NCBI RefSeq assembly: GCF_018861125.1
Contig: NZ_JAHKQN010000013.1
Span: forward strand, 536,599-600,598
Direction of reading: 5' to 3'
DNA: 64,000 bases
Origin: Cellulophaga baltica
Lineage (GTDB): Bacteria; Bacteroidota; Bacteroidia; Flavobacteriales; Flavobacteriaceae
The notes beneath the pieces are model-generated. The model was not told the origin of the DNA. It searched no databases and worked only from the letters and a program-made list of their open reading frames with translations. Positions 1 through 64,000 of the stretch are shown piece after piece; position 1 is the stretch's first letter; each line of letters opens with the position of its first letter. The translations under genes and the position numbers were made by a program.

Positions 1-36
1 AATAAGTGCATGAAAAATGAACCCAATTACTTCTAA
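1..36 (+). CDS. possible 3' tail of a plus-strand gene cut by the window edge
   Basis: Reading frame 1 is open from the first base to a TAA at 34-36, giving eleven residues that end in EPNYF. The other two plus frames close almost at once. A hairpin with T-tracts on both strands follows five bases later, as expected between convergent genes. Eleven codons cannot identify a product, so this may be chance. Confidence 0.2.
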   Translation, partial: NKCMKNEPNYF

Positions 37-40
37 AACC

Positions 41-72
41 AAAAAAAACCACCCATAAAAGGTGGTCTTTTT
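41..72. terminator. bidirectional intrinsic terminator
   Basis: A perfect six-base stem ACCACC/GGTGGT with a seven-base loop (54-60) has an A8 run on its left and CTTTTT on its right, so a T-tract follows the stem on both strands. On the minus strand it would end the operon running from the barrel protein down to the 43-residue ORF. Confidence 0.75.
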
Positions 73-152
73 CTAAATAAACACTCTTATTTAAGAGGAT
101 TACTTTTGAGGGAATTCCTAAGTAAATTGAATAGTTTTCAATTTTTTAACAG

Positions 153-284
153 CTAGTAACCATGAAATAAAGGCTTTAGTCGTATACTGTCATTTTTTAT
201 AGTAAAAAAATCTCCATTTTCAGGCCAAATTATACTAGTATTATTTAGATGTTCTGTATGCTCTATAGGGATCTTTGTTGCCAT
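153..284 (-). CDS. 43-residue hypothetical protein, last ORF of the SagB/ABC operon
   Basis: This short ORF starts with ATG 13 bases after the stop of the ABC exporter and ends with TAG before the terminator at 41-72, so it would be the last gene of the operon. The product begins MATKIPIEHTEHLNN and ends LKPLFHGY. It has no signal peptide, membrane segment, cysteine or double-glycine leader. Its place beside a SagB-like oxidoreductase and an exporter makes a modified-peptide precursor possible, but no known leader family is recognised. It could also be a degraded gene remnant. I cannot assign a function. Confidence 0.42.
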   Translation of the reverse strand: MATKIPIEHTEHLNNTSIIWPENGDFFTIKNDSIRLKPLFHGY

Positions 285-297
285 AGTTTTATCAATT

Positions 298-1995
298 TTA
301 AGCGGTACGCTCTAGTTTATTTTCTCTTATTTCCAGTATTTTTCCTTTTTCTAAAACAATAGTTTTATCAACATTTTCTATCAAAGACATCTCATGTGAA
401 ATATAAATAACTGTTTTTTTACTAAGGTAATTTTTAAAGAAATCACTACTCAAAAAGGTCTTTGTATCTTGATCTAAAGAATTGGTAACTTCATCTAGTA
501 TAATTATAGAAGCATCTCTATACAAAGCTCTAGCCAATGCTATTTTTTGTCGTTGTCCCCCTGATAATAAATTACCATTATTTCCTATTTTTAATGCACC
601 ATCCTTATTAAAATTGATGTTGGTTAATTTTTTAATGTAGGAAATCTTTTCTTTATCAATATTTTTATCTGGATAACAAATATTATCATCAACAGACATA
701 TTAAAAAGGCTTATATCTTGTGAAACAACACTAAATAAATTACGGTAACTCTGTAAATTAATCTGTTTGATATTTTGACGATCTAAATAAATACTACCTT
801 TTGTAGGCTCATATAGCCTTAGTATCAAATTGATCAGAGATGATTTTCCCGAACCGTTACTTCCCACAATAGCAACCTTCTCTCCTTTTCCGATAGTAAA
901 AGACAAATCTTTTAAAACCATATTCTTTGAATTTTCATAATATAAACCTGCATTTTTGATAGAAATAGAATCTGTGAAATTTTCTTTAAGAATACCTTGA
1001 TAACAATAAGCCTCTGGGTCGTCATTAAGGACATCTACCAATCGTAATGTAGTTCCTCTTGCTCTTTCTAAATTCGCTAGGAATTTTGCAATCCCTGATA
1101 TCGAATAAATAATAAAAAGCAAATTTATGATTATAGGAACTGTATCTTCAATGACAATCTCACCTGTAGTCAACATATAAGAGGCGTACCATACCATAAA
1201 TAATAATGAAGACATGATCATTAATAATCCTACCAGATATAATATTGACTCTAATATCTCATTCTTTTTCATTTCGTTAAATACACCATTTATTTTTTTA
1301 GAAGCTTGAGCAACTTCAGATTCTTCAGACGTAAAAATTTTAATAGTCTGTATTCGATGTAATGATTCCTCAAACTTTGAAGAAAGTTTGAAATTTAAAT
1401 TTTGAGTTTTTAAGGCTATTCTCCTGATTTTTTTTCCAAACAAGTAAGCCACCGAAATGGACAAACCAAAAATAGATAACAGTATAAGTGATAGTTTATA
1501 GTTAATACTTAATAAAATTATTGTAGCAACAAAAACTATAAAAATATCATAAAAAAACTTTGATAAGTTCGATGAATAAAGGGTTTTGACTGTTTCCACA
1601 TCGTGAGTTAAAATACTTATGATTCCTCCAACACTGCTTTTATTATGATAAGCCATTGGCAATTTTAAAAATTTATCAAAAAGATGTCTTTTTAAATTAC
1701 TAATCCCTTCTAATGAAAACCTCATAAAGAAGTAGTCTTTAGCAAACATCAATACAAATTGAAAGAGAACCATGCTAAAAACAAAAACAAAAGATGATAT
1801 TTTTGGATAAACAAGCTTGTCTGAATTGGTCATTGAACCTAACGAATCTCCAAATGATAATGGAATCATTAGCTGGATTATACCGGATAAAAACAAAAAA
1901 ATAATACCTAGTACAAAGAATATTTTTTTCTTCCGAAAAAAGATAAATATATCTTCTATAAAAAATTCCTTAAAAAAAATTATTAGCTTATTCAT
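298..1995 (-). CDS. ABC exporter, fused membrane and ATPase domains
   Basis: This is a half-transporter of type IV exporter layout, 565 residues long. About six membrane helices fill residues 25-310. The ATPase follows, with a Walker A GSNGSGKSS near 377, a signature LSGGQRQ near 475, a Walker B IIILDE and an ISHE switch histidine. There is no N-terminal C39 peptidase domain, so it would not itself cleave a double-glycine leader. It should sit in the inner membrane as a dimer and export a peptide, lipid or other amphipathic product. The start lies four bases after the stop of the SagB-like gene, so the two are very probably co-transcribed. The substrate is unknown; the cluster suggests the product of the neighbouring oxidoreductase. 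Confidence 0.9.
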   Translation of the reverse strand: MNKLIIFFKEFFIEDIFIFFRKKKIFFVLGIIFLFLSGIIQLMIPLSFGDSLGSMTNSDKLVYPKISSFVFVFSMVLFQFVLMFAKDYFFMRFSLEGISNLKRHLFDKFLKLPMAYHNKSSVGGIISILTHDVETVKTLYSSNLSKFFYDIFIVFVATIILLSINYKLSLILLSIFGLSISVAYLFGKKIRRIALKTQNLNFKLSSKFEESLHRIQTIKIFTSEESEVAQASKKINGVFNEMKKNEILESILYLVGLLMIMSSLLFMVWYASYMLTTGEIVIEDTVPIIINLLFIIYSISGIAKFLANLERARGTTLRLVDVLNDDPEAYCYQGILKENFTDSISIKNAGLYYENSKNMVLKDLSFTIGKGEKVAIVGSNGSGKSSLINLILRLYEPTKGSIYLDRQNIKQINLQSYRNLFSVVSQDISLFNMSVDDNICYPDKNIDKEKISYIKKLTNINFNKDGALKIGNNGNLLSGGQRQKIALARALYRDASIIILDEVTNSLDQDTKTFLSSDFFKNYLSKKTVIYISHEMSLIENVDKTIVLEKGKILEIRENKLERTA

Positions 1996-1999
1996 AAGT

Positions 2000-3061
2000 C
2001 TAGTCTTTTATCGATTCCACATAAGAATCCAATTTTTGTTGCATCAGGCTATGCATTGATTTCTTTCTTCCTTTACCAAAAGCTGTAAAAAATACCGGTA
2101 TCTTTTTTACTCCATCAATTTTACAAGCTTCTTCAATCAAACTCTCAGTCATAGCACCTGTTATCCAAATCTGTAAATCTTCTGAAGTACTCATTAATTG
2201 AGAAGTTTGCGCAAAATGTCCTGCTTCTAAAAAGACTACTTTGTAGTTTCTTTCAGTCTTATATTTCCAATTAAGAATTTCCAAATTAGCGGTCATAAAA
2301 ACACCAAAGGCACAATCATTTGCAAAAAATTGACCTGCTAAACACTCTCTTAAATCTTGATAACTAAACGCTTCTCTAACAAGACATAATTTATGTTCTG
2401 CTGAATCATACCAATATAGTCCTTGAGGGATACCGTCTACATTAAATATTGTAACATAAGGTTCTATAATTTGTAAGCAACCTCCTGAAGGACTGGTTCT
2501 TCTATAAAAAGGAGCATATTCTCCCTCATCTTTATGAACATTACCATAAGAAAAATAAAGGATATTACTTAATTGTTGCTGAGTAACTGATTCATCAAAA
2601 AATTCTCGAATAGTTTTTCGCTCCTTTAAAGTGTTCAATAAAGATTCTTCACTTTGAGTTGCTACTGGCAACTGAATTGTCTTTTCGTAATTTACATAAG
2701 AATCTCTTTCTGGAAACTTCTCTTTTGCAACTCGTTCACAAACTTTTATGTATTCCAAAGCCCATTCACCTTCTGTAGTATTGTTTGATGTTACTGAACG
2801 ATTTTTAGATAAATTGTGAAAAATATTTGAATAATAATGAATATACATTTCTGGCTTATCGTTGCCCTCTACTAGTACGCCAGCTTGAGTAAGGTCTTTC
2901 ATTATTTTTGTTGTATCAGAAACTTCTTCCTCAGCACTACTAAGCTTTATCAGCTCGTTCATGTACTCTTTTCTAATATGATATTCCTTCTTCTCTTTAT
3001 AATTGACAAGTTTCGCCTTATTATCTTCAAATAGAATAAAAAAATTGTGTGAAATGTCCAT
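2000..3061 (-). CDS. SagB-type (ThcOx) nitroreductase-fold dehydrogenase
   Basis: The 353-residue protein has an uncharacterised N-terminal part (1-145) followed by a flavin-dependent nitroreductase fold. Family hallmarks are ERKTIREFF near 150, RRTSPSGGCLQ near 190 and the later QGLYWYD stretch, all typical of the SagB/ThcOx group. Relatives oxidise azoline rings to azoles in ribosomal peptides or carry out other FMN-linked oxidations. No YcaO/cyclodehydratase partner is visible here, so azole formation cannot be claimed. It lies between the outer-membrane barrel gene (24-base gap) and the exporter gene (4-base gap). A cytoplasmic modifying enzyme for an exported product is the natural inference. 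Confidence 0.82.
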   Translation of the reverse strand: MDISHNFFILFEDNKAKLVNYKEKKEYHIRKEYMNELIKLSSAEEEVSDTTKIMKDLTQAGVLVEGNDKPEMYIHYYSNIFHNLSKNRSVTSNNTTEGEWALEYIKVCERVAKEKFPERDSYVNYEKTIQLPVATQSEESLLNTLKERKTIREFFDESVTQQQLSNILYFSYGNVHKDEGEYAPFYRRTSPSGGCLQIIEPYVTIFNVDGIPQGLYWYDSAEHKLCLVREAFSYQDLRECLAGQFFANDCAFGVFMTANLEILNWKYKTERNYKVVFLEAGHFAQTSQLMSTSEDLQIWITGAMTESLIEEACKIDGVKKIPVFFTAFGKGRKKSMHSLMQQKLDSYVESIKD

Positions 3062-3085
3062 TGTATTTATGTTTTTTGGTTATTA

Positions 3086-5494
3086 TTAGTTTATTGCTCT
3101 GCTTTTTTCTGATTCATTACCAAAATCTCGTTTTGATTTATTTATCTTTTTATTTCCAAACTGATAACGCGCTGAAATACGCAAGTATCGAGTACTTCCA
3201 TTCATAGAAAATTCTTGTGGTGTACTACTTGTTGAAGTAGTATAGGTTGGATTGTTTTGGTTGAAAATATCTTTAACCGTTGCAGTTAATTGTAAATTAT
3301 CTTTTACAGACCATTTTATCCCTAAATCAAGACCAGATGATCCTGTTGACTCATAGACTTGATATTTTGTTCCTGGGAAGTACCAAAAATTAATTTCCCC
3401 ATTAAGTGTTTTACTTGCGTTTAAAGTAAATGTATTCATACTCGAGTACCTAAGTCCAAATCCATCAAGAGCTTCTGTCTCTAAATCTGTTCCTGGTAAA
3501 AAGGAAACATCATTATAAAAAGCAAAAAGATAATTGTAACTCTTCCACCATTTAAAAACATCTACATTGTAGCTTTCACTAATACCATAAGAGGTTCGTT
3601 TATAATAGTTATTCCTTGTGTAAAACTGTTCTCCTGTCGTTGTATTAACTCCTGGAATTTGACCGAATCCATTATCGACTATACTGACAAAAAAACTACT
3701 GGTGAATTTGTTTTTTAAAGAATGAGTAAACTCTATATTATGGCTAAAAGAAGGCTGTAAAAAAGGGTTCCCTTCAGAATAGATATAAGCATTAATATAA
3801 TTTCTATAAGGGTTTAATTCCCAAAATGCAGGCCTCGTAATTCGTTTAGAATAACTAAAACTTAAAACATTGGATTCATTGGCTCTATATGTGGTAGTCA
3901 TGGTTGGAAAAAGCTTTAAGTAAGAATTACTATTCTCTTCTTCAAAAGAGCCATCTGATGCCATTGAAATACCATTAGTGTTAGTGTTCTCTACCCTAAG
4001 ACCAAAAGTGCTTTCCCATTTTTTATTAAATGCCTTTTTTCCTGTGATATAAACAGCTTGTATATCTTCTTTATATTCAAAATTATTGTCTTGATTTGGA
4101 ACAGTAATAGCAGTCGCCTCTGGAGCATTTAAATATGTGGTATTATTTGTTGTTGTTGTAAAACTTAGCTTACCTCCAAAAGATAAATCTAAAAGTTTGG
4201 TTGGAATTTGAAAATCTAATTTAGCTGCAACATTTTCTATTTTTTGCTTACTATCATTATCTGCTAATATTACGACTCCTGTTGAAGTACTCTCGTCAAT
4301 AAAATTTCTAGATTCAATAGAGGAGTAGTTTTTATTATTTAAAATAAAATAGTCTGCCCCTATAGTCATTTTCTTTCCTAAAGTATCTAAATCAGTTTCA
4401 TGGTAAATATTAAAAGAATGGTTATAGTTTTTATTCGCTGTAAAATTTTTAGAAACGATTAAAGAATCTAACGTGTTATTATAATCCGTTATTTGCGTTA
4501 ATCCATTATAGTCTACATCAGGGCGCTCAACAGTTCCTAAATATTGAAAACCTATATTTGATTTAGGGCTATATTGATAATCTAAGGATAGATTTCCATT
4601 TAGATCTTCAGAAATATTCTCTCTGGTAATATCATTATCCCATATATTCTCATCGTAAAATATAGTGGCCATTTCTTCTACTTGCTTGCTTCCATCTACA
4701 TAATTTATATTTGCTGAAAAACTTAATTTATCATCATTGTAGATCGTACTCGCTCCTAAAGAATATAACGAGTATACTCCTTGTCGATAAGATCCATTAA
4801 TAGTCGTATTCCATAAGCCTGCTAAGCCTTTTTTGTAAATAATATTTATTAAACCATTACTTCCCTCTGCATCAAAATTTGAAGGAGGTGAATCTATTAC
4901 TTCTATTTTAGCTATATTCTCTGCCGGAATAGAGTTTAAAAAATTGACCAAAGCTTCTCCTGTAAGTTTAACAGGATTTCCATTTATTAAAACAGATACG
5001 TTACCCTTCCCTATAAGGCCTATTCCTTGATCCGTAATATTAATACTAGGGGTAACTTTTAATATATCAACAATATTACCCCCTGTGGCCATGACACTAT
5101 TTTCAACATTAAAAGTCAATCTATCAGCACTTTGTTGAATAACTGGTTTTTTTCCACGTATTACTACTTCGTCTAACTGATCTACGGTACCAATTAATAC
5201 AATGTTTTCTAATACAAGACTCTCTGTCAACACGATAACCTTAGAAAAAGGTTCGTATCCAATAAAACTTACTTCAATTTGATATTTTCCTGTTGGGGAT
5301 TGTAAGCTGTACTTTCCATTTTCATCACTAATTCCTCCTGTAACAATCGTACCTGAATCAACTTCTTTAATCGTAACATTAGAAAATGCAATAGGCGCAT
5401 TATTTTCATCACTGATTTGACCTGAAACACTAATTTGTGCTTGACTTGAAAAAGACATTAAAAATGCTACTACTACTAGAATAAAATATTTCAT
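3086..5494 (-). CDS. outer-membrane beta-barrel receptor (TonB-dependent-like) with CarboxypepD_reg domain
   Basis: From the ATG at 5494 the product has 802 residues. It begins with a signal peptide ending SFSSQAQ and a carboxypeptidase-regulatory-like beta domain (about 20-105). A plug-like region with DELDEVVIRG-type character (about 110-220) and a long beta-barrel follow. This layout matches the Bacteroidota outer-membrane barrel family related to TonB receptors. An upstream TTG at 5512 would give six extra residues, but it overlaps the proposed -7 box (5510-5517), so the ATG is preferred. It is the first gene of the operon with the SagB-like enzyme and exporter. It could take up or release the cluster's product or a metal complex; the ligand cannot be read from sequence. 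Confidence 0.88.
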   Translation of the reverse strand: MKYFILVVVAFLMSFSSQAQISVSGQISDENNAPIAFSNVTIKEVDSGTIVTGGISDENGKYSLQSPTGKYQIEVSFIGYEPFSKVIVLTESLVLENIVLIGTVDQLDEVVIRGKKPVIQQSADRLTFNVENSVMATGGNIVDILKVTPSINITDQGIGLIGKGNVSVLINGNPVKLTGEALVNFLNSIPAENIAKIEVIDSPPSNFDAEGSNGLINIIYKKGLAGLWNTTINGSYRQGVYSLYSLGASTIYNDDKLSFSANINYVDGSKQVEEMATIFYDENIWDNDITRENISEDLNGNLSLDYQYSPKSNIGFQYLGTVERPDVDYNGLTQITDYNNTLDSLIVSKNFTANKNYNHSFNIYHETDLDTLGKKMTIGADYFILNNKNYSSIESRNFIDESTSTGVVILADNDSKQKIENVAAKLDFQIPTKLLDLSFGGKLSFTTTTNNTTYLNAPEATAITVPNQDNNFEYKEDIQAVYITGKKAFNKKWESTFGLRVENTNTNGISMASDGSFEEENSNSYLKLFPTMTTTYRANESNVLSFSYSKRITRPAFWELNPYRNYINAYIYSEGNPFLQPSFSHNIEFTHSLKNKFTSSFFVSIVDNGFGQIPGVNTTTGEQFYTRNNYYKRTSYGISESYNVDVFKWWKSYNYLFAFYNDVSFLPGTDLETEALDGFGLRYSSMNTFTLNASKTLNGEINFWYFPGTKYQVYESTGSSGLDLGIKWSVKDNLQLTATVKDIFNQNNPTYTTSTSSTPQEFSMNGSTRYLRISARYQFGNKKINKSKRDFGNESEKSRAIN

Positions 5495-5509
5495 GTTATT
5501 AATTTTATT

Positions 5510-5576
5510 CAAATTTAAGTACTGTATACCTGCAGGTTATGTAAATAAACCACGCATACACTTCGGTTAAACCGCA
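5510..5576 (-). promoter_or_regulatory. promoter and regulator site of the barrel/SagB/ABC operon
   Basis: The minus strand carries a perfect -7 box TAAATTTG (5510-5517). Thirty-two bases upstream lies a 27-bp motif (5550-5576) of form TGCGGTTT-n2-CC-n2-AGTG-n2-T-n2-GTGG. The same motif stands before the two-component operon at 8667-8693 with 19 of 27 bases identical and a 31-base gap to its own -7 box. No -33 TTG is present, which fits an activated promoter. The likely binder is the LuxR-type regulator encoded at 5677-6348. Confidence 0.7.
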
Positions 5577-5642
5577 TCTCTATATAAAAGTCATTAAATG
5601 AGAAAGAACTAAAAAAATACCGTAGAAGAAATAAAAGGACAT

Positions 5643-5674
5643 AAAAAAACCATTTCTAAAGAAATGGTTTTTTT
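5643..5674 (-). terminator. intrinsic terminator of the two-component operon
   Basis: The stem AAACCATTTC/GAAATGGTTT with a four-base loop starts two bases beyond the regulator's stop codon and is followed on the minus strand by a run of T. Flanking A and T runs make it symmetrical, so it may also act on the plus strand. It separates the regulator operon from the barrel operon. Confidence 0.85.
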
Positions 5675-5676
5675 AC

Positions 5677-6348
5677 TTATATATAGCCACATTCTCGGGC
5701 TCGTTCTAAGAGTTCTTTATTACCACTCTCAAAAACATCAAATATTTCCTTGAGCTTTTTCTTTCTATTTTCTACGGCTCTAAGCGATAAATGAACATGA
5801 TCTGTAATATCTTTAGTTTTTGTTCCTATTGACAATTGAAATAAAATGATTCGATCAACCTCATCTAGAGTGTATTTTAGTTTCATCTCAGAACGCAATA
5901 GCTTTGAAATTTTTGGTCCATAATAAGGAGGGTTTTCAATAACACTTTCTAAACAACGGATAAGATTTTTTGAAGTTGTTTCCCCTTTTAAAAGAAAACC
6001 ATCTGGTTCTACATTGTTAAAAATATTTTGAAGTCGAAAAGAATTTTCAAGCGTCGTTAAAACCACAATTTTAACTTCTGGAAAACTTTTCTTTATTTTT
6101 ATACCTAAGTCTTCTCCTGATAAAATTTTAGCATCATTTTTTGGTGTAAAATTGATGTCTAAAAAAATAATATCAAATTTGGAAGTGTTGATCATTTCCC
6201 AGGCATCATCACAATTGTCTATCGTATGAAAATTCGTAACTACATTTTCTAACTCAAGCCCTGACAATACATTTTTATAACCTTCTAAAATCATATAATG
6301 ATCATCTACCATCAAAATATTTATTATTTTTTTATTTATCATCATCAT
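5677..6348 (-). CDS. LuxR/NarL-family response regulator
   Basis: The product has about 223 residues from the ATG at 6348, the first of three tandem ATGs; a TTG lies five codons upstream. A receiver domain fills residues 1-125, with the acidic pair in LMVDDHY, the phospho-acceptor aspartate in IIFLDINF and the conserved KG lysine near 120. A C-terminal LuxR-type helix-turn-helix reads TKDITDHVHLSLRAVENR. The start overlaps the end of the kinase gene, so the two are translationally coupled partners. It probably binds the 27-bp motif shared by its own promoter and that of the barrel operon. Confidence 0.9.
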   Translation of the reverse strand: MMMINKKIINILMVDDHYMILEGYKNVLSGLELENVVTNFHTIDNCDDAWEMINTSKFDIIFLDINFTPKNDAKILSGEDLGIKIKKSFPEVKIVVLTTLENSFRLQNIFNNVEPDGFLLKGETTSKNLIRCLESVIENPPYYGPKISKLLRSEMKLKYTLDEVDRIILFQLSIGTKTKDITDHVHLSLRAVENRKKKLKEIFDVFESGNKELLERARECGYI

Positions 6349-8365
6349 TATTTTTAATTTCAATTCTTATTATCGTCCCTAAAATTCCTGACTCTCTAGA
6401 AAGAATTTTAAAATAAGCATTCATTTCTTTTGCTCGAGCTTCTATATTATTCAATCCAATACCTTCCAAGGCATTTTGGACAATAAAACCAACACCATTA
6501 TCTTCGACAGTTAATGTTGTAAATCTGTTATTTTTTGAAATTGTTATCTTTACAATTGAAGCTGCGGCATGTTTACTAATATTCATCAATGCCTCTTGGA
6601 CTATACGATATAAATTAACTTTTATGACGTCATCAATTTTATTCCAATTTATTTTATCTTCTATAAACAAATGATACTTTGTTGTTTCATTTATTGCTTT
6701 TTGCATCGTAACTAAATCAGTTAATACCGATTCAAAATTTGCTTTGCCCTCTTTCTTCTTTATAAGTTTATGAGAAAGAATTCTTATATCTTCTGAAATA
6801 AGTTGAATTTCATCAATATATTTCTGCCTTTTAAGTATTGCATCTTCTGTGGTTTTCTCATTTAAACTATCTAAGCTTAACCTTACGCCAAAAATTCTTC
6901 CTAGTACTCCATCATGAAGCTCTCTAGAAATTCTAAATTTTTCCTGTTCAGCTCCTTCTAAAAATTTTTCTTGTACTGAAATCGTCAAATCATGAATTTC
7001 TTGCTTATTAATATTCTGAGTATGAATTAATTCTAATCTTTTATTTTTTGACTTTTGACGAAAATTAAAATAACTCAACGCTATTATAGAAAATAGTACG
7101 ATTGAAAGTGATATTGTAATGACCATTTTATTTCCCAACTCTTTGGCTACATTAATATAGTTATCTGTCTCTAAACGTATTTTTGTGAATTTTTCTCTAA
7201 CTCCTAATTGACTTTTCGTCATAGAGTCATTAACGGAAATGTACCTTTTTAAATAAGCTACTTCATCCTTTGGATTTAATGCGGATAATATTAAAATTGA
7301 CTTTAAATAATCTCTAATATTTCTAGTTTGATTTGCTAGATCTTTGGCTTCTTCTAAAAACTCTTTTGCTAACAAAGTGTCTTTTTGCATTTTATAGAAC
7401 TCTCCTAGATGTATCTTACTTATCGTTATACCGTCTTTTATGTTGTTTTCTACCCGTATTGATAATGCTTTTTTCATCCCTGATAAAATACTATCCAAAT
7501 TGTTATTTCCGTAATACAATTCTGAAATCGCCTTATTATCAATTAACATTGCGTAGAGTTTTGGCGATTGATTTTTTAAATCTGAGCTGTAATCAATCGC
7601 CTTTTCATATTTTTCAATAGCACGATGGTAGTCTTTCATGTTAAAATAAATCACTCCCAAATTATTCATCGTAGAGGCATACTGAGTATCTGAAAAATTT
7701 TCATTAATATAGTCTAATGCAGTCTGATGATTTTTAATAGCTTCATCATATTCTCCTAATTCACAATATACAATTCCTAAGTTATTATACGAGCTATATA
7801 ATTTGTCATTTTTACCAAGTTCTTTAAATATCTCTATAGCCTTGACCGTTGATATTTCACTTCCTGTATAATTTCCGATATTACTCTCTACATTAGCCAT
7901 CTGTAATAACATTCTTGCAGAGCTATAGGGTTCTTCTTTTAATTCATAGATTTTTTGAGCGCTTGAATAATAAAAATAAGCGCTATCTTCTATCCGTTTT
8001 TTATGATAATATTCTGCTAAGTCCCAATAGCCTCCAGCTAATTTCAAACTATCATTTCTCTCTTTTGCTAATCTTTCAGAGAGCGCATTGACTTTTTTAA
8101 AATCTTCATCTGGAAAATACTTTAAATATTTGTAAGATAAATATAACATATTATTGCTTTTTATGCTGTCATTATCCAGATGAAGACTCTTTACATAAAA
8201 CTCTTTTAATATCTGTCTCTTTCCGATAAGGGTACTAAGTGAATCCTGAAGTTTAGTATCAATTAGATCTAGTTCATTAGCAACCGTGTCTCCATTATTA
8301 CAGGATATGAAAAGAAAAGAAGAAAAGAAAAAAAGAAAAAATTTAATCTTCCCCTCTAGTTTCAT
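6332..8365 (-). CDS. TPR-containing sensor histidine kinase (HisKA_3 type)
   Basis: The product has 677 residues from the ATG at 8365, chosen because it opens a lipoprotein-like signal MKLEGKIKFFLFFFSSFLF followed by a cysteine. Tetratricopeptide repeats occupy roughly residues 90-330. A single membrane helix lies near 411-434. A HisKA_3 box with the phosphorylated histidine in SRELHDGVLGR is near 477, and an ATPase domain follows. The TPR array would therefore face the periplasm, as in many flavobacterial kinases of this type. The gene overlaps the preceding lipoprotein gene by 23 bases and the following regulator gene by 17, so all three are made together. The signal sensed is unknown. Confidence 0.9.
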   Translation of the reverse strand: MKLEGKIKFFLFFFSSFLFISCNNGDTVANELDLIDTKLQDSLSTLIGKRQILKEFYVKSLHLDNDSIKSNNMLYLSYKYLKYFPDEDFKKVNALSERLAKERNDSLKLAGGYWDLAEYYHKKRIEDSAYFYYSSAQKIYELKEEPYSSARMLLQMANVESNIGNYTGSEISTVKAIEIFKELGKNDKLYSSYNNLGIVYCELGEYDEAIKNHQTALDYINENFSDTQYASTMNNLGVIYFNMKDYHRAIEKYEKAIDYSSDLKNQSPKLYAMLIDNKAISELYYGNNNLDSILSGMKKALSIRVENNIKDGITISKIHLGEFYKMQKDTLLAKEFLEEAKDLANQTRNIRDYLKSILILSALNPKDEVAYLKRYISVNDSMTKSQLGVREKFTKIRLETDNYINVAKELGNKMVITISLSIVLFSIIALSYFNFRQKSKNKRLELIHTQNINKQEIHDLTISVQEKFLEGAEQEKFRISRELHDGVLGRIFGVRLSLDSLNEKTTEDAILKRQKYIDEIQLISEDIRILSHKLIKKKEGKANFESVLTDLVTMQKAINETTKYHLFIEDKINWNKIDDVIKVNLYRIVQEALMNISKHAAASIVKITISKNNRFTTLTVEDNGVGFIVQNALEGIGLNNIEARAKEMNAYFKILSRESGILGTIIRIEIKNNDDDK

Positions 8366-8585
8366 CTTCTTTATTTTGATCTCCAGTATCGGCTGTACTT
8401 TCGTTAACAGTGTCTTCAACATCTTCAATAACATTAGTTATAACATTTTCTGAGTTTAATTCCTCCTCTTCTAATGAAAGTATTAGTTGAAGTTCATTTT
8501 CTGGAGAATTTTCAATTTCATCTTTTACACATGAACTTGAAATAATTAAAAGTAGTAATAGTGAGTAAATTTTAAAATTATTCAT
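8343..8585 (-). CDS. small acidic lipoprotein upstream of the sensor kinase
   Basis: The 80-residue product has a hydrophobic signal with lipobox IISSSC (cysteine 19), then a short, strongly acidic tail with about one third Asp/Glu and few hydrophobic residues, suggesting disorder. It is the first gene of the two-component operon and overlaps the kinase start by 23 bases. A lipid-anchored accessory of the kinase's TPR domain is a fair inference from this coupling. No family is recognised. Confidence 0.7.
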   Translation of the reverse strand: MNNFKIYSLLLLLIISSSCVKDEIENSPENELQLILSLEEEELNSENVITNVIEDVEDTVNESTADTGDQNKEDETRGED

Positions 8586-8627
8586 AATCTTTTTTTTGGT
8601 TGATTTATTTAGGTTAATATTTTGATG

Positions 8628-8693
8628 TAAAATTATTCACTTATAGGCTCACAGATAAACGAGACGCCACATAAGCACTGTGGAAAAACCGCA
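8628..8693 (-). promoter_or_regulatory. promoter and regulator site of the two-component operon
   Basis: The minus strand has a near-consensus -7 box TAATTTTA (8628-8635). The 27-bp motif (8667-8693) lies 31 bases upstream of it and matches the one at 5550-5576 in 19 of 27 positions in the same orientation. This is consistent with autoregulation by the encoded response regulator. Confidence 0.65.
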
Positions 8694-8744
8694 GTTTTAA
8701 TTATGATTAAAACTTTATTTGTTTAATGTGAAAATCAAAGAATT

Positions 8745-8776
8745 AAGTCTGCTTCTATTTAAAACGGACTTTTTAT
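8745..8776 (+). terminator. plus-strand hairpin with T-tract in the ABC gene leader
   Basis: The stem AAGTCTG/CGGACTT (one G-T pair) with a 13-base loop is followed by TTTTATTTC, a plausible plus-strand terminator. No plus-strand gene lies upstream of it in the window. It may end a short leader transcript or attenuate the ABC gene that starts at 8809. The evidence is structural only. Confidence 0.35.
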
Positions 8777-8808
8777 TTCTAGTTTTGTTTTAATTATCAA
8801 AATATATT

Positions 8809-9786
8809 ATGCTTAAAGTAAACAATTTATCTTTTTCATATCAGGACCAAATTATTTTAACCGATATTTCTTTTAAGGCCAAAAAAGGTGCTCATATTTC
8901 TATAATTGGTGAAAGTGGTTGTGGAAAAAGTACTTTACTTAAATTAATCTACGGAATATTACAACCTAATGAAGGAACCATTTTTTGGAAGGAAAATCAA
9001 ATTATGGGACCAGACTATAATTTGGTACCTGGTGAAAAATACATGAAATATCTTTCTCAAGATTTTGATTTGATGCCATTTATCACTGTGGAAGAAAATA
9101 TAAGTCAGTTTTTATCTGTTTTTTACCCTGAAGAATTAGAAGCCAGAACCGCCGAACTTTTAGAGATGATTGAGATGACAGATTTTGCAAAAACAAAAGT
9201 TAAGCTTTTAAGTGGTGGTCAACAGCAACGTGTAGCTTTAGCCAGAGTTTTAGCTCAAAAACCTGAAATACTATTACTGGATGAGCCTTTTAGTCATATT
9301 GATAATTCAAGAAAAAATACGCTACGGAGAAATCTTTTCAATTATTTAAAAGAAGAAGCTATAACTTGTATTGTAGCCTCGCATGATAGTAATGATATTT
9401 TATCGTTTGCTGATGAGATTATTGTACTTAAAGAACAGCATATTATTGCTAATAATACACCCGAACACTTATATAATAACCCCAAAAAAAAGTATATAGC
9501 ATCACTTTTTGGTGAAGTAAATTTAGTACCTATGTCTTTATTAAAAACATATACTGAAATTGATAAATCTGTACTTATCTACCCTAATGAATTTAAAATT
9601 TCTGAAAAAACCGGACTTAAAGTTAAAGTTGAGAAGCTATATTTTAAAGGATCTCATTATTTAAACGAAGGAATTCTAGAAACAGGAGAAAAACTTTTTT
9701 TTGATAGTGAAAAAGAACTTACAATTAATGAAAATGTATATTTGAACATCGCACTTAAAACAATAAATAACAGAATTAAAAGCTAA
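8809..9786 (+). CDS. ABC transporter ATP-binding protein (iron/sulfate/polyamine importer type)
   Basis: The 325-residue ATPase has a Walker A GESGCGKST near 35, a signature LSGGQQQR near 133, Walker B ILLLDEPF and a switch histidine in ASHD. A C-terminal extension after 235 resembles the TOBE-type regulatory segment of FbpC/CysA/PotA proteins. No permease or binding protein is adjacent, so it is either an orphan subunit or works with partners encoded elsewhere. The next gene starts eight bases after its stop. The substrate cannot be read. Confidence 0.85.
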   Translation: MLKVNNLSFSYQDQIILTDISFKAKKGAHISIIGESGCGKSTLLKLIYGILQPNEGTIFWKENQIMGPDYNLVPGEKYMKYLSQDFDLMPFITVEENISQFLSVFYPEELEARTAELLEMIEMTDFAKTKVKLLSGGQQQRVALARVLAQKPEILLLDEPFSHIDNSRKNTLRRNLFNYLKEEAITCIVASHDSNDILSFADEIIVLKEQHIIANNTPEHLYNNPKKKYIASLFGEVNLVPMSLLKTYTEIDKSVLIYPNEFKISEKTGLKVKVEKLYFKGSHYLNEGILETGEKLFFDSEKELTINENVYLNIALKTINNRIKS

Positions 9787-9794
9787 TACCAATT

Positions 9795-10199
9795 TTGAAT
9801 ACAAAAACCATCATACAAGAGCTAGAGTTTAAAGCTGTTAGAAGTAGTGGCGCTGGTGGTCAACACGTAAACAAAGTGTCTACTAAAATTGAACTGACTT
9901 TTAATGTAAAAACATCTAATAGCCTTTCAAGTGTTGAAAAGGAAAAAATATATTTAAAACTACAGAATAGGTTAACTAAAGAGAACGTTTTAATACTACA
10001 ATGTGATGAAACTAGAAGCCAGCATAAAAATAAAGAAATTGCTATAAAACGTTTTTTAAGTGTACTTGAAAATGCCTTAAAGGTTCCTAAAAAGAGAAGG
10101 AAAACTAAACCTTCAAAATCATCAATAGAAAAGCGATTACAATCAAAAAAGAAATCGGCAGAAAAAAAAGCGAATCGGTCTAAGAAAAACTGGGATTAA
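9795..10199 (+). CDS. arfB: ArfB-like ribosome rescue peptidyl-tRNA hydrolase
   Basis: The 134-residue protein has the release-factor catalytic loop SSGAGGQHVNK at 17-27, with the GGQ that triggers peptidyl-tRNA hydrolysis. It ends in a very basic tail (after 95) of the kind that occupies the empty mRNA channel of stalled ribosomes. It lacks the stop-codon recognition domains of RF1/RF2, as ArfB proteins do. The start is TTG: an in-frame TAA lies at 9777-9779, no ATG occurs before the conserved region, and this start gives the usual family N-terminus. It is eight bases from the ABC ATPase gene. Confidence 0.88.
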   Translation: MNTKTIIQELEFKAVRSSGAGGQHVNKVSTKIELTFNVKTSNSLSSVEKEKIYLKLQNRLTKENVLILQCDETRSQHKNKEIAIKRFLSVLENALKVPKKRRKTKPSKSSIEKRLQSKKKSAEKKANRSKKNWD

Positions 10200-10264
10200 T
10201 TTTACTTCTTAATAGAAAATCATCAATTAAATATTGCTTATTTTTATACTTATAATCTATATTG

Positions 10265-10774
10265 ATGAAAAACTGTATTTTAGCTTTTAGTATACTATTC
10301 TTTCTTTTTTCTTGTGAAGAAAAAAAGGAAGAGAAAACTTTAAATACAGTAAATTGGAATAACAGAATACTACAAAACAAACTCTCTGATTCGTTATTAG
10401 AGGGTAGTACCTATTTATCTGTTTATCCTCAAATTTATAGCTTGTCAGAACACTCTACACACAATTTAACGGCAACCGTAAGTATTAGAAACACAAGTAT
10501 TACAGATTCTATTTACTTAACAAACGCTACTTATTATAACACACATGGCCAATTAATACGGTCATATATTAATAAACCGGTCTATTTAAGCCCGCTTGAA
10601 ACTATTGCTATTGTTATAGAAGAAAAAGATAAAGAAGGCGGCACTGGAGCAAACTTTATTTTTGATTGGAAAATTGAAACTACTACACCTGAACCCTTTT
10701 TTGAAGGAATAATGATTTCTACATCTGGACAACAAGGACTGTCATTTACTACCAAAGGGGAAAGAGTTAAATAA
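10265..10774 (+). CDS. DUF3124 family lipoprotein
   Basis: From the ATG at 10265 (a TTG lies directly before it) the product has 169 residues. A short hydrophobic signal ends in the lipobox LFLFSC, and a lysine/glutamate linker follows. The remaining part resembles the DUF3124 beta-rich family, with YPQIYSLSEHSTHNLTATVSIRNTS and a GTGANFIFDW stretch. It should be anchored to the periplasmic face of a membrane. The function of the family is unknown. An FKBP lipoprotein follows on the same strand, 49 bases downstream. Confidence 0.75.
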   Translation: MKNCILAFSILFFLFSCEEKKEEKTLNTVNWNNRILQNKLSDSLLEGSTYLSVYPQIYSLSEHSTHNLTATVSIRNTSITDSIYLTNATYYNTHGQLIRSYINKPVYLSPLETIAIVIEEKDKEGGTGANFIFDWKIETTTPEPFFEGIMISTSGQQGLSFTTKGERVK

Positions 10775-10823
10775 TTATTTAAAGCATTCACAATTTATAT
10801 ATTTGTTATCCGAAAATCATACT

Positions 10824-11294
10824 ATGAAATTATTATATACTATTGCCATAAGCTTATTACTTTTCACTTCATGCAATTCAGAAAACAAAACCGAGATAAT
10901 TGAACCAATAGATTATACCGCTCAAAATGAAGCTGATATAGTTGCATATATTGCTGAAAACGAATTAGATGCTACGAGAAGTGAAAGTGGTTTGTATTAC
11001 GTGATTAACGAACAAGGTACTGGAGAGCAACCAACAGCAACATCAGATGTAACTGTTGCTTATAAAGGTTATTTTTTAAATGGGAACGTATTTGATGAAA
11101 GCGATGAAGAAGGAATCTCATTTAATCTTAGTGGTGTAATACAAGGTTGGACGGAAGGTATTCAATATTTTAATGAAGGTGGAAGTGGTATATTATTAAT
11201 CCCTTCAAGTTTAGGGTATGGAAATAATAGTAATTCTGTAATTCCTGGAGGTTCCGTTTTACTTTTTGATATTGATCTTATTGAAGTCAACTAA
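10824..11294 (+). CDS. FKBP-type peptidyl-prolyl isomerase lipoprotein
   Basis: The ATG at 10824 gives 156 residues and opens a lipoprotein signal with lipobox LLLFTSC. The FKBP domain covers about residues 60-155, with VAYKGYFLNGNVFDES, the active-site GWTEGIQ and the terminal LLFDIDLIEV strand. It would speed prolyl isomerisation of envelope proteins in the periplasm. Flavobacterial genomes often carry several such lipoproteins. The gene ends three bases before the convergent Gre-like gene, with no terminator between them. Confidence 0.9.
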   Translation: MKLLYTIAISLLLFTSCNSENKTEIIEPIDYTAQNEADIVAYIAENELDATRSESGLYYVINEQGTGEQPTATSDVTVAYKGYFLNGNVFDESDEEGISFNLSGVIQGWTEGIQYFNEGGSGILLIPSSLGYGNNSNSVIPGGSVLLFDIDLIEVN

Positions 11295-11297
11295 AAC

Positions 11298-11753
11298 TTA
11301 TAGTATTTCAAGTATTTGTATTTCTTTTTTATTGAAAGTAACTATATCATTCACTTTTTTACCAAATAGTAATTTACCTATTGGCGTTATTGGTGATATA
11401 CAATAAATTGTAGTATTATTGTATTTAAATTCCCCCGCAGAAGTTGCGATAAAGTAATTAGCCATTGAAGTTTTAACCAAATTACCTAAGCCTATAGTTG
11501 CTATTGCCGTATTGATATTTACTGCTTTTAAAGCCTTATATACACTTTCTGCTTCTGCCAGTTGTGCGCCTGCTTTTTCAATTTCTAATTGAATCATAGC
11601 TCTGCCCGTTTCATGCTTATCACCAGCACTACTTTTGGTTTCGCTGTGCAATGCATTTTGATAGCCTTTTATATTCTCTTGTATACGGGCAACTCTAGTA
11701 TCTGTAACTTCTTTACAAAAATTAAATAATTGCTCTTTTATATTTTCTTCCAT
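11298..11753 (-). CDS. GreA/GreB-like C-terminal domain protein
   Basis: The 151-residue protein has an N-terminal helical part with SAGDKHETGRAMIQLEIEKA and a C-terminal domain containing SPITPIGKLLFGKKVNDIV, typical of the Gre-factor FKBP-like fold. The helical part is shorter than the full coiled coil of true GreA, so transcript cleavage activity is doubtful. It probably binds RNA polymerase's secondary channel region. It lies downstream of the oxidoreductase gene by 21 bases and may share its transcript. Confidence 0.75.
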   Translation of the reverse strand: MEENIKEQLFNFCKEVTDTRVARIQENIKGYQNALHSETKSSAGDKHETGRAMIQLEIEKAGAQLAEAESVYKALKAVNINTAIATIGLGNLVKTSMANYFIATSAGEFKYNNTTIYCISPITPIGKLLFGKKVNDIVTFNKKEIQILEIL

Positions 11754-11774
11754 TATTTATATTAAAATATGGCC

Positions 11775-12890
11775 TTATAGTAAATCTGTAATTTCTTTAC
11801 TAATAGCACTACCAATTGCAATACCCATACCACCTAACCGAACACCGCAATATACATTATTTGAAACTTGTTTTACAATTGGCTCTTTATTTGAGCCAAC
11901 TCCCATAATACCACTCCATCTATGTTCAATTTCAAAAGATGTTTCTGGCAATATCGTTTCAGTTAACAACTGAACCAATTTGTTTTGTATTAATTTAGTT
12001 TCACCAAAACTAGTAGTTTCTTCGGCTTCAAAATCAAGATTTCTACCGCCACCCAATAAAATTCTATTTTCAATATTTCTGAAATAATAGTAACCTTCAT
12101 CTAAATGAAAAGTACCTTTTATATGCAGTTTAGGTATTGGTTTGGTAATTAACACTTGAGCTCTTGCTGGCTTAATACTCGAATTGTTCAGCAATTTTGA
12201 AGCAAAACCATTTGTTGTAACAATTAGCTTTTTTGTAGCAAACTCAAACTTATCAGTTTTTACGTGCACAACATCATCACCTTCCGAATACTCCGTTACG
12301 TTTATAGCATTTAAAATAGAAATAGTACCGTTTTGCACCAAGTGTAACAACCTATGCATCATTTTTCCCGTATCAATCTGAGACTCAAAAGTGTTTGTAA
12401 TATATTGGTTTTGCACCTGTTTAAAATTAAAGTGATTTTCTAATTTTACAAATGGTGCTTTTCCAAAAACTGGTTGTAATAATTCATTAATTACAGACTG
12501 ATTATTTAAACAGGATTCAAAAAGTTCTGCTTGATTATCAGTAAAAACTTCATGTCCGCCATGATTCTGAAAATCTATATAACTATCTCCTAAATTTTTG
12601 CGAAGTAACTGAATTCCATTCCAACGCTTTTGCACTAATTTTTGCACTTGCTGTTCTGATAAAACTTTTAAATCAGATAATACTTCTGAAATACTACCAA
12701 AACATGCAAAACCAGCATTTTTAGTACTTGCACCTTGAGGTAGAAATCCTTTTTCTAATATTAAAATTTTAGCTTTCGGAAACTTTTCCCGAAGATTAAG
12801 TGCACAATTTAAGCCTACTATTCCGCTACCAACAATTGTAAAATCTATATTAGAAAGCCAAGTTTTATATTCCCAATAACTTAAATTCAT
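11775..12890 (-). CDS. FAD-dependent oxidoreductase of the DAO family
   Basis: The 371-residue protein begins with a Rossmann FAD-binding motif IVGSGIVGLNCA (about 20-31) and an LEKG strand end near 47, then NAGFACFGS typical of glycine/D-amino-acid oxidase-like enzymes. The C-terminal half contains YYYFRNIENRILLGGGRNLD and GVRLGGMGIAIGSAI. It should be a cytoplasmic flavoenzyme oxidising an amine or imino acid. The exact substrate is not evident and no pathway genes adjoin it. Confidence 0.82.
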   Translation of the reverse strand: MNLSYWEYKTWLSNIDFTIVGSGIVGLNCALNLREKFPKAKILILEKGFLPQGASTKNAGFACFGSISEVLSDLKVLSEQQVQKLVQKRWNGIQLLRKNLGDSYIDFQNHGGHEVFTDNQAELFESCLNNQSVINELLQPVFGKAPFVKLENHFNFKQVQNQYITNTFESQIDTGKMMHRLLHLVQNGTISILNAINVTEYSEGDDVVHVKTDKFEFATKKLIVTTNGFASKLLNNSSIKPARAQVLITKPIPKLHIKGTFHLDEGYYYFRNIENRILLGGGRNLDFEAEETTSFGETKLIQNKLVQLLTETILPETSFEIEHRWSGIMGVGSNKEPIVKQVSNNVYCGVRLGGMGIAIGSAISKEITDLL

Positions 12891-12929
12891 ACTACTAATT
12901 TACACACAAATTAATAGTAAATATAATCA

Positions 12930-14324
12930 CTAAATAGAATCTTTCTCTTTTAAGCCAAAGTATAATTGAGAGATAATATTAATATCATCATTAGTCGCAG
13001 TAAGTTTTCCTTCAATATAAATTTCATTAGTATTCAACTGTTGTGCATTAATACGTAACTTATCTAAAAGTGATGCGGCTTTTGAAGCTTTTGGAAATTG
13101 AATATCTTGTTGTAAATCACTAAAATTAGTGTTTAAACTAAAAAAATAACCACTTGTTTTTTGCTCTGAAGGCAAAGCTTTTTTTACTGTAGAAAAGTTA
13201 ATAGTATTAGCTGTTTCATGTGCATAAAAAGTATATAATGGTATTGCCTTTAAAACGTTATTATCAATTGCTTTTTGCTCTGATAAATAGTGGTACAGAC
13301 TATTTTTGGCTCCTAAATTCATTGTAATAATTGGCGCTTGATTTTCTTGAACCGATTTAATGGCGATTTTATTAAAATTATCATCATACTCGTAAGTTAC
13401 AATAGTATCTTTTTGAGTGGTTCTCCCTTTTATTGCTAAATTAAACACACCATTTGTTTTGCTTAATAATGTCGCTACATCAATATTATTTTTTTCAAAA
13501 AAAGTAATGCCCTCTAATTGCTTTAAGGTTAAAATTCTATGTGCTTCATTTGTCAAATTTGCATCAAAATACAATTGTAACGATGCGTTTGGTAATGCTC
13601 TATATTTAATTTCAGAATTAAATGAATTAGAGTTTTCGGTAAATAAACTACCTTCTACAACTGCTTTACCGTCTAAAAAATTAATGGCTAGTTCACCATC
13701 ACCATTTAAATAGGTAATGTGATTTTTTGACGTCGCTAATTTGTCTAGATAGGTATTATCACTATCTGAAATAAGTTTGTTTTTTAATAGAACGTCATCA
13801 AATATTAATTTGTAGTTTTTATAATCGATTTTAGGACTTATAGCTACCGCTAAATAACTCGAGTTCCAAGCATAAACCATTTTAGACTTTTCATCAATTG
13901 CATAGCTGTAGTCGCCTTTAATAATTTTTATATTCTTATCCGTTGTAAATTTTTGCGCGTAGACTTCAAACTCTGATGAATTTTTGATTGGAAAAGTAGT
14001 AAACAAAGTGTTTTTCACATTTTTCATAGTATAAAAAACAAGAGAATACGGTAAAAAATCAATGCCTTTACCTGGCTCATCAATTGTGTCTTTTTCTTTA
14101 TAACCTTGCTTAAAATTTACCGAATTCCAGTAATATTTAGGAGAAGAAATCGCATCAAGAATTATTGTTTTTTTTATATCATGTAAACCAATTTTTAAAA
14201 CACTCTCTGCGTTCTCATGAACCACATTTTTTAATACAGTGGTATTTTGGTATTTTGAATAAATAAAATACCCTATCAATAATACAACTATTAGTGATAG
14301 GGCTATTTTTAAAATTTTTTTCAT
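12930..14324 (-). CDS. membrane-anchored envelope protein of unknown function
   Basis: The ATG at 14324 (a TTG lies just before it) gives 464 residues. One N-terminal membrane helix lies at about residues 8-22, and the rest is predicted to be exported. The sequence is rich in lysine, asparagine and beta-forming residues and shows no catalytic motif. It follows the DUF1573-containing protein gene by 14 bases in a three-gene run. Repeated phrases such as a solute-like FLPYSLVFYTMKN are reminiscent of the DUF4836/DUF3352-like exported families, but that resemblance is weak. I do not assign a function. Confidence 0.65.
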   Translation of the reverse strand: MKKILKIALSLIVVLLIGYFIYSKYQNTTVLKNVVHENAESVLKIGLHDIKKTIILDAISSPKYYWNSVNFKQGYKEKDTIDEPGKGIDFLPYSLVFYTMKNVKNTLFTTFPIKNSSEFEVYAQKFTTDKNIKIIKGDYSYAIDEKSKMVYAWNSSYLAVAISPKIDYKNYKLIFDDVLLKNKLISDSDNTYLDKLATSKNHITYLNGDGELAINFLDGKAVVEGSLFTENSNSFNSEIKYRALPNASLQLYFDANLTNEAHRILTLKQLEGITFFEKNNIDVATLLSKTNGVFNLAIKGRTTQKDTIVTYEYDDNFNKIAIKSVQENQAPIITMNLGAKNSLYHYLSEQKAIDNNVLKAIPLYTFYAHETANTINFSTVKKALPSEQKTSGYFFSLNTNFSDLQQDIQFPKASKAASLLDKLRINAQQLNTNEIYIEGKLTATNDDINIISQLYFGLKEKDSI

Positions 14325-14338
14325 CAAGACGTTATTTA

Positions 14339-16555
14339 TTAGTCTATTAAAGCATTAATCATATTAAAGAAATATGCTAAACTATTTTTATGCCCTTTAT
14401 CTTCTGGCTTATTAATAATCATTTCAGCTTCCATTGTATTTCCTTTCATTTTACCTACTGTTAGGTATGCATCTTCAACATTATCAACAAAGTAATTTAA
14501 TTTACTTTCAATCTCTCTAGGCAAAACGTCACTTGGAATATCTCGTACACTTTTCTTTCCGTTGACATACAAACTTGAAGAGTTATTTGAAATAATTTTT
14601 TTATGCTTTCCTGAAACGTTACCCTTAATAGTCCCGTTATTAATTGCCATAATTTCTTTCGCAGAATTACCAATAACCAAAACATCATCTTTAAAAACCA
14701 TACTTAGCATAAAAGGAGCATCAGGAACATCTACATTGTAAATTCCGTTTTCAAAAAATACTCCACCTTCTTTTATACCTATTCTCATTAAACGTTCAAA
14801 AATTTCTTTTTCTTCAGATGTTACCATAAATAAAAAGTTAGGTACTGTTTCTTCTTTTGTTTTTACAACCTCAGTACTTACATAATTTTCATCATACTCA
14901 TAAGTAGTATATTCTACTTCTTTGGTTTCTAAACCAGTCATTACTAAAAGCATATCACCTCTAACAATTTTTGCTATTGCTTCTTCATCTAAAATTAATG
15001 AAAATAAACGTGTGCCAATTGGTACTAAATCATCTAAGTGTTCTTTTTCAACACCATCAAACATAGTTTCTACCATTTTTGGATACGCTTCCAACATACC
15101 TTCAGTACTCATGTTAAAAGAAAAATACCCTTCAATTTCATCCTCATTAAAATATTTAAAGAAGTTTTTATTCATTTTACCATTATACATTTGACGGTTA
15201 TATTTAGCCATCTCATTATTCATTGTATAACTTGCTTTTAAACTTGCTTTATCTTCTTCAAAATTTAATTTTGAGGTAAGTGTCATGCCATCATAAAGAG
15301 CACCTGCATTAAAAATGTCATAAGGGCTATCACCATAGTACCCACTACCCAAAATTGAAGAAAACATATTTTTATAAATACCCATAAAATCACTTACCCA
15401 AAGCGTAGCTTCATCTTTTCCTGATCCAATACTTTTTAAATATGACGGGTTTTTTAAAATACTCCCATTAACATAATCGGCTTTCAGAGTCGTTTTTGCA
15501 TTAGCAATTATGTCTACAAATAATTCTTTTCTTTCAGCTTCTCTTTTTGCATCCCTTGCTTTTCGTTCTGCTTCTCTTTTTGTGTAGTAATCATCATTAT
15601 AATAACTGTCTTGAGCATATTCTGTAGACTCAATAACTGTTTCTTCTATTTCTTCAACCTCAATATCTTCAATAACTGCTTCAGCAATACCATCTTCACT
15701 TACATAGCCCTTAATATATAATTTTTCAACGCCATTTTCTGTATTAGCAGTTATTGTAACCGTTTTGTTTTGGCTACCCGATTTATGCGAACTATCAAAC
15801 TTTACCGATATACTACCTGTAGCACCTGAAGCAATTTCTTCCATAGAAAAACTAGGCACGGTACAACCACAGCTTGCCTTAGCATCAGAAATAATTAAGG
15901 GAGAGTTACCTGTATTCGTGAAATTAAAAGTATGCTCAACAATATCCCCTTCTTTAATAGTACCAAAATTATACGTAGTTTCATAAAAGTCCATCACAGG
16001 ATAAATTGTTTTGGCTTCTTCTACTGCATCTTCTACTACACTATAATCATCATAATAATCGTTGTAACCATAATAATCATCATAACTATCTTCTTTATCA
16101 GTTGAAGTAATTAACATTGTGTTATTATTCCACATGGTAATTGTATTATCATATTTATCTACCAGATAAGCTAAATCATCTTCATATTCAACTCTTTCTT
16201 TTTCACTTTCTGATAACAAACTAAAAAAGCCACGCTTGTCTTTTAAAGGTATTAAAAAACTATGTGTATCAACTCCATCCTTAATTTGCATAAAATAATA
16301 GAAGTTTTCAGAAAGATTAATTCCTAATGTTTCAAAATTAGTAACCACTCCATCTGTTTTCATGGAAAGTTTTTCCATCATCATTTTACCCATTTTAGAG
16401 TTTTCAAATTCTGATGTAGAAACTAAATCTGTAATGTTTTTTCCTTTAATAGAAGCAACAATACTAGCATCTTTAGGTATTTTAGTTATTAAGTCTTGAG
16501 CTGACACTACTAATGTAGCAAAACACAACGTCGTGAAAAGTAGAACTTTTTTCAT
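14339..16555 (-). CDS. exported DUF4836-like protein with an inserted DUF1573 domain
   Basis: This 738-residue protein starts with a signal peptide ending VVSAQ and the phrase PKDASIVASIKGKN, as in DUF4836 proteins. Residues about 190-285 form a clear DUF1573 domain, with YNFGTIKEGDIVEHTFNFTN, the cysteine pair in SCGCTVP and the closing IKGYV strand. The domain is flanked by low-complexity acidic, tyrosine-rich linkers (DDYYGYNDYYDDYS and a lysine/arginine/glutamate stretch), and the outer family resumes near 360. It therefore looks like a domain inserted into an older protein. It is likely periplasmic or surface-exposed. Its role is unknown. Confidence 0.7.
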   Translation of the reverse strand: MKKVLLFTTLCFATLVVSAQDLITKIPKDASIVASIKGKNITDLVSTSEFENSKMGKMMMEKLSMKTDGVVTNFETLGINLSENFYYFMQIKDGVDTHSFLIPLKDKRGFFSLLSESEKERVEYEDDLAYLVDKYDNTITMWNNNTMLITSTDKEDSYDDYYGYNDYYDDYSVVEDAVEEAKTIYPVMDFYETTYNFGTIKEGDIVEHTFNFTNTGNSPLIISDAKASCGCTVPSFSMEEIASGATGSISVKFDSSHKSGSQNKTVTITANTENGVEKLYIKGYVSEDGIAEAVIEDIEVEEIEETVIESTEYAQDSYYNDDYYTKREAERKARDAKREAERKELFVDIIANAKTTLKADYVNGSILKNPSYLKSIGSGKDEATLWVSDFMGIYKNMFSSILGSGYYGDSPYDIFNAGALYDGMTLTSKLNFEEDKASLKASYTMNNEMAKYNRQMYNGKMNKNFFKYFNEDEIEGYFSFNMSTEGMLEAYPKMVETMFDGVEKEHLDDLVPIGTRLFSLILDEEAIAKIVRGDMLLVMTGLETKEVEYTTYEYDENYVSTEVVKTKEETVPNFLFMVTSEEKEIFERLMRIGIKEGGVFFENGIYNVDVPDAPFMLSMVFKDDVLVIGNSAKEIMAINNGTIKGNVSGKHKKIISNNSSSLYVNGKKSVRDIPSDVLPREIESKLNYFVDNVEDAYLTVGKMKGNTMEAEMIINKPEDKGHKNSLAYFFNMINALID

Positions 16556-16584
16556 TATTTATTACTATTAATTTTTGATTGAAT

Positions 16585-17271
16585 TTATTTTGTAAGTTGA
16601 ACTGTATTGGCAACACTTTTCTCTCCTAAAATAAGTGACATTGCATCAATTTTTAAGAAGACAGCTTTTTTATTAGGTGCTATTTTAGCATTTAAATTTG
16701 TAGCACTTTCGACTAAATTATCAAACCTATAAATACTCGTGTAGCTAGCATCTTCAAAGACCTTACGATCATCACCTTTTAGTCTATAAAATGATTTTTT
16801 TATAGCATCATCATAGGAAAATTTACGAGCAAAAGTGTTTGTTGACTGGTTGAATGAAAAGTTTGTGCTATTGAAATTCGTTTTTTCTCTTTTATTGTGT
16901 CTCTGAATTAAATCTTTAAACACAGCATCTAAATTTGAAACTTTATCAAAATCACAAGCTATAGTGAAAATGTAATTCTCATAATCTATTGTTTTTTTAA
17001 TATTACTAATACCAGGTATTTTTTTTAAATGATCTTCAGCATCTTTTAAAGCAATACTAATATCATCTTTACTTGGTACTTTATGCCCATTTACACTATC
17101 TAACAACATTATAGACGCTAGTTTAGTTTTACTCTTACTTAAGTTAAAAGTTACTAGCATTGTACCGCTACCATCAGTCTTTAAATTGATTTCTTCTAAA
17201 ATCTCAAAACAACTAGTACAAAGCGTAATAGCAAAAAATAATAGACAATAAGTGGTTATTCTTTTAAGCAT
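16585..17271 (-). CDS. hypothetical lipoprotein, first gene of an envelope operon
   Basis: The 228-residue protein has a signal with a lipobox-like ITLCTSC (cysteine 21) and then a mixed alpha/beta body with no recognised catalytic motif. The phrase INLKTDGSGTMLVTFNLSKSK near the start resembles secreted lipoproteins that carry a DGSG turn. It lies 29 bases upstream of the DUF1573-containing gene and appears to lead the run 17271-12930. Function unknown. Confidence 0.65.
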   Translation of the reverse strand: MLKRITTYCLLFFAITLCTSCFEILEEINLKTDGSGTMLVTFNLSKSKTKLASIMLLDSVNGHKVPSKDDISIALKDAEDHLKKIPGISNIKKTIDYENYIFTIACDFDKVSNLDAVFKDLIQRHNKREKTNFNSTNFSFNQSTNTFARKFSYDDAIKKSFYRLKGDDRKVFEDASYTSIYRFDNLVESATNLNAKIAPNKKAVFLKIDAMSLILGEKSVANTVQLTK

Positions 17272-17403
17272 GTGGTTGGTTTTAAAATGGTGCTATATTA
17301 AAAACTTCAAATTCTGTTAAAAATTGTATTTCAACTACAGTACAAAGAAAAAGGATTAATTTATTTAATTAATCCCTGAATACCGTGAAATAATTAAATA
17401 AAA

Positions 17404-17429
17404 AAACTCCGACTAAAAAGCCGGAGTTT
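17404..17429 (-). terminator. intrinsic terminator after accC
   Basis: The perfect eight-base stem AAACTCCG/CGGAGTTT with a ten-base loop lies nine bases past the accC stop. On the minus strand it runs into a T-rich stretch. It ends the fabH-accB-accC unit. Confidence 0.8.
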
Positions 17430-17437
17430 AAATTTTT

Positions 17438-18790
17438 CTAATCTTCTACCTGAGGTGCCATTTCAAAATCTTCCATAAATTTAGTAGTATAATTACCAGC
17501 TAAATAATCAGGATGATCCATCAATTGCCTATGAAAAGGTATTGTAGTTTTTACACCTTCAATTACAAATTCATCTAATGCACGCTTCATTTTGTTAATT
17601 GCTTCTTCTCTAGTCTGAGCAGTCGTAATTAACTTTGCAATCATTGAATCGTAATTAGGTGGAATAATGTAACCACTATATACGTGAGTATCTAAACGAA
17701 TACCATGACCTCCTGGCGTATGTAACGTTGTTATTCTACCCGGAGAAGGTCTAAACCCATTGTAAGGGTCTTCAGCATTAATTCTACATTCAATAGAGTG
17801 TAGTTTTGGAAGGTAGTTTTTTCCTGAAATTGGAACACCACCTGCAACCAAAATTTGTTCTCTAATTAAATCATAATCAATTACCTGTTCCGTAATTGGG
17901 TGCTCTACTTGAATACGTGTATTCATTTCCATAAAGTAGAAGTTTCTGTGCTTATCTACCAAAAATTCGATAGTACCCGCACCTTCATACTTTATATATT
18001 CTGCTGCTTTAACGGCTGCAGCTCCCATATCTTCACGAAGCTTATCTGTCATGAAAGGAGAAGGAGTCTCTTCAGTTAATTTTTGGTGACGACGTTGTAC
18101 AGAACAATCTCTTTCTGATAAATGACATGCTTTACCGTATTGGTCACCTACAATTTGAATTTCAATATGGCGAGGCTCTTCAATAAGCTTTTCCATATAC
18201 ATACCACCATTACCAAACGCTGCAGTAGCTTCTTGTACGGCGCTATCAAAAAGGTCTTCCATTGTATCTTCAGACCATACAGCACGCATACCTTTACCAC
18301 CACCACCAGCAGTTGCTTTTATCATAACAGGATAACCCATTTTTTTAGCAATCTTCTTAGCGTCAACAACATCTTTAAGTAAACCATCAGACCCTGGTAC
18401 ACAAGGTACACCAGCTTCTTTCATAGTTTCTTTGGCAGTTGCCTTATCTCCCATTTTATCAATCTGATCACCAGAAGCTCCAATAAATTTTATATCGTGC
18501 TCAGCACAAATTCTTGAAAACTTTGAATTTTCAGAAAGAAAACCATAACCTGGGTGTATTGCATCTGCATTTGTAATTTCTGCAGCAGCAATTATATTTG
18601 GTATTTTTAAGTAAGATTCATTACTAGGTGCTGGTCCAATACAAACAGCTTCATCAGCAAACCTAACATGCAAACTCTCTTCATCAGCTTTTGAATATAC
18701 TGCTACGGTTTTAATACCCATTTCTTTACAGGTTCTAATAATACGTAGCGCTATTTCGCCTCTGTTTGCGATTAATATTTTTTTAAACAT
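17438..18790 (-). CDS. accC: biotin carboxylase subunit of acetyl-CoA carboxylase
   Basis: The 450-residue length is usual for AccC. It shows the N-terminal [13 protein letters not shown], the ATP-grasp glycine loop AGGGGKGMR near 165 and the catalytic region [15 protein letters not shown] near 290. It carboxylates biotin on the carrier protein with ATP and bicarbonate, the first step of malonyl-CoA synthesis. It follows accB by 63 bases and fabH further upstream, forming a fatty-acid initiation operon that ends at the terminator at 17404-17429. Confidence 0.97.
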
Positions 18791-18853
18791 CTTATGAAAT
18801 TTTAAATTTTGAAACCTAAATCTTAAATGATTTTAATTAACATTTAAAATTTC

Positions 18854-19342
18854 TTATGATGGATCTACCAAAAATAATGGTTGATCAAATTCTACAGGAG
18901 AAGAATCGTCCACAAGAACTTTTACTATTTTACCTGAAACTTCAGATTCAATATCATTGAATAATTTCATAGCTTCAATAACGCAAAGTACGTCACCTTT
19001 ATTTATTACACTACCAACCTCAGTAAATACAGGCTTATCTGGCGAAGGTTTTCTATAAAAAGTACCTATAATTGGTGATTTTATAGTGATGTATTTATCA
19101 TCTTCACTAGCATCCGCTTTTGCAGCAATCTCAACAGCTGGTGCTGTAGGCTCGCTAGCAACTGGTACCTGTTGCATCATTGGATTATGTTGCATAGGTA
19201 TCTGTTGTACATATGACGTAGATTCAGAAGGTTCACTACCAGTACGGATAGTTATTTTGATGTCTTCCATCTCTAATTTAACCTCACTTGCACCTGATTT
19301 AGCTACAAATTTAATTAAGCTTTGAATTTCTTTAATATCCAT
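18854..19342 (-). CDS. accB: biotin carboxyl carrier protein
   Basis: The 162-residue protein has an N-terminal helical part, a proline/alanine/glutamine-rich linker (about 35-80) and a C-terminal biotinyl domain. The biotinylated lysine lies in VIEAMKLFNDIE. It carries carboxybiotin between the carboxylase and the transferase. It lies 28 bases downstream of fabH and 63 bases upstream of accC, the standard arrangement in this phylum. Confidence 0.97.
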   Translation of the reverse strand: MDIKEIQSLIKFVAKSGASEVKLEMEDIKITIRTGSEPSESTSYVQQIPMQHNPMMQQVPVASEPTAPAVEIAAKADASEDDKYITIKSPIIGTFYRKPSPDKPVFTEVGSVINKGDVLCVIEAMKLFNDIESEVSGKIVKVLVDDSSPVEFDQPLFLVDPS

Positions 19343-19370
19343 CGAATTCTTGTTTAATAATAGTTTGTTT

Positions 19371-20369
19371 TTATTTTGAATTATAAGCCCATTTCAAATA
19401 TATAGACCCCCATGTAAATCCTCCACCAAATGCAGCAAATACAATATTATCTCCTTTTTTTAATTGACTTTCATAGTCACTTAACACTAACGGTAAGGTC
19501 GCTGATGTAGTATTACCATATCTCTCAATATTCATTAATACTTTTTCATCTTCTATCCCCATTCTGTTTGCAGTAGCATCAATAATACGCTTATTAGCTT
19601 GGTGTGCTACTAACCAATCAACATCTTTATCAGTCAAATCGTTTCGCTCCATAATATTTGCAGCAGCATCTGCCATATTAGATACAGCAAATTTAAAAAC
19701 GGTTCTACCTTCTTGAAAAATAAAGTGTTGTTTATCTTTTACGGTTTCCTCTGTAGCTGGCATAATAGATCCACCCGCATTCATGCTTAAATATGATCTA
19801 CCTGAACCATCAGAACGTAAATATTCATCTTGCAAACCTAAACCTTCTTCATTAGGTTCAAAAAGTGCGGCTCCTGCGCCATCACCAAAAATTATACATG
19901 TAGTTCTATCTGTATAATCTATAATAGAAGACATTTTATCAGCCCCTATTAAAAGTACTTTTTTATACTTGCCAGATTCTATAAAACTTGCCGCTGTTGA
20001 CATTCCGAATAAAAAACTCGAACAAGCTGCTAATAAATCAAAAGCAAATGCGTTTGTTGCTCCAATTTCTGAAGCTACGTAAGCCGCAGTTGAAGCTACT
20101 AATGTATCAGGGGTGGCTGTGCCTACTAAGATTAAATCTATTTCAGAAGGATCAATGCCTCTTTTTTTTATTAAATCTTCAGCAGCTTTAATGGCCATAT
20201 AAGATGTACCTGCTCCTTTCTCTTTAAGAATTCTTCTTTCTTTTATTCCTGTTCTAGTTGTGATCCATTCATCATTAGTATCAACTAGATCCTCCAACAT
20301 TTTGTTGGTCATCTTAAACTCTGGGACATAGCCCCCTACAGCTGTAATAGCCGCTGATAGTTTACTCAT
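19371..20369 (-). CDS. fabH: beta-ketoacyl-ACP synthase III
   Basis: The 332-residue enzyme shows the active-site cysteine in LLAACSSFLFG, the histidine in VAHQANKRI and the asparagine in ERYGNTTSA, the Cys-His-Asn triad of FabH. It condenses an acyl-CoA primer with malonyl-ACP to start fatty acid chains, in the cytoplasm. It heads the fabH-accB-accC unit. plsX, which often stands between rpmF and fabH in other bacteria, is absent here; a terminator lies there instead. Confidence 0.96.
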   Translation of the reverse strand: MSKLSAAITAVGGYVPEFKMTNKMLEDLVDTNDEWITTRTGIKERRILKEKGAGTSYMAIKAAEDLIKKRGIDPSEIDLILVGTATPDTLVASTAAYVASEIGATNAFAFDLLAACSSFLFGMSTAASFIESGKYKKVLLIGADKMSSIIDYTDRTTCIIFGDGAGAALFEPNEEGLGLQDEYLRSDGSGRSYLSMNAGGSIMPATEETVKDKQHFIFQEGRTVFKFAVSNMADAAANIMERNDLTDKDVDWLVAHQANKRIIDATANRMGIEDEKVLMNIERYGNTTSATLPLVLSDYESQLKKGDNIVFAAFGGGFTWGSIYLKWAYNSK

Positions 20370-20501
20370 TTAGAAACGATTTTGCGCTAAAAACATTAAA
20401 AAAAGGATAAATTTAGTGAAAAGTAGTGATTTTCCACGACTTTTCATCTCTTTTTGAATTAAATCCCTTTATTTCAAAAATTGAAATAGTTTCATAAAAA
20501 A

Positions 20502-20526
20502 ACTCCCACTTATTTCAAGTGGGAGT
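20502..20526 (-). terminator. intrinsic terminator after rpmF
   Basis: A perfect ten-base stem ACTCCCACTT/AAGTGGGAGT with a five-base loop is followed on the minus strand by TTTTTT. It lies 24 bases after the rpmF stop and separates the ribosomal-protein unit from fabH, which must then have its own promoter in 20370-20500. Confidence 0.9.
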
Positions 20527-20550
20527 CTATATAACTGTATGTGAAGCTAA

Positions 20551-20748
20551 TTATGCAACTGCTTCTTCTGTATTATCAATCAAAACCTGACCTCTGTAAT
20601 ATAATTTACCTTCATGCCAGTGTGCTCTGTGATACAAATGCATTTCACCAGTAGTTGGGTCTTTTGCAATTGTAGGGGCAACAGCCTTGTAATGCGTTCT
20701 TCTTTTGTCTCTTCTAGTTTTGGAAATCTTCCGTTTTGGATGTGCCAT
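20551..20748 (-). CDS. rpmF: 50S ribosomal protein L32
   Basis: The 65-residue basic protein begins [20 protein letters not shown], the L32 signature. It has no zinc-binding cysteines, the form seen in Bacteroidota. It starts six bases after the DUF177 gene, the widely conserved partner arrangement, and is followed by a strong terminator. Confidence 0.97.
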
Positions 20749-20754
20749 TTTAAC

Positions 20755-21291
20755 TTATTTATCCGTTAATAACTTTTTTAATGTATCCCATCGGGGATCC
20801 GTTTCTTCACTTTTATTTTCTTTTACCTCTTTTGGATGTAATTCTTCTAGTTTATCTAATGCGTCTGATTTTAAAGTTCCATCCGAAACTCCTGGGTGAA
20901 CTTTTTTCAAAGGCACTGCTAAAACCAGCATCTCATATACATATTGTGATATATCAACTTGAAAATCTCCATGTGGAAGAATTAATATTTCATCATTATC
21001 GTCATTAAACTCCTCACCAAACTTTACTACCAATTCTAAATCAGCCTGTATTGGTTGGTCATAAGCTTCACTAGTGACATCACAATATACATTTACAGTA
21101 CCGCTAGCCGTCATTTCTAACTCCAACATTGTACTAGATTTGTTTAACAATACTTCTAAATCAACAGTAGCATTATTAAACTCATTATATTCAAAAGATT
21201 CAAAGAACGTATTATCAATCTTAAAATTAAATTTATGTTTTCCTTGCTTCAATCCAGAAAAAGGAATCACAAACTCTCTATGCTTCTTCAT
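20755..21291 (-). CDS. DUF177 (YceD) family protein
   Basis: From the ATG at 21291 the product has 178 residues. It shows the paired VNVYCDVTSEAYDQPI strand region and an acidic FGEEFNDDNDE patch. The C-terminal LEELHPKE...DPRWDTLKKLLTDK is the classic DUF177 ending. An in-frame TTG at 21321 would lie about seven bases from the predicted transcription start (promoter 21335-21364), so the ATG is preferred. Bacterial relatives are genetically tied to rpmF and linked to 23S rRNA handling. It is co-transcribed with rpmF. Confidence 0.92.
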   Translation of the reverse strand: MKKHREFVIPFSGLKQGKHKFNFKIDNTFFESFEYNEFNNATVDLEVLLNKSSTMLELEMTASGTVNVYCDVTSEAYDQPIQADLELVVKFGEEFNDDNDEILILPHGDFQVDISQYVYEMLVLAVPLKKVHPGVSDGTLKSDALDKLEELHPKEVKENKSEETDPRWDTLKKLLTDK

Positions 21292-21334
21292 GTTTGACAC
21301 TTTAATTAGTGCTCCAGCCAATCAAAGGCGGGTG

Positions 21335-21364
21335 CAAAGATACTATTATTTTACTAAAACCCAA
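21335..21364 (-). promoter_or_regulatory. consensus Bacteroidota promoter of the DUF177-rpmF operon
   Basis: The minus strand reads TTG (21362-21364), then 19 bases, then TATCTTTG (21335-21342), a full match to the TTG-N19-TAnnTTTG promoter of this phylum. Transcription should begin near 21328, leaving a leader of about 36 bases before the ATG at 21291. Confidence 0.85.
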
Positions 21365-21433
21365 CTTTTTAAGTTAAATTGTATTATACAAGTATAATTA
21401 CTGAAATTTACAAAAAGATTTTCAACAATTCAC

Positions 21434-22489
21434 TTATCTGTAATCACGTTTTAATCTTGTTTTTTTCAATGGGTTTGCTGTAAGCTCTTTATACTCTTCT
21501 CTATTTCTAAAAATCTTTATAGCTGTAAATACTGCTTCTTTAAAAGAACTGTGGTCTGCCTTCCCTTTTCCAGCAATTTCATAAGCTGTACCATGATCTG
21601 GTGATGTACGCACCTTATTTAAACCTGCCGTATAATTAACACCTTTACCAAATGATAAAGTTTTAAAAGGTATTAATCCTTGATCGTGGTATGCTGCCAA
21701 TATTGCATCAAACTTTTGATAACCGTCTGTTCCGAAAAAACTATCTGCTGCATATGGGCCATAAATTAATGATCCAGTATCAAAAACTTCTTTAATTACA
21801 GGTTTTAAAATTATATCATCTTCTTTACCTATAATACCATTATCGCCACTATGTGGGTTAATGCCTAAAAGTGCAATCTTTGGTTTCGTAATCCCAAAAT
21901 CTACTTTTAACGAATTTTCAATGACATTAATTTTATTTTTAATTAATTCAGGTGTAATAGCTTCAGCTACATCTTTTACGGCAATATGATCTGTTAACAA
22001 ACCTACTTTTAAAGTGTTAGTAACCATAAACATCAAACTTTCACCTTCTAACTCTTGCGCTAAATAATCTGTATGACCAGGAAAATTAAAATCTTCTGCC
22101 TGAATATTATTTTTATTTATTGGTGCTGTAACCAAAACATCAATACTACCATCTTTTAAAGCGGCTACAGCCGCACGTAATGATTTTATTGCAAAATCTC
22201 CTGATTCTTTTGTTGCTTCTCCAAATTTTACTCTCGGAACTTCTTTCCAAACATTAACAACATTTATTTTACCATCAAGTGCTTTTGAAGCATCATGAAT
22301 ACCATTATAATTGATGTCTATTTTCAATTCTCCTTTTTGATAAGAAATCGTTTTATTAGATGCAAAAATAACCGGAGTACAAAAATCTAACATTCTAGAA
22401 TCTTCAAAAGTTTTTAAAACAACCTCACATCCTATACCATTTAAATCGCCAATTGATATTCCTACTTTTATTTTTTGTCTTTCCTCCAT
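21434..22489 (-). CDS. pdxA: 4-hydroxythreonine-4-phosphate dehydrogenase
   Basis: The 351-residue protein matches PdxA in length and motifs: an N-terminal GISIGDLNGIGCEV, metal-binding histidine regions in FNFPGHTDYLA and GLLTDHIAVKDV, and AAYHDQGLIPFK near the C-terminus. It oxidises 4-phosphohydroxy-L-threonine in de novo pyridoxal phosphate synthesis, in the cytoplasm. It diverges from ribE across 59 bases, and the DUF177 promoter lies downstream of it. Confidence 0.96.
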   Translation of the reverse strand: MEERQKIKVGISIGDLNGIGCEVVLKTFEDSRMLDFCTPVIFASNKTISYQKGELKIDINYNGIHDASKALDGKINVVNVWKEVPRVKFGEATKESGDFAIKSLRAAVAALKDGSIDVLVTAPINKNNIQAEDFNFPGHTDYLAQELEGESLMFMVTNTLKVGLLTDHIAVKDVAEAITPELIKNKINVIENSLKVDFGITKPKIALLGINPHSGDNGIIGKEDDIILKPVIKEVFDTGSLIYGPYAADSFFGTDGYQKFDAILAAYHDQGLIPFKTLSFGKGVNYTAGLNKVRTSPDHGTAYEIAGKGKADHSSFKEAVFTAIKIFRNREEYKELTANPLKKTRLKRDYR

Positions 22490-22548
22490 ATTAATTTATG
22501 GGTTTATAGTAATTTTACACTACAAAACTACTTAATTAAAACGACAAC

Positions 22549-23139
22549 ATGTTTACAGGTATAATTGAAACTTTAGGAGAAGTTAAAGAGTTAAGAAAAG
22601 AGGATACCAATTTACACATTAGTGTAAATGCTACAATTACACACGAATTAAAAATTGACCAAAGTGTTGCTCATAATGGTGTATGCTTAACTGTTGTTGC
22701 AATTGATGGTGACAATTATACAGTTACTGCTATTGATGAAACGTTACAAAAAACCAATTTAGAACATTTAAATGTTGGTGAGGCTATTAATTTAGAACGC
22801 GCAATGATTTTAGGTTCACGTTTAGATGGCCATATTGTACAAGGTCACGTTGACCAAATAGGAACTTGTATTAATATTGAAGAGAAAAACGGAAGCTGGT
22901 TTTTTACTTTTGAATATGATGCTACACTTAACAACCCTACTATTGAAAAAGGGTCTATTACTATTGATGGTACTAGTTTAACAGTAGTAGATTCTAGTAA
23001 AAATACATTTAGCGTTGCTATTATACCTTATACTTATGAAAATACACGCTTTAATACTTATAAAGTTGGTACCATAGTAAATTTAGAATTTGACGTAATT
23101 GGAAAATACGTATCAAAACTAATGGCCAACAGAGGGTAA
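22549..23139 (+). CDS. ribE: riboflavin synthase alpha subunit
   Basis: The 196-residue protein shows the internal duplication of riboflavin synthase. It starts MFTGIIETLGEV, and a second barrel begins after GHIVQGHVDQIG near 100. It dismutates two molecules of dimethylribityllumazine into riboflavin. It is a single gene here with no FMN riboswitch visible in the 59-base gap upstream. Confidence 0.96.
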   Translation: MFTGIIETLGEVKELRKEDTNLHISVNATITHELKIDQSVAHNGVCLTVVAIDGDNYTVTAIDETLQKTNLEHLNVGEAINLERAMILGSRLDGHIVQGHVDQIGTCINIEEKNGSWFFTFEYDATLNNPTIEKGSITIDGTSLTVVDSSKNTFSVAIIPYTYENTRFNTYKVGTIVNLEFDVIGKYVSKLMANRG

Positions 23140-23194
23140 TACAAATTAATTAATTGGTTTACCTTATATATAGTAAGCTACCAAAACACATCTA

Positions 23195-23950
23195 TTGTTG
23201 CTACTTATTTACACAGACATATCTACAACTTCATGGATATTATCTGTAATTGCTATTATTATTTTAGGTTTATCAAAATCTGGTTTAAAAGGTATTGCTA
23301 TTATTGTTGTTTCATTAATGGCAATTGCTTTTGGCGCAAAAGAATCAACAGGGCTTATCGTTCCAATTTTAATTGTTGGTGATATTTACGCTGTAATTTA
23401 TTACAACCGCCATGCTCAATGGCATTATATAGTAAGGTTTTTACCCTGGATGATACTAGGGGTTATCTTTGGTGCACTTATAGGAAAAGATTTAGATGAG
23501 CATACGTTTAAAATAGGTATTAGCACTATAATCTTAGTAAGTGCCGGAATGATGTTTTGGTGGGACAGTCGAAAATCTATAAAAGTGCCAACCCATTGGG
23601 CATTTGCTGGCTCAATGGGAATTTTATCTGGCATAACTACTATGATAGGTAACTTAGCAGGTGCTTTTGCTAATATCTTTTTTTTAGCATTACGTTTACC
23701 TAAAAATCAATTTATAGGAACTGCTGCCTGGATATTTTTTATTGTAAATATATTTAAGCTTTTATGTCACATATTTATATGGAAGACCGTATCATTAAGC
23801 ACTCTTGGTATTAATTTAACACTACTACCTGCATTATTCATTGGGTTGTTTATAGGTGTAAGAGTTGTGAAAATTATAAAAGATGATTTTTATAGAAAAA
23901 TGATTTTAGTGCTAACTGCAATAGGTGCAATAATTATTTTATTAAAATAA
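23195..23950 (+). CDS. TauE/SafE family membrane transporter
   Basis: The 251-residue protein is nearly all hydrophobic, with about eight membrane helices, and carries the family's internal repeat (ILGLSKSGLKG near the first and GNLAGAFANIFFLALRLPKN near the second half). TauE/SafE proteins export or exchange sulfite, sulfonates or organic acids across the inner membrane. The start is TTG: an in-frame TAA lies at 23174-23176 and no ATG occurs before the first helix. The substrate is not determined. Confidence 0.85.
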   Translation: MLLLIYTDISTTSWILSVIAIIILGLSKSGLKGIAIIVVSLMAIAFGAKESTGLIVPILIVGDIYAVIYYNRHAQWHYIVRFLPWMILGVIFGALIGKDLDEHTFKIGISTIILVSAGMMFWWDSRKSIKVPTHWAFAGSMGILSGITTMIGNLAGAFANIFFLALRLPKNQFIGTAAWIFFIVNIFKLLCHIFIWKTVSLSTLGINLTLLPALFIGLFIGVRVVKIIKDDFYRKMILVLTAIGAIIILLK

Positions 23951-23952
23951 AA

Positions 23953-23990
23953 AAAGGGTATTTGAAATTGCTCTCAAAATACCCTTTGGG
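23953..23990 (-). terminator. terminator facing the micro-protein pair
   Basis: A stem AAAGGGTATTT/AAATACCCTTT is followed on the minus strand by a long T-tract (CCCTTTTTTTATT), whereas the plus strand has only TTTGGGG. It is therefore best read as the end of the minus-strand transcript from 24352-24066. It may also slow plus-strand reading after the TauE gene. Confidence 0.75.
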
Positions 23991-24065
23991 GAACATAACA
24001 AACAAACTGCTTATTCAACCATTAAGCAATTCACACTGTTATCATTTAGCACTTTTATAACATGG

Positions 24066-24221
24066 TTAGTGTTTGTTTTGCGCTTTATTTAAATCTTCTT
24101 TATCCAAATCAGCTTTAAGAATCATTTGATCTTTATTAGTATTCGTTAATATTGGGGCTGCTAGAATCCAAACTGAGATACACAATAAACCCATACATAT
24201 TGACGATAATAAATGCTTCAT
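24066..24221 (-). CDS. 51-residue hypothetical membrane micro-protein
   Basis: The ORF starts MKHLLSSICMGLLCISVWIL and has one N-terminal hydrophobic segment (about 4-24) followed by a charged tail rich in lysine and aspartate. Its ATG overlaps the TGA of the upstream 44-residue ORF as ATGA, a classic sign of translational coupling. A minus-strand terminator lies downstream at 23953-23990. The hydrophobic part could be a signal peptide or a membrane anchor. No family is recognised. Confidence 0.6.
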   Translation of the reverse strand: MKHLLSSICMGLLCISVWILAAPILTNTNKDQMILKADLDKEDLNKAQNKH

Positions 24222-24352
24222 ATATTTTTATTCTCTGATTTTCTATTTACTTTTTTCTTAACTAAATGCGAACATATTAAAATATAAATTGTTAATATTA
24301 GGCATAGTGTACTTATTACAAAGAAAACTTCAACCCAAAATGACAAGTCCAT
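24218..24352 (-). CDS. 44-residue hypothetical membrane micro-protein
   Basis: The ORF begins MDLSFWVEVFFVISTL and carries a single strongly hydrophobic helix (about 10-30) followed by a basic tail KKKVNRK, so the tail should stay in the cytoplasm. It overlaps the next micro-protein gene by four bases. The pair looks like two small inner-membrane subunits, for example accessories of a larger complex, but nothing nearby names the partner. Confidence 0.58.
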   Translation of the reverse strand: MDLSFWVEVFFVISTLCLILTIYILICSHLVKKKVNRKSENKNI

Positions 24353-24513
24353 ATATTCTAATTTCTTAAAAAGTTATCTCAAAATTTCCATTTTGATTTA
24401 TTCTAATACTTAAGAACACTTCAAATGTATGGAGCTAACTACAATTTTGATTATGGATAAAAGGGCAAATTTAAAACTTCGATGAAATGCTTCGTAAAAT
24501 CGTTTAAAAACAT

Positions 24514-24537
24514 TAATGTAGTTTTTTTCCTACATTA
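24514..24537 (-). terminator. weak hairpin downstream of the hybrid kinase operon
   Basis: A perfect eight-base stem TAATGTAG/CTACATTA with an eight-base loop lies about 90 bases beyond the kinase stop. On the minus strand it is followed by ATGTTTTTAAACG, a modest T-tract. The rest of 24353-24624 holds no ORF that I can support. Confidence 0.4.
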
Positions 24538-24624
24538 AGAGATTAGAATCAAGCAATTTTTAAAGAAAATAGTAAGATTACATTTTTTATATGTATACCT
24601 ATTTTTAATAAAAAAGATTACAAA

Positions 24625-26151
24625 TTATAAGTGTTTAAAAATCAGACCTATTAAGTCTTGATCATCAAAAGGTTTAGCGATAACAGCATTCATACCTGCT
24701 TTTTTAAAGCCAGCAAAGTCATCTTCGAATGAATAACCTGTTAAACCGATAATTGGTATTTTCTTAATATTCTTAAAAGGGAAGTCTCTTATTAATCGTG
24801 TTACTTCATCTCCCATCACATTAGGAAGGTTAATATCCATTAATATTAAATCGTAATCATCATTGATAAGCTTTTCCATTACCAAAGCACCATCATTAAC
24901 AAGGTCTATATAAAAATACCCTGTATTTAATAAAAGCTTAAAAAGCACTGTTTGAACATTAATATCATCTTCAGCTAATAATATTCTATACTTTTTATCA
25001 GTTTTTCTTTTTGAACTTTTTTTAGTGCTTTTTTTATTAGTGTTTAATATTGGCTTTGTAGATGTTTGTAATGGTTGCTTTAGACTAATATCAAAATAAA
25101 AATTTGATCCTTCGCCTATAGACGAAGATATTTTAATTTCACTATTCATTAAATCTAATAAACCTTTAACTATTGATAAGCCTAAACCACTACCTGGGTT
25201 TTCAGTTGCTGTTTTTAATTGTGTAAAACTTTCAAATATAGTTTCAAAATTATCTTTTGAAATACCAATACCAGAATCAAGAACTTCAAAACGCATGTTT
25301 ACTTTATTCGCTCTTTTCTGATTAAAGGTTATGTTTAAGGTAATTTTTCCTTCATTAGTATATTTGAGTGCATTGTCTAAAAGGTTTGTAAGTACTTGAT
25401 ACAATCGCAATCGATCACCCTCAACATAATCAGGAGCTTTTTTATCAATATTAATTTCAAAACTTAATCCCTTTGAGGCTGTTTTAGTATTATAGGTAAA
25501 TGTTATAAGTTCAAATAACTGAGAAAGACTAAATACATTTTCACTTAATTTTAATCTACCTGAAGATATCATACTTATACTTAAAATATCTTCAAGTAAA
25601 AGCTTAAGGTTGGCATTTGACTCTTGCAAAAACTGAATCATATTTTCTTGCTCAGATGTCAAACTTGTACTTGAAATGATTTTTGTAATAGAAATAATAC
25701 TCGTTAGCGGATTACGCAATTCATGACTAAAATTTCGAATAAAAAGATTTTTAAAGCGCTCTCTTTCTTCTAGCTCTGCGTTTTTTATAGTAATTAATTC
25801 CCCATTAATGATAGATTCATTTCTAGTTTGTGCTATGGCCTGATAAGCAATGTAATGCGATGTATAATCAGAAATAACAACTAAGAAACCAACATCTTTT
25901 TTTGAAAATTGAATATCAGTAACATACTCATTATTATCAACAACAATATGTACACAATTAAAAACTATCTCGTCTTCTAAAGTATCCTTTATCGAAATAA
26001 AACATTCAAAAAATGGATGAATATCTATTAAATGAGAATTGGATTTTATAGCCAAAAAAGCTTGGTCAGACTCTAATATTGTACCTTCAAAATCAGTTAA
26101 TATAAACTGAACATTTTTAGTAGCATATTCTTGTTGAAATTTTTTAAGCAT
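24625..26151 (-). CDS. hybrid sensor histidine kinase with receiver domain
   Basis: The 508-residue protein has a PAS-like N-terminus (about 1-115), a dimerisation/phosphoacceptor box FSHELRNPLTS near 140, an ATPase domain to about 360 (LDSGIGIS, GSGLGLSIV) and, after a lysine-rich linker, a receiver domain (about 388-508) with LLAEDDIN and the phospho-acceptor aspartate in LILMDINLP. There is no membrane helix, so it is cytoplasmic and senses an internal cue or a partner protein. Its start is one base beyond the stop of the Ras-like GTPase gene. It likely acts downstream of, or upon, the GTPase. No DNA-binding output is present. Confidence 0.9.
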   Translation of the reverse strand: MLKKFQQEYATKNVQFILTDFEGTILESDQAFLAIKSNSHLIDIHPFFECFISIKDTLEDEIVFNCVHIVVDNNEYVTDIQFSKKDVGFLVVISDYTSHYIAYQAIAQTRNESIINGELITIKNAELEERERFKNLFIRNFSHELRNPLTSIISITKIISSTSLTSEQENMIQFLQESNANLKLLLEDILSISMISSGRLKLSENVFSLSQLFELITFTYNTKTASKGLSFEINIDKKAPDYVEGDRLRLYQVLTNLLDNALKYTNEGKITLNITFNQKRANKVNMRFEVLDSGIGISKDNFETIFESFTQLKTATENPGSGLGLSIVKGLLDLMNSEIKISSSIGEGSNFYFDISLKQPLQTSTKPILNTNKKSTKKSSKRKTDKKYRILLAEDDINVQTVLFKLLLNTGYFYIDLVNDGALVMEKLINDDYDLILMDINLPNVMGDEVTRLIRDFPFKNIKKIPIIGLTGYSFEDDFAGFKKAGMNAVIAKPFDDQDLIGLIFKHL

Positions 26152-26152
26152 A

Positions 26153-26641
26153 TTATTTTATCAACTTTGCTAATTCAAAAAACATATCATTAACCGTATC
26201 ACCAGTTTTTGCACTTGTTAAAAAATTGGTCTTGATATTATTCTCTTTAAAAAGGGTTTCTAATTCTGAAACCACTACCAAATCTACTTTGTTACCTACT
26301 ACAAAAAGTGGCGTTGTTGGTAACTTTGATTTTATAATCTCTAAATCAGTATTTAGAGATTGAAAAGTTGACGGTCGTGTTACATCAAATACAAAAACAA
26401 CACCATGTGTACCTAATAAGTACGCATCACGAATAGTTTTAATTTCGTCAGTACCTTCAAGATCCCATAAAATTAAAGACATGGTATCTTCAACTTCAAA
26501 CTCCACAACTTTTTTTGTGATGTGTACGCCAATTGATACTTTATAGTTATCAGAAAAGCTGTTTTCAACAAACCTTCTAATTAACGATGTTTTACCAACT
26601 CCGAAATGCCCTAGCACTACAATTTTTTTAGATAATTGCAT
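26153..26641 (-). CDS. Ras-like small GTPase
   Basis: The 162-residue protein is essentially one G domain. It has a P-loop GHFGVGKTS at 12-20, a switch I threonine in GVHITKK, a switch II WDLEGTDE, the NKVD guanine-specificity motif near 120 and SAK near 143. It is close in layout to eukaryotic Ras/Rab proteins rather than to Era or Obg. It should bind and hydrolyse GTP at the cytoplasmic face. It overlaps the upstream partner gene by 14 bases and abuts the hybrid kinase gene, so the three are made together. Confidence 0.9.
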   Translation of the reverse strand: MQLSKKIVVLGHFGVGKTSLIRRFVENSFSDNYKVSIGVHITKKVVEFEVEDTMSLILWDLEGTDEIKTIRDAYLLGTHGVVFVFDVTRPSTFQSLNTDLEIIKSKLPTTPLFVVGNKVDLVVVSELETLFKENNIKTNFLTSAKTGDTVNDMFFELAKLIK

Positions 26642-27476
26642 TTTCGAATTTTTTATTTAATTGTTTTTCTAATGAAGCTCTACTCACTTTTTCTTTCTTT
26701 TCATTACCATCAGAAGAAAATAACGAATCTAAATTTTTACCCATAAAATCATCATAAAAATCAAATATTAAATCTTGCACTTTATCTTTTGCCTCTAATG
26801 AATAATTACCAGATATTACTACAGCAACATAATACGATACAAAACTTTGAAGGTGAATATTATATAATTCGTACTCTATTAATTCTAAATTTTGATTTTT
26901 CTGTCCAAAAGCATCTTCTACAAAACCTTTGATAGCAGTAAGCATCCCTGAAATCATATCTTCATCAATAGTTTTTGTTTTTGAGTAACTAGCTGCTAAT
27001 ATCCCAGAACCTCTTTCTATTAATAAAACTTGTTCAATGGTTGAAACAGAAAGATTACTTATTATAATCTCTTCCTCTTTTACGCCACTAAACCATGATT
27101 TAAATTTAATATTCCATCTTTTTGCTGATAATTGTTTGCTAATCTTGTTGGAAAGCATTTTAATTTCTTGAGCAATATATTTTTTAATCATTTTACCCAA
27201 AATTGGATATAATGCATCAACAATTTCTTCTTTGTTTTTTCGAATCTCTTCTTTTAATGTAGCTGTAATTGCAGGGCCTAATTTTGTAGGTATTTCTTCA
27301 ACGAAATCATCTAATTGTTTTGATATAATAGGATCTACTTTTTCAGAAAGTTTATCTTTTTCTTCAATCGTTTGCTCAATAACACCTATACGATCAGCAA
27401 TTTTTTGTACGAATACGCGGTCATCAGTAAACAAAATGTCCCTTAAAAGCTCGACTTTGTCTTTTTCAACCATCAT
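26628..27476 (-). CDS. GTPase-partner protein with roadblock/longin-like region
   Basis: The 282-residue protein has an N-terminal helical part (about 1-115) with KLSEKVDPIISKQLDDFVEE and a conserved TKLGPAITATLKEEI stretch. The C-terminal alpha/beta part reads LLIERGSGILAASYS, MISGMLTAIKGFVEDAFG and YYVAVVISGNYS. The latter pattern resembles roadblock/longin-like regulators of small GTPases, an inference from pattern only. The OmpA-annotated relatives in flavobacteria share this core. The gene overlaps the GTPase gene by 14 bases. It may be an exchange factor, effector or activating protein for that GTPase. Confidence 0.72.
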   Translation of the reverse strand: MMVEKDKVELLRDILFTDDRVFVQKIADRIGVIEQTIEEKDKLSEKVDPIISKQLDDFVEEIPTKLGPAITATLKEEIRKNKEEIVDALYPILGKMIKKYIAQEIKMLSNKISKQLSAKRWNIKFKSWFSGVKEEEIIISNLSVSTIEQVLLIERGSGILAASYSKTKTIDEDMISGMLTAIKGFVEDAFGQKNQNLELIEYELYNIHLQSFVSYYVAVVISGNYSLEAKDKVQDLIFDFYDDFMGKNLDSLFSSDGNEKKEKVSRASLEKQLNKKFENAII

Positions 27477-27491
27477 AAACAGCTTTTAAAA

Positions 27492-27854
27492 CTACTTTTT
27501 TGTTACTTTTTCTCCTAACTCGATTAGTAGATTACCAAGCATATTTTTATCTAACTTCTCATCATCAATCTGCTCAATTCTATCTTCAAGTTTTTCTTCT
27601 AAAGCAGTAATTCTAATATTCACATCAGTTGAGACAGAATCAATTGCAGTATTTAAATCTGTCTTAACTTCTTCAATAAGTTCATGTAATATTTTTTTCT
27701 TCTCAAGTATATCAGCCTTAAGAAGCTCAAATTCAGAGTTATATGCTTTTATATCTTCTCCAAAGATGATGTTTTTTATTAAATCAATCTTTGAGCCATT
27801 TTGCTCATCTTTGTTTCCATTTAAATCTATTACCGACTTATTATTTGTTGACAT
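27492..27854 (-). CDS. coiled-coil hypothetical protein, first gene of the GTPase operon
   Basis: The 120-residue protein is acidic and helical. A heptad-rich region from about 35 to 105 (ILEKKKILHELIEEVKTDL and ITALEEKLEDRIEQ) predicts a coiled coil. It has no signal peptide or membrane helix. The next gene starts 15 bases after its stop. It may scaffold or dimerise the GTPase module. No family is recognised. Confidence 0.68.
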   Translation of the reverse strand: MSTNNKSVIDLNGNKDEQNGSKIDLIKNIIFGEDIKAYNSEFELLKADILEKKKILHELIEEVKTDLNTAIDSVSTDVNIRITALEEKLEDRIEQIDDEKLDKNMLGNLLIELGEKVTKK

Positions 27855-28054
27855 ATGTGAAGAAATTGGATGAATAAAAAAATTACGTTATGTTCCCTAC
27901 TTTTTATCTATATATAATACAGCGTCTTTTTAGTTGAAAAAAATGTATTTAAACGATAAATAAGTTCGTAAAGTTACTGAATTGTAGCGAAAACTACAAC
28001 AATTCTACTTTAGCGCAATTATTCAAATTTTTATCTGAATGTATTTTAAAATAA

Positions 28055-28092
28055 AAAGCTAGAATTGAATACTAAAATTCAACTCCAGCTTT
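28055..28092 (-). terminator. terminator of the DUF3500 gene
   Basis: An imperfect stem with AGCT and ATTGAAT/ATTCAA blocks spans 28055-28092, and on the minus strand it runs into TTTTTATTTT. It lies about 40 bases after the DUF3500 stop. The rest of 27855-28054 shows no ORF I can support and should contain the promoter of nothing on the plus strand. Confidence 0.7.
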
Positions 28093-28133
28093 AAAACTTA
28101 AATATTAAAAAAACACTACAATCTATTTGATAA

Positions 28134-29411
28134 TTAAAATAAGTTTTTAAGGGTATAATCAAAATTCACTTCACTATTTTTATGGTGATCTGCCATTGCA
28201 TAATGTTCAAAAAGAGTTTTTGGACCATCTTGATTAATCATATAAGCAAAAATACCATAATCACCTCCATTATCTGTTTCAGGATTATTTGGTATACGTG
28301 TTATGGTATGAATGTGATTATAATCTTCAATAGTGTTTGCATTTGCACCAGTTGAGCCCTCTGTATTAAATTCTGCCCATAAATAAGGGTTATAAATTCT
28401 ATAATAAAACTCTGATGTTGCTGTAGGTGATGTATCTTGATCGTTTATCCAAACAAAATACGTATCATCAATATTCTCCATTATATCGGTCCACCAAACA
28501 TCAGCAAATGTATCTGTCATATTATAAACATACTCTTCCATAACTAAAAGTAGGTTAGCTTGTGCAGTAGCTGACATATCAGAATATTTTAACCCTGTTG
28601 CAAAACCTGAATAATCATAAGTACCAATATACGGATCTGGATCACCATTTTGATCGGCCGCACCAACCTCAAGAGAATGTGACGTCGATGTAGTCGCTGC
28701 TGAGGCAAGCTCATCGTCATCTAAACTATTATATAAGTCTAAAGCTAAATCTCTTTCATCAGAAAAAATATCAAAATCTTCTCCATTATAAGTATCTGCT
28801 GCAGGTTCACCACCTAAAAAAGCAGGAACAATTGAAACATTATCACCGTGAACTAAAAAATTAACTGCACAATGGTGACCATCTAATTGAAAACCCCATG
28901 AACCACTAGTTTCTGGGTCTCCAAACATATCGATTGAATAATATTCTGGGTTCCAGGTATCACTACTTACTTCACTTAACCACCCTTCTGATAGTTCTGT
29001 AATTTCATACACTTTTTGGTAGCCTTGAGTACTTAAAAACAATTGTAAAATTTCTTTAAAATCACTTAACTGCGTATCAGTTAATTCTCCATAAGTAATA
29101 CCATCTCTATTATCATCATTTGCTGGCGTATTATGCCACAAATAAAATCTTTCATTATCTAAACAAGTGGATACATCTTCTAAAAGTGATTCAGAAAGTG
29201 AAGCTCTAAAGCTTACTACTGCAGCTCTCATTGTTTCAATTTCAGTATCTGTTGATTGGTCAACTGTACCATCGGTTGTACATTCTGTTGTGGTTGTAGT
29301 GTCATCATCAACGTCTACATCTGTATCATCAGAAGTGTCATCTGAACCACATGATAGTAATAAAGCTGAAATGAATAAAAATAATACGTAATTAAATTTT
29401 TGAATTATCAT
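28134..29411 (-). CDS. DUF3500 family lipoprotein
   Basis: The 425-residue protein has a lipoprotein signal with lipobox ALLLSC (cysteine 21) and then a threonine/aspartate-rich linker (TSDDTDVDVDDDTTTT). The main domain matches DUF3500, with GSWGFQLDGHHCAVNFLVHG, NIEDYNHIHTI-type and HTITRIPNNPETDNG stretches. Histidine-rich motifs suggest metal binding, but the reaction is unknown. It should be exposed at the cell envelope. It is a single gene with its own terminator. Confidence 0.85.
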   Translation of the reverse strand: MIIQKFNYVLFLFISALLLSCGSDDTSDDTDVDVDDDTTTTTECTTDGTVDQSTDTEIETMRAAVVSFRASLSESLLEDVSTCLDNERFYLWHNTPANDDNRDGITYGELTDTQLSDFKEILQLFLSTQGYQKVYEITELSEGWLSEVSSDTWNPEYYSIDMFGDPETSGSWGFQLDGHHCAVNFLVHGDNVSIVPAFLGGEPAADTYNGEDFDIFSDERDLALDLYNSLDDDELASAATTSTSHSLEVGAADQNGDPDPYIGTYDYSGFATGLKYSDMSATAQANLLLVMEEYVYNMTDTFADVWWTDIMENIDDTYFVWINDQDTSPTATSEFYYRIYNPYLWAEFNTEGSTGANANTIEDYNHIHTITRIPNNPETDNGGDYGIFAYMINQDGPKTLFEHYAMADHHKNSEVNFDYTLKNLF

Positions 29412-29504
29412 TTTCTAGTTTTTTTCTATTAAATCATAAAACTAGTTTGAGAATTTAAAAGATTGAAAAAAATGAGATAAACCCTTAAAACTTTGCGATA
29501 AGTA

Positions 29505-30191
29505 CTAATTAAAAAAAGTTGACAAATGTTTTTTATAGCTATTACCTATGGGTAATTTCTCATCTTCAATATGAATATCTGTTGCACTTACCGTTTTAAC
29601 CCATTTTCTTGAAACTATAAAAGATTTATGAATTCTTACAAAATTATCCGCTGGAAGTTTATGAAGTATGCTTTTCATGGTTGCTCTGGCAACTATAGTC
29701 GTTTCATTTTTTATGTAAATTTTCACGTAATCATTCATTGCTTCAAGGTAAACGATTTGCTTTAATGGTATACGGTTTAATTTATAATCTGCCCTAATGG
29801 CCAAATGAGTATTTTTCTCAACACTATCTAATTCAGACTTTATTAAATTACATATTCTATTTACAGCTTTTTTAAAACGATCTAAAGAAAAAGGTTTAAG
29901 CAAATAGTCTACAGCATCAACATTAAAACCTTCAACTGCATATTTATCAAAAGCTGTTGTAAAAACTACTTTAGAGTCACAATTTAAAGATTTATAAAAA
30001 TCAAAACCATTATTCTTAGGCATTTCAACATCTAAAAAAATAACATCTACAGGAAATTTATTTAAGAAAAGCTTGGCTTTATTATGACTTGTAAATGTTT
30101 TAACCAAATTAACCTCAGCTATTGAGTCGCAATAGATTTTAATAACTTCTAATGCTAAGGGTTCATCATCTATGGCAATTGCTGTTATCAT
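29505..30191 (-). CDS. LytTR-family response regulator
   Basis: The 228-residue protein has a receiver domain (1-120) with the acidic pair in AIDDEPLAL, the phospho-acceptor in VIFLDVEMP and the lysine in LLKPF. A LytTR DNA-binding domain (about 130-228) follows, with the RIHKSFIVSRKWV core. It overlaps the kinase gene by four bases (ATGA), so the two form a LytS/LytR-type pair. Confidence 0.93.
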   Translation of the reverse strand: MITAIAIDDEPLALEVIKIYCDSIAEVNLVKTFTSHNKAKLFLNKFPVDVIFLDVEMPKNNGFDFYKSLNCDSKVVFTTAFDKYAVEGFNVDAVDYLLKPFSLDRFKKAVNRICNLIKSELDSVEKNTHLAIRADYKLNRIPLKQIVYLEAMNDYVKIYIKNETTIVARATMKSILHKLPADNFVRIHKSFIVSRKWVKTVSATDIHIEDEKLPIGNSYKKHLSTFFN

Positions 30192-31243
30192 CTTAACTTT
30201 ATTTGCAGGTTAACGGTATATGTTTTTAAACCATTTTTAATATTTAATATATAGTCATTTTCATAAAACAGATCTAATTGTTTTCTAGTATTTTGTATTC
30301 CACGCTCTGTTGATTGTATTGAATTTTCTTTTAAATTAACAATCGTGTTCGTTACTTCTAAATTCAATTTACTACCAACAACAACCATACTTATTGTAAT
30401 ATTTGAGCTGTTTTCAACATCTGAACCATATTTAAAAGCATTTTCTATAATGCAAATTAAAACAAGAGGTGTTATATTATATTTTTCAAAGTCTCCTTCA
30501 AAATGTGTTTTCAAATTAGTTTTATCAGTCAACCTTAATTTTTGGAGATCTATAAAATCTTTAATATAATTGACTTCTTGACCTAAACTTATATACTGCT
30601 GATTGCTTTCTGCAACAACATAACGCATCAGATTAGATAATTTTAAAATTGCTTCAGGTGCTTTTTTTGATTTCGATAATGATAAAGCATACAGGCTGTT
30701 TAAGGTATTAAATAAAAAATGAGGATTTATTTGAGATTTTAAATATGAAATTTCTGCTAGAAGTTTATCATTAGCTGTTTTATACAAACGTTCATTTACC
30801 CTCAAAAATAAAGACAAAAAGAAGATGCCTATATATTGTAAAAAATGATTTTGACTTGATGCTAATATGCTGAAAAAACTAAAACCATCCTGAGTTTTAT
30901 GTGGCCTATCTCGCATATGAAACCCATTTGTAAAATCTGAATCGTCAATCACAACTTGAGGGAATTCAATAACCAATAAATAACCCAATACTAAGAACAG
31001 CGTAAAAAGGTACCATTTTTTCTTAAAGTAAAAATTAGGAATTATAATGTAATAACTAAAGAAAAAGAAAAACGTTAATAGTGAATAACTTAAAAAATTT
31101 CTTTGGAATGGTTGTATACTGAATAACGCTACATCTGAATTAATATCGGGTGAGGTTACAATAGGTATTGAAAGTAAACCTAAACCAATTAATAAATTAA
31201 TTAATAGTTTTTGGTTTTTAATTACGTTTACCTTTCCCAACAT
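30188..31243 (-). CDS. LytS-type sensor histidine kinase
   Basis: The ATG at 31243 gives 351 residues. Four or five membrane helices (about 15-185) precede the His_kinase domain, with the phosphoacceptor in KSQINPHFLFNTLNSLYALS near 190 and an ATPase domain to the end. A TTG at 31264 would coincide with the predicted transcription start from the -7 box at 31271-31278, so the ATG is preferred. It is the partner of the LytTR regulator encoded directly after it. The signal sensed is unknown. Confidence 0.88.
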   Translation of the reverse strand: MLGKVNVIKNQKLLINLLIGLGLLSIPIVTSPDINSDVALFSIQPFQRNFLSYSLLTFFFFFSYYIIIPNFYFKKKWYLFTLFLVLGYLLVIEFPQVVIDDSDFTNGFHMRDRPHKTQDGFSFFSILASSQNHFLQYIGIFFLSLFLRVNERLYKTANDKLLAEISYLKSQINPHFLFNTLNSLYALSLSKSKKAPEAILKLSNLMRYVVAESNQQYISLGQEVNYIKDFIDLQKLRLTDKTNLKTHFEGDFEKYNITPLVLICIIENAFKYGSDVENSSNITISMVVVGSKLNLEVTNTIVNLKENSIQSTERGIQNTRKQLDLFYENDYILNIKNGLKTYTVNLQIKLR

Positions 31244-31270
31244 ACTCCCAATATCTCCACTCAATTAAAA

Positions 31271-31278
31271 CAAACTTA
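31271..31278 (-). promoter_or_regulatory. -7 box of the LytS/LytTR operon
   Basis: The minus strand has TAAGTTTG, a full match to TAnnTTTG. No TTG lies at the usual -33 distance. Transcription would start near 31264, giving a leader of about 21 bases to the ATG at 31243. Confidence 0.55.
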
Positions 31279-31332
31279 CTTTAAATTATTTTTTTAAGCT
31301 TTTTTTAATGAAAATATAGCGATAATTTATGA

Positions 31333-32772
31333 TTAAGAAAACTGTAATTCTTTTTTTTCAAAGTTAGATTTGGGTGCCTCGCATACAGGGCAAGAATAAC
31401 TATCAGATAATTTTTCAAATTTTGTACCCGGACTAATATTAGATTTTTCGTCACCATAAGTTTCATCATAAACGGTAAAACATGACAAACATTGGTGTAC
31501 TGCTCTTACATCAACATCAACATCTTTAACATTCTCATCGCTTATAATTTCTATTCTACCTAACTGTTCAAAATACTTTTTACTGAGCTCCATTAATAAA
31601 CCTGGTAATTCAATTTTATCAACATCATGAGCGTAAGCTTCATAAACCTGCGTATTCGGATCAAAATTTTTAAAATGGAGTACATTATATGTTGGGCGAA
31701 CAGCAAAATCTTTTACAATTTTAGGTGGCGTATTCTTTTCAACAATTACTGAAGCAAAATGAGAACGCTTACCGGTATCATTACTTAAACCAAAAGTAAG
31801 ACCGTAAGTACTTATATCATTCTGATCAAAACTTAAAACCAAAAACTTTTTCAATTCAAGTGCCTCTTTGTCATCAACAGGAACATGCCAATTCATTTCT
31901 AATTGCGAATGACGAATGTTTATTCCCCATTGCCCTAAGAATTTTTCTAAATCTTGACGACATTGCTTTTTAACACCTTTAACTATAAACGATTTCCAAG
32001 GTGTTATGCATATTTTACCAATACTATTATCTAAACAAAAACCACAAAACTCTTTTAAAAAGCTTAAATCATAATTATTATTCCGCCAATATAAACCTAA
32101 CCAATACTGGTCTAAGCCCATTCTATTTACACCTTCATAATACGGAAAAGTAAGGTATGGCACTTCTAATTCCTTTTCCATCGTTTTATTATTTGTAGAT
32201 AAATTTTTATTTAGAATAAAAAATAATTCATCTATATCTTGAACATCTTCGTAAATATCTTCAATAGTTTTTGATATCGTATTTATATCCCAACTATAAA
32301 CCAAAACAGGATAATTCGCAGCCTCTTTCCAGTGTGGTAATTTTACATTCAAATACCAATAATCTTCACTTTCTGATGCTATAAAATTTAAATTACCATT
32401 AAAGATTGGCACCAAACGTTGTTTTGGATCTGTAATATTAATTTTTAAATGAGGTAGATAATCAAAACCTTCAAGAATGTATAAATACGTTGACCCTTTT
32501 AACCAATAGGTCATATCAAAAATATCAGCACAAACGTAAGATGATACTATATTTTGATACGATCGTTCACTAACTATATCCGTATTAAATTTAGAAATAC
32601 TTTCTAACTGCTCCTCTTTACTCTTATCATTTAGCGGAAAAAGAAAATCTTGACGAGAACCAAAATAAACTTCTTTAAGACCTGCTGTCTCAAGCATAAT
32701 AATAATATCTTTCAATTCACCTGGTGAAGTAACTCCACCTTTTATTAAAATTCTATGTAAATCATCATTCAT
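31333..32772 (-). CDS. rubredoxin-domain protein of the nitrate operon
   Basis: The 479-residue protein ends in a rubredoxin domain (about 425-470) with cysteine pairs CLSC and CPVC that bind one iron. The first 400 residues show ferredoxin-like half-domains of the kind seen in sirohaem nitrite/sulfite reductases, but without their Fe4S4/sirohaem cysteine set, so it is not itself a reductase. It lies 11 bases after the nitrate reductase fusion gene and is almost certainly co-transcribed. An electron-transfer partner or assembly factor for nitrate reductase is the best inference. Stand-alone relatives occur beside nitrate genes in flavobacteria. Confidence 0.78.
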   Translation of the reverse strand: MNDDLHRILIKGGVTSPGELKDIIIMLETAGLKEVYFGSRQDFLFPLNDKSKEEQLESISKFNTDIVSERSYQNIVSSYVCADIFDMTYWLKGSTYLYILEGFDYLPHLKINITDPKQRLVPIFNGNLNFIASESEDYWYLNVKLPHWKEAANYPVLVYSWDINTISKTIEDIYEDVQDIDELFFILNKNLSTNNKTMEKELEVPYLTFPYYEGVNRMGLDQYWLGLYWRNNNYDLSFLKEFCGFCLDNSIGKICITPWKSFIVKGVKKQCRQDLEKFLGQWGINIRHSQLEMNWHVPVDDKEALELKKFLVLSFDQNDISTYGLTFGLSNDTGKRSHFASVIVEKNTPPKIVKDFAVRPTYNVLHFKNFDPNTQVYEAYAHDVDKIELPGLLMELSKKYFEQLGRIEIISDENVKDVDVDVRAVHQCLSCFTVYDETYGDEKSNISPGTKFEKLSDSYSCPVCEAPKSNFEKKELQFS

Positions 32773-32783
32773 AATAGCACAGT

Positions 32784-35700
32784 TTATTTAGTAAGTTGCA
32801 ATTGATTGTGAAGTATTTCTTTTATTTCGGGTTTACAGCTACCACAACCTAAACCACCGCCAGTTTCTGAGCATAACTTAGTAAAATCGCTACATCCACC
32901 TTGTATAGCCTCTATCACATTACCTTCACCAACTTGACTGCAAGAGCAAATTAGCTTCCCTTTCATTGGCGCTGTATTAGAAGCTCCTCTAAGTAATTCA
33001 TTTCTTTTCTCTGATAGTTCAATCTCTTCTTCAATTAGGCGTTTAAATTCAGCAAATTCATTTTTATCACCCATTAAAATAGCGCCTTTAAGTGTATCAT
33101 CTTTTACGATACATTTTTTATAAAAACGCTTACTAACATCCATTAATATAATTTCTTCATAGCTAGAATCTCCTTGTGGAGAATTTACCATACCAATACT
33201 ACACAAGTCTAAGTTTTCAAACTTTAAAATATTCATTAGAACAGATCCACTATAAATACTGCTAAAATCACCTAAAATATAATTAGCCGCAATATCTGCT
33301 TGTTGCTCTGCTGCTGATGTAATTCCAAAAAGTGAATTATTAAATTCGGCTATTTCACCTAATGCAAAAATTGAAGGGTTTGAAGTTTGTAAATATGAAT
33401 TTACAACAACGCCTCGCCTTGTTTTTAAATTGGTCTGTTTTGCTATTTCAATATTTGGTCTTGTACCAATCGCATAAACAATAGCATTACATTTTATCGT
33501 CTTTCCTGTTTTTAAATTTACTAACAAAGTATGATTGCTTGTTCGCTCTTCAAAAACAGTACTAACCTCGTTATCAAAATATAAGTTTATACCTCGTTCA
33601 GCAACATCTTCAGCTAATAATCTACTTGCTACACTATCTAACTGACGCTCCATTAATCTTGGAGCTCTCTGTATGATACTAATATTAACATGTATCTTTT
33701 TTAAAGCTGCTGCAAGTTCTAAACCTAACAAACCACCACCAACAATAACCACATGTTGCTCTTCATTTGGCAGGCCAGTTTCATGTAGGTATTTTTTAAG
33801 TTTATCTGCATCACCTCGTTCGCGCATAGTAAAACGACCTGGCAAATTTATTTGCACATCACTAGGCACAAAGGCACGGCTACCGGTAGCCATCATTAAT
33901 AAATTAAAAGAATGCACTTCACCGTTTTCATCAGTTACCGTTTTTTCTTCATCATTAACTTTTGAAATTCCTATTCCGGAATGCAGTTCAACATCAAGCT
34001 TATTTAACTCCCCTTTTTTTAGTTTTTCTAAAGCTTCCCAAGAAAGCTCATCACTTACGTATTCTGGCAACAGTACACGGTTATAAAAAGGATCTTTTTC
34101 TTTTGAAAAAACATGCAACTCATCAACTTTATTTTTCTCTCTATACGATTGAATAAACCTATATGCTGCAGCACCAGCACCAATGATGATAATTTTTTGT
34201 TTTGGTTTCTCAAATTTTTCAACTTGTACAGCACAGTATTTAAAATCTGGCTCTTTTGATACTGGGTCTACAATATCATTGGTTAAATTATTAGCCCTAC
34301 CAAAATCATTATTCAGTACTTTACCCCAATGCATTGGTAAGAAAACTACACGTTCTCTAATATCAAAATTAATAGTAACCTTAACTTGTACTTGACCTCT
34401 TCGGCTTTTTATAACTGCAATATCACCCTCACTTAAATTTCTCAAATAAGCATCAACCCTATTCATTTCTAAATAAGGGTCAGGAATATGCGTAAGCAAT
34501 CGTTTTACTTTACCTGTTTTTGTACGCGTATGCCATTGATCACGTACTCTCCCCGTATTTAGCACTAAAGGATAATCAACATTTGTTTCTTCCGATTTGT
34601 TATATAGTGCAGTGGGTGCATTAAAATGTACTTTTGTATCTGGTGTGAAAAATATTTTATCATTAAAAAGTCGTGGTGTCCCTGGATGCGTTGCATGTGG
34701 CACGGGCCATTGGAAACTTCCTTCATTTTTCAATCTGTCATAAGATAAACCAGTGATATCAATATTGGTATCTTTAGTTAATAAACAATGTTCATCATAA
34801 ACTTCACTCGCATTATTATAATCAAAACCTTCAAAACCCATAGCTTGAGCAAAACGCCATAATATTTCAACGTCAGGCAAAGCCTCACCCGGAGCATCAA
34901 TAACTTTTGGTAAATAACTAATTCTGCGTTCAGAGTTAGTCATTGTACCTTCTTTTTCTAACCAACCAGCTGCTGGTAGTAATAAATCGGCGAATTTTGT
35001 GGTTTCAGAATTATAAGAAATATCTTGAACCACTACAAAGCTTGCTTTTTTTAATGCTCGTTCTACCTTATTAACATTAGGCATGCTTACTGCCGGGTTA
35101 GTACATATAATCCAAATTGCTTTTAATTTGCCTTCATCAAGCGCATCAAACATTTCTGTTGCTGTATAGCCAGGCTTCTCCTGAATAGATTTACCTCCCC
35201 AAAAATCTGAAACTTCTTTTCTATGTTCTGGGTTGTCTAAATTTTTATGTGCAGCAAGTAAATTAGCCATACCACCTACTTCTCTACCACCCATCGCATT
35301 TGGCTGTCCAGTTAATGAAAAGGGACCTGCACCGGGTTTACCTATTTGACCCGTAATTAATGATATGTTTAATAATGCAACATTTTTTGAAACCCCAATA
35401 ACACTTTGGTTGAGCCCCATTGTCCACATACTAATAAAGCCTTTAGCATTACCAATATATTGTGCTGCTTTTTTAATTTCATCGGCAGGAATACCACATT
35501 TTTCTGCTGCTTGACGAACCGTTAATTGAAAAGCACTTTCTTTACATGCTTCAAAATTTACAGTATGTTTTTTAATGAAATTTTTATCTATTTTCTTCTT
35601 GTCTATTAAAACACGTGCAATAGCATTAAACAGAATAACATCAGTACCTGGTAATATTTGCAAATGCAAATCTGCCGAAGCACAGGTTTGTGTTTTTCGA

Positions 35701-36314
35701 GGGTCTACTACTATTATTTTTACATTTGGGTTTTCTTCTTTATGTTTTTCTAATCTTCTGAATAAAATAGGGTGACACCAAGCTGGGTTTGCACCTGCAA
35801 TTAAAAAACAATCTGCTAATTCAATATCAGCATAAGCAATTGGAACAGAATCTTCACCAACCGTTTTTTTATACCCAACTACTGCTGAACTCATGCAAAG
35901 TCTTGAATTGGTATCAATATTATTACTACCAATAAAACCTTTTATAATTTTGTTCGCTAAGTAATACTCTTCAGTTAAACATTGTCCAGACACATAAAAA
36001 CCTACACTATCTGGTCCATGTTTGTCTATAATTGTTTTAAAAACTGCTGCTGCTCTATCAAAAGCGGTATCCCAACTAATACGTTGCATTGGGTGATTTC
36101 TACTCCAACGCATTTCAGGGTATAAAATACGATCAGTTGTATCTTGAGCTACGTAATTTAAGTTTTTACCTTTAGAACAAAGCATACCCGTATTTACGGG
36201 ATAATCAGGATCTCCTTCTACACTAATATTCCCTTTTGAATCTTTATCAACCAAAATACCACAACCTACGCCGCAGTAAGAACAAATTGATTTATGTGTT
36301 GTATTTTTTTGCAT
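32784..36314 (-). CDS. assimilatory nitrate reductase fused to NAD(P)H/FAD reductase and BFD domains
   Basis: From the ATG at 36314 the product has 1176 residues. The N-terminal molybdopterin part (about 1-690) has the Fe4S4 set C11, C14, C18, C46 and the usual oxidoreductase folds (GLNQSVIGVSKNVALLN, TGQPNAMGGREVGGMANLL). The FAD/NAD reductase part (about 715-1080) starts IIIIGAGAAAYRFIQ and has GGGLLGLELAAAL. A C-terminal BFD-like [2Fe-2S] domain has LICSCSQVGEGN and GGLGCGSCKPEI. The single chain could pass electrons from NAD(P)H to nitrate in the cytoplasm. An upstream TTG would add 13 residues; the ATG fits the cluster start and the promoter. Confidence 0.93.
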   Translation of the reverse strand: MQKNTTHKSICSYCGVGCGILVDKDSKGNISVEGDPDYPVNTGMLCSKGKNLNYVAQDTTDRILYPEMRWSRNHPMQRISWDTAFDRAAAVFKTIIDKHGPDSVGFYVSGQCLTEEYYLANKIIKGFIGSNNIDTNSRLCMSSAVVGYKKTVGEDSVPIAYADIELADCFLIAGANPAWCHPILFRRLEKHKEENPNVKIIVVDPRKTQTCASADLHLQILPGTDVILFNAIARVLIDKKKIDKNFIKKHTVNFEACKESAFQLTVRQAAEKCGIPADEIKKAAQYIGNAKGFISMWTMGLNQSVIGVSKNVALLNISLITGQIGKPGAGPFSLTGQPNAMGGREVGGMANLLAAHKNLDNPEHRKEVSDFWGGKSIQEKPGYTATEMFDALDEGKLKAIWIICTNPAVSMPNVNKVERALKKASFVVVQDISYNSETTKFADLLLPAAGWLEKEGTMTNSERRISYLPKVIDAPGEALPDVEILWRFAQAMGFEGFDYNNASEVYDEHCLLTKDTNIDITGLSYDRLKNEGSFQWPVPHATHPGTPRLFNDKIFFTPDTKVHFNAPTALYNKSEETNVDYPLVLNTGRVRDQWHTRTKTGKVKRLLTHIPDPYLEMNRVDAYLRNLSEGDIAVIKSRRGQVQVKVTINFDIRERVVFLPMHWGKVLNNDFGRANNLTNDIVDPVSKEPDFKYCAVQVEKFEKPKQKIIIIGAGAAAYRFIQSYREKNKVDELHVFSKEKDPFYNRVLLPEYVSDELSWEALEKLKKGELNKLDVELHSGIGISKVNDEEKTVTDENGEVHSFNLLMMATGSRAFVPSDVQINLPGRFTMRERGDADKLKKYLHETGLPNEEQHVVIVGGGLLGLELAAALKKIHVNISIIQRAPRLMERQLDSVASRLLAEDVAERGINLYFDNEVSTVFEERTSNHTLLVNLKTGKTIKCNAIVYAIGTRPNIEIAKQTNLKTRRGVVVNSYLQTSNPSIFALGEIAEFNNSLFGITSAAEQQADIAANYILGDFSSIYSGSVLMNILKFENLDLCSIGMVNSPQGDSSYEEIILMDVSKRFYKKCIVKDDTLKGAILMGDKNEFAEFKRLIEEEIELSEKRNELLRGASNTAPMKGKLICSCSQVGEGNVIEAIQGGCSDFTKLCSETGGGLGCGSCKPEIKEILHNQLQLTK

Positions 36315-36363
36315 GATTATTCCACTAAATACTTGATGTATCAAAATTAACATTCGAAAGATA

Positions 36364-36385
36364 CAAAAATACGTATAAATACGTA
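36364..36385 (-). promoter_or_regulatory. nitrate-regulon operator and -7 box before the nitrate reductase gene
   Basis: On the plus strand 36370-36385 is the palindrome TACGTATAAATACGTA. Read on the minus strand the lower half-site runs straight into a perfect -7 box as TACGTATTTTTG (36364-36375). Transcription would begin near 36357 with a 43-base leader. A second perfect box TAATTTTG lies at 36342-36349 with the palindrome centred about 42 bases upstream of its start, so the choice of start site is open. The plus-strand gene at 36522 lies on the other side. Confidence 0.7.
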
Positions 36386-36521
36386 GTTAAAATTTAATAA
36401 TTATTAACCGTTAGTTTTACTAGTATGATAAATAAATGGCTTTAAAAACATTCATTCCTATTTTCAAAAAAGACTTTTTAAAGTTAAATTGCCAATAAGG
36501 AAAATAGCTACAAAACTGAAA

Positions 36522-37277
36522 ATGAATAAACCAACCACCATTAAAGAAGTATTAGTTGCTTTAGATGAAATTATCGAAGAATCAATTGTAACTAACAGTC
36601 GGTTAGGCTTTTTTGCATATTTATACAGAAGAACTACTGCTGAAATACTTAAAGAAGTTGAACTAGGTAGTTTTGAGAATAATGAACAATTACAACGTAT
36701 GGATGTTGCATTCGCTAATCTTTACATTGATGCCTACCACGATTATAAAGCTGGCAAACCCGTAAGTAAATGTTGGGCTTACTCTTTTGTAAGTGCAGAT
36801 GAAAAACTAAGTATAATACAACATATTTTATTGGGAGTAAATGCCCATATAAATTTAGACCTTGGTATTGCAACTGCCGCAACTATGAAAGGTAAAGATA
36901 TTAGTGATATAGAAAACGATTTTAATAAAGTAAATGATATCTTATTTAATATTACTAATGAAATGCAAAACCGATTAAGCAGGGTTTCTCCATTACTATT
37001 TATACTTGATATGCTTATAAAAAATACTGATGAGCAAATTATAGATTTTAGCATGCGAAAAGCTAGGGAGCAATCATGGAATAGCACTAACTATTTATGG
37101 ACATTGGACGATGAGCAGTTACCAGAGGCAATAAGCAACCTTGATTTTATAGTTTATAAATTTGCGACAATTTTAAAAAACCCTAAATCAATATTCATCA
37201 AGTTCGCATTAAAATGTATAAGTTTTTTTGAAGAAAAGAACATCAGCAAAATAATTAACAAGCTAAAAGAGGATTAA
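36522..37277 (+). CDS. DUF5995 family protein
   Basis: The ATG at 36522 gives 251 residues; a TTG eleven codons upstream is less likely. The sequence is helical, with FFAYLYRRTTAEILKEV near 35, QHILLGVNAHINLDLGIATA near 110 and a C-terminal helical bundle, matching the DUF5995 family. There is no signal or membrane helix. It diverges from the nitrate reductase operon and is convergent with the NarL-like regulator gene four bases away. Its role in nitrate use is not shown. Confidence 0.78.
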   Translation: MNKPTTIKEVLVALDEIIEESIVTNSRLGFFAYLYRRTTAEILKEVELGSFENNEQLQRMDVAFANLYIDAYHDYKAGKPVSKCWAYSFVSADEKLSIIQHILLGVNAHINLDLGIATAATMKGKDISDIENDFNKVNDILFNITNEMQNRLSRVSPLLFILDMLIKNTDEQIIDFSMRKAREQSWNSTNYLWTLDDEQLPEAISNLDFIVYKFATILKNPKSIFIKFALKCISFFEEKNISKIINKLKED

Positions 37278-37280
37278 AGT

Positions 37281-37949
37281 TTAAACCAAGTTAAACTCTT
37301 GTGCTTTTTTAGATAAATCGATAAGGTTTTTAACTTCCATTTTACGCATTAAATTAAAACGATGTGTTTCAACAGTACGCTTACTATTTTCTAATTGTTC
37401 AGAAATTTGTTTGTTTGTTAAACCAGAAAGTATCAATTCTAGGATTTGAAGTTCTTTACCCGTTAAATCAAAAGGATTATCGCTATTTTTTGCAGGTTTT
37501 GATGGTTTATCTACACTTTTACCTCCATTTAAGAGGTTATTTACAAGTACATTTGAAATATCACCACTAAAATACTTACCACCCTGCTGTACCGTACGTA
37601 TAGCTTTAATAAACTCTATTTTACCAGTATCTTTTAGTAAATAACCACTAGCACCTGCACTTACTGATTTTAATATATACTCTTCAGAATCATGCATTGA
37701 AAGTATAATTGCCTTGACATTTGTACCTTGTTTGTTTAGCATACTAACTGCATCAATACCATTCATTACTGGCATTCGAATATCAATAATTAAAAGATCT
37801 GGTTTTTTTTCATTTACCATATCTATAGCTTCCTTTCCATTAGAAACCTCAGCTACAACTACTAAATCTTCTTCCTCTTCAAGTAAAGCTCTTATTCCAT
37901 CTCTAACTAAAGAATGATCATCTGCTAAAACAATTTTTGTGGTTTTCAT
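37281..37949 (-). CDS. NarL/FixJ-type response regulator of the nitrate island
   Basis: The 222-residue protein has a receiver domain (1-122) with VLADDHSLV, phospho-acceptor LLIIDIRMP and the lysine in YLLKDTG. A linker and a LuxR-type helix-turn-helix follow (about 158-222, LTNKQISEQL and SKRTVETHRFNLMRKM). No kinase adjoins it, but a NarX-like kinase lies at 52665-54482 in the same island, so they are probable partners. TACGTA repeats stand before its own gene. Its recognition helix differs from E. coli NarL (E and T in place of K188 and V189), so identical site preference cannot be assumed. Confidence 0.9.
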   Translation of the reverse strand: MKTTKIVLADDHSLVRDGIRALLEEEEDLVVVAEVSNGKEAIDMVNEKKPDLLIIDIRMPVMNGIDAVSMLNKQGTNVKAIILSMHDSEEYILKSVSAGASGYLLKDTGKIEFIKAIRTVQQGGKYFSGDISNVLVNNLLNGGKSVDKPSKPAKNSDNPFDLTGKELQILELILSGLTNKQISEQLENSKRTVETHRFNLMRKMEVKNLIDLSKKAQEFNLV

Positions 37950-37968
37950 TAAAAAATAAATATTTATA

Positions 37969-38005
37969 CAAATATAAAATAAAAAATACGTAGTTAAAAT
38001 ACGTA
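37969..38005 (-). promoter_or_regulatory. TACGTA operator pair and -7 box before the NarL-like gene
   Basis: Two TACGTA half-sites lie at 37987-37992 and 38000-38005, 13 bases apart. A perfect -7 box TATATTTG lies at 37969-37976 on the minus strand, giving a start near 37962 and a 13-base leader. The first half-site also reads TACGTATTTTTT, one base from the TACGTANTTTTG pattern of the other nitrate promoters. Confidence 0.6.
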
Positions 38006-38022
38006 TTTTTCTAATAAAAATT

Positions 38023-38060
38023 AAACTCTTTTATTGCTAATTTAGGCAAGAAAAGAGTTT
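38023..38060 (-). terminator. probable terminator of the endonuclease gene
   Basis: A perfect ten-base stem AAACTCTTTT/AAAAGAGTTT with an 18-base loop follows the endonuclease stop by about 13 bases. On the minus strand it continues AATTTTTATTAG. The loop is long, so the call is moderate. Confidence 0.55.
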
Positions 38061-38073
38061 AATTAAAAAGTTA

Positions 38074-39513
38074 TTATATTGAAGTACTAGTGTCTACAAT
38101 AGACTCTATAGTGTTTTCAATAGAATCAGGAATATTTTCAAAAAAATCATATCCGGTAATTGCTTCTATATCATCAACTGATGTTCCAAATTCTGTCCAA
38201 TCACTACTTATATTTTGATCATTAGGCACACTAATAGCAATCATACGTGTTGCTGTTGTTACCCGATTAATATCATTAGAACCATTTGGTAATATTAAGG
38301 CTACTTTCCAAAAAGTTTCAGGAACCGTAATATTATCTTCATAAATATAATCAAAAGAACCGTTTGAACCTGTACCACCAACACCTATAACTCCTGCTAT
38401 AATGTGTACCTCATGACCTTCATCAATAACCTCTCTTAAATAATCCTCAAAATTAGCCCATATACCTTGGTTATTATCTGGAGATTGAGGTACAATATTT
38501 GTCATATAATATGTGTTTTCATTTGAGTCATCATCACCATTTCTATCAGCTGAAGGGCAAAGGTGACCTCTATCAAAACCAGTATTTGTATAATTTGAAG
38601 TTGATGCAGTAAAAAAGTTGCTTGGTAATGATGCATCTTGTTTAAAACAATTGCATCTATCTGAACTACCCGTCCAGGCTGTACTTAAATGCCAACTTAC
38701 CCAATTTGCAGTTCCTTTAGAATTATTATATGATAAAACATAATCTGTATTATCAAGATAATAATTATCTGAGTCTGTACTTGCGTTAGAAGGGTTTCCA
38801 AAAGTTATATTACTATCTTTTGTCGCAATAGTTGAATCTTCAGAAGATGTAGAAACGCTCATTTCAATATTATCAAAATTTATTCTATTTGAACTTCCTG
38901 ATAATTTTATAATTCCATAACGTACACTTTCAAATTCATCCACATCATAAGTAACCGTGTTTAAAGTTGTTGAACTAGATGTTATTATATCTCCAAGTGT
39001 TAACCATGTATCACCACTATCATACGAAACAACTAATTGCCATGTTGAAGAACCGTCTGAACCATAGACTGCATGCCTAATACTTAATGACTCAACACCA
39101 TCAGTCATATCAAAATTCATTAGTAAATGCCCAGTATTTCTTATCCTTACTGATTTAGAACCGTATTTTCTATCATTAGATAATGATCCAATTAAGGCAT
39201 CCGAAAGGTTCCAACTACCTGAATTTTCAATAGTAATATCGGCTTCACTGTAGCTTGATTTTGTTGCGTCTTCAAAATCTTCAATAAAACCTTCTACTCC
39301 CTTTGCCGTATGATTATGTTTAAAATACCCCTCGTTGTCATACAAATACAAAGTTGTAGATAATGAACCCGTAATTATTAAACCTTCGGTTGTTGTCGAA
39401 GTAGTTTCTGAATCATCATAATAATTTTCTTCATCATTATTTGTACAGCCTGTAAGTAGACCTGTTACAATCAGTAGCGCAATAAATCTCTTTAAAAAAA
39501 TAGTTTTTGTCAT
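38074..39513 (-). CDS. DNA/RNA non-specific endonuclease lipoprotein
   Basis: The 479-residue protein has a lipoprotein signal (lipobox LLTGC, cysteine 22) and a beta-rich domain (about 60-225) with YGSKSVRIRNTGHLLMNFD resembling secreted carbohydrate/adhesion modules. A C-terminal NUC1-type nuclease follows, with TGFDRGHLCPSADR carrying the catalytic DRGH and YYMTNIVPQSPDNNQG. It would cut DNA and RNA outside the cell. It lies between the porin gene and the NarL-like gene on the same strand but has its own spacing (149 bases) and a terminator on each side, so it is probably separate from the nitrate operon. Confidence 0.9.
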   Translation of the reverse strand: MTKTIFLKRFIALLIVTGLLTGCTNNDEENYYDDSETTSTTTEGLIITGSLSTTLYLYDNEGYFKHNHTAKGVEGFIEDFEDATKSSYSEADITIENSGSWNLSDALIGSLSNDRKYGSKSVRIRNTGHLLMNFDMTDGVESLSIRHAVYGSDGSSTWQLVVSYDSGDTWLTLGDIITSSSTTLNTVTYDVDEFESVRYGIIKLSGSSNRINFDNIEMSVSTSSEDSTIATKDSNITFGNPSNASTDSDNYYLDNTDYVLSYNNSKGTANWVSWHLSTAWTGSSDRCNCFKQDASLPSNFFTASTSNYTNTGFDRGHLCPSADRNGDDDSNENTYYMTNIVPQSPDNNQGIWANFEDYLREVIDEGHEVHIIAGVIGVGGTGSNGSFDYIYEDNITVPETFWKVALILPNGSNDINRVTTATRMIAISVPNDQNISSDWTEFGTSVDDIEAITGYDFFENIPDSIENTIESIVDTSTSI

Positions 39514-39602
39514 TTCGTCGATTATTTAATAATAAATAACGAAATTATTTTTTGTAAATTAAATAATAATTAATAGAATTTTAAATTAATAAAAAGAAAA
39601 AA

Positions 39603-39636
39603 CCACCACAATTACTTATAAAAGTAATTATGATGG
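39603..39636 (-). terminator. terminator of the nrt-porin operon
   Basis: A 15-base imperfect stem (CCACCACAATTACTT with AAGTAATTATGATGG) and a four-base loop are followed on the minus strand by TTTTTTC. It lies 26 bases after the porin stop codon. Confidence 0.85.
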
Positions 39637-39662
39637 CTGAATAGAAAACTAAATATAAGTTC

Positions 39663-40943
39663 TTATTTAGCTGTGTTTAAAAACTTTGGCTTGATGGTTA
39701 ACATTGCCCATGCCCAGTTTTGTCCACCAGCTGCTGCAGCAGCAGTAGTACCTTTTAATTCATACATACCATCACTAGCAAACATTTGAGAATAACCTAT
39801 TGCAAGTCCGAAACCTTTAAATTTCTTTGCATAAACTAAATCAACTTCTGTACCTAATGATTTTTCTCCACTTGCTAATTCTTGTTCTCCACTAAAGTTT
39901 AATGCTTTTACTAATAAGCTTGAAGTTTCATTTAAAGTAAACTTAGCACTTGCATGAACATCAAATAAACCGATTGAATTTGCATGATTACCTACGTAGA
40001 AATAATCCATAAACCCGTTAAACTTGTGGTTTGTACCATATAAGGGAAAGAACGCACCTGTTTCACCAGCATCACCATCATTTCCACTAATAATTTCAGT
40101 ACCCAAACCTAAAGCAACTTTACTTGAAGCTTTATACGTTAAATCTAAACTTGCTAAATATGCGCCTTTTACTTTTAAACCACCTTGTCTCTCACCAGTT
40201 TGTACAAAAAAGTTACCTGCTAAACCTAAGCTTCCTTTTTTATAGTTTAAATGTGTACCAATAGTTTGTAAACTATTTACACCATCAGGTGTTAAACCAT
40301 CTTCTTCATAAGCTTGAAAACCATTATTTAAAACTAACAAACTACCTGAAAAAGCATCCCAACTTTGTTTCATATAAATGTATTGCATTGCTTTATATGA
40401 GAAAAAACCTGTTGTTGTATATTCTGTTCCAACAGATTGAAAACCTGCAGGGTTATCAAAATCTTGATTAAATGCTAAACCTAAGTCAAAAAGAAATTTA
40501 CCTTTTTTATATTTAAGTAATGCAGCATCATGGTTTCTACCTTGTTGTGCCCAATTTAAACCTCCAAATATTCTTTGATCGTCATATGAAATTACTTGTC
40601 TACCTAATTTTGTAGAAAAACCTTCACCTAATTTAATATCTGCCCATGCTTCAAACACTGCAAATGAATTATTTTCATCATCTGGAAGAATTTGTCTATT
40701 CTCACCCCAAACCATAACATCTTGTAAACTCACATAAACCTTATAAGATTCATCTTGGTAGCCAAAATTAAGTCTTGCTCTTGTTGATGTTGCAAAACCA
40801 GCATCTGCGCCGTCAGCAATTACATTACCATATCCATGGCGGTATTCTGTTCTTGGTCTAAATTCTCCATCAATAGTAATTTGTGCATTAATAAATTGAA
40901 CAGAGAATAAAGCAACTGCGATTAATAAGTTCAGTTTTTTCAT
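39663..40943 (-). CDS. alginate-export-type outer-membrane porin of the nitrate operon
   Basis: The 426-residue protein has a signal peptide ending QFINAQ and then a beta-barrel of the alginate_exp type, with EFRPRTEYRHGYGNV, STRARLNFGY and LGRQVISYDDQRIFGG. It ends with an outer-membrane terminal strand (WAMLTIKPKF). It begins 30 bases after the second nitrate ABC ATPase gene and precedes the operon terminator. Its position makes an outer-membrane nitrate/anion channel the likely job, rather than alginate export. That role is inferred from context. Confidence 0.82.
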   Translation of the reverse strand: MKKLNLLIAVALFSVQFINAQITIDGEFRPRTEYRHGYGNVIADGADAGFATSTRARLNFGYQDESYKVYVSLQDVMVWGENRQILPDDENNSFAVFEAWADIKLGEGFSTKLGRQVISYDDQRIFGGLNWAQQGRNHDAALLKYKKGKFLFDLGLAFNQDFDNPAGFQSVGTEYTTTGFFSYKAMQYIYMKQSWDAFSGSLLVLNNGFQAYEEDGLTPDGVNSLQTIGTHLNYKKGSLGLAGNFFVQTGERQGGLKVKGAYLASLDLTYKASSKVALGLGTEIISGNDGDAGETGAFFPLYGTNHKFNGFMDYFYVGNHANSIGLFDVHASAKFTLNETSSLLVKALNFSGEQELASGEKSLGTEVDLVYAKKFKGFGLAIGYSQMFASDGMYELKGTTAAAAAGGQNWAWAMLTIKPKFLNTAK

Positions 40944-40973
40944 TTTAAAAAAATTTAGTTGTTTTTTTGTTTT

Positions 40974-41801
40974 TTAGTGTTCTAGAAAATCAATTAAGTG
41001 TTTTCTATAAGTATAATAATCAGGGTGATCAAGTACTGCTTTTCTAGTTCTTGGTCTTTCAAAATCTATGTTTAGAACATCCCCAATTTTTGCTTTTGGT
41101 CCACTAGTCATCATTACTACGCGGTCTGCTAAAAAAATAGCTTCATCAACATCATGGGTAATCATGACAGCTGTGATTTTTTCTTTATTCCATATTTCAA
41201 TTAGAATATCTTGAAGTTCACCACGCGTTAAAGAATCGAGCATTCCAAAAGGCTCATCTAATAATAATACTTTAGGTTTTATAGCGAAGGCTCTTGCGAT
41301 ACCTACACGTTGTTGCATTCCTTGAGATAATTCATTTGCTTTTTTATGAAAAGCACCATCTAAACCTACTTTGTGTAAATAATACTTAGCAATATCAGTT
41401 CTTTGTGCTTTTGTAGCATGAGGGAATACTTGGTTTACACCTAATAACACATTTTGCAATGCTGTCATCCAAGGCATTAAACTTGGCGATTGAAAAATTA
41501 CACCACGATCTGGCCCCGGACCTTTTACCGGGTTACCAAGCACAGCAATATTTCCTCCAGATATTGGGTTTAAACCCGCAATCATTGATAACATTGTTGT
41601 TTTTCCACAACCTGAATGCCCAATGATAGTTACAAACTCTTCCTTCATAATTTGAAGGTTCAAGTTTTCTAAAACTACATAGTCACCTTTTGGAGTAGGG
41701 TACACCTTTTTCAAATCTTTAAGGTCAAGCATTACTTTTGACGGAAATACAATTCCATTTTCTGAATAAGTATTGGTGTTTTTTATAGTACTTGTGTTCA
41801 T
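40974..41801 (-). CDS. nitrate/sulfonate-type ABC ATPase (NrtD-like)
   Basis: The 275-residue ATPase has a Walker [10 protein letters not shown] near 58, a signature LSQGMQQR near 158, Walker B LLLDEPFG and the switch ITHD. It shares the TauB/SsuB/NrtD pattern ([17 protein letters not shown]). It lies 13 bases after the first ATPase gene in the nrt operon. Unlike cyanobacterial NrtC it carries no C-terminal binding-protein-like domain. It powers uptake through the NrtB-like permease. Confidence 0.92.
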
Positions 41802-41814
41802 ATCGTAAATTGAT

Positions 41815-42660
41815 TTAAAGTGATCCTACAAAGCTTTTTGGTTCTAAATCTGGCAATACATATTCTACTTCTGAAACCGATTTTCTTTCGTCACCAATAG
41901 TCATTAAATAAGCGATAATTTCATTTCTAGTTTTCATGAAGTTTTCATTGTCATTCAAAGCAGTTTTATCACGAGGACGGTCAATCTCTATTTTGAATTC
42001 TGGCCCTAATGTGGCGTTTGGCCCTGGCTTTAAAGGAATGATTCTATCTGCCATATAAATACCTTCATCAACATCATTCGTAATAAGTAATGCTGTACGT
42101 TTATCTTGATTCCAGATGTTTAATATTTCATCTTGTAAATTACCTCTTGTCAATGCATCTAACGCTCCTAAAGGTTCATCCATAATAATCATTTCTGGTT
42201 TCATTGCCAATGCTCTTGCCACTGCAACACGTTGGCGCATTCCACCAGATAATTCTTTTGGTCTTTTATTAATTGCATGTGAAAGCCCCACCATTTCAAC
42301 GAAGCTTTTTACACGCTCCATTATTTCTGATTTACTCTCTTTTGGGAAAGCTTCAGTAACTGCCATTGCAACATTTTGACCTACAGTTAACCATGGTAAT
42401 AAAGAGTAATTTTGAAAAATTACACCACGTTCATGGCTTGTATCTACAACTGGTTCGCCTTTAAATAAAACTTCACCACTTGTTGGTTTTATAAGTCCGT
42501 TAATTAAATTTACTAGAGTAGTTTTGCCACTACCTGTAAAGCCAACTATCGCAACAAATTCACCCTCTTCAATAGTAAGATTGATATTAGACAATACCTC
42601 TGTACTATCTTTTCCTGTTCCGTATGTTTTACAAACATTTTTTAGTTCTAAATATGCCAT
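41815..42660 (-). CDS. nitrate/sulfonate-type ABC ATPase (NrtC/D-like)
   Basis: The 281-residue ATPase has a Walker [10 protein letters not shown] near 42, a signature LSGGMRQR near 143, Walker B IIMDEPLG and a switch LITND, where the usual histidine is replaced by asparagine. That change suggests this subunit contributes a degenerate catalytic site while the second ATPase keeps histidine. It lies 23 bases after the permease gene. It has no NrtA-like C-terminal regulatory domain. Confidence 0.9.
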
Positions 42661-42683
42661 GTTATAGAGTTTTAATATTTAGA

Positions 42684-43784
42684 TTAAATTCCTTCATTCT
42701 TGTTAAATGATACCATTTGTTGTACTGTTAGCATTAACCTATCTAACAGAAAACCTATAATACCAATCACGAACATGGCAACGATTATTTTTGAATTTGA
42801 ATCGTTTGCTCCGTTTTGGAATTCTTCCCAAACGAACAAACCTAAACCAGGACTTTGTGCAAGTAATTCAATTGCAATTAATACCATCCAAGCTACAGAT
42901 AAAGTAATACGTAGACCTGTGAAAATCAGCGGTAATGATGATGGTAATATTACTTTGAATACTTTTTGAAAAGTACCAAGCTTTAAAACTTTAGCTACAT
43001 TTATATAATCTTTATCAACCGAAGCTACACCCATTGCTGTGTTAACTAATGTTGCCCACATGGCACATAAACCAACACTTATAAATGAAATAACAAAAGC
43101 ATTATCAGAGCTTTTACCTATGTAGATAGTTTTTACAATCATAAACACAAGTAAGTACCAAACTACTGGAGAAACTGGCTTAAAAATTTGAATAAACCAA
43201 TTGAAAGCGCTTTTAAGAGTTGGACTTAAACCTATAATTATACCTATTGGAACTGCAATTAATAAGGCTAACAAAAAGCCCGCAAATACCGTTTTAATAC
43301 TTGTTAGTACCGTATCAATAAATGATGCTCTACCTGTGTAAACTATTGGGGCTTTACCTTTTGCTATCAATTTTTGGTTTGTTGCTTCCATTTTGGTTGC
43401 AAAAGCATCTTTTTTCTCTTTAATAATATAATGATCTGCTATTAAAGATTGTAATGATGCCCATACTTGTGTTGGTGAAGGCAAAGTATTTGGTTGACAC
43501 CCACTTTCACCAGACTCAATACAAGCACGCTCTGCATCAGCCGCTGCTTGCCCTTGTTCTGTAAGTGCTTTTTCAACTTTATAATCAGCTTCTTTATTGT
43601 ATAGCGCTTTAGAACCTAAATGCCATAAGCCTATGAATAATAGGATAGAAAGAATTGTAATACCGGTTTTTTTAAAACCGCCTAAAAAATTGACTTTCCC
43701 TAATTTCAACTTTAAAAATTCAGTTATTGGCTTCATAATATTAGGTGCTTGACTTTCTGTTTTTAATGTAATTTCCTGTTTCAT
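42684..43784 (-). CDS. nitrate-type ABC transporter permease (NrtB-like)
   Basis: The 366-residue protein has a first membrane helix near 40-58 and a long soluble stretch to about 155 (EADYKVEKALTEQGQAAADA). The binding-protein-dependent transport domain follows, with AGFLLALLIAVPIGIIIGLS and the ATPase-contact loop around VLKLGTFQKVFKVILPSSLP. The insert after helix one is longer than in cyanobacterial NrtB and is shared by Bacteroidota NrtB-like proteins. It forms the inner-membrane channel for the nrt operon. Confidence 0.92.
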   Translation of the reverse strand: MKQEITLKTESQAPNIMKPITEFLKLKLGKVNFLGGFKKTGITILSILLFIGLWHLGSKALYNKEADYKVEKALTEQGQAAADAERACIESGESGCQPNTLPSPTQVWASLQSLIADHYIIKEKKDAFATKMEATNQKLIAKGKAPIVYTGRASFIDTVLTSIKTVFAGFLLALLIAVPIGIIIGLSPTLKSAFNWFIQIFKPVSPVVWYLLVFMIVKTIYIGKSSDNAFVISFISVGLCAMWATLVNTAMGVASVDKDYINVAKVLKLGTFQKVFKVILPSSLPLIFTGLRITLSVAWMVLIAIELLAQSPGLGLFVWEEFQNGANDSNSKIIVAMFVIGIIGFLLDRLMLTVQQMVSFNKNEGI

Positions 43785-43823
43785 TTTGCTTTGCTTTTTA
43801 GGTTGTTAAGCGATAACTAAACT

Positions 43824-45197
43824 TTAATCTTTATTACCAATAGAAAAGCTATTGATATACCCAATTGGATCTTTAGCATCATAACTTGTACCGTCAATAA
43901 AGTCTGCAGATGCTGGTTTATAACCATCAGTATCAGGAATATCTGACTCTGGTATTTTACCTTCAGCAACTAATAAATCTGCCGCTTTTTTCCATACATC
44001 TGGTCTATAAATATCTTTGATAGTTGTTTCATACCAATCAGCAGATTTAGCTTCAGGAATTTGCCCCCATCTACGCATTTGTGTTAAGAACCAAATACCA
44101 TCAGAATAAAAAGGATATGTTGCGTTATACTTATAAAAAACATTAAAGTCTGGCATATCACGTTTATCACCTTTTTCAAACTCAAAAGTACCTGTCATGG
44201 AATTTGCTAATACTTCTTCTGGTGCACCTACGTATTGAGACATCGATAATATTTTTACAGCTTCAGCTCTGTTTGATGGTTCATCTAACCACTTACCTGC
44301 ACGTATTAATGCTTTTGTAACTGCTACAGCTGTATTAGGGTTCTCTTCAACAAACTTTTTAGTCATTACAAATACTTTTTCTGGGTTATTTTTCCAGATG
44401 TCATAATTTGTAACAACAGGAACACCAATACCTTTAAATACCGCTTGTTGGTTCCAAGGTTCACCTACACAATACCCGTAAATAGTACCTGACTCTAGAG
44501 TAGCTGGCATTTGTGGTGGAGGCGTAACTGATAACAATACTTCAGCATCAATTTGACCTTGAACATTATCAGCCGTATACATACCTGGGTGAATACCCGC
44601 AGCTGCTAACCAATATCTAATTTCATAATTGTGTGTTGATACAGGGAAAACCATTCCCATTTTAAAAGGCTTACCACTATTTTTATACTCCGTAACTACT
44701 GGTTTTAAAGCATCTGCCTTAATTGGATGAACTGGCTTACCATCATCTCCTGTAGGAACATTAGGCTTCATTTTAGACCAAACATCATTTGAAACAGTAA
44801 TACCGTTCCCGTTTAAATCCATAGAAAAAGGAGTTACAAGTTCTGCTTGTCTACCAAAACCAGCGCCCGCTGCAATTGGTTGTCCTGCTAACATATGTGA
44901 GCCATCTAATTGACCATCAATTACACGATCTAAAACATTTTTCCAGTTTGATTGTGCTTCAACAGAAACATAAAGACCTTCTTCTTCAAAAAACCCTTTT
45001 TCTTTTGCAATGGCTAAAGGTGCCATATCTGTTAACTTAATAAAACCAAATGTTAATTGTGGCTTTTCAATTTCAAGGGTTGCAATTTCTTGTGGTTCAG
45101 AAGCTACTTCCTTTGCTTTCTTTTCTTTCCCTCCACATGCGCTTAAAAGAAGCGCTGTAAAAAATGAAAAGGTAAATTTTTTAAGTACGTTTTTCAT
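43824..45197 (-). CDS. nitrate-binding lipoprotein (NrtA-like)
   Basis: The 457-residue protein has a lipoprotein signal with lipobox LLLSAC (cysteine 21) and then a periplasmic binding domain with [20 protein letters not shown] and the [16 protein letters not shown] stretch typical of NrtA/CmpA. It captures nitrate (or nitrite) and hands it to the NrtB-like permease. The start codon lies 21 bases from the operator at 45218-45233. It heads a five-gene operon ending with the porin. Confidence 0.93.
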
Positions 45198-45217
45198 GGT
45201 TATTAATTTAAGTGTTC

Positions 45218-45248
45218 TACGTATTAATACTTATTCGTAGCAAATATA
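45218..45248 (-). promoter_or_regulatory. operator and -7 box before the nrtA-like gene
   Basis: The site TACGTATTAATACTTA (45218-45233) is one base from the palindrome seen before the nitrate reductase gene. On the minus strand a perfect -7 box TATATTTG lies just upstream of it (45241-45248), so the operator would fall immediately after the transcription start near 45234. This placement differs from that at the other nitrate promoters. Confidence 0.55.
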
Positions 45249-45709
45249 TAAGTAGTCTTCATTTCATTTTATGAAATTGCACATAACTAAACATCTTTTT
45301 ACACCATTAGTAAAACTGCTAAAAAACATATTTAAGATGTAACTTATTAAAATTCAATTTATTAAATATAATACGTAGTAGCACTTACTTAAATCATATG
45401 AGTACGTATTTATAAAAAAGTTTACTAAAAATAATTTCTGAGGAAACAGAAACCTATATACTTTTAGAAAGAAGTTATTTTTCTAAAGTTATAGCTATTC
45501 CAAATTAGAAAGCCCTGAATAATTTTTGCCATTACCAAATGGATCTTTCCCTCCATCGAGGTATAATTTGAGCTTTCAAAATAGTACTCACAAGAAATCA
45601 CCTATATTAATCTACAAGATTTAGGGTTGAACAATTATACTCATAATTAAATAAGTAACTATAATTAGATGGCAAGGAAAAAATTACTTGAAATAACATA
45701 TCAAGAAAA
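45249..45709. other. long intergenic region with isolated operator half-sites
   Basis: No gene can be supported here. TACGTA half-sites occur at 45372-45377 and 45403-45408. The minus strand of 45495-45620 is open in two frames (one ends YLDGGKDPFGNGKNYSGLSN), which looks like a gene remnant or a dispersed repeat rather than a functional gene. The remainder shows only AT-rich sequence. Confidence 0.5.
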
Positions 45710-46468
45710 TTAACTGTCTAAGTAGTAATTGTGCTCTGAAATCTCTTGTTTAAGTAGTGCTAAGTTCACAATACTTATTTTTTTACCTTTTGCACTAATA
45801 AGGTTTTCTTTTTTTAAAGCAGAAAAAATTCGAATAACTTGCTCCTCTGTGGTGCCCGCATAATCTGCATACTCCTTTCTACTAAGTGGTAAGTTTAGAA
45901 AATCATTTTTAGTATTGAATTTTCTATGTATATATAATAAGGTATCAACTATACGCTCACGAACGGTCATTTGTGAAATAGTTTTAACTTTAGCTTCACT
46001 CTTATTTAATTCGTTTGCATAAAATAACATTAGGTCATACGTAAAACTTGGATCAGTTTTAAGTACCTCTTGTAAAATAGCTTTTGAAAAATAGCAAAGC
46101 ACTGTATCTTCTAATGCAATGGCACCAATTGAGTAATACTCCTCTGTACCAAAACCTCTATGTCCGATTATTTCTCCTTCGTTTGCAAACCTTACAATTT
46201 GTTCACGGCCATTAATTCCTGTTCTAAAAACTTTTACTTTACCTTTTAAAATAAAAAAGAGTCCGTTTACGGGCGCACCTTCAATAATAAATTGCTGTCC
46301 CTTTCTACATCTAATTTCAGTTTTTTTATGTGAAAAATCAAAGACAGATGGTGTTGATAGATTTTTTTTAATTAAACAAGTATCATTCACACAAGTACCA
46401 CAAGAAACTCCTTTAATTGAAAATTTTCTAGCGTTCGAATTAATAGTATGTTGGACTGAAGTTCTCAA
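45710..46468 (-). CDS. Fnr/Crp-family regulator with an N-terminal cysteine cluster
   Basis: The 252-residue protein has cysteines at 23, 26 and 31, with a further one at 125 that matches the position of the fourth Fnr ligand; residue 54 is also cysteine. A cyclic-nucleotide-type beta-roll follows (about 50-150), then a Crp-type helix-turn-helix (about 200-235, SRKEYADYAGTTEEQVIRIF). This suggests an oxygen- or NO-sensitive Fe-S regulator. The start is TTG: an in-frame TAA of the narK-like gene lies nine bases upstream and no other start precedes the cysteines. It is the second gene of the narK-like operon. Confidence 0.85.
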   Translation of the reverse strand: MRTSVQHTINSNARKFSIKGVSCGTCVNDTCLIKKNLSTPSVFDFSHKKTEIRCRKGQQFIIEGAPVNGLFFILKGKVKVFRTGINGREQIVRFANEGEIIGHRGFGTEEYYSIGAIALEDTVLCYFSKAILQEVLKTDPSFTYDLMLFYANELNKSEAKVKTISQMTVRERIVDTLLYIHRKFNTKNDFLNLPLSRKEYADYAGTTEEQVIRIFSALKKENLISAKGKKISIVNLALLKQEISEHNYYLDS

Positions 46469-46478
46469 ATATATTTTG

Positions 46479-47885
46479 TTATTTATCTGCCAATTGCATG
46501 TTTAAATTTTCTTCTTCTACTTTTTCCTCAGATACTGCAAATTTAATTGCTAATGATAATAGTGATGCTAGCAATATACAACCACCAATTACAAAGTAAC
46601 CACTAGAAACAGCTGTTGCTGAAGCAACTGTTTGAGCTGTTTTTATAGCTTCTTCACCCAAAGCATTATTAGCAGAAATAGCAGCACTTTCAGCAACTGC
46701 AGATTTCGATTTTAATAAAATAGCTGCTAAAAAAGCACCAACGTTACCACCTGCGCCAACAATACCTGAAATAGATCCAATGGCTTTTTTATTTATAAAA
46801 GGCACTACTGAAAAAGTTGCTCCTTCAGCCATTTGTACAGATAAGCTAAAGAGTATTAAAAATATCATTCCTACAACCAAACTTGTTGTAGTTGAAAAAA
46901 CAGCCAACACAACACCTTCAATAGCTAACATTACTGCTAAGAATATAACTCTACCTCTTAGCCCTTTCATCTTTCCGAAGACATCTCCGAAGTAGCCACC
47001 TAGTGTTCTAGCAAATATGTTCATTAAAGCAAATGAAAGGACTAGATTACCAGCAAAAGTACGCTCCAAACCAAATCTATTTTGAAGGTAATCATCCATA
47101 GTACCGTAAACCGTAAGTTCAATACCAAAGCATGAAGCGTAAACTAAAAATAAAATCCAAACTCTGTAATCTTTTAAAGTACTAGTAAATGAAACTTCGT
47201 CCTTTTTTAAAATTGGCATTTCACCTTTCTCTTTTAGTTCTTTATAATTCCCTTCAGGAGTATCTTGAGTGAAAAAATAATAAACAAGTCCCATACAAAA
47301 ACATAAAACACCTGCAATTACCATTGAATATCGCCAAGCAATATTATCAGCAACACCAAAACTTACTACAGCCGCCGCAATTAAAGGCATACCTAAACGG
47401 TTTGCACCACCACCAAGGTTTCCCCAACCTGCAGAGGTAGCATTTGCAGTACCAACGATACTAGGGGCAAACATTATTGAAGTGTGAAATTGTGTTATTA
47501 CAAATGATGCACCTATAAAACCTATAAACAACCTGCATACTAAAAACTGTAAAGGTGTTTGTACAAAACCTAATAATATTACAGGTATTGCACCAAATAC
47601 AAGTAAATACGTATAACATAATCTTGGGCCATATTTATCACATAATTTTCCTATTAATAAACGTGCAAATACAGTACCTGAAACGGCTAATATTATAGAG
47701 TTCCATTTTTGCGAAGGTGTTAATCCTAAATCTTTAACTACATCTGGCATAAAAGGAACAATTCCAAACCAAGAAAAAAAGCATAAGAAAAATGCTATTG
47801 AGGTAATCCAAAATGTTCTAATCGGAATACTTTTAAAATTAGTTAAATTTAATTTTGTGGCTTTTCCTGAGGTAGAATTTTTCAT
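46479..47885 (-). CDS. NarK-type nitrate/nitrite MFS transporter
   Basis: The 468-residue protein has 12 membrane helices and NarK/NrtP motifs: FFLCFFSWFGIVPFMPDVV, the GFIGASFVITQFHTSIMFAP segment and a conserved GWGNLGGGANR in helix five. The second half has GIVGAGGNVGAFLAA. It moves nitrate in or nitrite out across the inner membrane. The operator array at 47930-47961 stands before it, and the Fnr/Crp-like gene follows after 10 bases. With the ABC system it gives two independent nitrate uptake routes. Confidence 0.93.
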   Translation of the reverse strand: MKNSTSGKATKLNLTNFKSIPIRTFWITSIAFFLCFFSWFGIVPFMPDVVKDLGLTPSQKWNSIILAVSGTVFARLLIGKLCDKYGPRLCYTYLLVFGAIPVILLGFVQTPLQFLVCRLFIGFIGASFVITQFHTSIMFAPSIVGTANATSAGWGNLGGGANRLGMPLIAAAVVSFGVADNIAWRYSMVIAGVLCFCMGLVYYFFTQDTPEGNYKELKEKGEMPILKKDEVSFTSTLKDYRVWILFLVYASCFGIELTVYGTMDDYLQNRFGLERTFAGNLVLSFALMNIFARTLGGYFGDVFGKMKGLRGRVIFLAVMLAIEGVVLAVFSTTTSLVVGMIFLILFSLSVQMAEGATFSVVPFINKKAIGSISGIVGAGGNVGAFLAAILLKSKSAVAESAAISANNALGEEAIKTAQTVASATAVSSGYFVIGGCILLASLLSLAIKFAVSEEKVEEENLNMQLADK

Positions 47886-47929
47886 AGTGTCTGAATTAAA
47901 GAAATTAATGTAGCTTTCTTGATATGAAT

Positions 47930-47961
47930 CAAAAATACGTATAAATACGTATAAATACTTA
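47930..47961 (-). promoter_or_regulatory. triple operator array and -7 box before the narK-like gene
   Basis: Three half-sites stand exactly 10 bases apart: TACGTA at 47936, TACGTA at 47946 and TACTTA at 47956. On the minus strand the lowest one runs into a perfect -7 box as TACGTATTTTTG (47930-47941), giving a start near 47923 and a 38-base leader. A further single TACGTA lies at 47978-47983. Confidence 0.7.
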
Positions 47962-48113
47962 TTTTTAAAGACAAAAAGACAAATTTATACGTAATTTTAA
48001 TTATATATTAGTTTTCTACCTCATATATTATTGAAAATATAATTGAAGACAGTAAACAGATATAATTCAATATTCTTAGGAATATTAAACTTAGCTAATA
48101 ATAAATAAATCCA

Positions 48114-48169
48114 CCGATATATTGGTCAAAATCTGGATCAAGGCAGAACCAAAATAATGACCATATCGG
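48114..48169. repeat. imperfect inverted repeat in the narK-like/cobA gap
   Basis: The left arm CCGATAT-ATT-GGTCA (48114-48128) pairs with the right arm TGACCATATCGG (48158-48169) around a 29-base loop. The element sits 25 bases past the cobA stop inside the 308-base gap 47886-48193. It lacks a T-tract, so it is a poor terminator. It may be a dispersed repeat, a remnant, or an RNA structure. Apart from the operators the gap holds nothing else I can support. Confidence 0.5.
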
Positions 48170-48193
48170 CTTGAAAATTATGTATAGAAATAA

Positions 48194-48976
48194 TTAAAGG
48201 TTAGAATTTAAAACACGTTGCACTTCTTCTTCATAGAAAGATGGGTGTTCCGCAACAACATCACCAATAACAATTACACCTGGCTTAGTTATATCAATGG
48301 TATTTAGCACACTAGTGTAGTTTTGTAACATGCCAGTGACACATGTTTCTGCTGTTAAAGTTCCGTTTTGAATAATAGCAAATGGCGTTAATGTATTTCT
48401 GTATTTTGAAACTTCTTGGGCTATTTCGCTAAACTTACGAATACCCATAAGTATCACCATAGTTGCCGATGATTGTGCAGCCAATTGTAAATCATCTGAA
48501 AAAGAACCATCTTTTTTTGTTGCTGTCATCACCCAAAAACTACTACTAATCCCTCTTCTTGTAACAGGAATACCTTGACTTGCTGGTACAGCTACAGCAC
48601 TAGTAACACCTGGAATTACTGTAATAGGTATACCAAAAGATTCTACGTATTCAATTTCTTCACTTGCTCTTCCGAAAACAAAAGGATCACCTCCTTTTAA
48701 ACGTACTACATGTCCGTAAGTATAGGCGTTTTCGACAATTAGTTTATTAATATCATCTTGTGTGTAAGAATGTTCACTACAACGTTTACCTACGTATATT
48801 TTAGGTACACTATCATCAATTTCATTTAAAAGTTGATTGCTAATCAATGCATCATATAAAACTACTGATGCTTGCTGTAAAGCCTTGAACCCTCTTAAAG
48901 TAATAAGGTCACTACTACCAGGGCCAGCGCCGACTAATGTTACTTTTGGTTGAATAGATACTGTCATAATTTTCAT
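48194..48976 (-). CDS. cobA: uroporphyrinogen-III C-methyltransferase (SUMT)
   Basis: The 260-residue single-domain methyltransferase has LVGAGPGSSDLITLRG near the start, VRLKGGDPFVFGRASEE near 85 and VIPGVTSAVAVPA near 115, the S-adenosylmethionine and substrate motifs of SUMT. It makes precorrin-2 for sirohaem, the cofactor of nitrite reductase. It lacks the CysG dehydrogenase/ferrochelatase domain, so that step is encoded elsewhere. It diverges from nirB across a shared operator region. Confidence 0.95.
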   Translation of the reverse strand: MKIMTVSIQPKVTLVGAGPGSSDLITLRGFKALQQASVVLYDALISNQLLNEIDDSVPKIYVGKRCSEHSYTQDDINKLIVENAYTYGHVVRLKGGDPFVFGRASEEIEYVESFGIPITVIPGVTSAVAVPASQGIPVTRRGISSSFWVMTATKKDGSFSDDLQLAAQSSATMVILMGIRKFSEIAQEVSKYRNTLTPFAIIQNGTLTAETCVTGMLQNYTSVLNTIDITKPGVIVIGDVVAEHPSFYEEEVQRVLNSNL

Positions 48977-49006
48977 TTTTAAGACCTATAATTAATAATA
49001 TGACAA

Positions 49007-49074
49007 CAAAACTACGTATTTATTTTTATAAAAATAGTAAATATATACGTAATTATACGTAATATTGCTACGTA
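49007..49074. promoter_or_regulatory. divergent operator region of cobA and nirB
   Basis: Four TACGTA sites lie at 49013, 49046, 49056 and 49069; the last three are spaced 10 and 13 bases. On the minus strand the first reads TACGTAGTTTTG (49007-49018), a perfect -7 box for cobA with a leader of about 24 bases. On the plus strand 49056-49067 reads TACGTAATATTG, one base from the same pattern, for nirB with a leader of about 19 bases. Confidence 0.68.
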
Positions 49075-49092
49075 ATATCTAAAACGGCATAT

Positions 49093-51606
49093 ATGAAAAC
49101 TATAATAGTTGTAGGAAATGGAATGGTTGGTTATAAGTTTTGTGAAAAATTTATGGCTAAAGAAGGTAGCAAATCTTTTAAACTCATTGTTTTTGGTGAA
49201 GAGCCAAGACCTGCTTATGATAGAGTTCATTTAAGTGAGTATTTTGAGAACAAGAATGCTAAAGCTTTAGAAATGGCTCCTCGTACTTGGTACGAAGAAA
49301 ATGAAATAGAATTAATTACTAATGTTAGAGTAAGTGACATCAGTAGAAAATCTAAAACTATTGTAACGACTAAAGATGAAAAGTATACTTACGATTATTT
49401 GGTATTAGCAACAGGTTCATCAGCTTTTGTTCCTCCAATTAAGGGAATTGAAAAAGAAGGCGTATTTGTATACCGTACTATTGAAGATTTAGACGATACC
49501 ATGAACTATGTTGCTAAATTAAAAGCTGAAGGAACACAAAAAAAAGCAGCTATATTAGGTGGAGGACTTTTAGGTTTAGAGGCAGCTAAAGCATTAGTTG
49601 ATATGGGACTTGAAACTTCCGTTGTTGAATTTGCTCCTAGATTAATGCCAAGGCAATTAAATAACGATGCTAGTAAATCTTTACAAACCAAATTAGAAGC
49701 CTTAGGTATTAAGATATTATTAAGTAAAGCTACGCAACAATTAACTGGTGATAGCTTTATGACAGGAATGCAATTCTCGGAAGATGAAACTGTACCATTT
49801 GATATGTTACTAGTTTCTGCCGGAATTAGACCTAGGGATGAATTAGCTAAAACCTGTGAATTAGAAGTAGGTACAAGAGGTGGTATTGTTGTTACTAATG
49901 ATATGAGAACTTCTGATACTGATATTTTTGCTATTGGTGAATGTGCTTTATTAAACAATATGATTTATGGCTTAGTTGCTCCTGGTTATGATATGGCAGA
50001 AATTGTTGTAGAACAATTACTAGGCGATAAAGAGGCTAATATGCCAACTGAAATAGATATGTCTACCAAACTTAAGTTAAGTGGTATTGATGTAGCTAGT
50101 TTTGGTGATGCATTAAACGAAAATGATGGTTTAGAAATTGTTTACGAGAATGCTCTTCAAGGTATTTACAAAAGTATTATTGTAGATAAAGAAGGAAAAT
50201 CACTATTAGGTGGTATTATGGTTGGTGATGCTTCTGATTATAGTATGTTGCACCAAATTTTCTTAAACGGAATGGCAATTCCTGAAAACCCTGAACAATT
50301 AATATTACCAGCTGGTGCAGATGGAGGTTCTTTTGGTGATGTTATGGATTTACCGAATGAAGCACAAATATGCTCTTGCGAAAATGTCACCAAAGGACAA
50401 ATTTGTGGTTCTATTGAAAGTGGTGAATCTAAAGATCTAGCCGATGTTGTTAGCTGTACTAAAGCAGGTACTGGTTGTGGTGGTTGTAAGCCAATGGTAA
50501 AAGACCTTACTGAGGCTACTTTAAAATCTTTAGGTATTGAAGTTAAGGACTCTGTTTGTGAACACTTTGATTATAATCGTCAAGATTTGTACAAAATAAT
50601 TCAAGTAAAAGGGTATGAAACTTTTGATGAAGTATTAGATAACCACGGAAATGGTGGTCATGGTTGTGAATTATGTAAACCTCTTGTAGCTTCATTAATG
50701 GCAAGTATCAATGCTGATACTGCTAATAAAGAATATGCTATACAAGATTCAAATGATCGATTTTTAGCAAACATTCAGCGTAATGGCACCTATTCTGTAG
50801 TCCCACGTGTTCCTGGTGGAGAAATTACACCAGATAAGCTAATTGCTCTTGGAGAAATTGCTAAAAAATATGATTTATATACCAAAGTAACTGGTGGTGT
50901 ACGTATCGATTTATTTGGTGCAACTTTGAACCAATTACCATTAATTTGGAAAGAATTAATTGATCATGGCTTTGAAAGTGGTCATGCATACGGTAAATCT
51001 TTACGTACAGTAAAAACTTGCGTAGGTTCTACATGGTGCCGATACGGAATGGATGAGAGTGTAAGTTTTGGTATCGAATTAGAAAATAGATATCGAGGAA
51101 TACGTGCCCCTCACAAAATTAAAGGTGGTGTTTCTGGTTGCATTCGTGAATGTGCGGAAGCCCGTGGAAAAGATTTTGGTTTAATTGCTGTTGAAGGTGG
51201 TTGGAACTTATACCTTGGAGGTAATGGAGGGGCTACACCACGACATGCTGAACTATTTGCAGAACAGATAGATAATGAAACGGTAATTAAATATATTGAC
51301 CGTTATTTAATGCTGTACATGCGTACCGCAAAACCTCTACAAAGAACAGCAGCATGGCAAGAACGTTTAGAAGGTGGACTTGATTATTTAAAAGAAGTAA
51401 TTATAGAAGATAAATTAGGGATTGCAGAAGATTTAGAAAATGAAATGCAAACACTAGTTAATAAGTTTGAATGCGAATGGACACAAGCTATTAACGATCC
51501 AGAAATGATGAAGCGTTTTAATCACTTTGTAAATAGCGATGATGATGATGATAACTTAGTATTTGTTCCTTTAAGAGAACAAAAAATGCCTGAAAAATGG
51601 GTCTAA
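49093..51606 (+). CDS. nirB: nitrite reductase large subunit
   Basis: The 837-residue protein has an N-terminal FAD/NAD reductase part (1-about 405, starting IIVVGNGMVGYKFCEKF, with GGGLLGLEAAKAL). A BFD [2Fe-2S] domain (near 415-480, ICSCENVTKGQ and GTGCGGCKP), a second BFD-like segment (near 495-545) and the sirohaem/Fe4S4 domain follow, with TCVGSTWCRYG and GGVSGCIRECAEARG carrying the cluster cysteines. It reduces nitrite to ammonium with NADH in the cytoplasm. It heads the nirBD-DUF4202-kinase-DUF7009 operon. Confidence 0.97.
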   Translation: MKTIIVVGNGMVGYKFCEKFMAKEGSKSFKLIVFGEEPRPAYDRVHLSEYFENKNAKALEMAPRTWYEENEIELITNVRVSDISRKSKTIVTTKDEKYTYDYLVLATGSSAFVPPIKGIEKEGVFVYRTIEDLDDTMNYVAKLKAEGTQKKAAILGGGLLGLEAAKALVDMGLETSVVEFAPRLMPRQLNNDASKSLQTKLEALGIKILLSKATQQLTGDSFMTGMQFSEDETVPFDMLLVSAGIRPRDELAKTCELEVGTRGGIVVTNDMRTSDTDIFAIGECALLNNMIYGLVAPGYDMAEIVVEQLLGDKEANMPTEIDMSTKLKLSGIDVASFGDALNENDGLEIVYENALQGIYKSIIVDKEGKSLLGGIMVGDASDYSMLHQIFLNGMAIPENPEQLILPAGADGGSFGDVMDLPNEAQICSCENVTKGQICGSIESGESKDLADVVSCTKAGTGCGGCKPMVKDLTEATLKSLGIEVKDSVCEHFDYNRQDLYKIIQVKGYETFDEVLDNHGNGGHGCELCKPLVASLMASINADTANKEYAIQDSNDRFLANIQRNGTYSVVPRVPGGEITPDKLIALGEIAKKYDLYTKVTGGVRIDLFGATLNQLPLIWKELIDHGFESGHAYGKSLRTVKTCVGSTWCRYGMDESVSFGIELENRYRGIRAPHKIKGGVSGCIRECAEARGKDFGLIAVEGGWNLYLGGNGGATPRHAELFAEQIDNETVIKYIDRYLMLYMRTAKPLQRTAAWQERLEGGLDYLKEVIIEDKLGIAEDLENEMQTLVNKFECEWTQAINDPEMMKRFNHFVNSDDDDDNLVFVPLREQKMPEKWV

Positions 51607-51641
51607 TTGAGTTTTAAACAATCAATTATAAATTTTAAACA

Positions 51642-52019
51642 ATGAATATAATTTCAGATAAATATAAAACCGTAAAGCCAGAAGATGTTAACGTATGGTT
51701 TAAAGCAGCGCCTGTTAGTTCATTTCCTAAAGATGGTGGCGCCTGTGTTAAATACAAAGATTTACAGATTGCTGTATTTAATTTTAAAAGACTAAATAAA
51801 TGGTATGCTTGTCAAAACTTATCCCCTGAAAAAGAAGAAATGGTTTTAAGCAGAGGTATGATTGGTGATCACAAAGGTATACCAATGGTTGCATGCCCGT
51901 TACACAAAAAAACTTTTTCTTTAGAAAGCGGTGATAATTTGAATGGTGATTTAGATGCTATTGCAACATATCCTGTAAAAATAGAAGATGATATTGTGTA
52001 TATTGGTTTTTCTGAATAG
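51642..52019 (+). CDS. nirD: nitrite reductase small subunit
   Basis: The 125-residue protein has the Rieske-like NirD fold, with the phrase VACPLHKKTFSLESGD. Of the Rieske ligands only CPLH is complete; the first pair reads CQN, so it probably binds no cluster, as is usual for NirD. It lies 35 bases after nirB and pairs with it in cytoplasmic nitrite reduction. Confidence 0.94.
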   Translation: MNIISDKYKTVKPEDVNVWFKAAPVSSFPKDGGACVKYKDLQIAVFNFKRLNKWYACQNLSPEKEEMVLSRGMIGDHKGIPMVACPLHKKTFSLESGDNLNGDLDAIATYPVKIEDDIVYIGFSE

Positions 52020-52043
52020 CTTTGGAGAAAAGCAAGGTACATT

Positions 52044-52634
52044 ATGGCAGCATCAGATAAATTAGAAAAAGCATTTCAACTTTTTGATAAAGCAAATGAG
52101 CAAGACCCAAACAAAGAATACTTTAATGGGAAAAGCTATGCGAAAGAAGTGCTTTATGCTATTAGAATGAGTGAAAAATTAAATGATTTTGCTCCTGATG
52201 CTTCTGAAGTGTTACAATTAACAGCTCGTTGCCAGCACATCTGCAGATGGGAAATAGCTCGTGATTCATACGAAATGAATAGAGCTGGTTATCTTAAATG
52301 GCGACAAGACCTTAAAAAATTTCATGCTAAAAAAGCTGGTGAAATTTTGAAAGAAGTTGGCTATAATCAAGATACTATTGATAATGTTGCTTTTTTACTT
52401 GAAAAAAAACAACTAAAAAAAAACGAAGAAACACAAACATTAGAAGATGTCATTTGTTTAGTGTTTTTAGAGTTTTATTTTGAACCTTTTGCTAAAAAAT
52501 ATAGTGAAGAAAAATTAATTGATATTGTTCAAAAAACATGGCGTAAAATGTCAGAAAAAGGACAAAAAGCCGCTTTAAAACTTCCTTTATCTGAAAGTTC
52601 CTTAGCACTAGTTGGCAAAGCTTTACAAGGTTAA
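52044..52634 (+). CDS. DUF4202 family protein in the nir operon
   Basis: The 196-residue helical protein matches DUF4202, with LTARCQHICRWEIARDSYEMN near 58, YLKWRQDLKKFHAKKAGEIL near 83 and a histidine-rich helical core that hints at metal binding. It has no signal or membrane segment. It lies 24 bases after nirD. DUF4202 genes often accompany nirBD in Bacteroidota and other bacteria, but its biochemical role is unknown to me. Confidence 0.82.
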   Translation: MAASDKLEKAFQLFDKANEQDPNKEYFNGKSYAKEVLYAIRMSEKLNDFAPDASEVLQLTARCQHICRWEIARDSYEMNRAGYLKWRQDLKKFHAKKAGEILKEVGYNQDTIDNVAFLLEKKQLKKNEETQTLEDVICLVFLEFYFEPFAKKYSEEKLIDIVQKTWRKMSEKGQKAALKLPLSESSLALVGKALQG

Positions 52635-52664
52635 AAAGTCTCTTTTCTTAACCAAAAATTATAC

Positions 52665-54482
52665 ATGAGTGAAAAACAATTTGAGCGTCCATTAGATACC
52701 ACTACCTTTTTAAGAATACAAAAATGGTACCTGTTTGCTTTTGCAGCAATTGCAATGACCATTATTGTTGCTCAAATATTAATTCAACTCCATATAAACG
52801 CTCAATTAGGTGACTCTCGTGTAATTAACGTAGCAGGTAGGCAACGTGCCTATAGTCAAAAACTTGTAAAAGAAGTATTGTTACTAAAACAACCTCAACT
52901 AGCTACATCTGAAAAAAAACAAATAGTATCTGATTTAAAAAAAACAATTTACGTTTGGAGTACTTCTCATAAAGCATTGCAATTTGGTAATGATTCTATG
53001 GGGCTAAAAAAAGAAGAACACAAAGACATTCAAAAGCTTTTTAAAAAAATTACTCCCTATCATAACTCAATGATAGCCTGTGCTACTAAAATTATTAATA
53101 ATAAAGATGGGATTGAATCTAACCCAAATGAAATTCTGAAAAACGAAAAAATATTTCTTCAATTAATGGATACCATTGTGAATGAATATGATGAAAAAAG
53201 TAAGACTGAACTTCAATTTTTGAAATATAAAGAATTTGCTTTATTTGCCTTTTCACTTCTTATTCTTATACTTGAGATTATTTTTATCTTCAGACCTTTA
53301 TCTTTTCAAATTAAAGGTACCATCGCAAAACTGATAAAGAGCCAGCTAAAATCAGACACAAACACAGAAAAAATACAAGAGCTTTTTCAAGAGAAAGAAA
53401 AGTCATTACAAGAGTTACAAGAGTTGAACTTTGTAATTGATAATGCCGCCTTATTTGCAAGTGCAAAAAACGACGGGAGTATTGTGTTTATAAGTAAAAA
53501 ATTTCAAGAATTATTAGGTGTAAACACACAAGATTTAACCAAACAACTTTCAGAAGTATTAACTACTAATGAAGGACAACAACAGTATTTAAAGGAAATC
53601 TTAAAAAACAATAGAAAAAACATACGCACCGAAGAAATTAAAATAAACACGAAAAAAGGAGAAGGAATTTGGCTAGACATGTCTATAATACCTCTACACC
53701 AATCTAGCAAAAAACAAAGCATATTAATCTTATGTTCTGATATCACAGAACGTATTCAAAATCAAGCAAAAGTTGAACAGTTAAAGCAACAGAATTTTGA
53801 TGATAAAATGCTTCAAAAAAAACAACAAGCAAGTCAAATAGTTGAAGGCCAAGAAGAAGAACGTAAACGTATTGCAAAAGATATTCATGACGGTATTGGC
53901 CAAATGCTAACCGCTTTAAAGTTTAATATAGAATCTATAAACCTTGAAAACACTGCTAAAACGGCAGAAAAAATAGCCTATTTAAAAACTTTATGTTCCG
54001 ATTTAATTAAAGGTGTACGAACGGCTACTTTTAATTTAACGCCACCAGAATTAAAAGATCACGGTATAATACCTGCATTACATAAAATGGCAGTTGAGTT
54101 AGCAAAACTGACTGGCAAAAACATTCTGTTTGAAAATAAAACGGAAAAAAATATACGTTTTGACTCATTAGCTGAAACGAACATTTATAGAGTTGCCCAA
54201 GAAGCGGTAAACAATGCTATAAAATATGCAGAATCAAATTACATACTTTTATCTATTAATTATACCGATGGATTATTAAGTGTAAAAGTTGATGATGATG
54301 GTAATGGATTTGATTACACTACTGTTGACAAACCTCCAAAAAACAATAGCGATGGCGGTATGGGCTTATTTTATATGAAGGAACGAATTAGTTATATAAA
54401 CGGACGTTTGTTTATAAATACAAAGCAAGGAGAAGGCACAAGAATTACTATTAATTACAAGACTAGTACAAATGAAAATTAG
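52665..54482 (+). CDS. NarX-like nitrate-sensing histidine kinase
   Basis: The 605-residue kinase has a first membrane helix near 22-45 and then a periplasmic PilJ/NarX-type domain with DSRVINVAGRQRAYSQKLVK, close to the nitrate-binding P-box of such sensors. A second helix lies near 190-211. A PAS domain (about 255-365), a HisKA_3 box with the phosphohistidine in RKRIAKDIHDGIGQ near 405 and an ATPase domain follow. It lies in the nir operon and is the probable partner of the NarL-like regulator at 37281-37949. The next gene overlaps its end by 11 bases. Confidence 0.9.
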   Translation: MSEKQFERPLDTTTFLRIQKWYLFAFAAIAMTIIVAQILIQLHINAQLGDSRVINVAGRQRAYSQKLVKEVLLLKQPQLATSEKKQIVSDLKKTIYVWSTSHKALQFGNDSMGLKKEEHKDIQKLFKKITPYHNSMIACATKIINNKDGIESNPNEILKNEKIFLQLMDTIVNEYDEKSKTELQFLKYKEFALFAFSLLILILEIIFIFRPLSFQIKGTIAKLIKSQLKSDTNTEKIQELFQEKEKSLQELQELNFVIDNAALFASAKNDGSIVFISKKFQELLGVNTQDLTKQLSEVLTTNEGQQQYLKEILKNNRKNIRTEEIKINTKKGEGIWLDMSIIPLHQSSKKQSILILCSDITERIQNQAKVEQLKQQNFDDKMLQKKQQASQIVEGQEEERKRIAKDIHDGIGQMLTALKFNIESINLENTAKTAEKIAYLKTLCSDLIKGVRTATFNLTPPELKDHGIIPALHKMAVELAKLTGKNILFENKTEKNIRFDSLAETNIYRVAQEAVNNAIKYAESNYILLSINYTDGLLSVKVDDDGNGFDYTTVDKPPKNNSDGGMGLFYMKERISYINGRLFINTKQGEGTRITINYKTSTNEN

Positions 54483-54831
54483 AATAAAAGGTAATACGCT
54501 ACGCTATAGACTTACTAAAAGTGAAGTAGAAGAGTTTTGTAGAACAGGATATTATAAGGAACAAACAGAGTTTCCTACTACTCAATTTATGTATGAACTA
54601 AAAGCAGGAGAAGTAAACACACTAGAAGCTGATTTTAGTAACAATACAGTCACTGTTCTCTTCCCTATTGAAGCTACAAAAGACTGGGCAACAAATAGTG
54701 TTGTTGGTTTTAATAACGTGTTTAAAACAGCTTCAGATATAGAAATTGGTATTCTTATTGAAAAAGATTTTGTTTGCATGGATGAAACTGTTGAAGACCA
54801 ATCTGATAATTACCCAAATCCTAAAGCATAA
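54472..54831 (+). CDS. DUF7009-like protein at the end of the nir operon
   Basis: The 119-residue protein begins MKIRIKGNTLRYRLTKSEVE and carries VTVLFPIEATKDWATNSVVG, resembling the small DUF7009 family. It is acidic at the C-terminus, with no signal peptide, membrane helix or catalytic motif. It overlaps the NarX-like kinase gene by 11 bases, so it is translated with it. The terminator at 54833-54859 follows directly. Function unknown. Confidence 0.75.
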   Translation: MKIRIKGNTLRYRLTKSEVEEFCRTGYYKEQTEFPTTQFMYELKAGEVNTLEADFSNNTVTVLFPIEATKDWATNSVVGFNNVFKTASDIEIGILIEKDFVCMDETVEDQSDNYPNPKA

Positions 54832-54832
54832 A

Positions 54833-54859
54833 AAAAAGCTACGCTTAAAGTAGCTTTTT
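54833..54859. terminator. bidirectional terminator between the nir operon and the glucosidase gene
   Basis: A perfect ten-base stem AAAAAGCTAC/GTAGCTTTTT with a seven-base loop lies between the convergent DUF7009 and glucosidase genes. The A and T ends of the stem supply a T-tract on both strands. Confidence 0.88.
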
Positions 54860-54875
54860 AATAAATATTGAATTT

Positions 54876-57503
54876 TTAATTAATTTCATTAATCAAATTA
54901 GCTACTAATGATGTCCAACCAGTTTGGTGTGATGCACCCACTCCTCGGCCATTATCTGCATGAAAATACTCATAAAACAAAATAAGATCTTTAAAATGCT
55001 CACGGGTATAAATACCTTTATGTAACGCATGAACTACACGCTCGCCCTTTTCATCGCTTTCAAAAATTGATATAAGACGTTTACTTATTTCGACACTTAT
55101 TTCTTGCAGTGATAATTCATTTTTACTTCCTGTTGGGTATTCAAATTTTTCTTCTTCACCATAATACATATAATGTTCTTTTATAGCTTGGATAAATAAA
55201 TAATTCATAGGAAACCAGACAGGGCCTCTCCAGTTTGAATTACCACCAAATAATGAAGTTGAAGACTCGCTAGGTTCAAAATTAATATTATAATCTACGC
55301 CATTAATATCAATATGATAAGGAGTTTCATGTATCTTAGAAAGTGAACGTATTCCGTAAGGACTTAAAAATTCTTTTTCATCTAATAATGCTTTTACTAA
55401 AATTTTCATTCGGTCTTTAGGTACTAAAGAAAGTAATAAATCTTCACCATCAGCATATTCTTGTATCACCGGAAACTTTAAAGTTTTCATTCTATGGTGC
55501 TTAAACCACTGAACGCTTTCTTTAAATTTAGGCAACTTTTCAAGTGTTTCTTTTTTAATACAAAGTACTGCAGCTATAGAAAGCATACCAGCTATAGAAC
55601 GTACACGTATTGATCTTTCTTGACCATCAGGTAAAATTAATTTATCGTAGAAAAAGCTTTCCTCTTCATTCCAAATACCCTTATGTTTTATACTTATCTC
55701 ATTTAAAGCCTCGGCAATAAAAACAAAATGACCAAAGTATTTAATAGCCATATCGTCGTAAGTATCATCTTCCATACCTAGTTCTAAGCTCATTTCGAGC
55801 ATATTTAAACAATAAAGCGCCATCCATGCTGTACCATCAACTTGTTGTAAAACACCACCACCTGGCACTCCATGACTTCTATCAAAAACACCAATATTAT
55901 CTAAGCCTAAAAAGCCACCTTCAAACACATTATTTTGGTTAGTATCTAAACGGTTCACCCACCACGTAAAGTTAATAGCGAGCTTATTAAACATCCGTTT
56001 TAAAAAGTTAAGATCTCCTTTACCTTTTACCTTTTTTTCGTTTCTATAAATATTTAACGTTGCCCATGCTTGTACAGGCGGATTCACATCACTAAAATTC
56101 CATTCATAAGCAGGTATCTGGCCATTAGGCGCCATATACCACTCTTTTGTGAAAAGTAATAGTTGATTTTTTGCAAAATCGGCATCAACCAATGCCATTG
56201 TAGCACAATGAAAAGCAGAATCCCAAGCGGCATACCAAGGGTATTCCCATGCATCTGGCATAAGCATAATATCGTGATTACGTAATGTTTTCCAAGTATT
56301 ATTACGACCGGTCAACCTTTGTGCCGAAGGTATTGATGCTTTCGCATCACCATTCAGCCATTTTTCTACATCATAATTGTAATATTGTTTGGACCAAAGT
56401 AAACCTGCAAAAGCCTGTTTTTGAATCATTAATTGGTCATTATCTTTCACTGTGTTTTTATAAAACTCTTCACATTCTTCTGTTCTAGTTTTTAAAACCG
56501 AATCGTAATCTTCATCAAAAGGATTGTTTAATTCATTTTTTGACAATCTAAGTTTTATAGATTTTGATGCACCAGCTTCTAGTTCTAAAATGTATAATGG
56601 AGAAAACTTAGTCCCGTTTTTTAATTTTGTGGCTACCTTATAGTCATTAGTGGTAACTGCTGTATGAAATAAATCTTTTTTATAGGGGTGATCATTTTCA
56701 CTATTAAAAACAGCTTCCATATTTGTCTCATTCTCAGTAAATAAAAGTTTTGAAGCATCTTCATAATAAAAATTATACTTACCAACATAGCAATGATCAA
56801 TACTTACGCAATTTTCTTTTTTATTGTCTGTCTTTTTAATCACTGGTTTCTTAGGCATATCCCTAAAACTCCAATAGTTTCTAATCCATAGTGTTGGTAA
56901 TAAATGAATAGGTGCTTTCTTTTTACCACGATTATTTACCGTGATTTTTACCAAAATATCTTCATTATCAGCTTTAGCATATTCTGTTTCTACATCAAAA
57001 TAAGCATCATCATCAAATATACCAGTATCTAATAATTCATATTCTAATTGGCTTCTATCTCTACTTCTATTTTCTGCTACAAGTTCCGCATAAGGGAATT
57101 TAGCATGAGGATATTTATACAAATGTTTCATGTATGAATGTGTAGGAGTAGACTCTAAATAATAATAAAGTTCCTTTACATCTTCACCATGATTACCTTG
57201 TGGACCTGTTAAACCGAATAACCGTTCTTTTATAATATCATCATTACCATTCCACATACTAACACCAAAACAGATATTACAGTAACGGTCAGATATGCCT
57301 GCGATACCATCTTCGCCCCAGCGGTAAACTCTACTACGAGCATGGTCATGCGGAAAATAGTTCCATGCATCACCACCACCACTATAATCTTCACGAACAG
57401 TACCCCATTGGCGTTCACTTAAATAGGGACCCCATTTAAGCCAGTCTTTTTCTTCGGAATAATTTTGATTTAATCTTTTATGCTCTTGCGTAGTATTATC
57501 CAT
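54876..57503 (-). CDS. GH63/MGH1-like glucosidase
   Basis: The 875-residue protein has no signal peptide, so it is cytoplasmic. The N-terminal beta-sandwich (about 1-330) opens with YLSERQWGTVREDYS and GDAWNYFPHDHARSRVYRWG, typical of bacterial GH63 proteins. The C-terminal (alpha/alpha)6 barrel contains MLMPDAWEYPWYAAWDSAFHC, PPVQAWA and GGNSNWRGPVWFPMNY. These match glucosidases of the GH63 / MGH1-like group, which act on alpha-glucosides or glucosylglycerate-type compounds. The true substrate is unknown. It has no carbohydrate neighbours here. Confidence 0.88.
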   Translation of the reverse strand: MDNTTQEHKRLNQNYSEEKDWLKWGPYLSERQWGTVREDYSGGGDAWNYFPHDHARSRVYRWGEDGIAGISDRYCNICFGVSMWNGNDDIIKERLFGLTGPQGNHGEDVKELYYYLESTPTHSYMKHLYKYPHAKFPYAELVAENRSRDRSQLEYELLDTGIFDDDAYFDVETEYAKADNEDILVKITVNNRGKKKAPIHLLPTLWIRNYWSFRDMPKKPVIKKTDNKKENCVSIDHCYVGKYNFYYEDASKLLFTENETNMEAVFNSENDHPYKKDLFHTAVTTNDYKVATKLKNGTKFSPLYILELEAGASKSIKLRLSKNELNNPFDEDYDSVLKTRTEECEEFYKNTVKDNDQLMIQKQAFAGLLWSKQYYNYDVEKWLNGDAKASIPSAQRLTGRNNTWKTLRNHDIMLMPDAWEYPWYAAWDSAFHCATMALVDADFAKNQLLLFTKEWYMAPNGQIPAYEWNFSDVNPPVQAWATLNIYRNEKKVKGKGDLNFLKRMFNKLAINFTWWVNRLDTNQNNVFEGGFLGLDNIGVFDRSHGVPGGGVLQQVDGTAWMALYCLNMLEMSLELGMEDDTYDDMAIKYFGHFVFIAEALNEISIKHKGIWNEEESFFYDKLILPDGQERSIRVRSIAGMLSIAAVLCIKKETLEKLPKFKESVQWFKHHRMKTLKFPVIQEYADGEDLLLSLVPKDRMKILVKALLDEKEFLSPYGIRSLSKIHETPYHIDINGVDYNINFEPSESSTSLFGGNSNWRGPVWFPMNYLFIQAIKEHYMYYGEEEKFEYPTGSKNELSLQEISVEISKRLISIFESDEKGERVVHALHKGIYTREHFKDLILFYEYFHADNGRGVGASHQTGWTSLVANLINEIN

Positions 57504-57745
57504 TCTATTATTTCAATAATTCTTAATACTTAACGTATAAATATTAGTAAACTATATTAATTCGCTTAGAATAAATATACTAATGTTTATACCATGATAA
57601 GAGCTATTGAAATTTGAATTTGCAATTATTAGCAAATAATTACTTTACACTCATTTTCTTTAACGTATTGTATTTTTTGACAGAGACGTTTTTTTATTTA
57701 AACAATTTTTAATCTCATTTTTGAACTTCCTTATTAATTTTAAGC
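57504..57745 (-). other. AT-rich intergenic region upstream of the glucosidase gene
   Basis: No ORF is supported. The segment near 57533 reads AACGTATAAATATTAG and loosely resembles one half of the nitrate operator, but the second half is missing. Nothing else stands out. Confidence 0.4.
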
Positions 57746-59194
57746 TTATAACTCACTTAAATCCCAAATAAGAGGAAGCATAAAGTATACAAAAAGGGTT
57801 AGAATAATAATAGAAATTAAATTCATCCAAATACCTTTTTTAACCATATCTTCAATTTTTAAATAGCCAGAACCAAATACTACGGCATTTGGTGGTGTTG
57901 CAACAGGCAACATAAAGGCGCATGAAGCAGCTACAGTGGCACTAATCATTAAATAATAAGGGTGAACACCTAAAGTTGGCGCTAAGGATAATAAAACAGG
58001 TAATAACATTGCTGTAGTTGCAATATTTGAGGTTATTTCAGTTAAAAAGTTGACTGCAAAAATTAATATCAATAGTAAAAAGAAAAAAGGAACCGATTCT
58101 AAGGCAATTAATTTATTACCTATCCACAGTGCTAATCCGCTAGATTCAAAACCTGAAGCTAATGCCATACCGCCACCAAATAAAAGAACAACCCCCCAAG
58201 GTAATTTTACAGCATCCTCCCATGAAATTAAGCGCTCTTCTTTTTTACTAGAAGGAAGTACAAATAAAAGTACCGCAAAAAATATACTTATAATAGTATC
58301 ATCAATTCTAGGGATAAATTTTTGTAACAAAAACGATCTTGTAATCCATGCAAATGCAGTACAACAAAAAACAATTAAAACCATTTTCTCATCATGTGAC
58401 ATTTTACCTAATGCCTTTAACTGCTGGTTAATTTCCTCTTTACCTCCAGGAAATTCTTTTTGCTCAAACTTATAAGCATAAGTTGTTAAGTATTTCCAAC
58501 ATACAAATAATAGAACAGTTGCAATAGGAAAGCCAAAAACAAACCATTGATAAAAAGTAATTTCTACCCCAAAAGTTGTTTGAACAACTCCTGCAAGTAC
58601 AAGGTTTGTTGGCGTACCTATTAAAGTAGCAATACCACCAATAGAAGCACTATATGCAATTGCCAACATTAATGCTTTACCGAACAACGTATTTTCATTT
58701 TTTATAGTGTTCGGATTGTCTTTTAACTGAGTAACAATTGCCATTGCCATTGGCAATATCATTACTGTAGACGCTGTGTTAGAAATCCACATAGACAAAA
58801 GTGCTGTAGCAATCATAAAACCAAGTATAATATTGGTAATATTTGTTCCTACGATTTTTATAATTGAAAGTGCTATTCGTTTATGTAAGTTACACTTTTC
58901 AATTGCGATAGCTAAAATAAAACCTCCAACATATAAATAGATATACTTATGCCCGTAAGATGCTGTGGTTTCACTTAAGGACATACCATTTGACAGAGGA
59001 AAAAGTATAATAGGTAGTAGTGCTGTAACAGCAATTGATATAGCTTCAGTAATCCACCAAATAGCAATCCAGGCAACAGAGGCTAAAATTGCTTTTGAAG
59101 CTTCAGACAAGCCTTCAGCATTAAAAAAGAAAAATATATAAATAAATGCAAGTGGGCCTAAAACTAATCCTATTTGACTTTTTGAAACTTTCAT
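57746..59194 (-). CDS. SLC13/DASS family sodium-coupled anion transporter
   Basis: The 482-residue membrane protein has about 11 helices and the DASS signatures: ISNTASTVMILPMAMAIV near 135, the second repeat TEITSNIATTAMLLPVLL near 385 and the closing ATPPNAVVFGSGYL. It imports dicarboxylates or related anions with sodium. It lies 29 bases after the creatininase-family gene in a five-gene minus-strand run, so it probably brings in the compound that those hydrolases process. Confidence 0.9.
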   Translation of the reverse strand: MKVSKSQIGLVLGPLAFIYIFFFFNAEGLSEASKAILASVAWIAIWWITEAISIAVTALLPIILFPLSNGMSLSETTASYGHKYIYLYVGGFILAIAIEKCNLHKRIALSIIKIVGTNITNIILGFMIATALLSMWISNTASTVMILPMAMAIVTQLKDNPNTIKNENTLFGKALMLAIAYSASIGGIATLIGTPTNLVLAGVVQTTFGVEITFYQWFVFGFPIATVLLFVCWKYLTTYAYKFEQKEFPGGKEEINQQLKALGKMSHDEKMVLIVFCCTAFAWITRSFLLQKFIPRIDDTIISIFFAVLLFVLPSSKKEERLISWEDAVKLPWGVVLLFGGGMALASGFESSGLALWIGNKLIALESVPFFFLLLILIFAVNFLTEITSNIATTAMLLPVLLSLAPTLGVHPYYLMISATVAASCAFMLPVATPPNAVVFGSGYLKIEDMVKKGIWMNLISIIILTLFVYFMLPLIWDLSEL

Positions 59195-59223
59195 TATTAC
59201 AGAAATTATATTTTGTTATTTAC

Positions 59224-60090
59224 TTAAGAACTCGCTATTGATTCATTCCATTTATCAATGAATTTCACACTTGCTTGAACTACGTTTTTTATATTCTTTT
59301 TACCTCTTTCTACTGTTGCTTCTTTAGGGTTTAATTCTCCCCAAACTCCAGTTTCGGTCATTTCAATTGTTGACGTTTTTTTACCAGTTTCTTCTGCTTT
59401 TAAGGCTTCAGAAAGAAATAACAATTTAGCCGTTGGGTCATTATCAACAACACCCGGAATCATATTTTCTAAATGTTTAGGTAGCGTTAATTTTGTAGCC
59501 GTAGCTTTTTCTAATTGTACTAAATCTGGCATTAAATACAAAGAATCTGATGTTTCTCCTGTACCTGCATGACGATCTAATACTTGAGGTGCTTCAGAAA
59601 TATCTGGTTTTAAAAACGGATTTATTGCTACACCAAAATCAACAGCTACACCAGCTGTTTTTTGATTTATTTGGTCAACTAAAAACGTAGTAATTGCTCT
59701 ATTTCCACCATGAGAATTCATAAAAACAAAACGTTTAAAACCATGTTTAATTAATGACTCTACAGTTTCCATATGCACTTGAACAATAGTTTCTGCACTT
59801 AAGGTAATAGATCCTGCAAAAGCCATATGGTAAGGTGATTGCCCTGCCATTAATACTGGAGCTACTAAAATATCTCGTTCTTGTGCAATTAACTTACATT
59901 GTTCTACCCCATTTATAAAGTCAGTACCAATTGGTAAATGACTTGAATGTTGTTCTAATGCACCAATTGGAATAATAACTAAGTCAGATTTACTTAAAAA
60001 ATCATCAACCTCAGGAACTGTCATATGAGGTAAATAATTCTTAATCTTTTTTTCGTTCCAAAGCGGATTTATTTGGGCATTAGTTTTCAT
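59224..60090 (-). CDS. creatininase-family metallohydrolase
   Basis: The ATG at 60090 gives 288 residues; an upstream TTG would add twelve. The metal ligands of the family are visible in PIGALEQHSSHLPIGTD near 50, FMNSHGGNRA near 130 and DRHAGTGETSDS near 175. Relatives open cyclic amides such as creatinine, or act in pyrroloquinoline and cofactor pathways. No signal peptide is present, so it is cytoplasmic. The gene is followed by the transporter gene 29 bases away and preceded by a metallo-beta-lactamase-fold gene. Confidence 0.85.
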   Translation of the reverse strand: MKTNAQINPLWNEKKIKNYLPHMTVPEVDDFLSKSDLVIIPIGALEQHSSHLPIGTDFINGVEQCKLIAQERDILVAPVLMAGQSPYHMAFAGSITLSAETIVQVHMETVESLIKHGFKRFVFMNSHGGNRAITTFLVDQINQKTAGVAVDFGVAINPFLKPDISEAPQVLDRHAGTGETSDSLYLMPDLVQLEKATATKLTLPKHLENMIPGVVDNDPTAKLLFLSEALKAEETGKKTSTIEMTETGVWGELNPKEATVERGKKNIKNVVQASVKFIDKWNESIASS

Positions 60091-60150
60091 AAAAATATTA
60101 AGGCGTATTACAACTTGGTTTTGCAAAAAAACTCTTAGTCAAATAAATTA

Positions 60151-61071
60151 TTATTTTATTATAATTGTTTCTAAATGAACAGGAACAATAACTTTTGAAT
60201 CAGGAGAAACAGCTTTAACTTCTTCTATAAAAGGCTTAACCTTTTTTTCTATGGCACTTTCTTGAGAATAACCGTAAGGTACTCTAAAATTATCCCAATG
60301 CGTAGGTATTACCGTTTTCGGAAAATCGGTTAACTTTAATAATCGCTCTGTATATTTATAAATTTCTAATCTAGAAAGATTAATGCCTGGTATTAATACA
60401 TCAGGTTTAAGTCCGGCTACTTCTCTTTCTATAAAATTCATTGAACCTGAAGTAAGTATTTTATGCGAATTAATTCGCAACATAAACATAAGAGAACCTC
60501 CCTCAATAAATTCTTCGTCTTTTAAAGGAACTTTTAGTTTCGTAGCATATGTATATGTTCTTGCATCAAAGTAGCGCTTATCTCCTAAAGCAGAATGAAT
60601 AGAAGGTATAACTCTGACCGAAAATTTATCAAACTGAAAATCTTCACCTCCTTTAACAGTAATCAATTGTTCTTGCGGTATTCCATAAGCTTTTAAAATG
60701 GTATTGGTAGTTTCTGTACCTATAACAACAGCTCCTGTTTTTTGGGCAATATAGGGTACATCTGCTAAATGATCTGTGTGCGAATGGTGAACTAAAATAT
60801 AATCTGCTTTTGTAATAACCTTATTTATTGCAACAGTATCCGATACGTAAACATCAGTACTATTAATTACTGGGCGATTATCTCCTTTTCCGTAAAAACG
60901 AGGGTTACCTTTAAATTTTAATCTTGAAATATAAGGATCTACCAAAATAGTAAGACTATCATCAGATATTTCCCAACCAGCAACACCCAAGTATTTAAGA
61001 TTAAGATCTTGACTGTTTATATTCTGAAAAAATAAAAATATGAGCCCTAAAAACAATGTTTTAAAACCCAT
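60151..61071 (-). CDS. exported metallo-beta-lactamase-fold hydrolase (UlaG-like)
   Basis: The ATG at 61071 gives 306 residues and opens a clean signal peptide ending INSQ; an upstream ATG at 61110 would add 13 polar residues and is less likely. The zinc motif is HHSHTDHLAD near 98, and further histidines lie at VIPSIHSALG and PTHWDNFRV. This pattern fits the UlaG-like branch of metallo-beta-lactamase-fold hydrolases, which open lactones or phosphodiesters. It is periplasmic. It lies 54 bases after the amidohydrolase gene. Confidence 0.82.
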   Translation of the reverse strand: MGFKTLFLGLIFLFFQNINSQDLNLKYLGVAGWEISDDSLTILVDPYISRLKFKGNPRFYGKGDNRPVINSTDVYVSDTVAINKVITKADYILVHHSHTDHLADVPYIAQKTGAVVIGTETTNTILKAYGIPQEQLITVKGGEDFQFDKFSVRVIPSIHSALGDKRYFDARTYTYATKLKVPLKDEEFIEGGSLMFMLRINSHKILTSGSMNFIEREVAGLKPDVLIPGINLSRLEIYKYTERLLKLTDFPKTVIPTHWDNFRVPYGYSQESAIEKKVKPFIEEVKAVSPDSKVIVPVHLETIIIK

Positions 61072-61125
61072 ATTTTTAATATTATTATTTTTATTTGATA
61101 AATTAAACATGCAAAATATGTTTTT

Positions 61126-63159
61126 TTAATCGTTTTTAGCTTTAAAATCTGTTGCATGCCATAAAGGCTCACTCTCATAATAATTACCATTAGTAATAAC
61201 AGCTTCAACAGTTCTTATATTTTCGATATTCTCAAGAGGGTTTTTTTCTAGAATTGCAATATCAGCTTCTTTACCAACTTCTAAAGTTCCTGTAACATCA
61301 CCATAACCCATAGCTTTTGCAGGAATTATAGTTGCTGTTTTAATAGCATCTAAAGGTGTTAAATCACAAAACTTAACATAAGATTCTAACTCTAAGAAAA
61401 GTGCGAAACCTGGCGCAAAATTATCTGTTCCAGCAACTATAGGTATACCTGCTTTATAAAACTTTCCAATAACCTCTCCAGATCTCATTATATTAAGTTT
61501 TGATTTATTGGCAAGTAATGGGTTTGTTCCAGCTCTAAACCTTTTACCTTCAAAAAGTTCGTATGCCATTCTATAAGCATCTGGCTCTATTGTTTCCATT
61601 AAATTACCTTTTGGTAGTGTACGCATTACACCTAACCCAAAAGTTACATCTAAAACAGTACCGTGTTTTAGGTAAAATGCTATAGCATCATTTACCATAT
61701 CATCTGTAACTTCATTATCTACCATAAAATATGGGCCAATATCAGACACTTTTTTATCTGTAAATAAAGCAGCTAATATTCTATTGTAGTGGCTTAACAT
61801 ATCCATCCCCCCTTCTACAGCCATACGAGTATCATTTACTGGATTTGGTACATGACCCGTAACTGTCATACCTATTTTATGAGCTTCTTCTGCCAAAACT
61901 TTTAAAATTTCTGGTTCTATAGATGAATATATTTTAATTTGCTCATATCCATTTTTATGATATAAGGCAACAACTTCTTTAGCTTCTTCTACGGATCTAG
62001 CTCTAATTATTCCGTTTCCTTTTGGACCAGGACCATCAGTCATACCTGCTAAAAGAATATCAGGGCCTAAGGCACCATTTTTTGCAATTTCATCTCTAAA
62101 TGCTGTAGCAAATTCTAATTCATTACCATTATCTCTAATTGTAGTTACACCACCTGCTAAATACGCTGGTGCCCATTGTACTTGATTAGAGTGTGCATGC
62201 ATATCCCACATACCAGGCATTAAGGTTTTACCTTTTACATCAATAACTTTAGCATTTTCAGGAATTTTAGTTTCGGGAGAACTTCCTATTTCCTTTATTT
62301 TTCCATTTTCGATAATTATGGTCATGTTTTTTTGAATAGCACCTTTTACACCATCAATTATATCACCACCTACTAGCGCTTTTATATTGGCTTGATCACC
62401 TTTTAGATCTGAAGTATATTTTTGTAAAGCACTTATTTGTTCTTCTACATTTCCTGCAATAAAAAGTGATTTTGCTTCTTCGTAACCTTCACGTATTAGT
62501 TCTCTTATTTGTGTGTTTGCTTTTACTATAGCAATTAAATTTTCATCTTCATCTAACCAAATAGTACGACCACCCCAATTAACACCTTCAACAACATACC
62601 TGTCTAAAGGAATTTTAGCTCCTTTTATAACTGCAGTATCTTTTTTCTTAAACGTCATAGAAACCTCGCCTCTTGGTAAGGTTGAAACACCTCCTTTAAT
62701 ATTTTTATCTAAATAAAAATGATAAAGCATCATTTCAATACCTGCAGGAATATTACTATTTATACCAAAAAAAACATCTTTTTTCTTTGAAGTAACTACA
62801 TCAAAATGTTTTTCCCATATTGAGACTTGATCTCCATCAACCTCCATTTTAAATATGTTGGTTGTATCCTTATTAGAAATACGTCTGCTTACATATGATA
62901 ATGGTTCTAAATCAGTAGTTAAATATAATTTTGATTCTACACCACTAATACGACCTCTCTCATTTTCACCTTGTATAGAGGTAACTGTTATAGTATCTTT
63001 ATTGGAAGTAATACTATAGGTTTCTTCTCCTATTTGTGATTGCCTTCTATAAACTAAAAACTTACCTTCTTCATTTATATCTTGCCATTTTGATGGTGTA
63101 GATGAACAACTACAAACTAGCGTTAATAAAGCTAATTTTAGTGTGAATTTTAATTTCAT
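61126..63159 (-). CDS. amidohydrolase lipoprotein with a large N-terminal domain
   Basis: The 677-residue protein starts with a signal whose lipobox-like LVCSCS supplies the lipidated cysteine. The first 260 residues form a beta-rich non-catalytic domain. The amidohydrolase part (about 275-677) then shows the metal motif WDMHAHSNQ near 318, the bridging-site histidine in VTGHVPN and GTDNFAPG near 590. It is an imidazolonepropionase-like enzyme acting in the periplasm on an amide or cyclic amide. It lies 23 bases after the FG-GAP gene. Confidence 0.85.
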   Translation of the reverse strand: MKLKFTLKLALLTLVCSCSSTPSKWQDINEEGKFLVYRRQSQIGEETYSITSNKDTITVTSIQGENERGRISGVESKLYLTTDLEPLSYVSRRISNKDTTNIFKMEVDGDQVSIWEKHFDVVTSKKKDVFFGINSNIPAGIEMMLYHFYLDKNIKGGVSTLPRGEVSMTFKKKDTAVIKGAKIPLDRYVVEGVNWGGRTIWLDEDENLIAIVKANTQIRELIREGYEEAKSLFIAGNVEEQISALQKYTSDLKGDQANIKALVGGDIIDGVKGAIQKNMTIIIENGKIKEIGSSPETKIPENAKVIDVKGKTLMPGMWDMHAHSNQVQWAPAYLAGGVTTIRDNGNELEFATAFRDEIAKNGALGPDILLAGMTDGPGPKGNGIIRARSVEEAKEVVALYHKNGYEQIKIYSSIEPEILKVLAEEAHKIGMTVTGHVPNPVNDTRMAVEGGMDMLSHYNRILAALFTDKKVSDIGPYFMVDNEVTDDMVNDAIAFYLKHGTVLDVTFGLGVMRTLPKGNLMETIEPDAYRMAYELFEGKRFRAGTNPLLANKSKLNIMRSGEVIGKFYKAGIPIVAGTDNFAPGFALFLELESYVKFCDLTPLDAIKTATIIPAKAMGYGDVTGTLEVGKEADIAILEKNPLENIENIRTVEAVITNGNYYESEPLWHATDFKAKND

Positions 63160-63182
63160 AGTGCACTCTTTAATTTAAAAAA

Positions 63183-64000
63183 TTATTTGTCTTTGTTTTC
63201 TTGAGAAAAATAATATTGATTTAATTCATCAGAATTACTTTCAATAATATCTAATCGGCCATCACTATTTAAATCGGAAGTTAAAATATCGTACGTATTA
63301 AAGTTTTCATTATTCAATTGAATAGCTTCCCATTTTTTACCAGCACCTTTATTAATAAATACCATATTAGGTTGTTCGTAATTACCTATTACGATATCTA
63401 ATTCACCATCTAAATTAATATCACCTAATGCAACAGCAAATGAATTTCCATTTAACGAATCATAAACAAGACGTTCTTTATATTTTAGTTTTTTATCTCC
63501 GAAATAAATAACATTCGGACTACCAATATTCGCTGTAATAATATCTAAATAACCATCATTATCTAAATCTGTAATAGCTACAGACCTTGTACTATCTTTA
63601 CCCGTACCAAAACCTAATTTTTTATTGAAGTTTAAATTCCCATCATTAAGGTAGATCGCGTTTTGTTCTCCATCAGGAGTTTTATTACGCTCACTTTCAC
63701 GATTTGCTAAAATCAAATCCATATGCCCATCATTATTCATGTCGGCAATCTCAACATCAATAGTTGAATCATTTTTAGTTCCAAATCCTATAGATGGTGC
63801 AAAATTTCCTTTACCATCATTTAAACAAATTTCATTTTCTCGTCCTCTGTTTGTAATTAAAATATCAGTATCTCCATCTTGATCAATATCAGCTACTACA
63901 ATATTTCTTGTGGGTGCATATGTTTGTCCAAATTGTGAAGCTTTAGTAAAGTTACCTTTACCGTCATTAATAAAAATAAAATTTGGAGCCATATCATTAC
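63183..64000 (-). CDS. FG-GAP/VCBS repeat protein, 5' end beyond the window
   Basis: The frame stays open through the window edge, so the N-terminus is missing; at least 272 residues are encoded here. Four or more FG-GAP repeats are visible, each with a calcium-type loop such as DIDQDGDTDILI, DMNNDGHMDLIL, DLDNDGYLDIIT and DINLDGELDIVI. These fold as a beta-propeller and are usually exported. It is the upstream gene of the catabolic run and may be a surface recognition or scaffold protein. The missing part prevents a full assignment. Confidence 0.88.
   Translation of the reverse strand, partial: NDMAPNFIFINDGKGNFTKASQFGQTYAPTRNIVVADIDQDGDTDILITNRGRENEICLNDGKGNFAPSIGFGTKNDSTIDVEIADMNNDGHMDLILANRESERNKTPDGEQNAIYLNDGNLNFNKKLGFGTGKDSTRSVAITDLDNDGYLDIITANIGSPNVIYFGDKKLKYKERLVYDSLNGNSFAVALGDINLDGELDIVIGNYEQPNMVFINKGAGKKWEAIQLNNENFNTYDILTSDLNSDGRLDIIESNSDELNQYYFSQENKDK

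Follow-up and report, generated by a model that had tools for sequence, protein, structure and literature searches.

A predicted two-component nitrate-assimilation regulon in Cellulophaga baltica with candidate regulator sites overlapping the -7 promoter element

Flavobacteria play a major part in degradation in coastal and algal habitats, and their switch to nitrate therefore matters for the nitrogen cycle. A 64,000-nucleotide stretch of Cellulophaga baltica DNA (the window) carries a nitrate island in which copies of the palindrome TACGTA recur between genes, which raises the question of which protein binds these repeats and how it acts on the promoters around them. No report of a Bacteroidota nitrate regulon motif was found in the titles and abstract openings among the matches listed, where subscription journals are mostly uncovered.

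The repeats and their consensus

The intergenic DNA of the island contains 14 copies of TACGTA in 1551 bp (1000 shuffles gave a mean of 0.36 and a maximum of 3), while none is present in the remaining 3807 bp of intergenic DNA of the window. In the same island DNA, the 23 remaining palindromes of like composition have 0-2 copies each, and the whole window has 36 copies of TACGTA against 9.4 expected. These counts, together with the shuffle and palindrome controls, rule out chance or base composition as the source of the repeats. Pattern searches of the C. baltica genome (3.92 Mb) retrieved TACGTA-N4-TACGTA three times, always inside the island; the tight pair thus does not stand as often in front of unrelated genes. 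With any gap from 0 to 30 allowed, pairs are not more frequent across the genome than those of a reversed-word control (15 vs 12), and seven of the 15, including all with a gap of 4 or 7, lie in the island. The repeats are genuine and specific to the nitrate pathway, and the original prediction that they mark a nitrate regulon is supported.

The positions given there (36370-36385, 37987-38005, 45218-45233, 45372, 45403, 47936-47961 and 49013-49074) are all correct; the claim that the spacing is always 10 or 13 is wrong, since 31, 32 and 33 also occur within the window. Over 121 loci, from genomes that are partly the same and with identical contexts entered once, the commonest spacings are 10 (119), 33 (67), 43 (46), 31 (25), 23 (24), 42 (23) and 13 (19). 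Features of the island are listed in the table.

Features of the nitrate island, in window coordinates
Feature	Position	Strand	Remark
Nitrate reductase, NasC-like, fused to NirB-type N-terminal half	32784..36353	minus	true start probably about 10-13 codons further downstream
Predicted -7 element TATTTTTG	36364..36371	minus	TA common with nasC site; pattern match G000:C33:572962-572983
Regulator site TACGTATAAATACGTA, before fused nitrate reductase gene	36370..36385	.	predicted site
NarL/FixJ-family response regulator	37281..37949	minus	candidate site binder
Predicted -7 element TATATTTG, response-regulator gene	37969..37976	minus	sequence
Half-site pair before response-regulator gene	37987..38005	.	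13-bp spacing
nrtB permease and two nrtC/D-type ATPases	40974..43784	minus	
nrtA, nitrate-type ABC transporter substrate-binding protein	43824..45197	minus	NMT1_2
nrtA site, minus strand TAAGTATTAATACGTA	45218..45233	.	downstream of predicted -7
Predicted -7 element TATATTTG of nrtA	45241..45248	minus	TACTTA half-site adjoins at 45249-45254
Two single half-sites, nrtA-crp gap	45372..45408	.	31 bp apart
Crp/Fnr-family regulator	45710..46468	minus	behind narK
NarK-family nitrate/nitrite transporter	46479..47885	minus	296.7 bits, under cut-off 311.7
Predicted -7 element TATTTTTG	47930..47937	minus	TA common with narK site; pattern match
Three half-sites before narK	47936..47961	.	10-bp register
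Additional half-site upstream of narK	47988..47993	.	
cobA, uroporphyrinogen-III C-methyltransferase	48194..48976	minus	siroheme
nirB promoter upstream half-site	49013..49018	.	33 bp before main pair
nirB promoter main site pair TACGTAATTATACGTA	49046..49061	.	
Predicted -7 element TAATATTG	49060..49067	plus	TA common with nirB site; pattern match
Third nirB half-site	49069..49074	.	13 bp from second
nirB, nitrite reductase large subunit	49093..51606	plus	
nirD, nitrite reductase small subunit	51642..52019	plus	
Sensor kinase	52665..54482	plus	PilJ-type periplasmic sensor, P-box INVAGRQR, PAS, HisKA_3, HATPase

Across relatives, the consensus is TAMGTA-N4-TACKTA, two inverted half-sites. Perfect copies are compatible with any polarity, since TACGTA is its own reverse complement. 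Where copies vary, the first half is mostly TAMGTA and the second mostly TACKTA, around a constant core GTA-N4-TAC. In the promoter-fused nirB pairs the fourth base of half 1 is G in 72 of 72 and the third is variable; two of the 72 (L136 and L140, both Saprospiraceae) read TAAGTA-N4-TAAGTA and are off consensus. Several scans admitted only TACGTA, TAAGTA and TACTTA, so that bases 3 and 4 alone were free to vary, and a freer test with up to two free mismatches shows the same tendency in polarity. In the E. coli NarL consensus two TACYYMT heptamers are inverted in a 7-2-7 arrangement, and the TAC of each faces outward. The proposed match of the island sites to this geometry proved superficial: the variable bases point to the opposite polarity and are reminiscent of FixJ sites, and since TAC is not kept outermost, a literal NarL site is ruled out.

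Candidate binders of the site

The NarL-like protein was named in the original prediction as one possible binder, and it stands as the best candidate; the kinase that may pair with it had been missed. This membrane kinase has Pfam hits to PilJ, PAS, HisKA_3 and HATPase families, with no hit to HAMP or GAF, and its INVAGRQR is the P-box of NarX/NarQ-type nitrate sensors. Of 33 kinase frames, 31 retain the nitrate-binding G-x-x-R motif as defined in PMC8199190, the exceptions being L060 and L079. Both the kinase and an orthologue of the response regulator are found in 41/41 island genomes examined. The kinase match is without its sensor part in five of the 41, and in a sixth genome (G030) no P-box was found; all six nevertheless keep the pattern.

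In the response regulator D10, D11, D56 and K106 are invariant in 19 of 19 aligned sequences, indicating that the phosphoacceptor aspartate and receiver core are present, and the recognition-helix core SKRT-x-E-x-HR is likewise invariant (19/19). Among solved structures, NarL matches the whole protein best (112 bits), and NCBIfam ranks NarL (143) above FixJ (79), both below their cut-offs. With the DNA-binding domain alone, FixJ scores 39.3 bits vs 31.0 for NarL, and EsrB, SsrB and chain 1yio score higher. The FixJ likeness is thus confined to the DNA-binding domain, since the whole regulator scores nearer NarL. The FixJ sites given in PMC4999443, GTAMGTAG and TAAGTAATTTCCCTTA, resemble the half-site and its 6-4-6 layout, TAMGTA being contained in GTAMGTAG.

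Helix type and site letter are associated: with T[VI]ETHR helices 36 of 56 sites are CG and one AT, and with T[ATV]EVHR helices 35 of 51 are AT and one CG (a single TIEAHR locus left out, some genomes entered twice). On the regulator tree, from which seven loci without a promoter-fused consensus site, four of them Saprospiraceae or Lewinella, were dropped, this association comes down to one split; among genomes with a T-type helix, 8/35 score at least 0.5 on the AT side. Since the strong association amounts to one tree split, we dropped covariation as independent proof.

The site was also read as a 5-4-5 palindrome, ACGTA-N4-TACGT, for the Crp/Fnr-family protein. The island encodes this protein, the geometry agrees, and in relatives crp itself carries the site upstream, which is compatible with an autoregulator. 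However, an orthologue (E < 1e-80) was found in no more than 24 of the 41 island genomes, and all 17 in which none was found keep the promoter-coupled site, six with an exact site before nasC. Co-occurrence rules this protein out as a general binder and leaves the 5-4-5 reading unsupported and, overall, most improbable; the protein is likely a second-tier member of the regulon.

We consider it rather probable that the island is a nitrate-assimilation regulon under its own two-component system, whose regulator would bind TAMGTA-N4-TACKTA in the promoters and activate them. The regulator would contact two inverted half-sites one helical turn apart, often with others in helical phase.

Coupling to the -7 element and the direction of control

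The original description of the sites captured the repeats and missed their fusion to the promoter. In many cases the site runs into TAnnTTTG, the -7 element of Bacteroidota, the last TA of the downstream half-site being common to both, an arrangement predicted at nirB, narK and nasC, and at crp in relatives. Of 123 pairs, 52 stand at offset 0 from the -7 element (next best single offset, 8); in the nirB promoter logo, the TAnnWTTG columns are fixed by its -7 filter. A TTG at -33 is present in only 4 of 90 site-fused promoters vs 43 of 114 controls (exact TAnnTTTG demanded, window excluded, controls with a nearby half-site removed). In a scan that admitted two further half-site words, a pair was found downstream of the -7 element in 10 of 19 nrtA upstreams and in 7 of 38 narL upstreams; in six of these seven a TTG precedes the -7 by 22-29 bp.

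A site that overlaps the -7 element is in the usual position for a repressor, which counts against activation. The same regulator, bound over this element, might block RNA polymerase until nitrate releases it, as the pairs downstream of -7 at narL and nrtA would also allow. We regard such repression as a somewhat unlikely reading, since the scarcity of the -33 TTG fits promoters in need of help. As a rule, regulators of the NarL/FixJ type bind in the phosphorylated state and kinases of the NarX type are activated by nitrate, so that repression in the absence of nitrate calls for the reverse logic. We prefer activation: with nitrate, the phosphorylated regulator, placed on the promoter spacer, would replace the missing -33 contact and turn the operons on. 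At nrtA, and in several relatives also at the gene for the regulator itself, the pair is downstream of -7, which suggests that the regulator may act as a brake there. More tentatively, a nitrate-sensing two-component regulator of Bacteroidota may activate inside the core promoter, its site welded to -7 in place of -33, across the Flavobacteriaceae and more loosely in Saprospiraceae and two further families.

The proposed system resembles NarX-NarL/NarQ-NarP of E. coli in its P-box periplasmic nitrate sensor, HisKA_3 kinase, GerE-type regulator, nitrate and nitrite gene targets and heptamer-like half-sites. It differs in that the kinase has PAS without a HAMP or GAF hit, the recognition helix is different, the core is GTA-N4-TAC rather than the outer TAC...GTA of the NarL consensus, the site lies in the core promoter, and the targets are assimilatory, not respiratory. 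FixL-FixJ/FixK of Rhizobiales appears to have a similar recognition helix and half-site and shares a response regulator placed over a crp/fnr-family gene, but responds to oxygen and targets nitrogen fixation; its footprints upstream of fixK, at -69 to -31 as cited in PMC4999443, are not fused to a -10/-7 element, unlike the island sites. If the activation model is true, these promoters form a class unlike those of upstream-binding NarL/FixJ activators, and a regulator inside a TAnnTTTG promoter without a -33 box would be a handle on activation with the unusual Bacteroidota sigma factor.

The Bacteroidetes narHK/narRR kinases, shown among putative nitrate genes in PMC8199190 (a 2021 review), belong to the same class, with a P-box sensor, no HAMP or GAF and, in some, PAS; what these kinases do in different organisms is named there, in the outlook, as an open question. 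Neither promoter nor heptamer appears as a word in the text of that review; here, in contrast, a DNA site and a regulon are proposed, and nitrate-sensing kinases of Bacteroidota gain a concrete candidate site and target genes.

Distribution of the site among relatives

Among 299 family genomes the promoter-coupled site is present in 66 of 67 kinase-positive vs 12 of 232 kinase-negative genomes (Fisher 1e-52, kinship ignored), the latter close to the level of a reversed-pattern control (14/299). The kinase, the regulator and a near-full-length nasC co-occur in the same genomes, which leaves no way to assign the site to the regulator separately from the pathway. A regulator coded elsewhere, such as a second Crp paralogue, might thus bind the site while the island two-component system acts elsewhere; indeed, 34 of 41 genomes have a Crp relative at greater distance (28-35% identity). 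We regard this as quite improbable, since the C. baltica genome has three promoter-coupled matches, all in the island, and the half-site is similar to the one used by FixJ, to which the response regulator is related.

With at most one mismatch, the site lies upstream of nirB in 26/35, nrtA in 15/19, narK in 16/26, nasC in 23/41 and narL in 17/38 cases (genes with a match start after residue 60 or an upstream gap below 20 bp excluded). It is absent upstream of narX (0/14), DUF4202 (0/21), nirD (0/35), algE (0/23) and nrtB (0/18), where gaps are shorter (mean 30-89 bp). Even with degenerate halves, no pair was found in 24/38 narL, 16/41 nasC, 4/26 narK and 3/19 nrtA upstreams. In 14 relatives an exact TACGTATNNATACGTA precedes the nasC match by 20-52 bp. 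In many relatives nasC stands directly behind narK. A pair within 120 bp was found in 75 of 77 nirB promoters tested out of 80 loci, a set that overlaps the 41 island genomes (identical regulators) and is not independent of them.

Far sites, in 20 regions, gave 20 pattern matches, with none in region L180; three of the matches have no gene within range downstream. The genes downstream of the others are crp (7), a BBP2 porin (3), an alginate-export-like porin (2), nirB (1) and, once each, a thioesterase, a protein resembling Sdh_cyt that narrowly misses the Pfam cut-off, a protein that we read as protease-like, and a small HTH protein (Pfam HTH_1) that we read as ModE-like.

Paired half-sites in the nitrate island

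Every TACGTA repeat listed in the original prediction was confirmed at its position. Island intergenic DNA contains 14 TACGTA words in 1551 bp, against a mean of 0.36 and a maximum of 3 in 1000 shuffles, and 23 further palindromes of equal composition occurred only 0 to 2 times each. Window intergenic DNA outside the island (3807 bp) contains none. Across the 3.92-Mb genome, all three copies of TACGTA-N4-TACGTA lie within the island. A search for TACGTA pairs with gaps of 0-30 bp retrieved 15 (12 with the reversed word), 7 of them in the island, and pairs with a gap of 4 or 7 bp were restricted to it. The claim that spacing is always 10 or 13 was too strict, for spacings of 31, 32 and 33 are also present; over 121 loci, half-site spacings track the helical repeat (10, 20-23, 30-33 and 42-43).

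The nitrate reductase gene nasC was searched at 1e-100 in 299 genomes of the family and matched in 91, being nearly full length (≥65% identity) in 66 of these, some with in-frame stops, and split over two contigs in one more. Stretches of 20 kb at the nasC start from 40 nasC-bearing relatives were compared with the window (41 in all). A site with at most one mismatch to TACGTA-N4-TACGTA was present upstream of nasC (23/41), narL (17/38), narK (16/26), nrtA (15/19), nirB (26/35) and cobA (16/19, a region common with nirB), the shuffle expectation being at most 0.04 per gene. None was found upstream of narX (0/14), DUF4202 (0/21), nirD (0/35), algE (0/23) or nrtB (0/18), where the gaps are shorter. 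Admitting TAAGTA and TACTTA as halves gave 34/35 for nirB, 22/26 for narK, 25/41 for nasC, 16/19 for nrtA and 14/38 for narL. A second set, partly overlapping the 41, comprised 80 named loci retrieved via the kinase (Cellulophaga, Maribacter, Zobellia, Arenibacter, Flavobacterium and others); a pair lay within 120 bp in 75 of its 77 testable nirB promoters (shuffle expectation 0.03).

When up to two mismatches were left free, the sites of nirB, narK, nasC, nrtA and narL varied chiefly in two places, the third base of the first half (C to A) and the fourth of the second (G to T). The site consensus reads TAMGTA-N4-TACKTA, around a core of GTA-N4-TAC. In E. coli NarL sites TAC stays at the outer ends, and the match to them that had been proposed thus stems from the self-complementary word TACGTA. 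The FixJ sites GTAMGTAG and TAAGTAATTTCCCTTA, given in PMC4999443, are closer to the island site than E. coli NarL sites are; the second SELEX class in that text, GTAGTTTCCC, is not close. The DNA-binding domain of the regulator scores 39 bits with FixJ and 31 with NarL, and higher still with EsrB, SsrB and chain 1yio, while over the whole protein NarL scores above FixJ. Recognition helix type and site letter are associated, yet this reflects a single split on the regulator tree and so adds no independent support.

Co-occurrence with the sensor kinase

The promoter-coupled pattern TAMGTANNNNTACKTANNWTTG was found in 66 of 67 kinase-positive versus 12 of 232 kinase-negative Flavobacteriaceae genomes (Fisher test, 1e-52, kinship ignored). 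The sole kinase-positive genome without it (G271) is 76% complete, and the 12 kinase-negative matches are close to background, since the reversed pattern occurs in 14 of 299 genomes. Kinase, regulator and nasC are inseparable from one another in this test. Among the 41 genomes, kinase and regulator are each present in all and a Crp/Fnr orthologue in 24. All 17 genomes lacking the orthologue retain the pattern, so Crp was rejected as a general binder. The pattern stands directly before crp in at least 8 of the 24 genomes and in 7 further genomes; Crp thus looks like a target.

The kinase, which the original prediction did not mention, consists of PilJ-type sensor, PAS, HisKA_3 and HATPase domains. 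Its motif INVAGRQR retains the G-x-x-R that binds nitrate in the NarX/NarQ P-box according to PMC8199190, where this kinase class is already described. In 5 of the 41 genomes (G237, G002, G082, G228 and G180; locus L060) the match starts only at residue ~194, so that the nitrate-sensor part is lost or replaced; in our reading, membrane helices take its place at L060. All five keep the promoter pattern. Of 345 genomes sampled across the phylum, 17 carry the kinase, 15 of them Flavobacteriaceae.

The other sampled genome of the window's genus (G203) has neither nasC, kinase nor site, which argues that the island was gained or lost as a unit.

Promoter architecture

According to PMC7366714, Bacteroidota promoters carry TAnnTTTG at -7 and TTTG near -33, the -33 motif not being identified in Flavobacterium johnsoniae. 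Site and predicted -7 element often overlap, the TA that ends the site being the TA of the element (offset 0 in 52 of 123 pairs; the next single offset is 8), and the pair is fused to this element in 72 of the 77 nirB promoters, two of the 72 being non-consensus. TTG 17-26 bp before -7 was found in 4 of 90 site-fused promoters versus 43 of 114 same-loci controls, and at exactly 23 bp in none versus 26%. The 23-bp position is ~9 bp away from the pair on its upstream side, so presence of the site does not in itself require the TTG to be lost. The promoter layout of this nitrate two-component regulon is unusual; among the matches listed, literature titles and abstract openings showed no report of a regulon or site for the Bacteroidota nitrate-kinase class.

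What is shown are the sites and where they lie, the absence of the -33 element and the co-occurrence; the mode of control is inferred. We prefer activation via the regulator: nitrate would activate the regulator, which would then occupy the promoter spacer and substitute for the -33 contact. The main rival reading is repression at all promoters. In 7 of 38 narL and 10 of 19 nrtA upstream regions a -7 element precedes the pair; six of these narL regions and three of these nrtA regions have TTG 15-29 bp before that element. Under activation as the general mode, narL would be autorepressed and nrtA under mixed control.

Other families and neighbouring genes

Outside Flavobacteriaceae the loci compared follow the site pattern less strictly. 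Four Saprospiraceae or Lewinella loci do not have the consensus pair; three of them have (T/C)AAGTA-N4-TGC(T/G)TA in front of TAGTTTTG at nirB, and the nirB promoter of the fourth (L134) is missing. In two other families, L199 has pairs in front of both narK and nirB, the latter without a -7 match, and L200 has no 10-bp pair; its TACGTA words stand before nasC and nirB, and at nirB their spacing is 11 bp and they are fused to TATTTTTG.

Genes of the nitrate island and an adjoining gene
Gene	Position in window	Remark
Rubredoxin-bearing protein	31333-32772	after nitrate reductase; NIR_SIR match weak, sub-cut-off
NasC/NirB-type nitrate reductase (nasC)	32784-36353	fused to N-terminal half of NirB-type reductase
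DUF5995		
Response regulator (narL)	37281-37949	
Endonuclease_NS family	38074-39513	
Alginate_exp porin	39663-40943	
nrt-type ABC transporter		
Crp/Fnr protein (crp)	45710-46468	
NarK		
CobA, NirB, NirD		
DUF4202	52044-52634	
Sensor kinase (narX)	52665-54482	after DUF4202

DUF4202, a candidate partner in nitrate assimilation, lies between nirD and the kinase in 75 of the 80 kinase loci (L081-L160); it was not found there in the four Saprospiraceae or Lewinella loci and one truncated contig. The Endonuclease_NS-family gene, between the regulator and porin genes, has none among the matches listed for the 20-kb stretches of the 40 relatives. Alginate-export-like or BBP2 outer-membrane barrels with a site or within the island, in the window and at L161, L175, L170, L171 and L179, suggest nitrate-dedicated porins. 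In relative G127, a site precedes a small HTH protein (L168:2033-2467) whose only Pfam match is HTH_1; it reads like a ModE N-terminus, a possible link to molybdenum.
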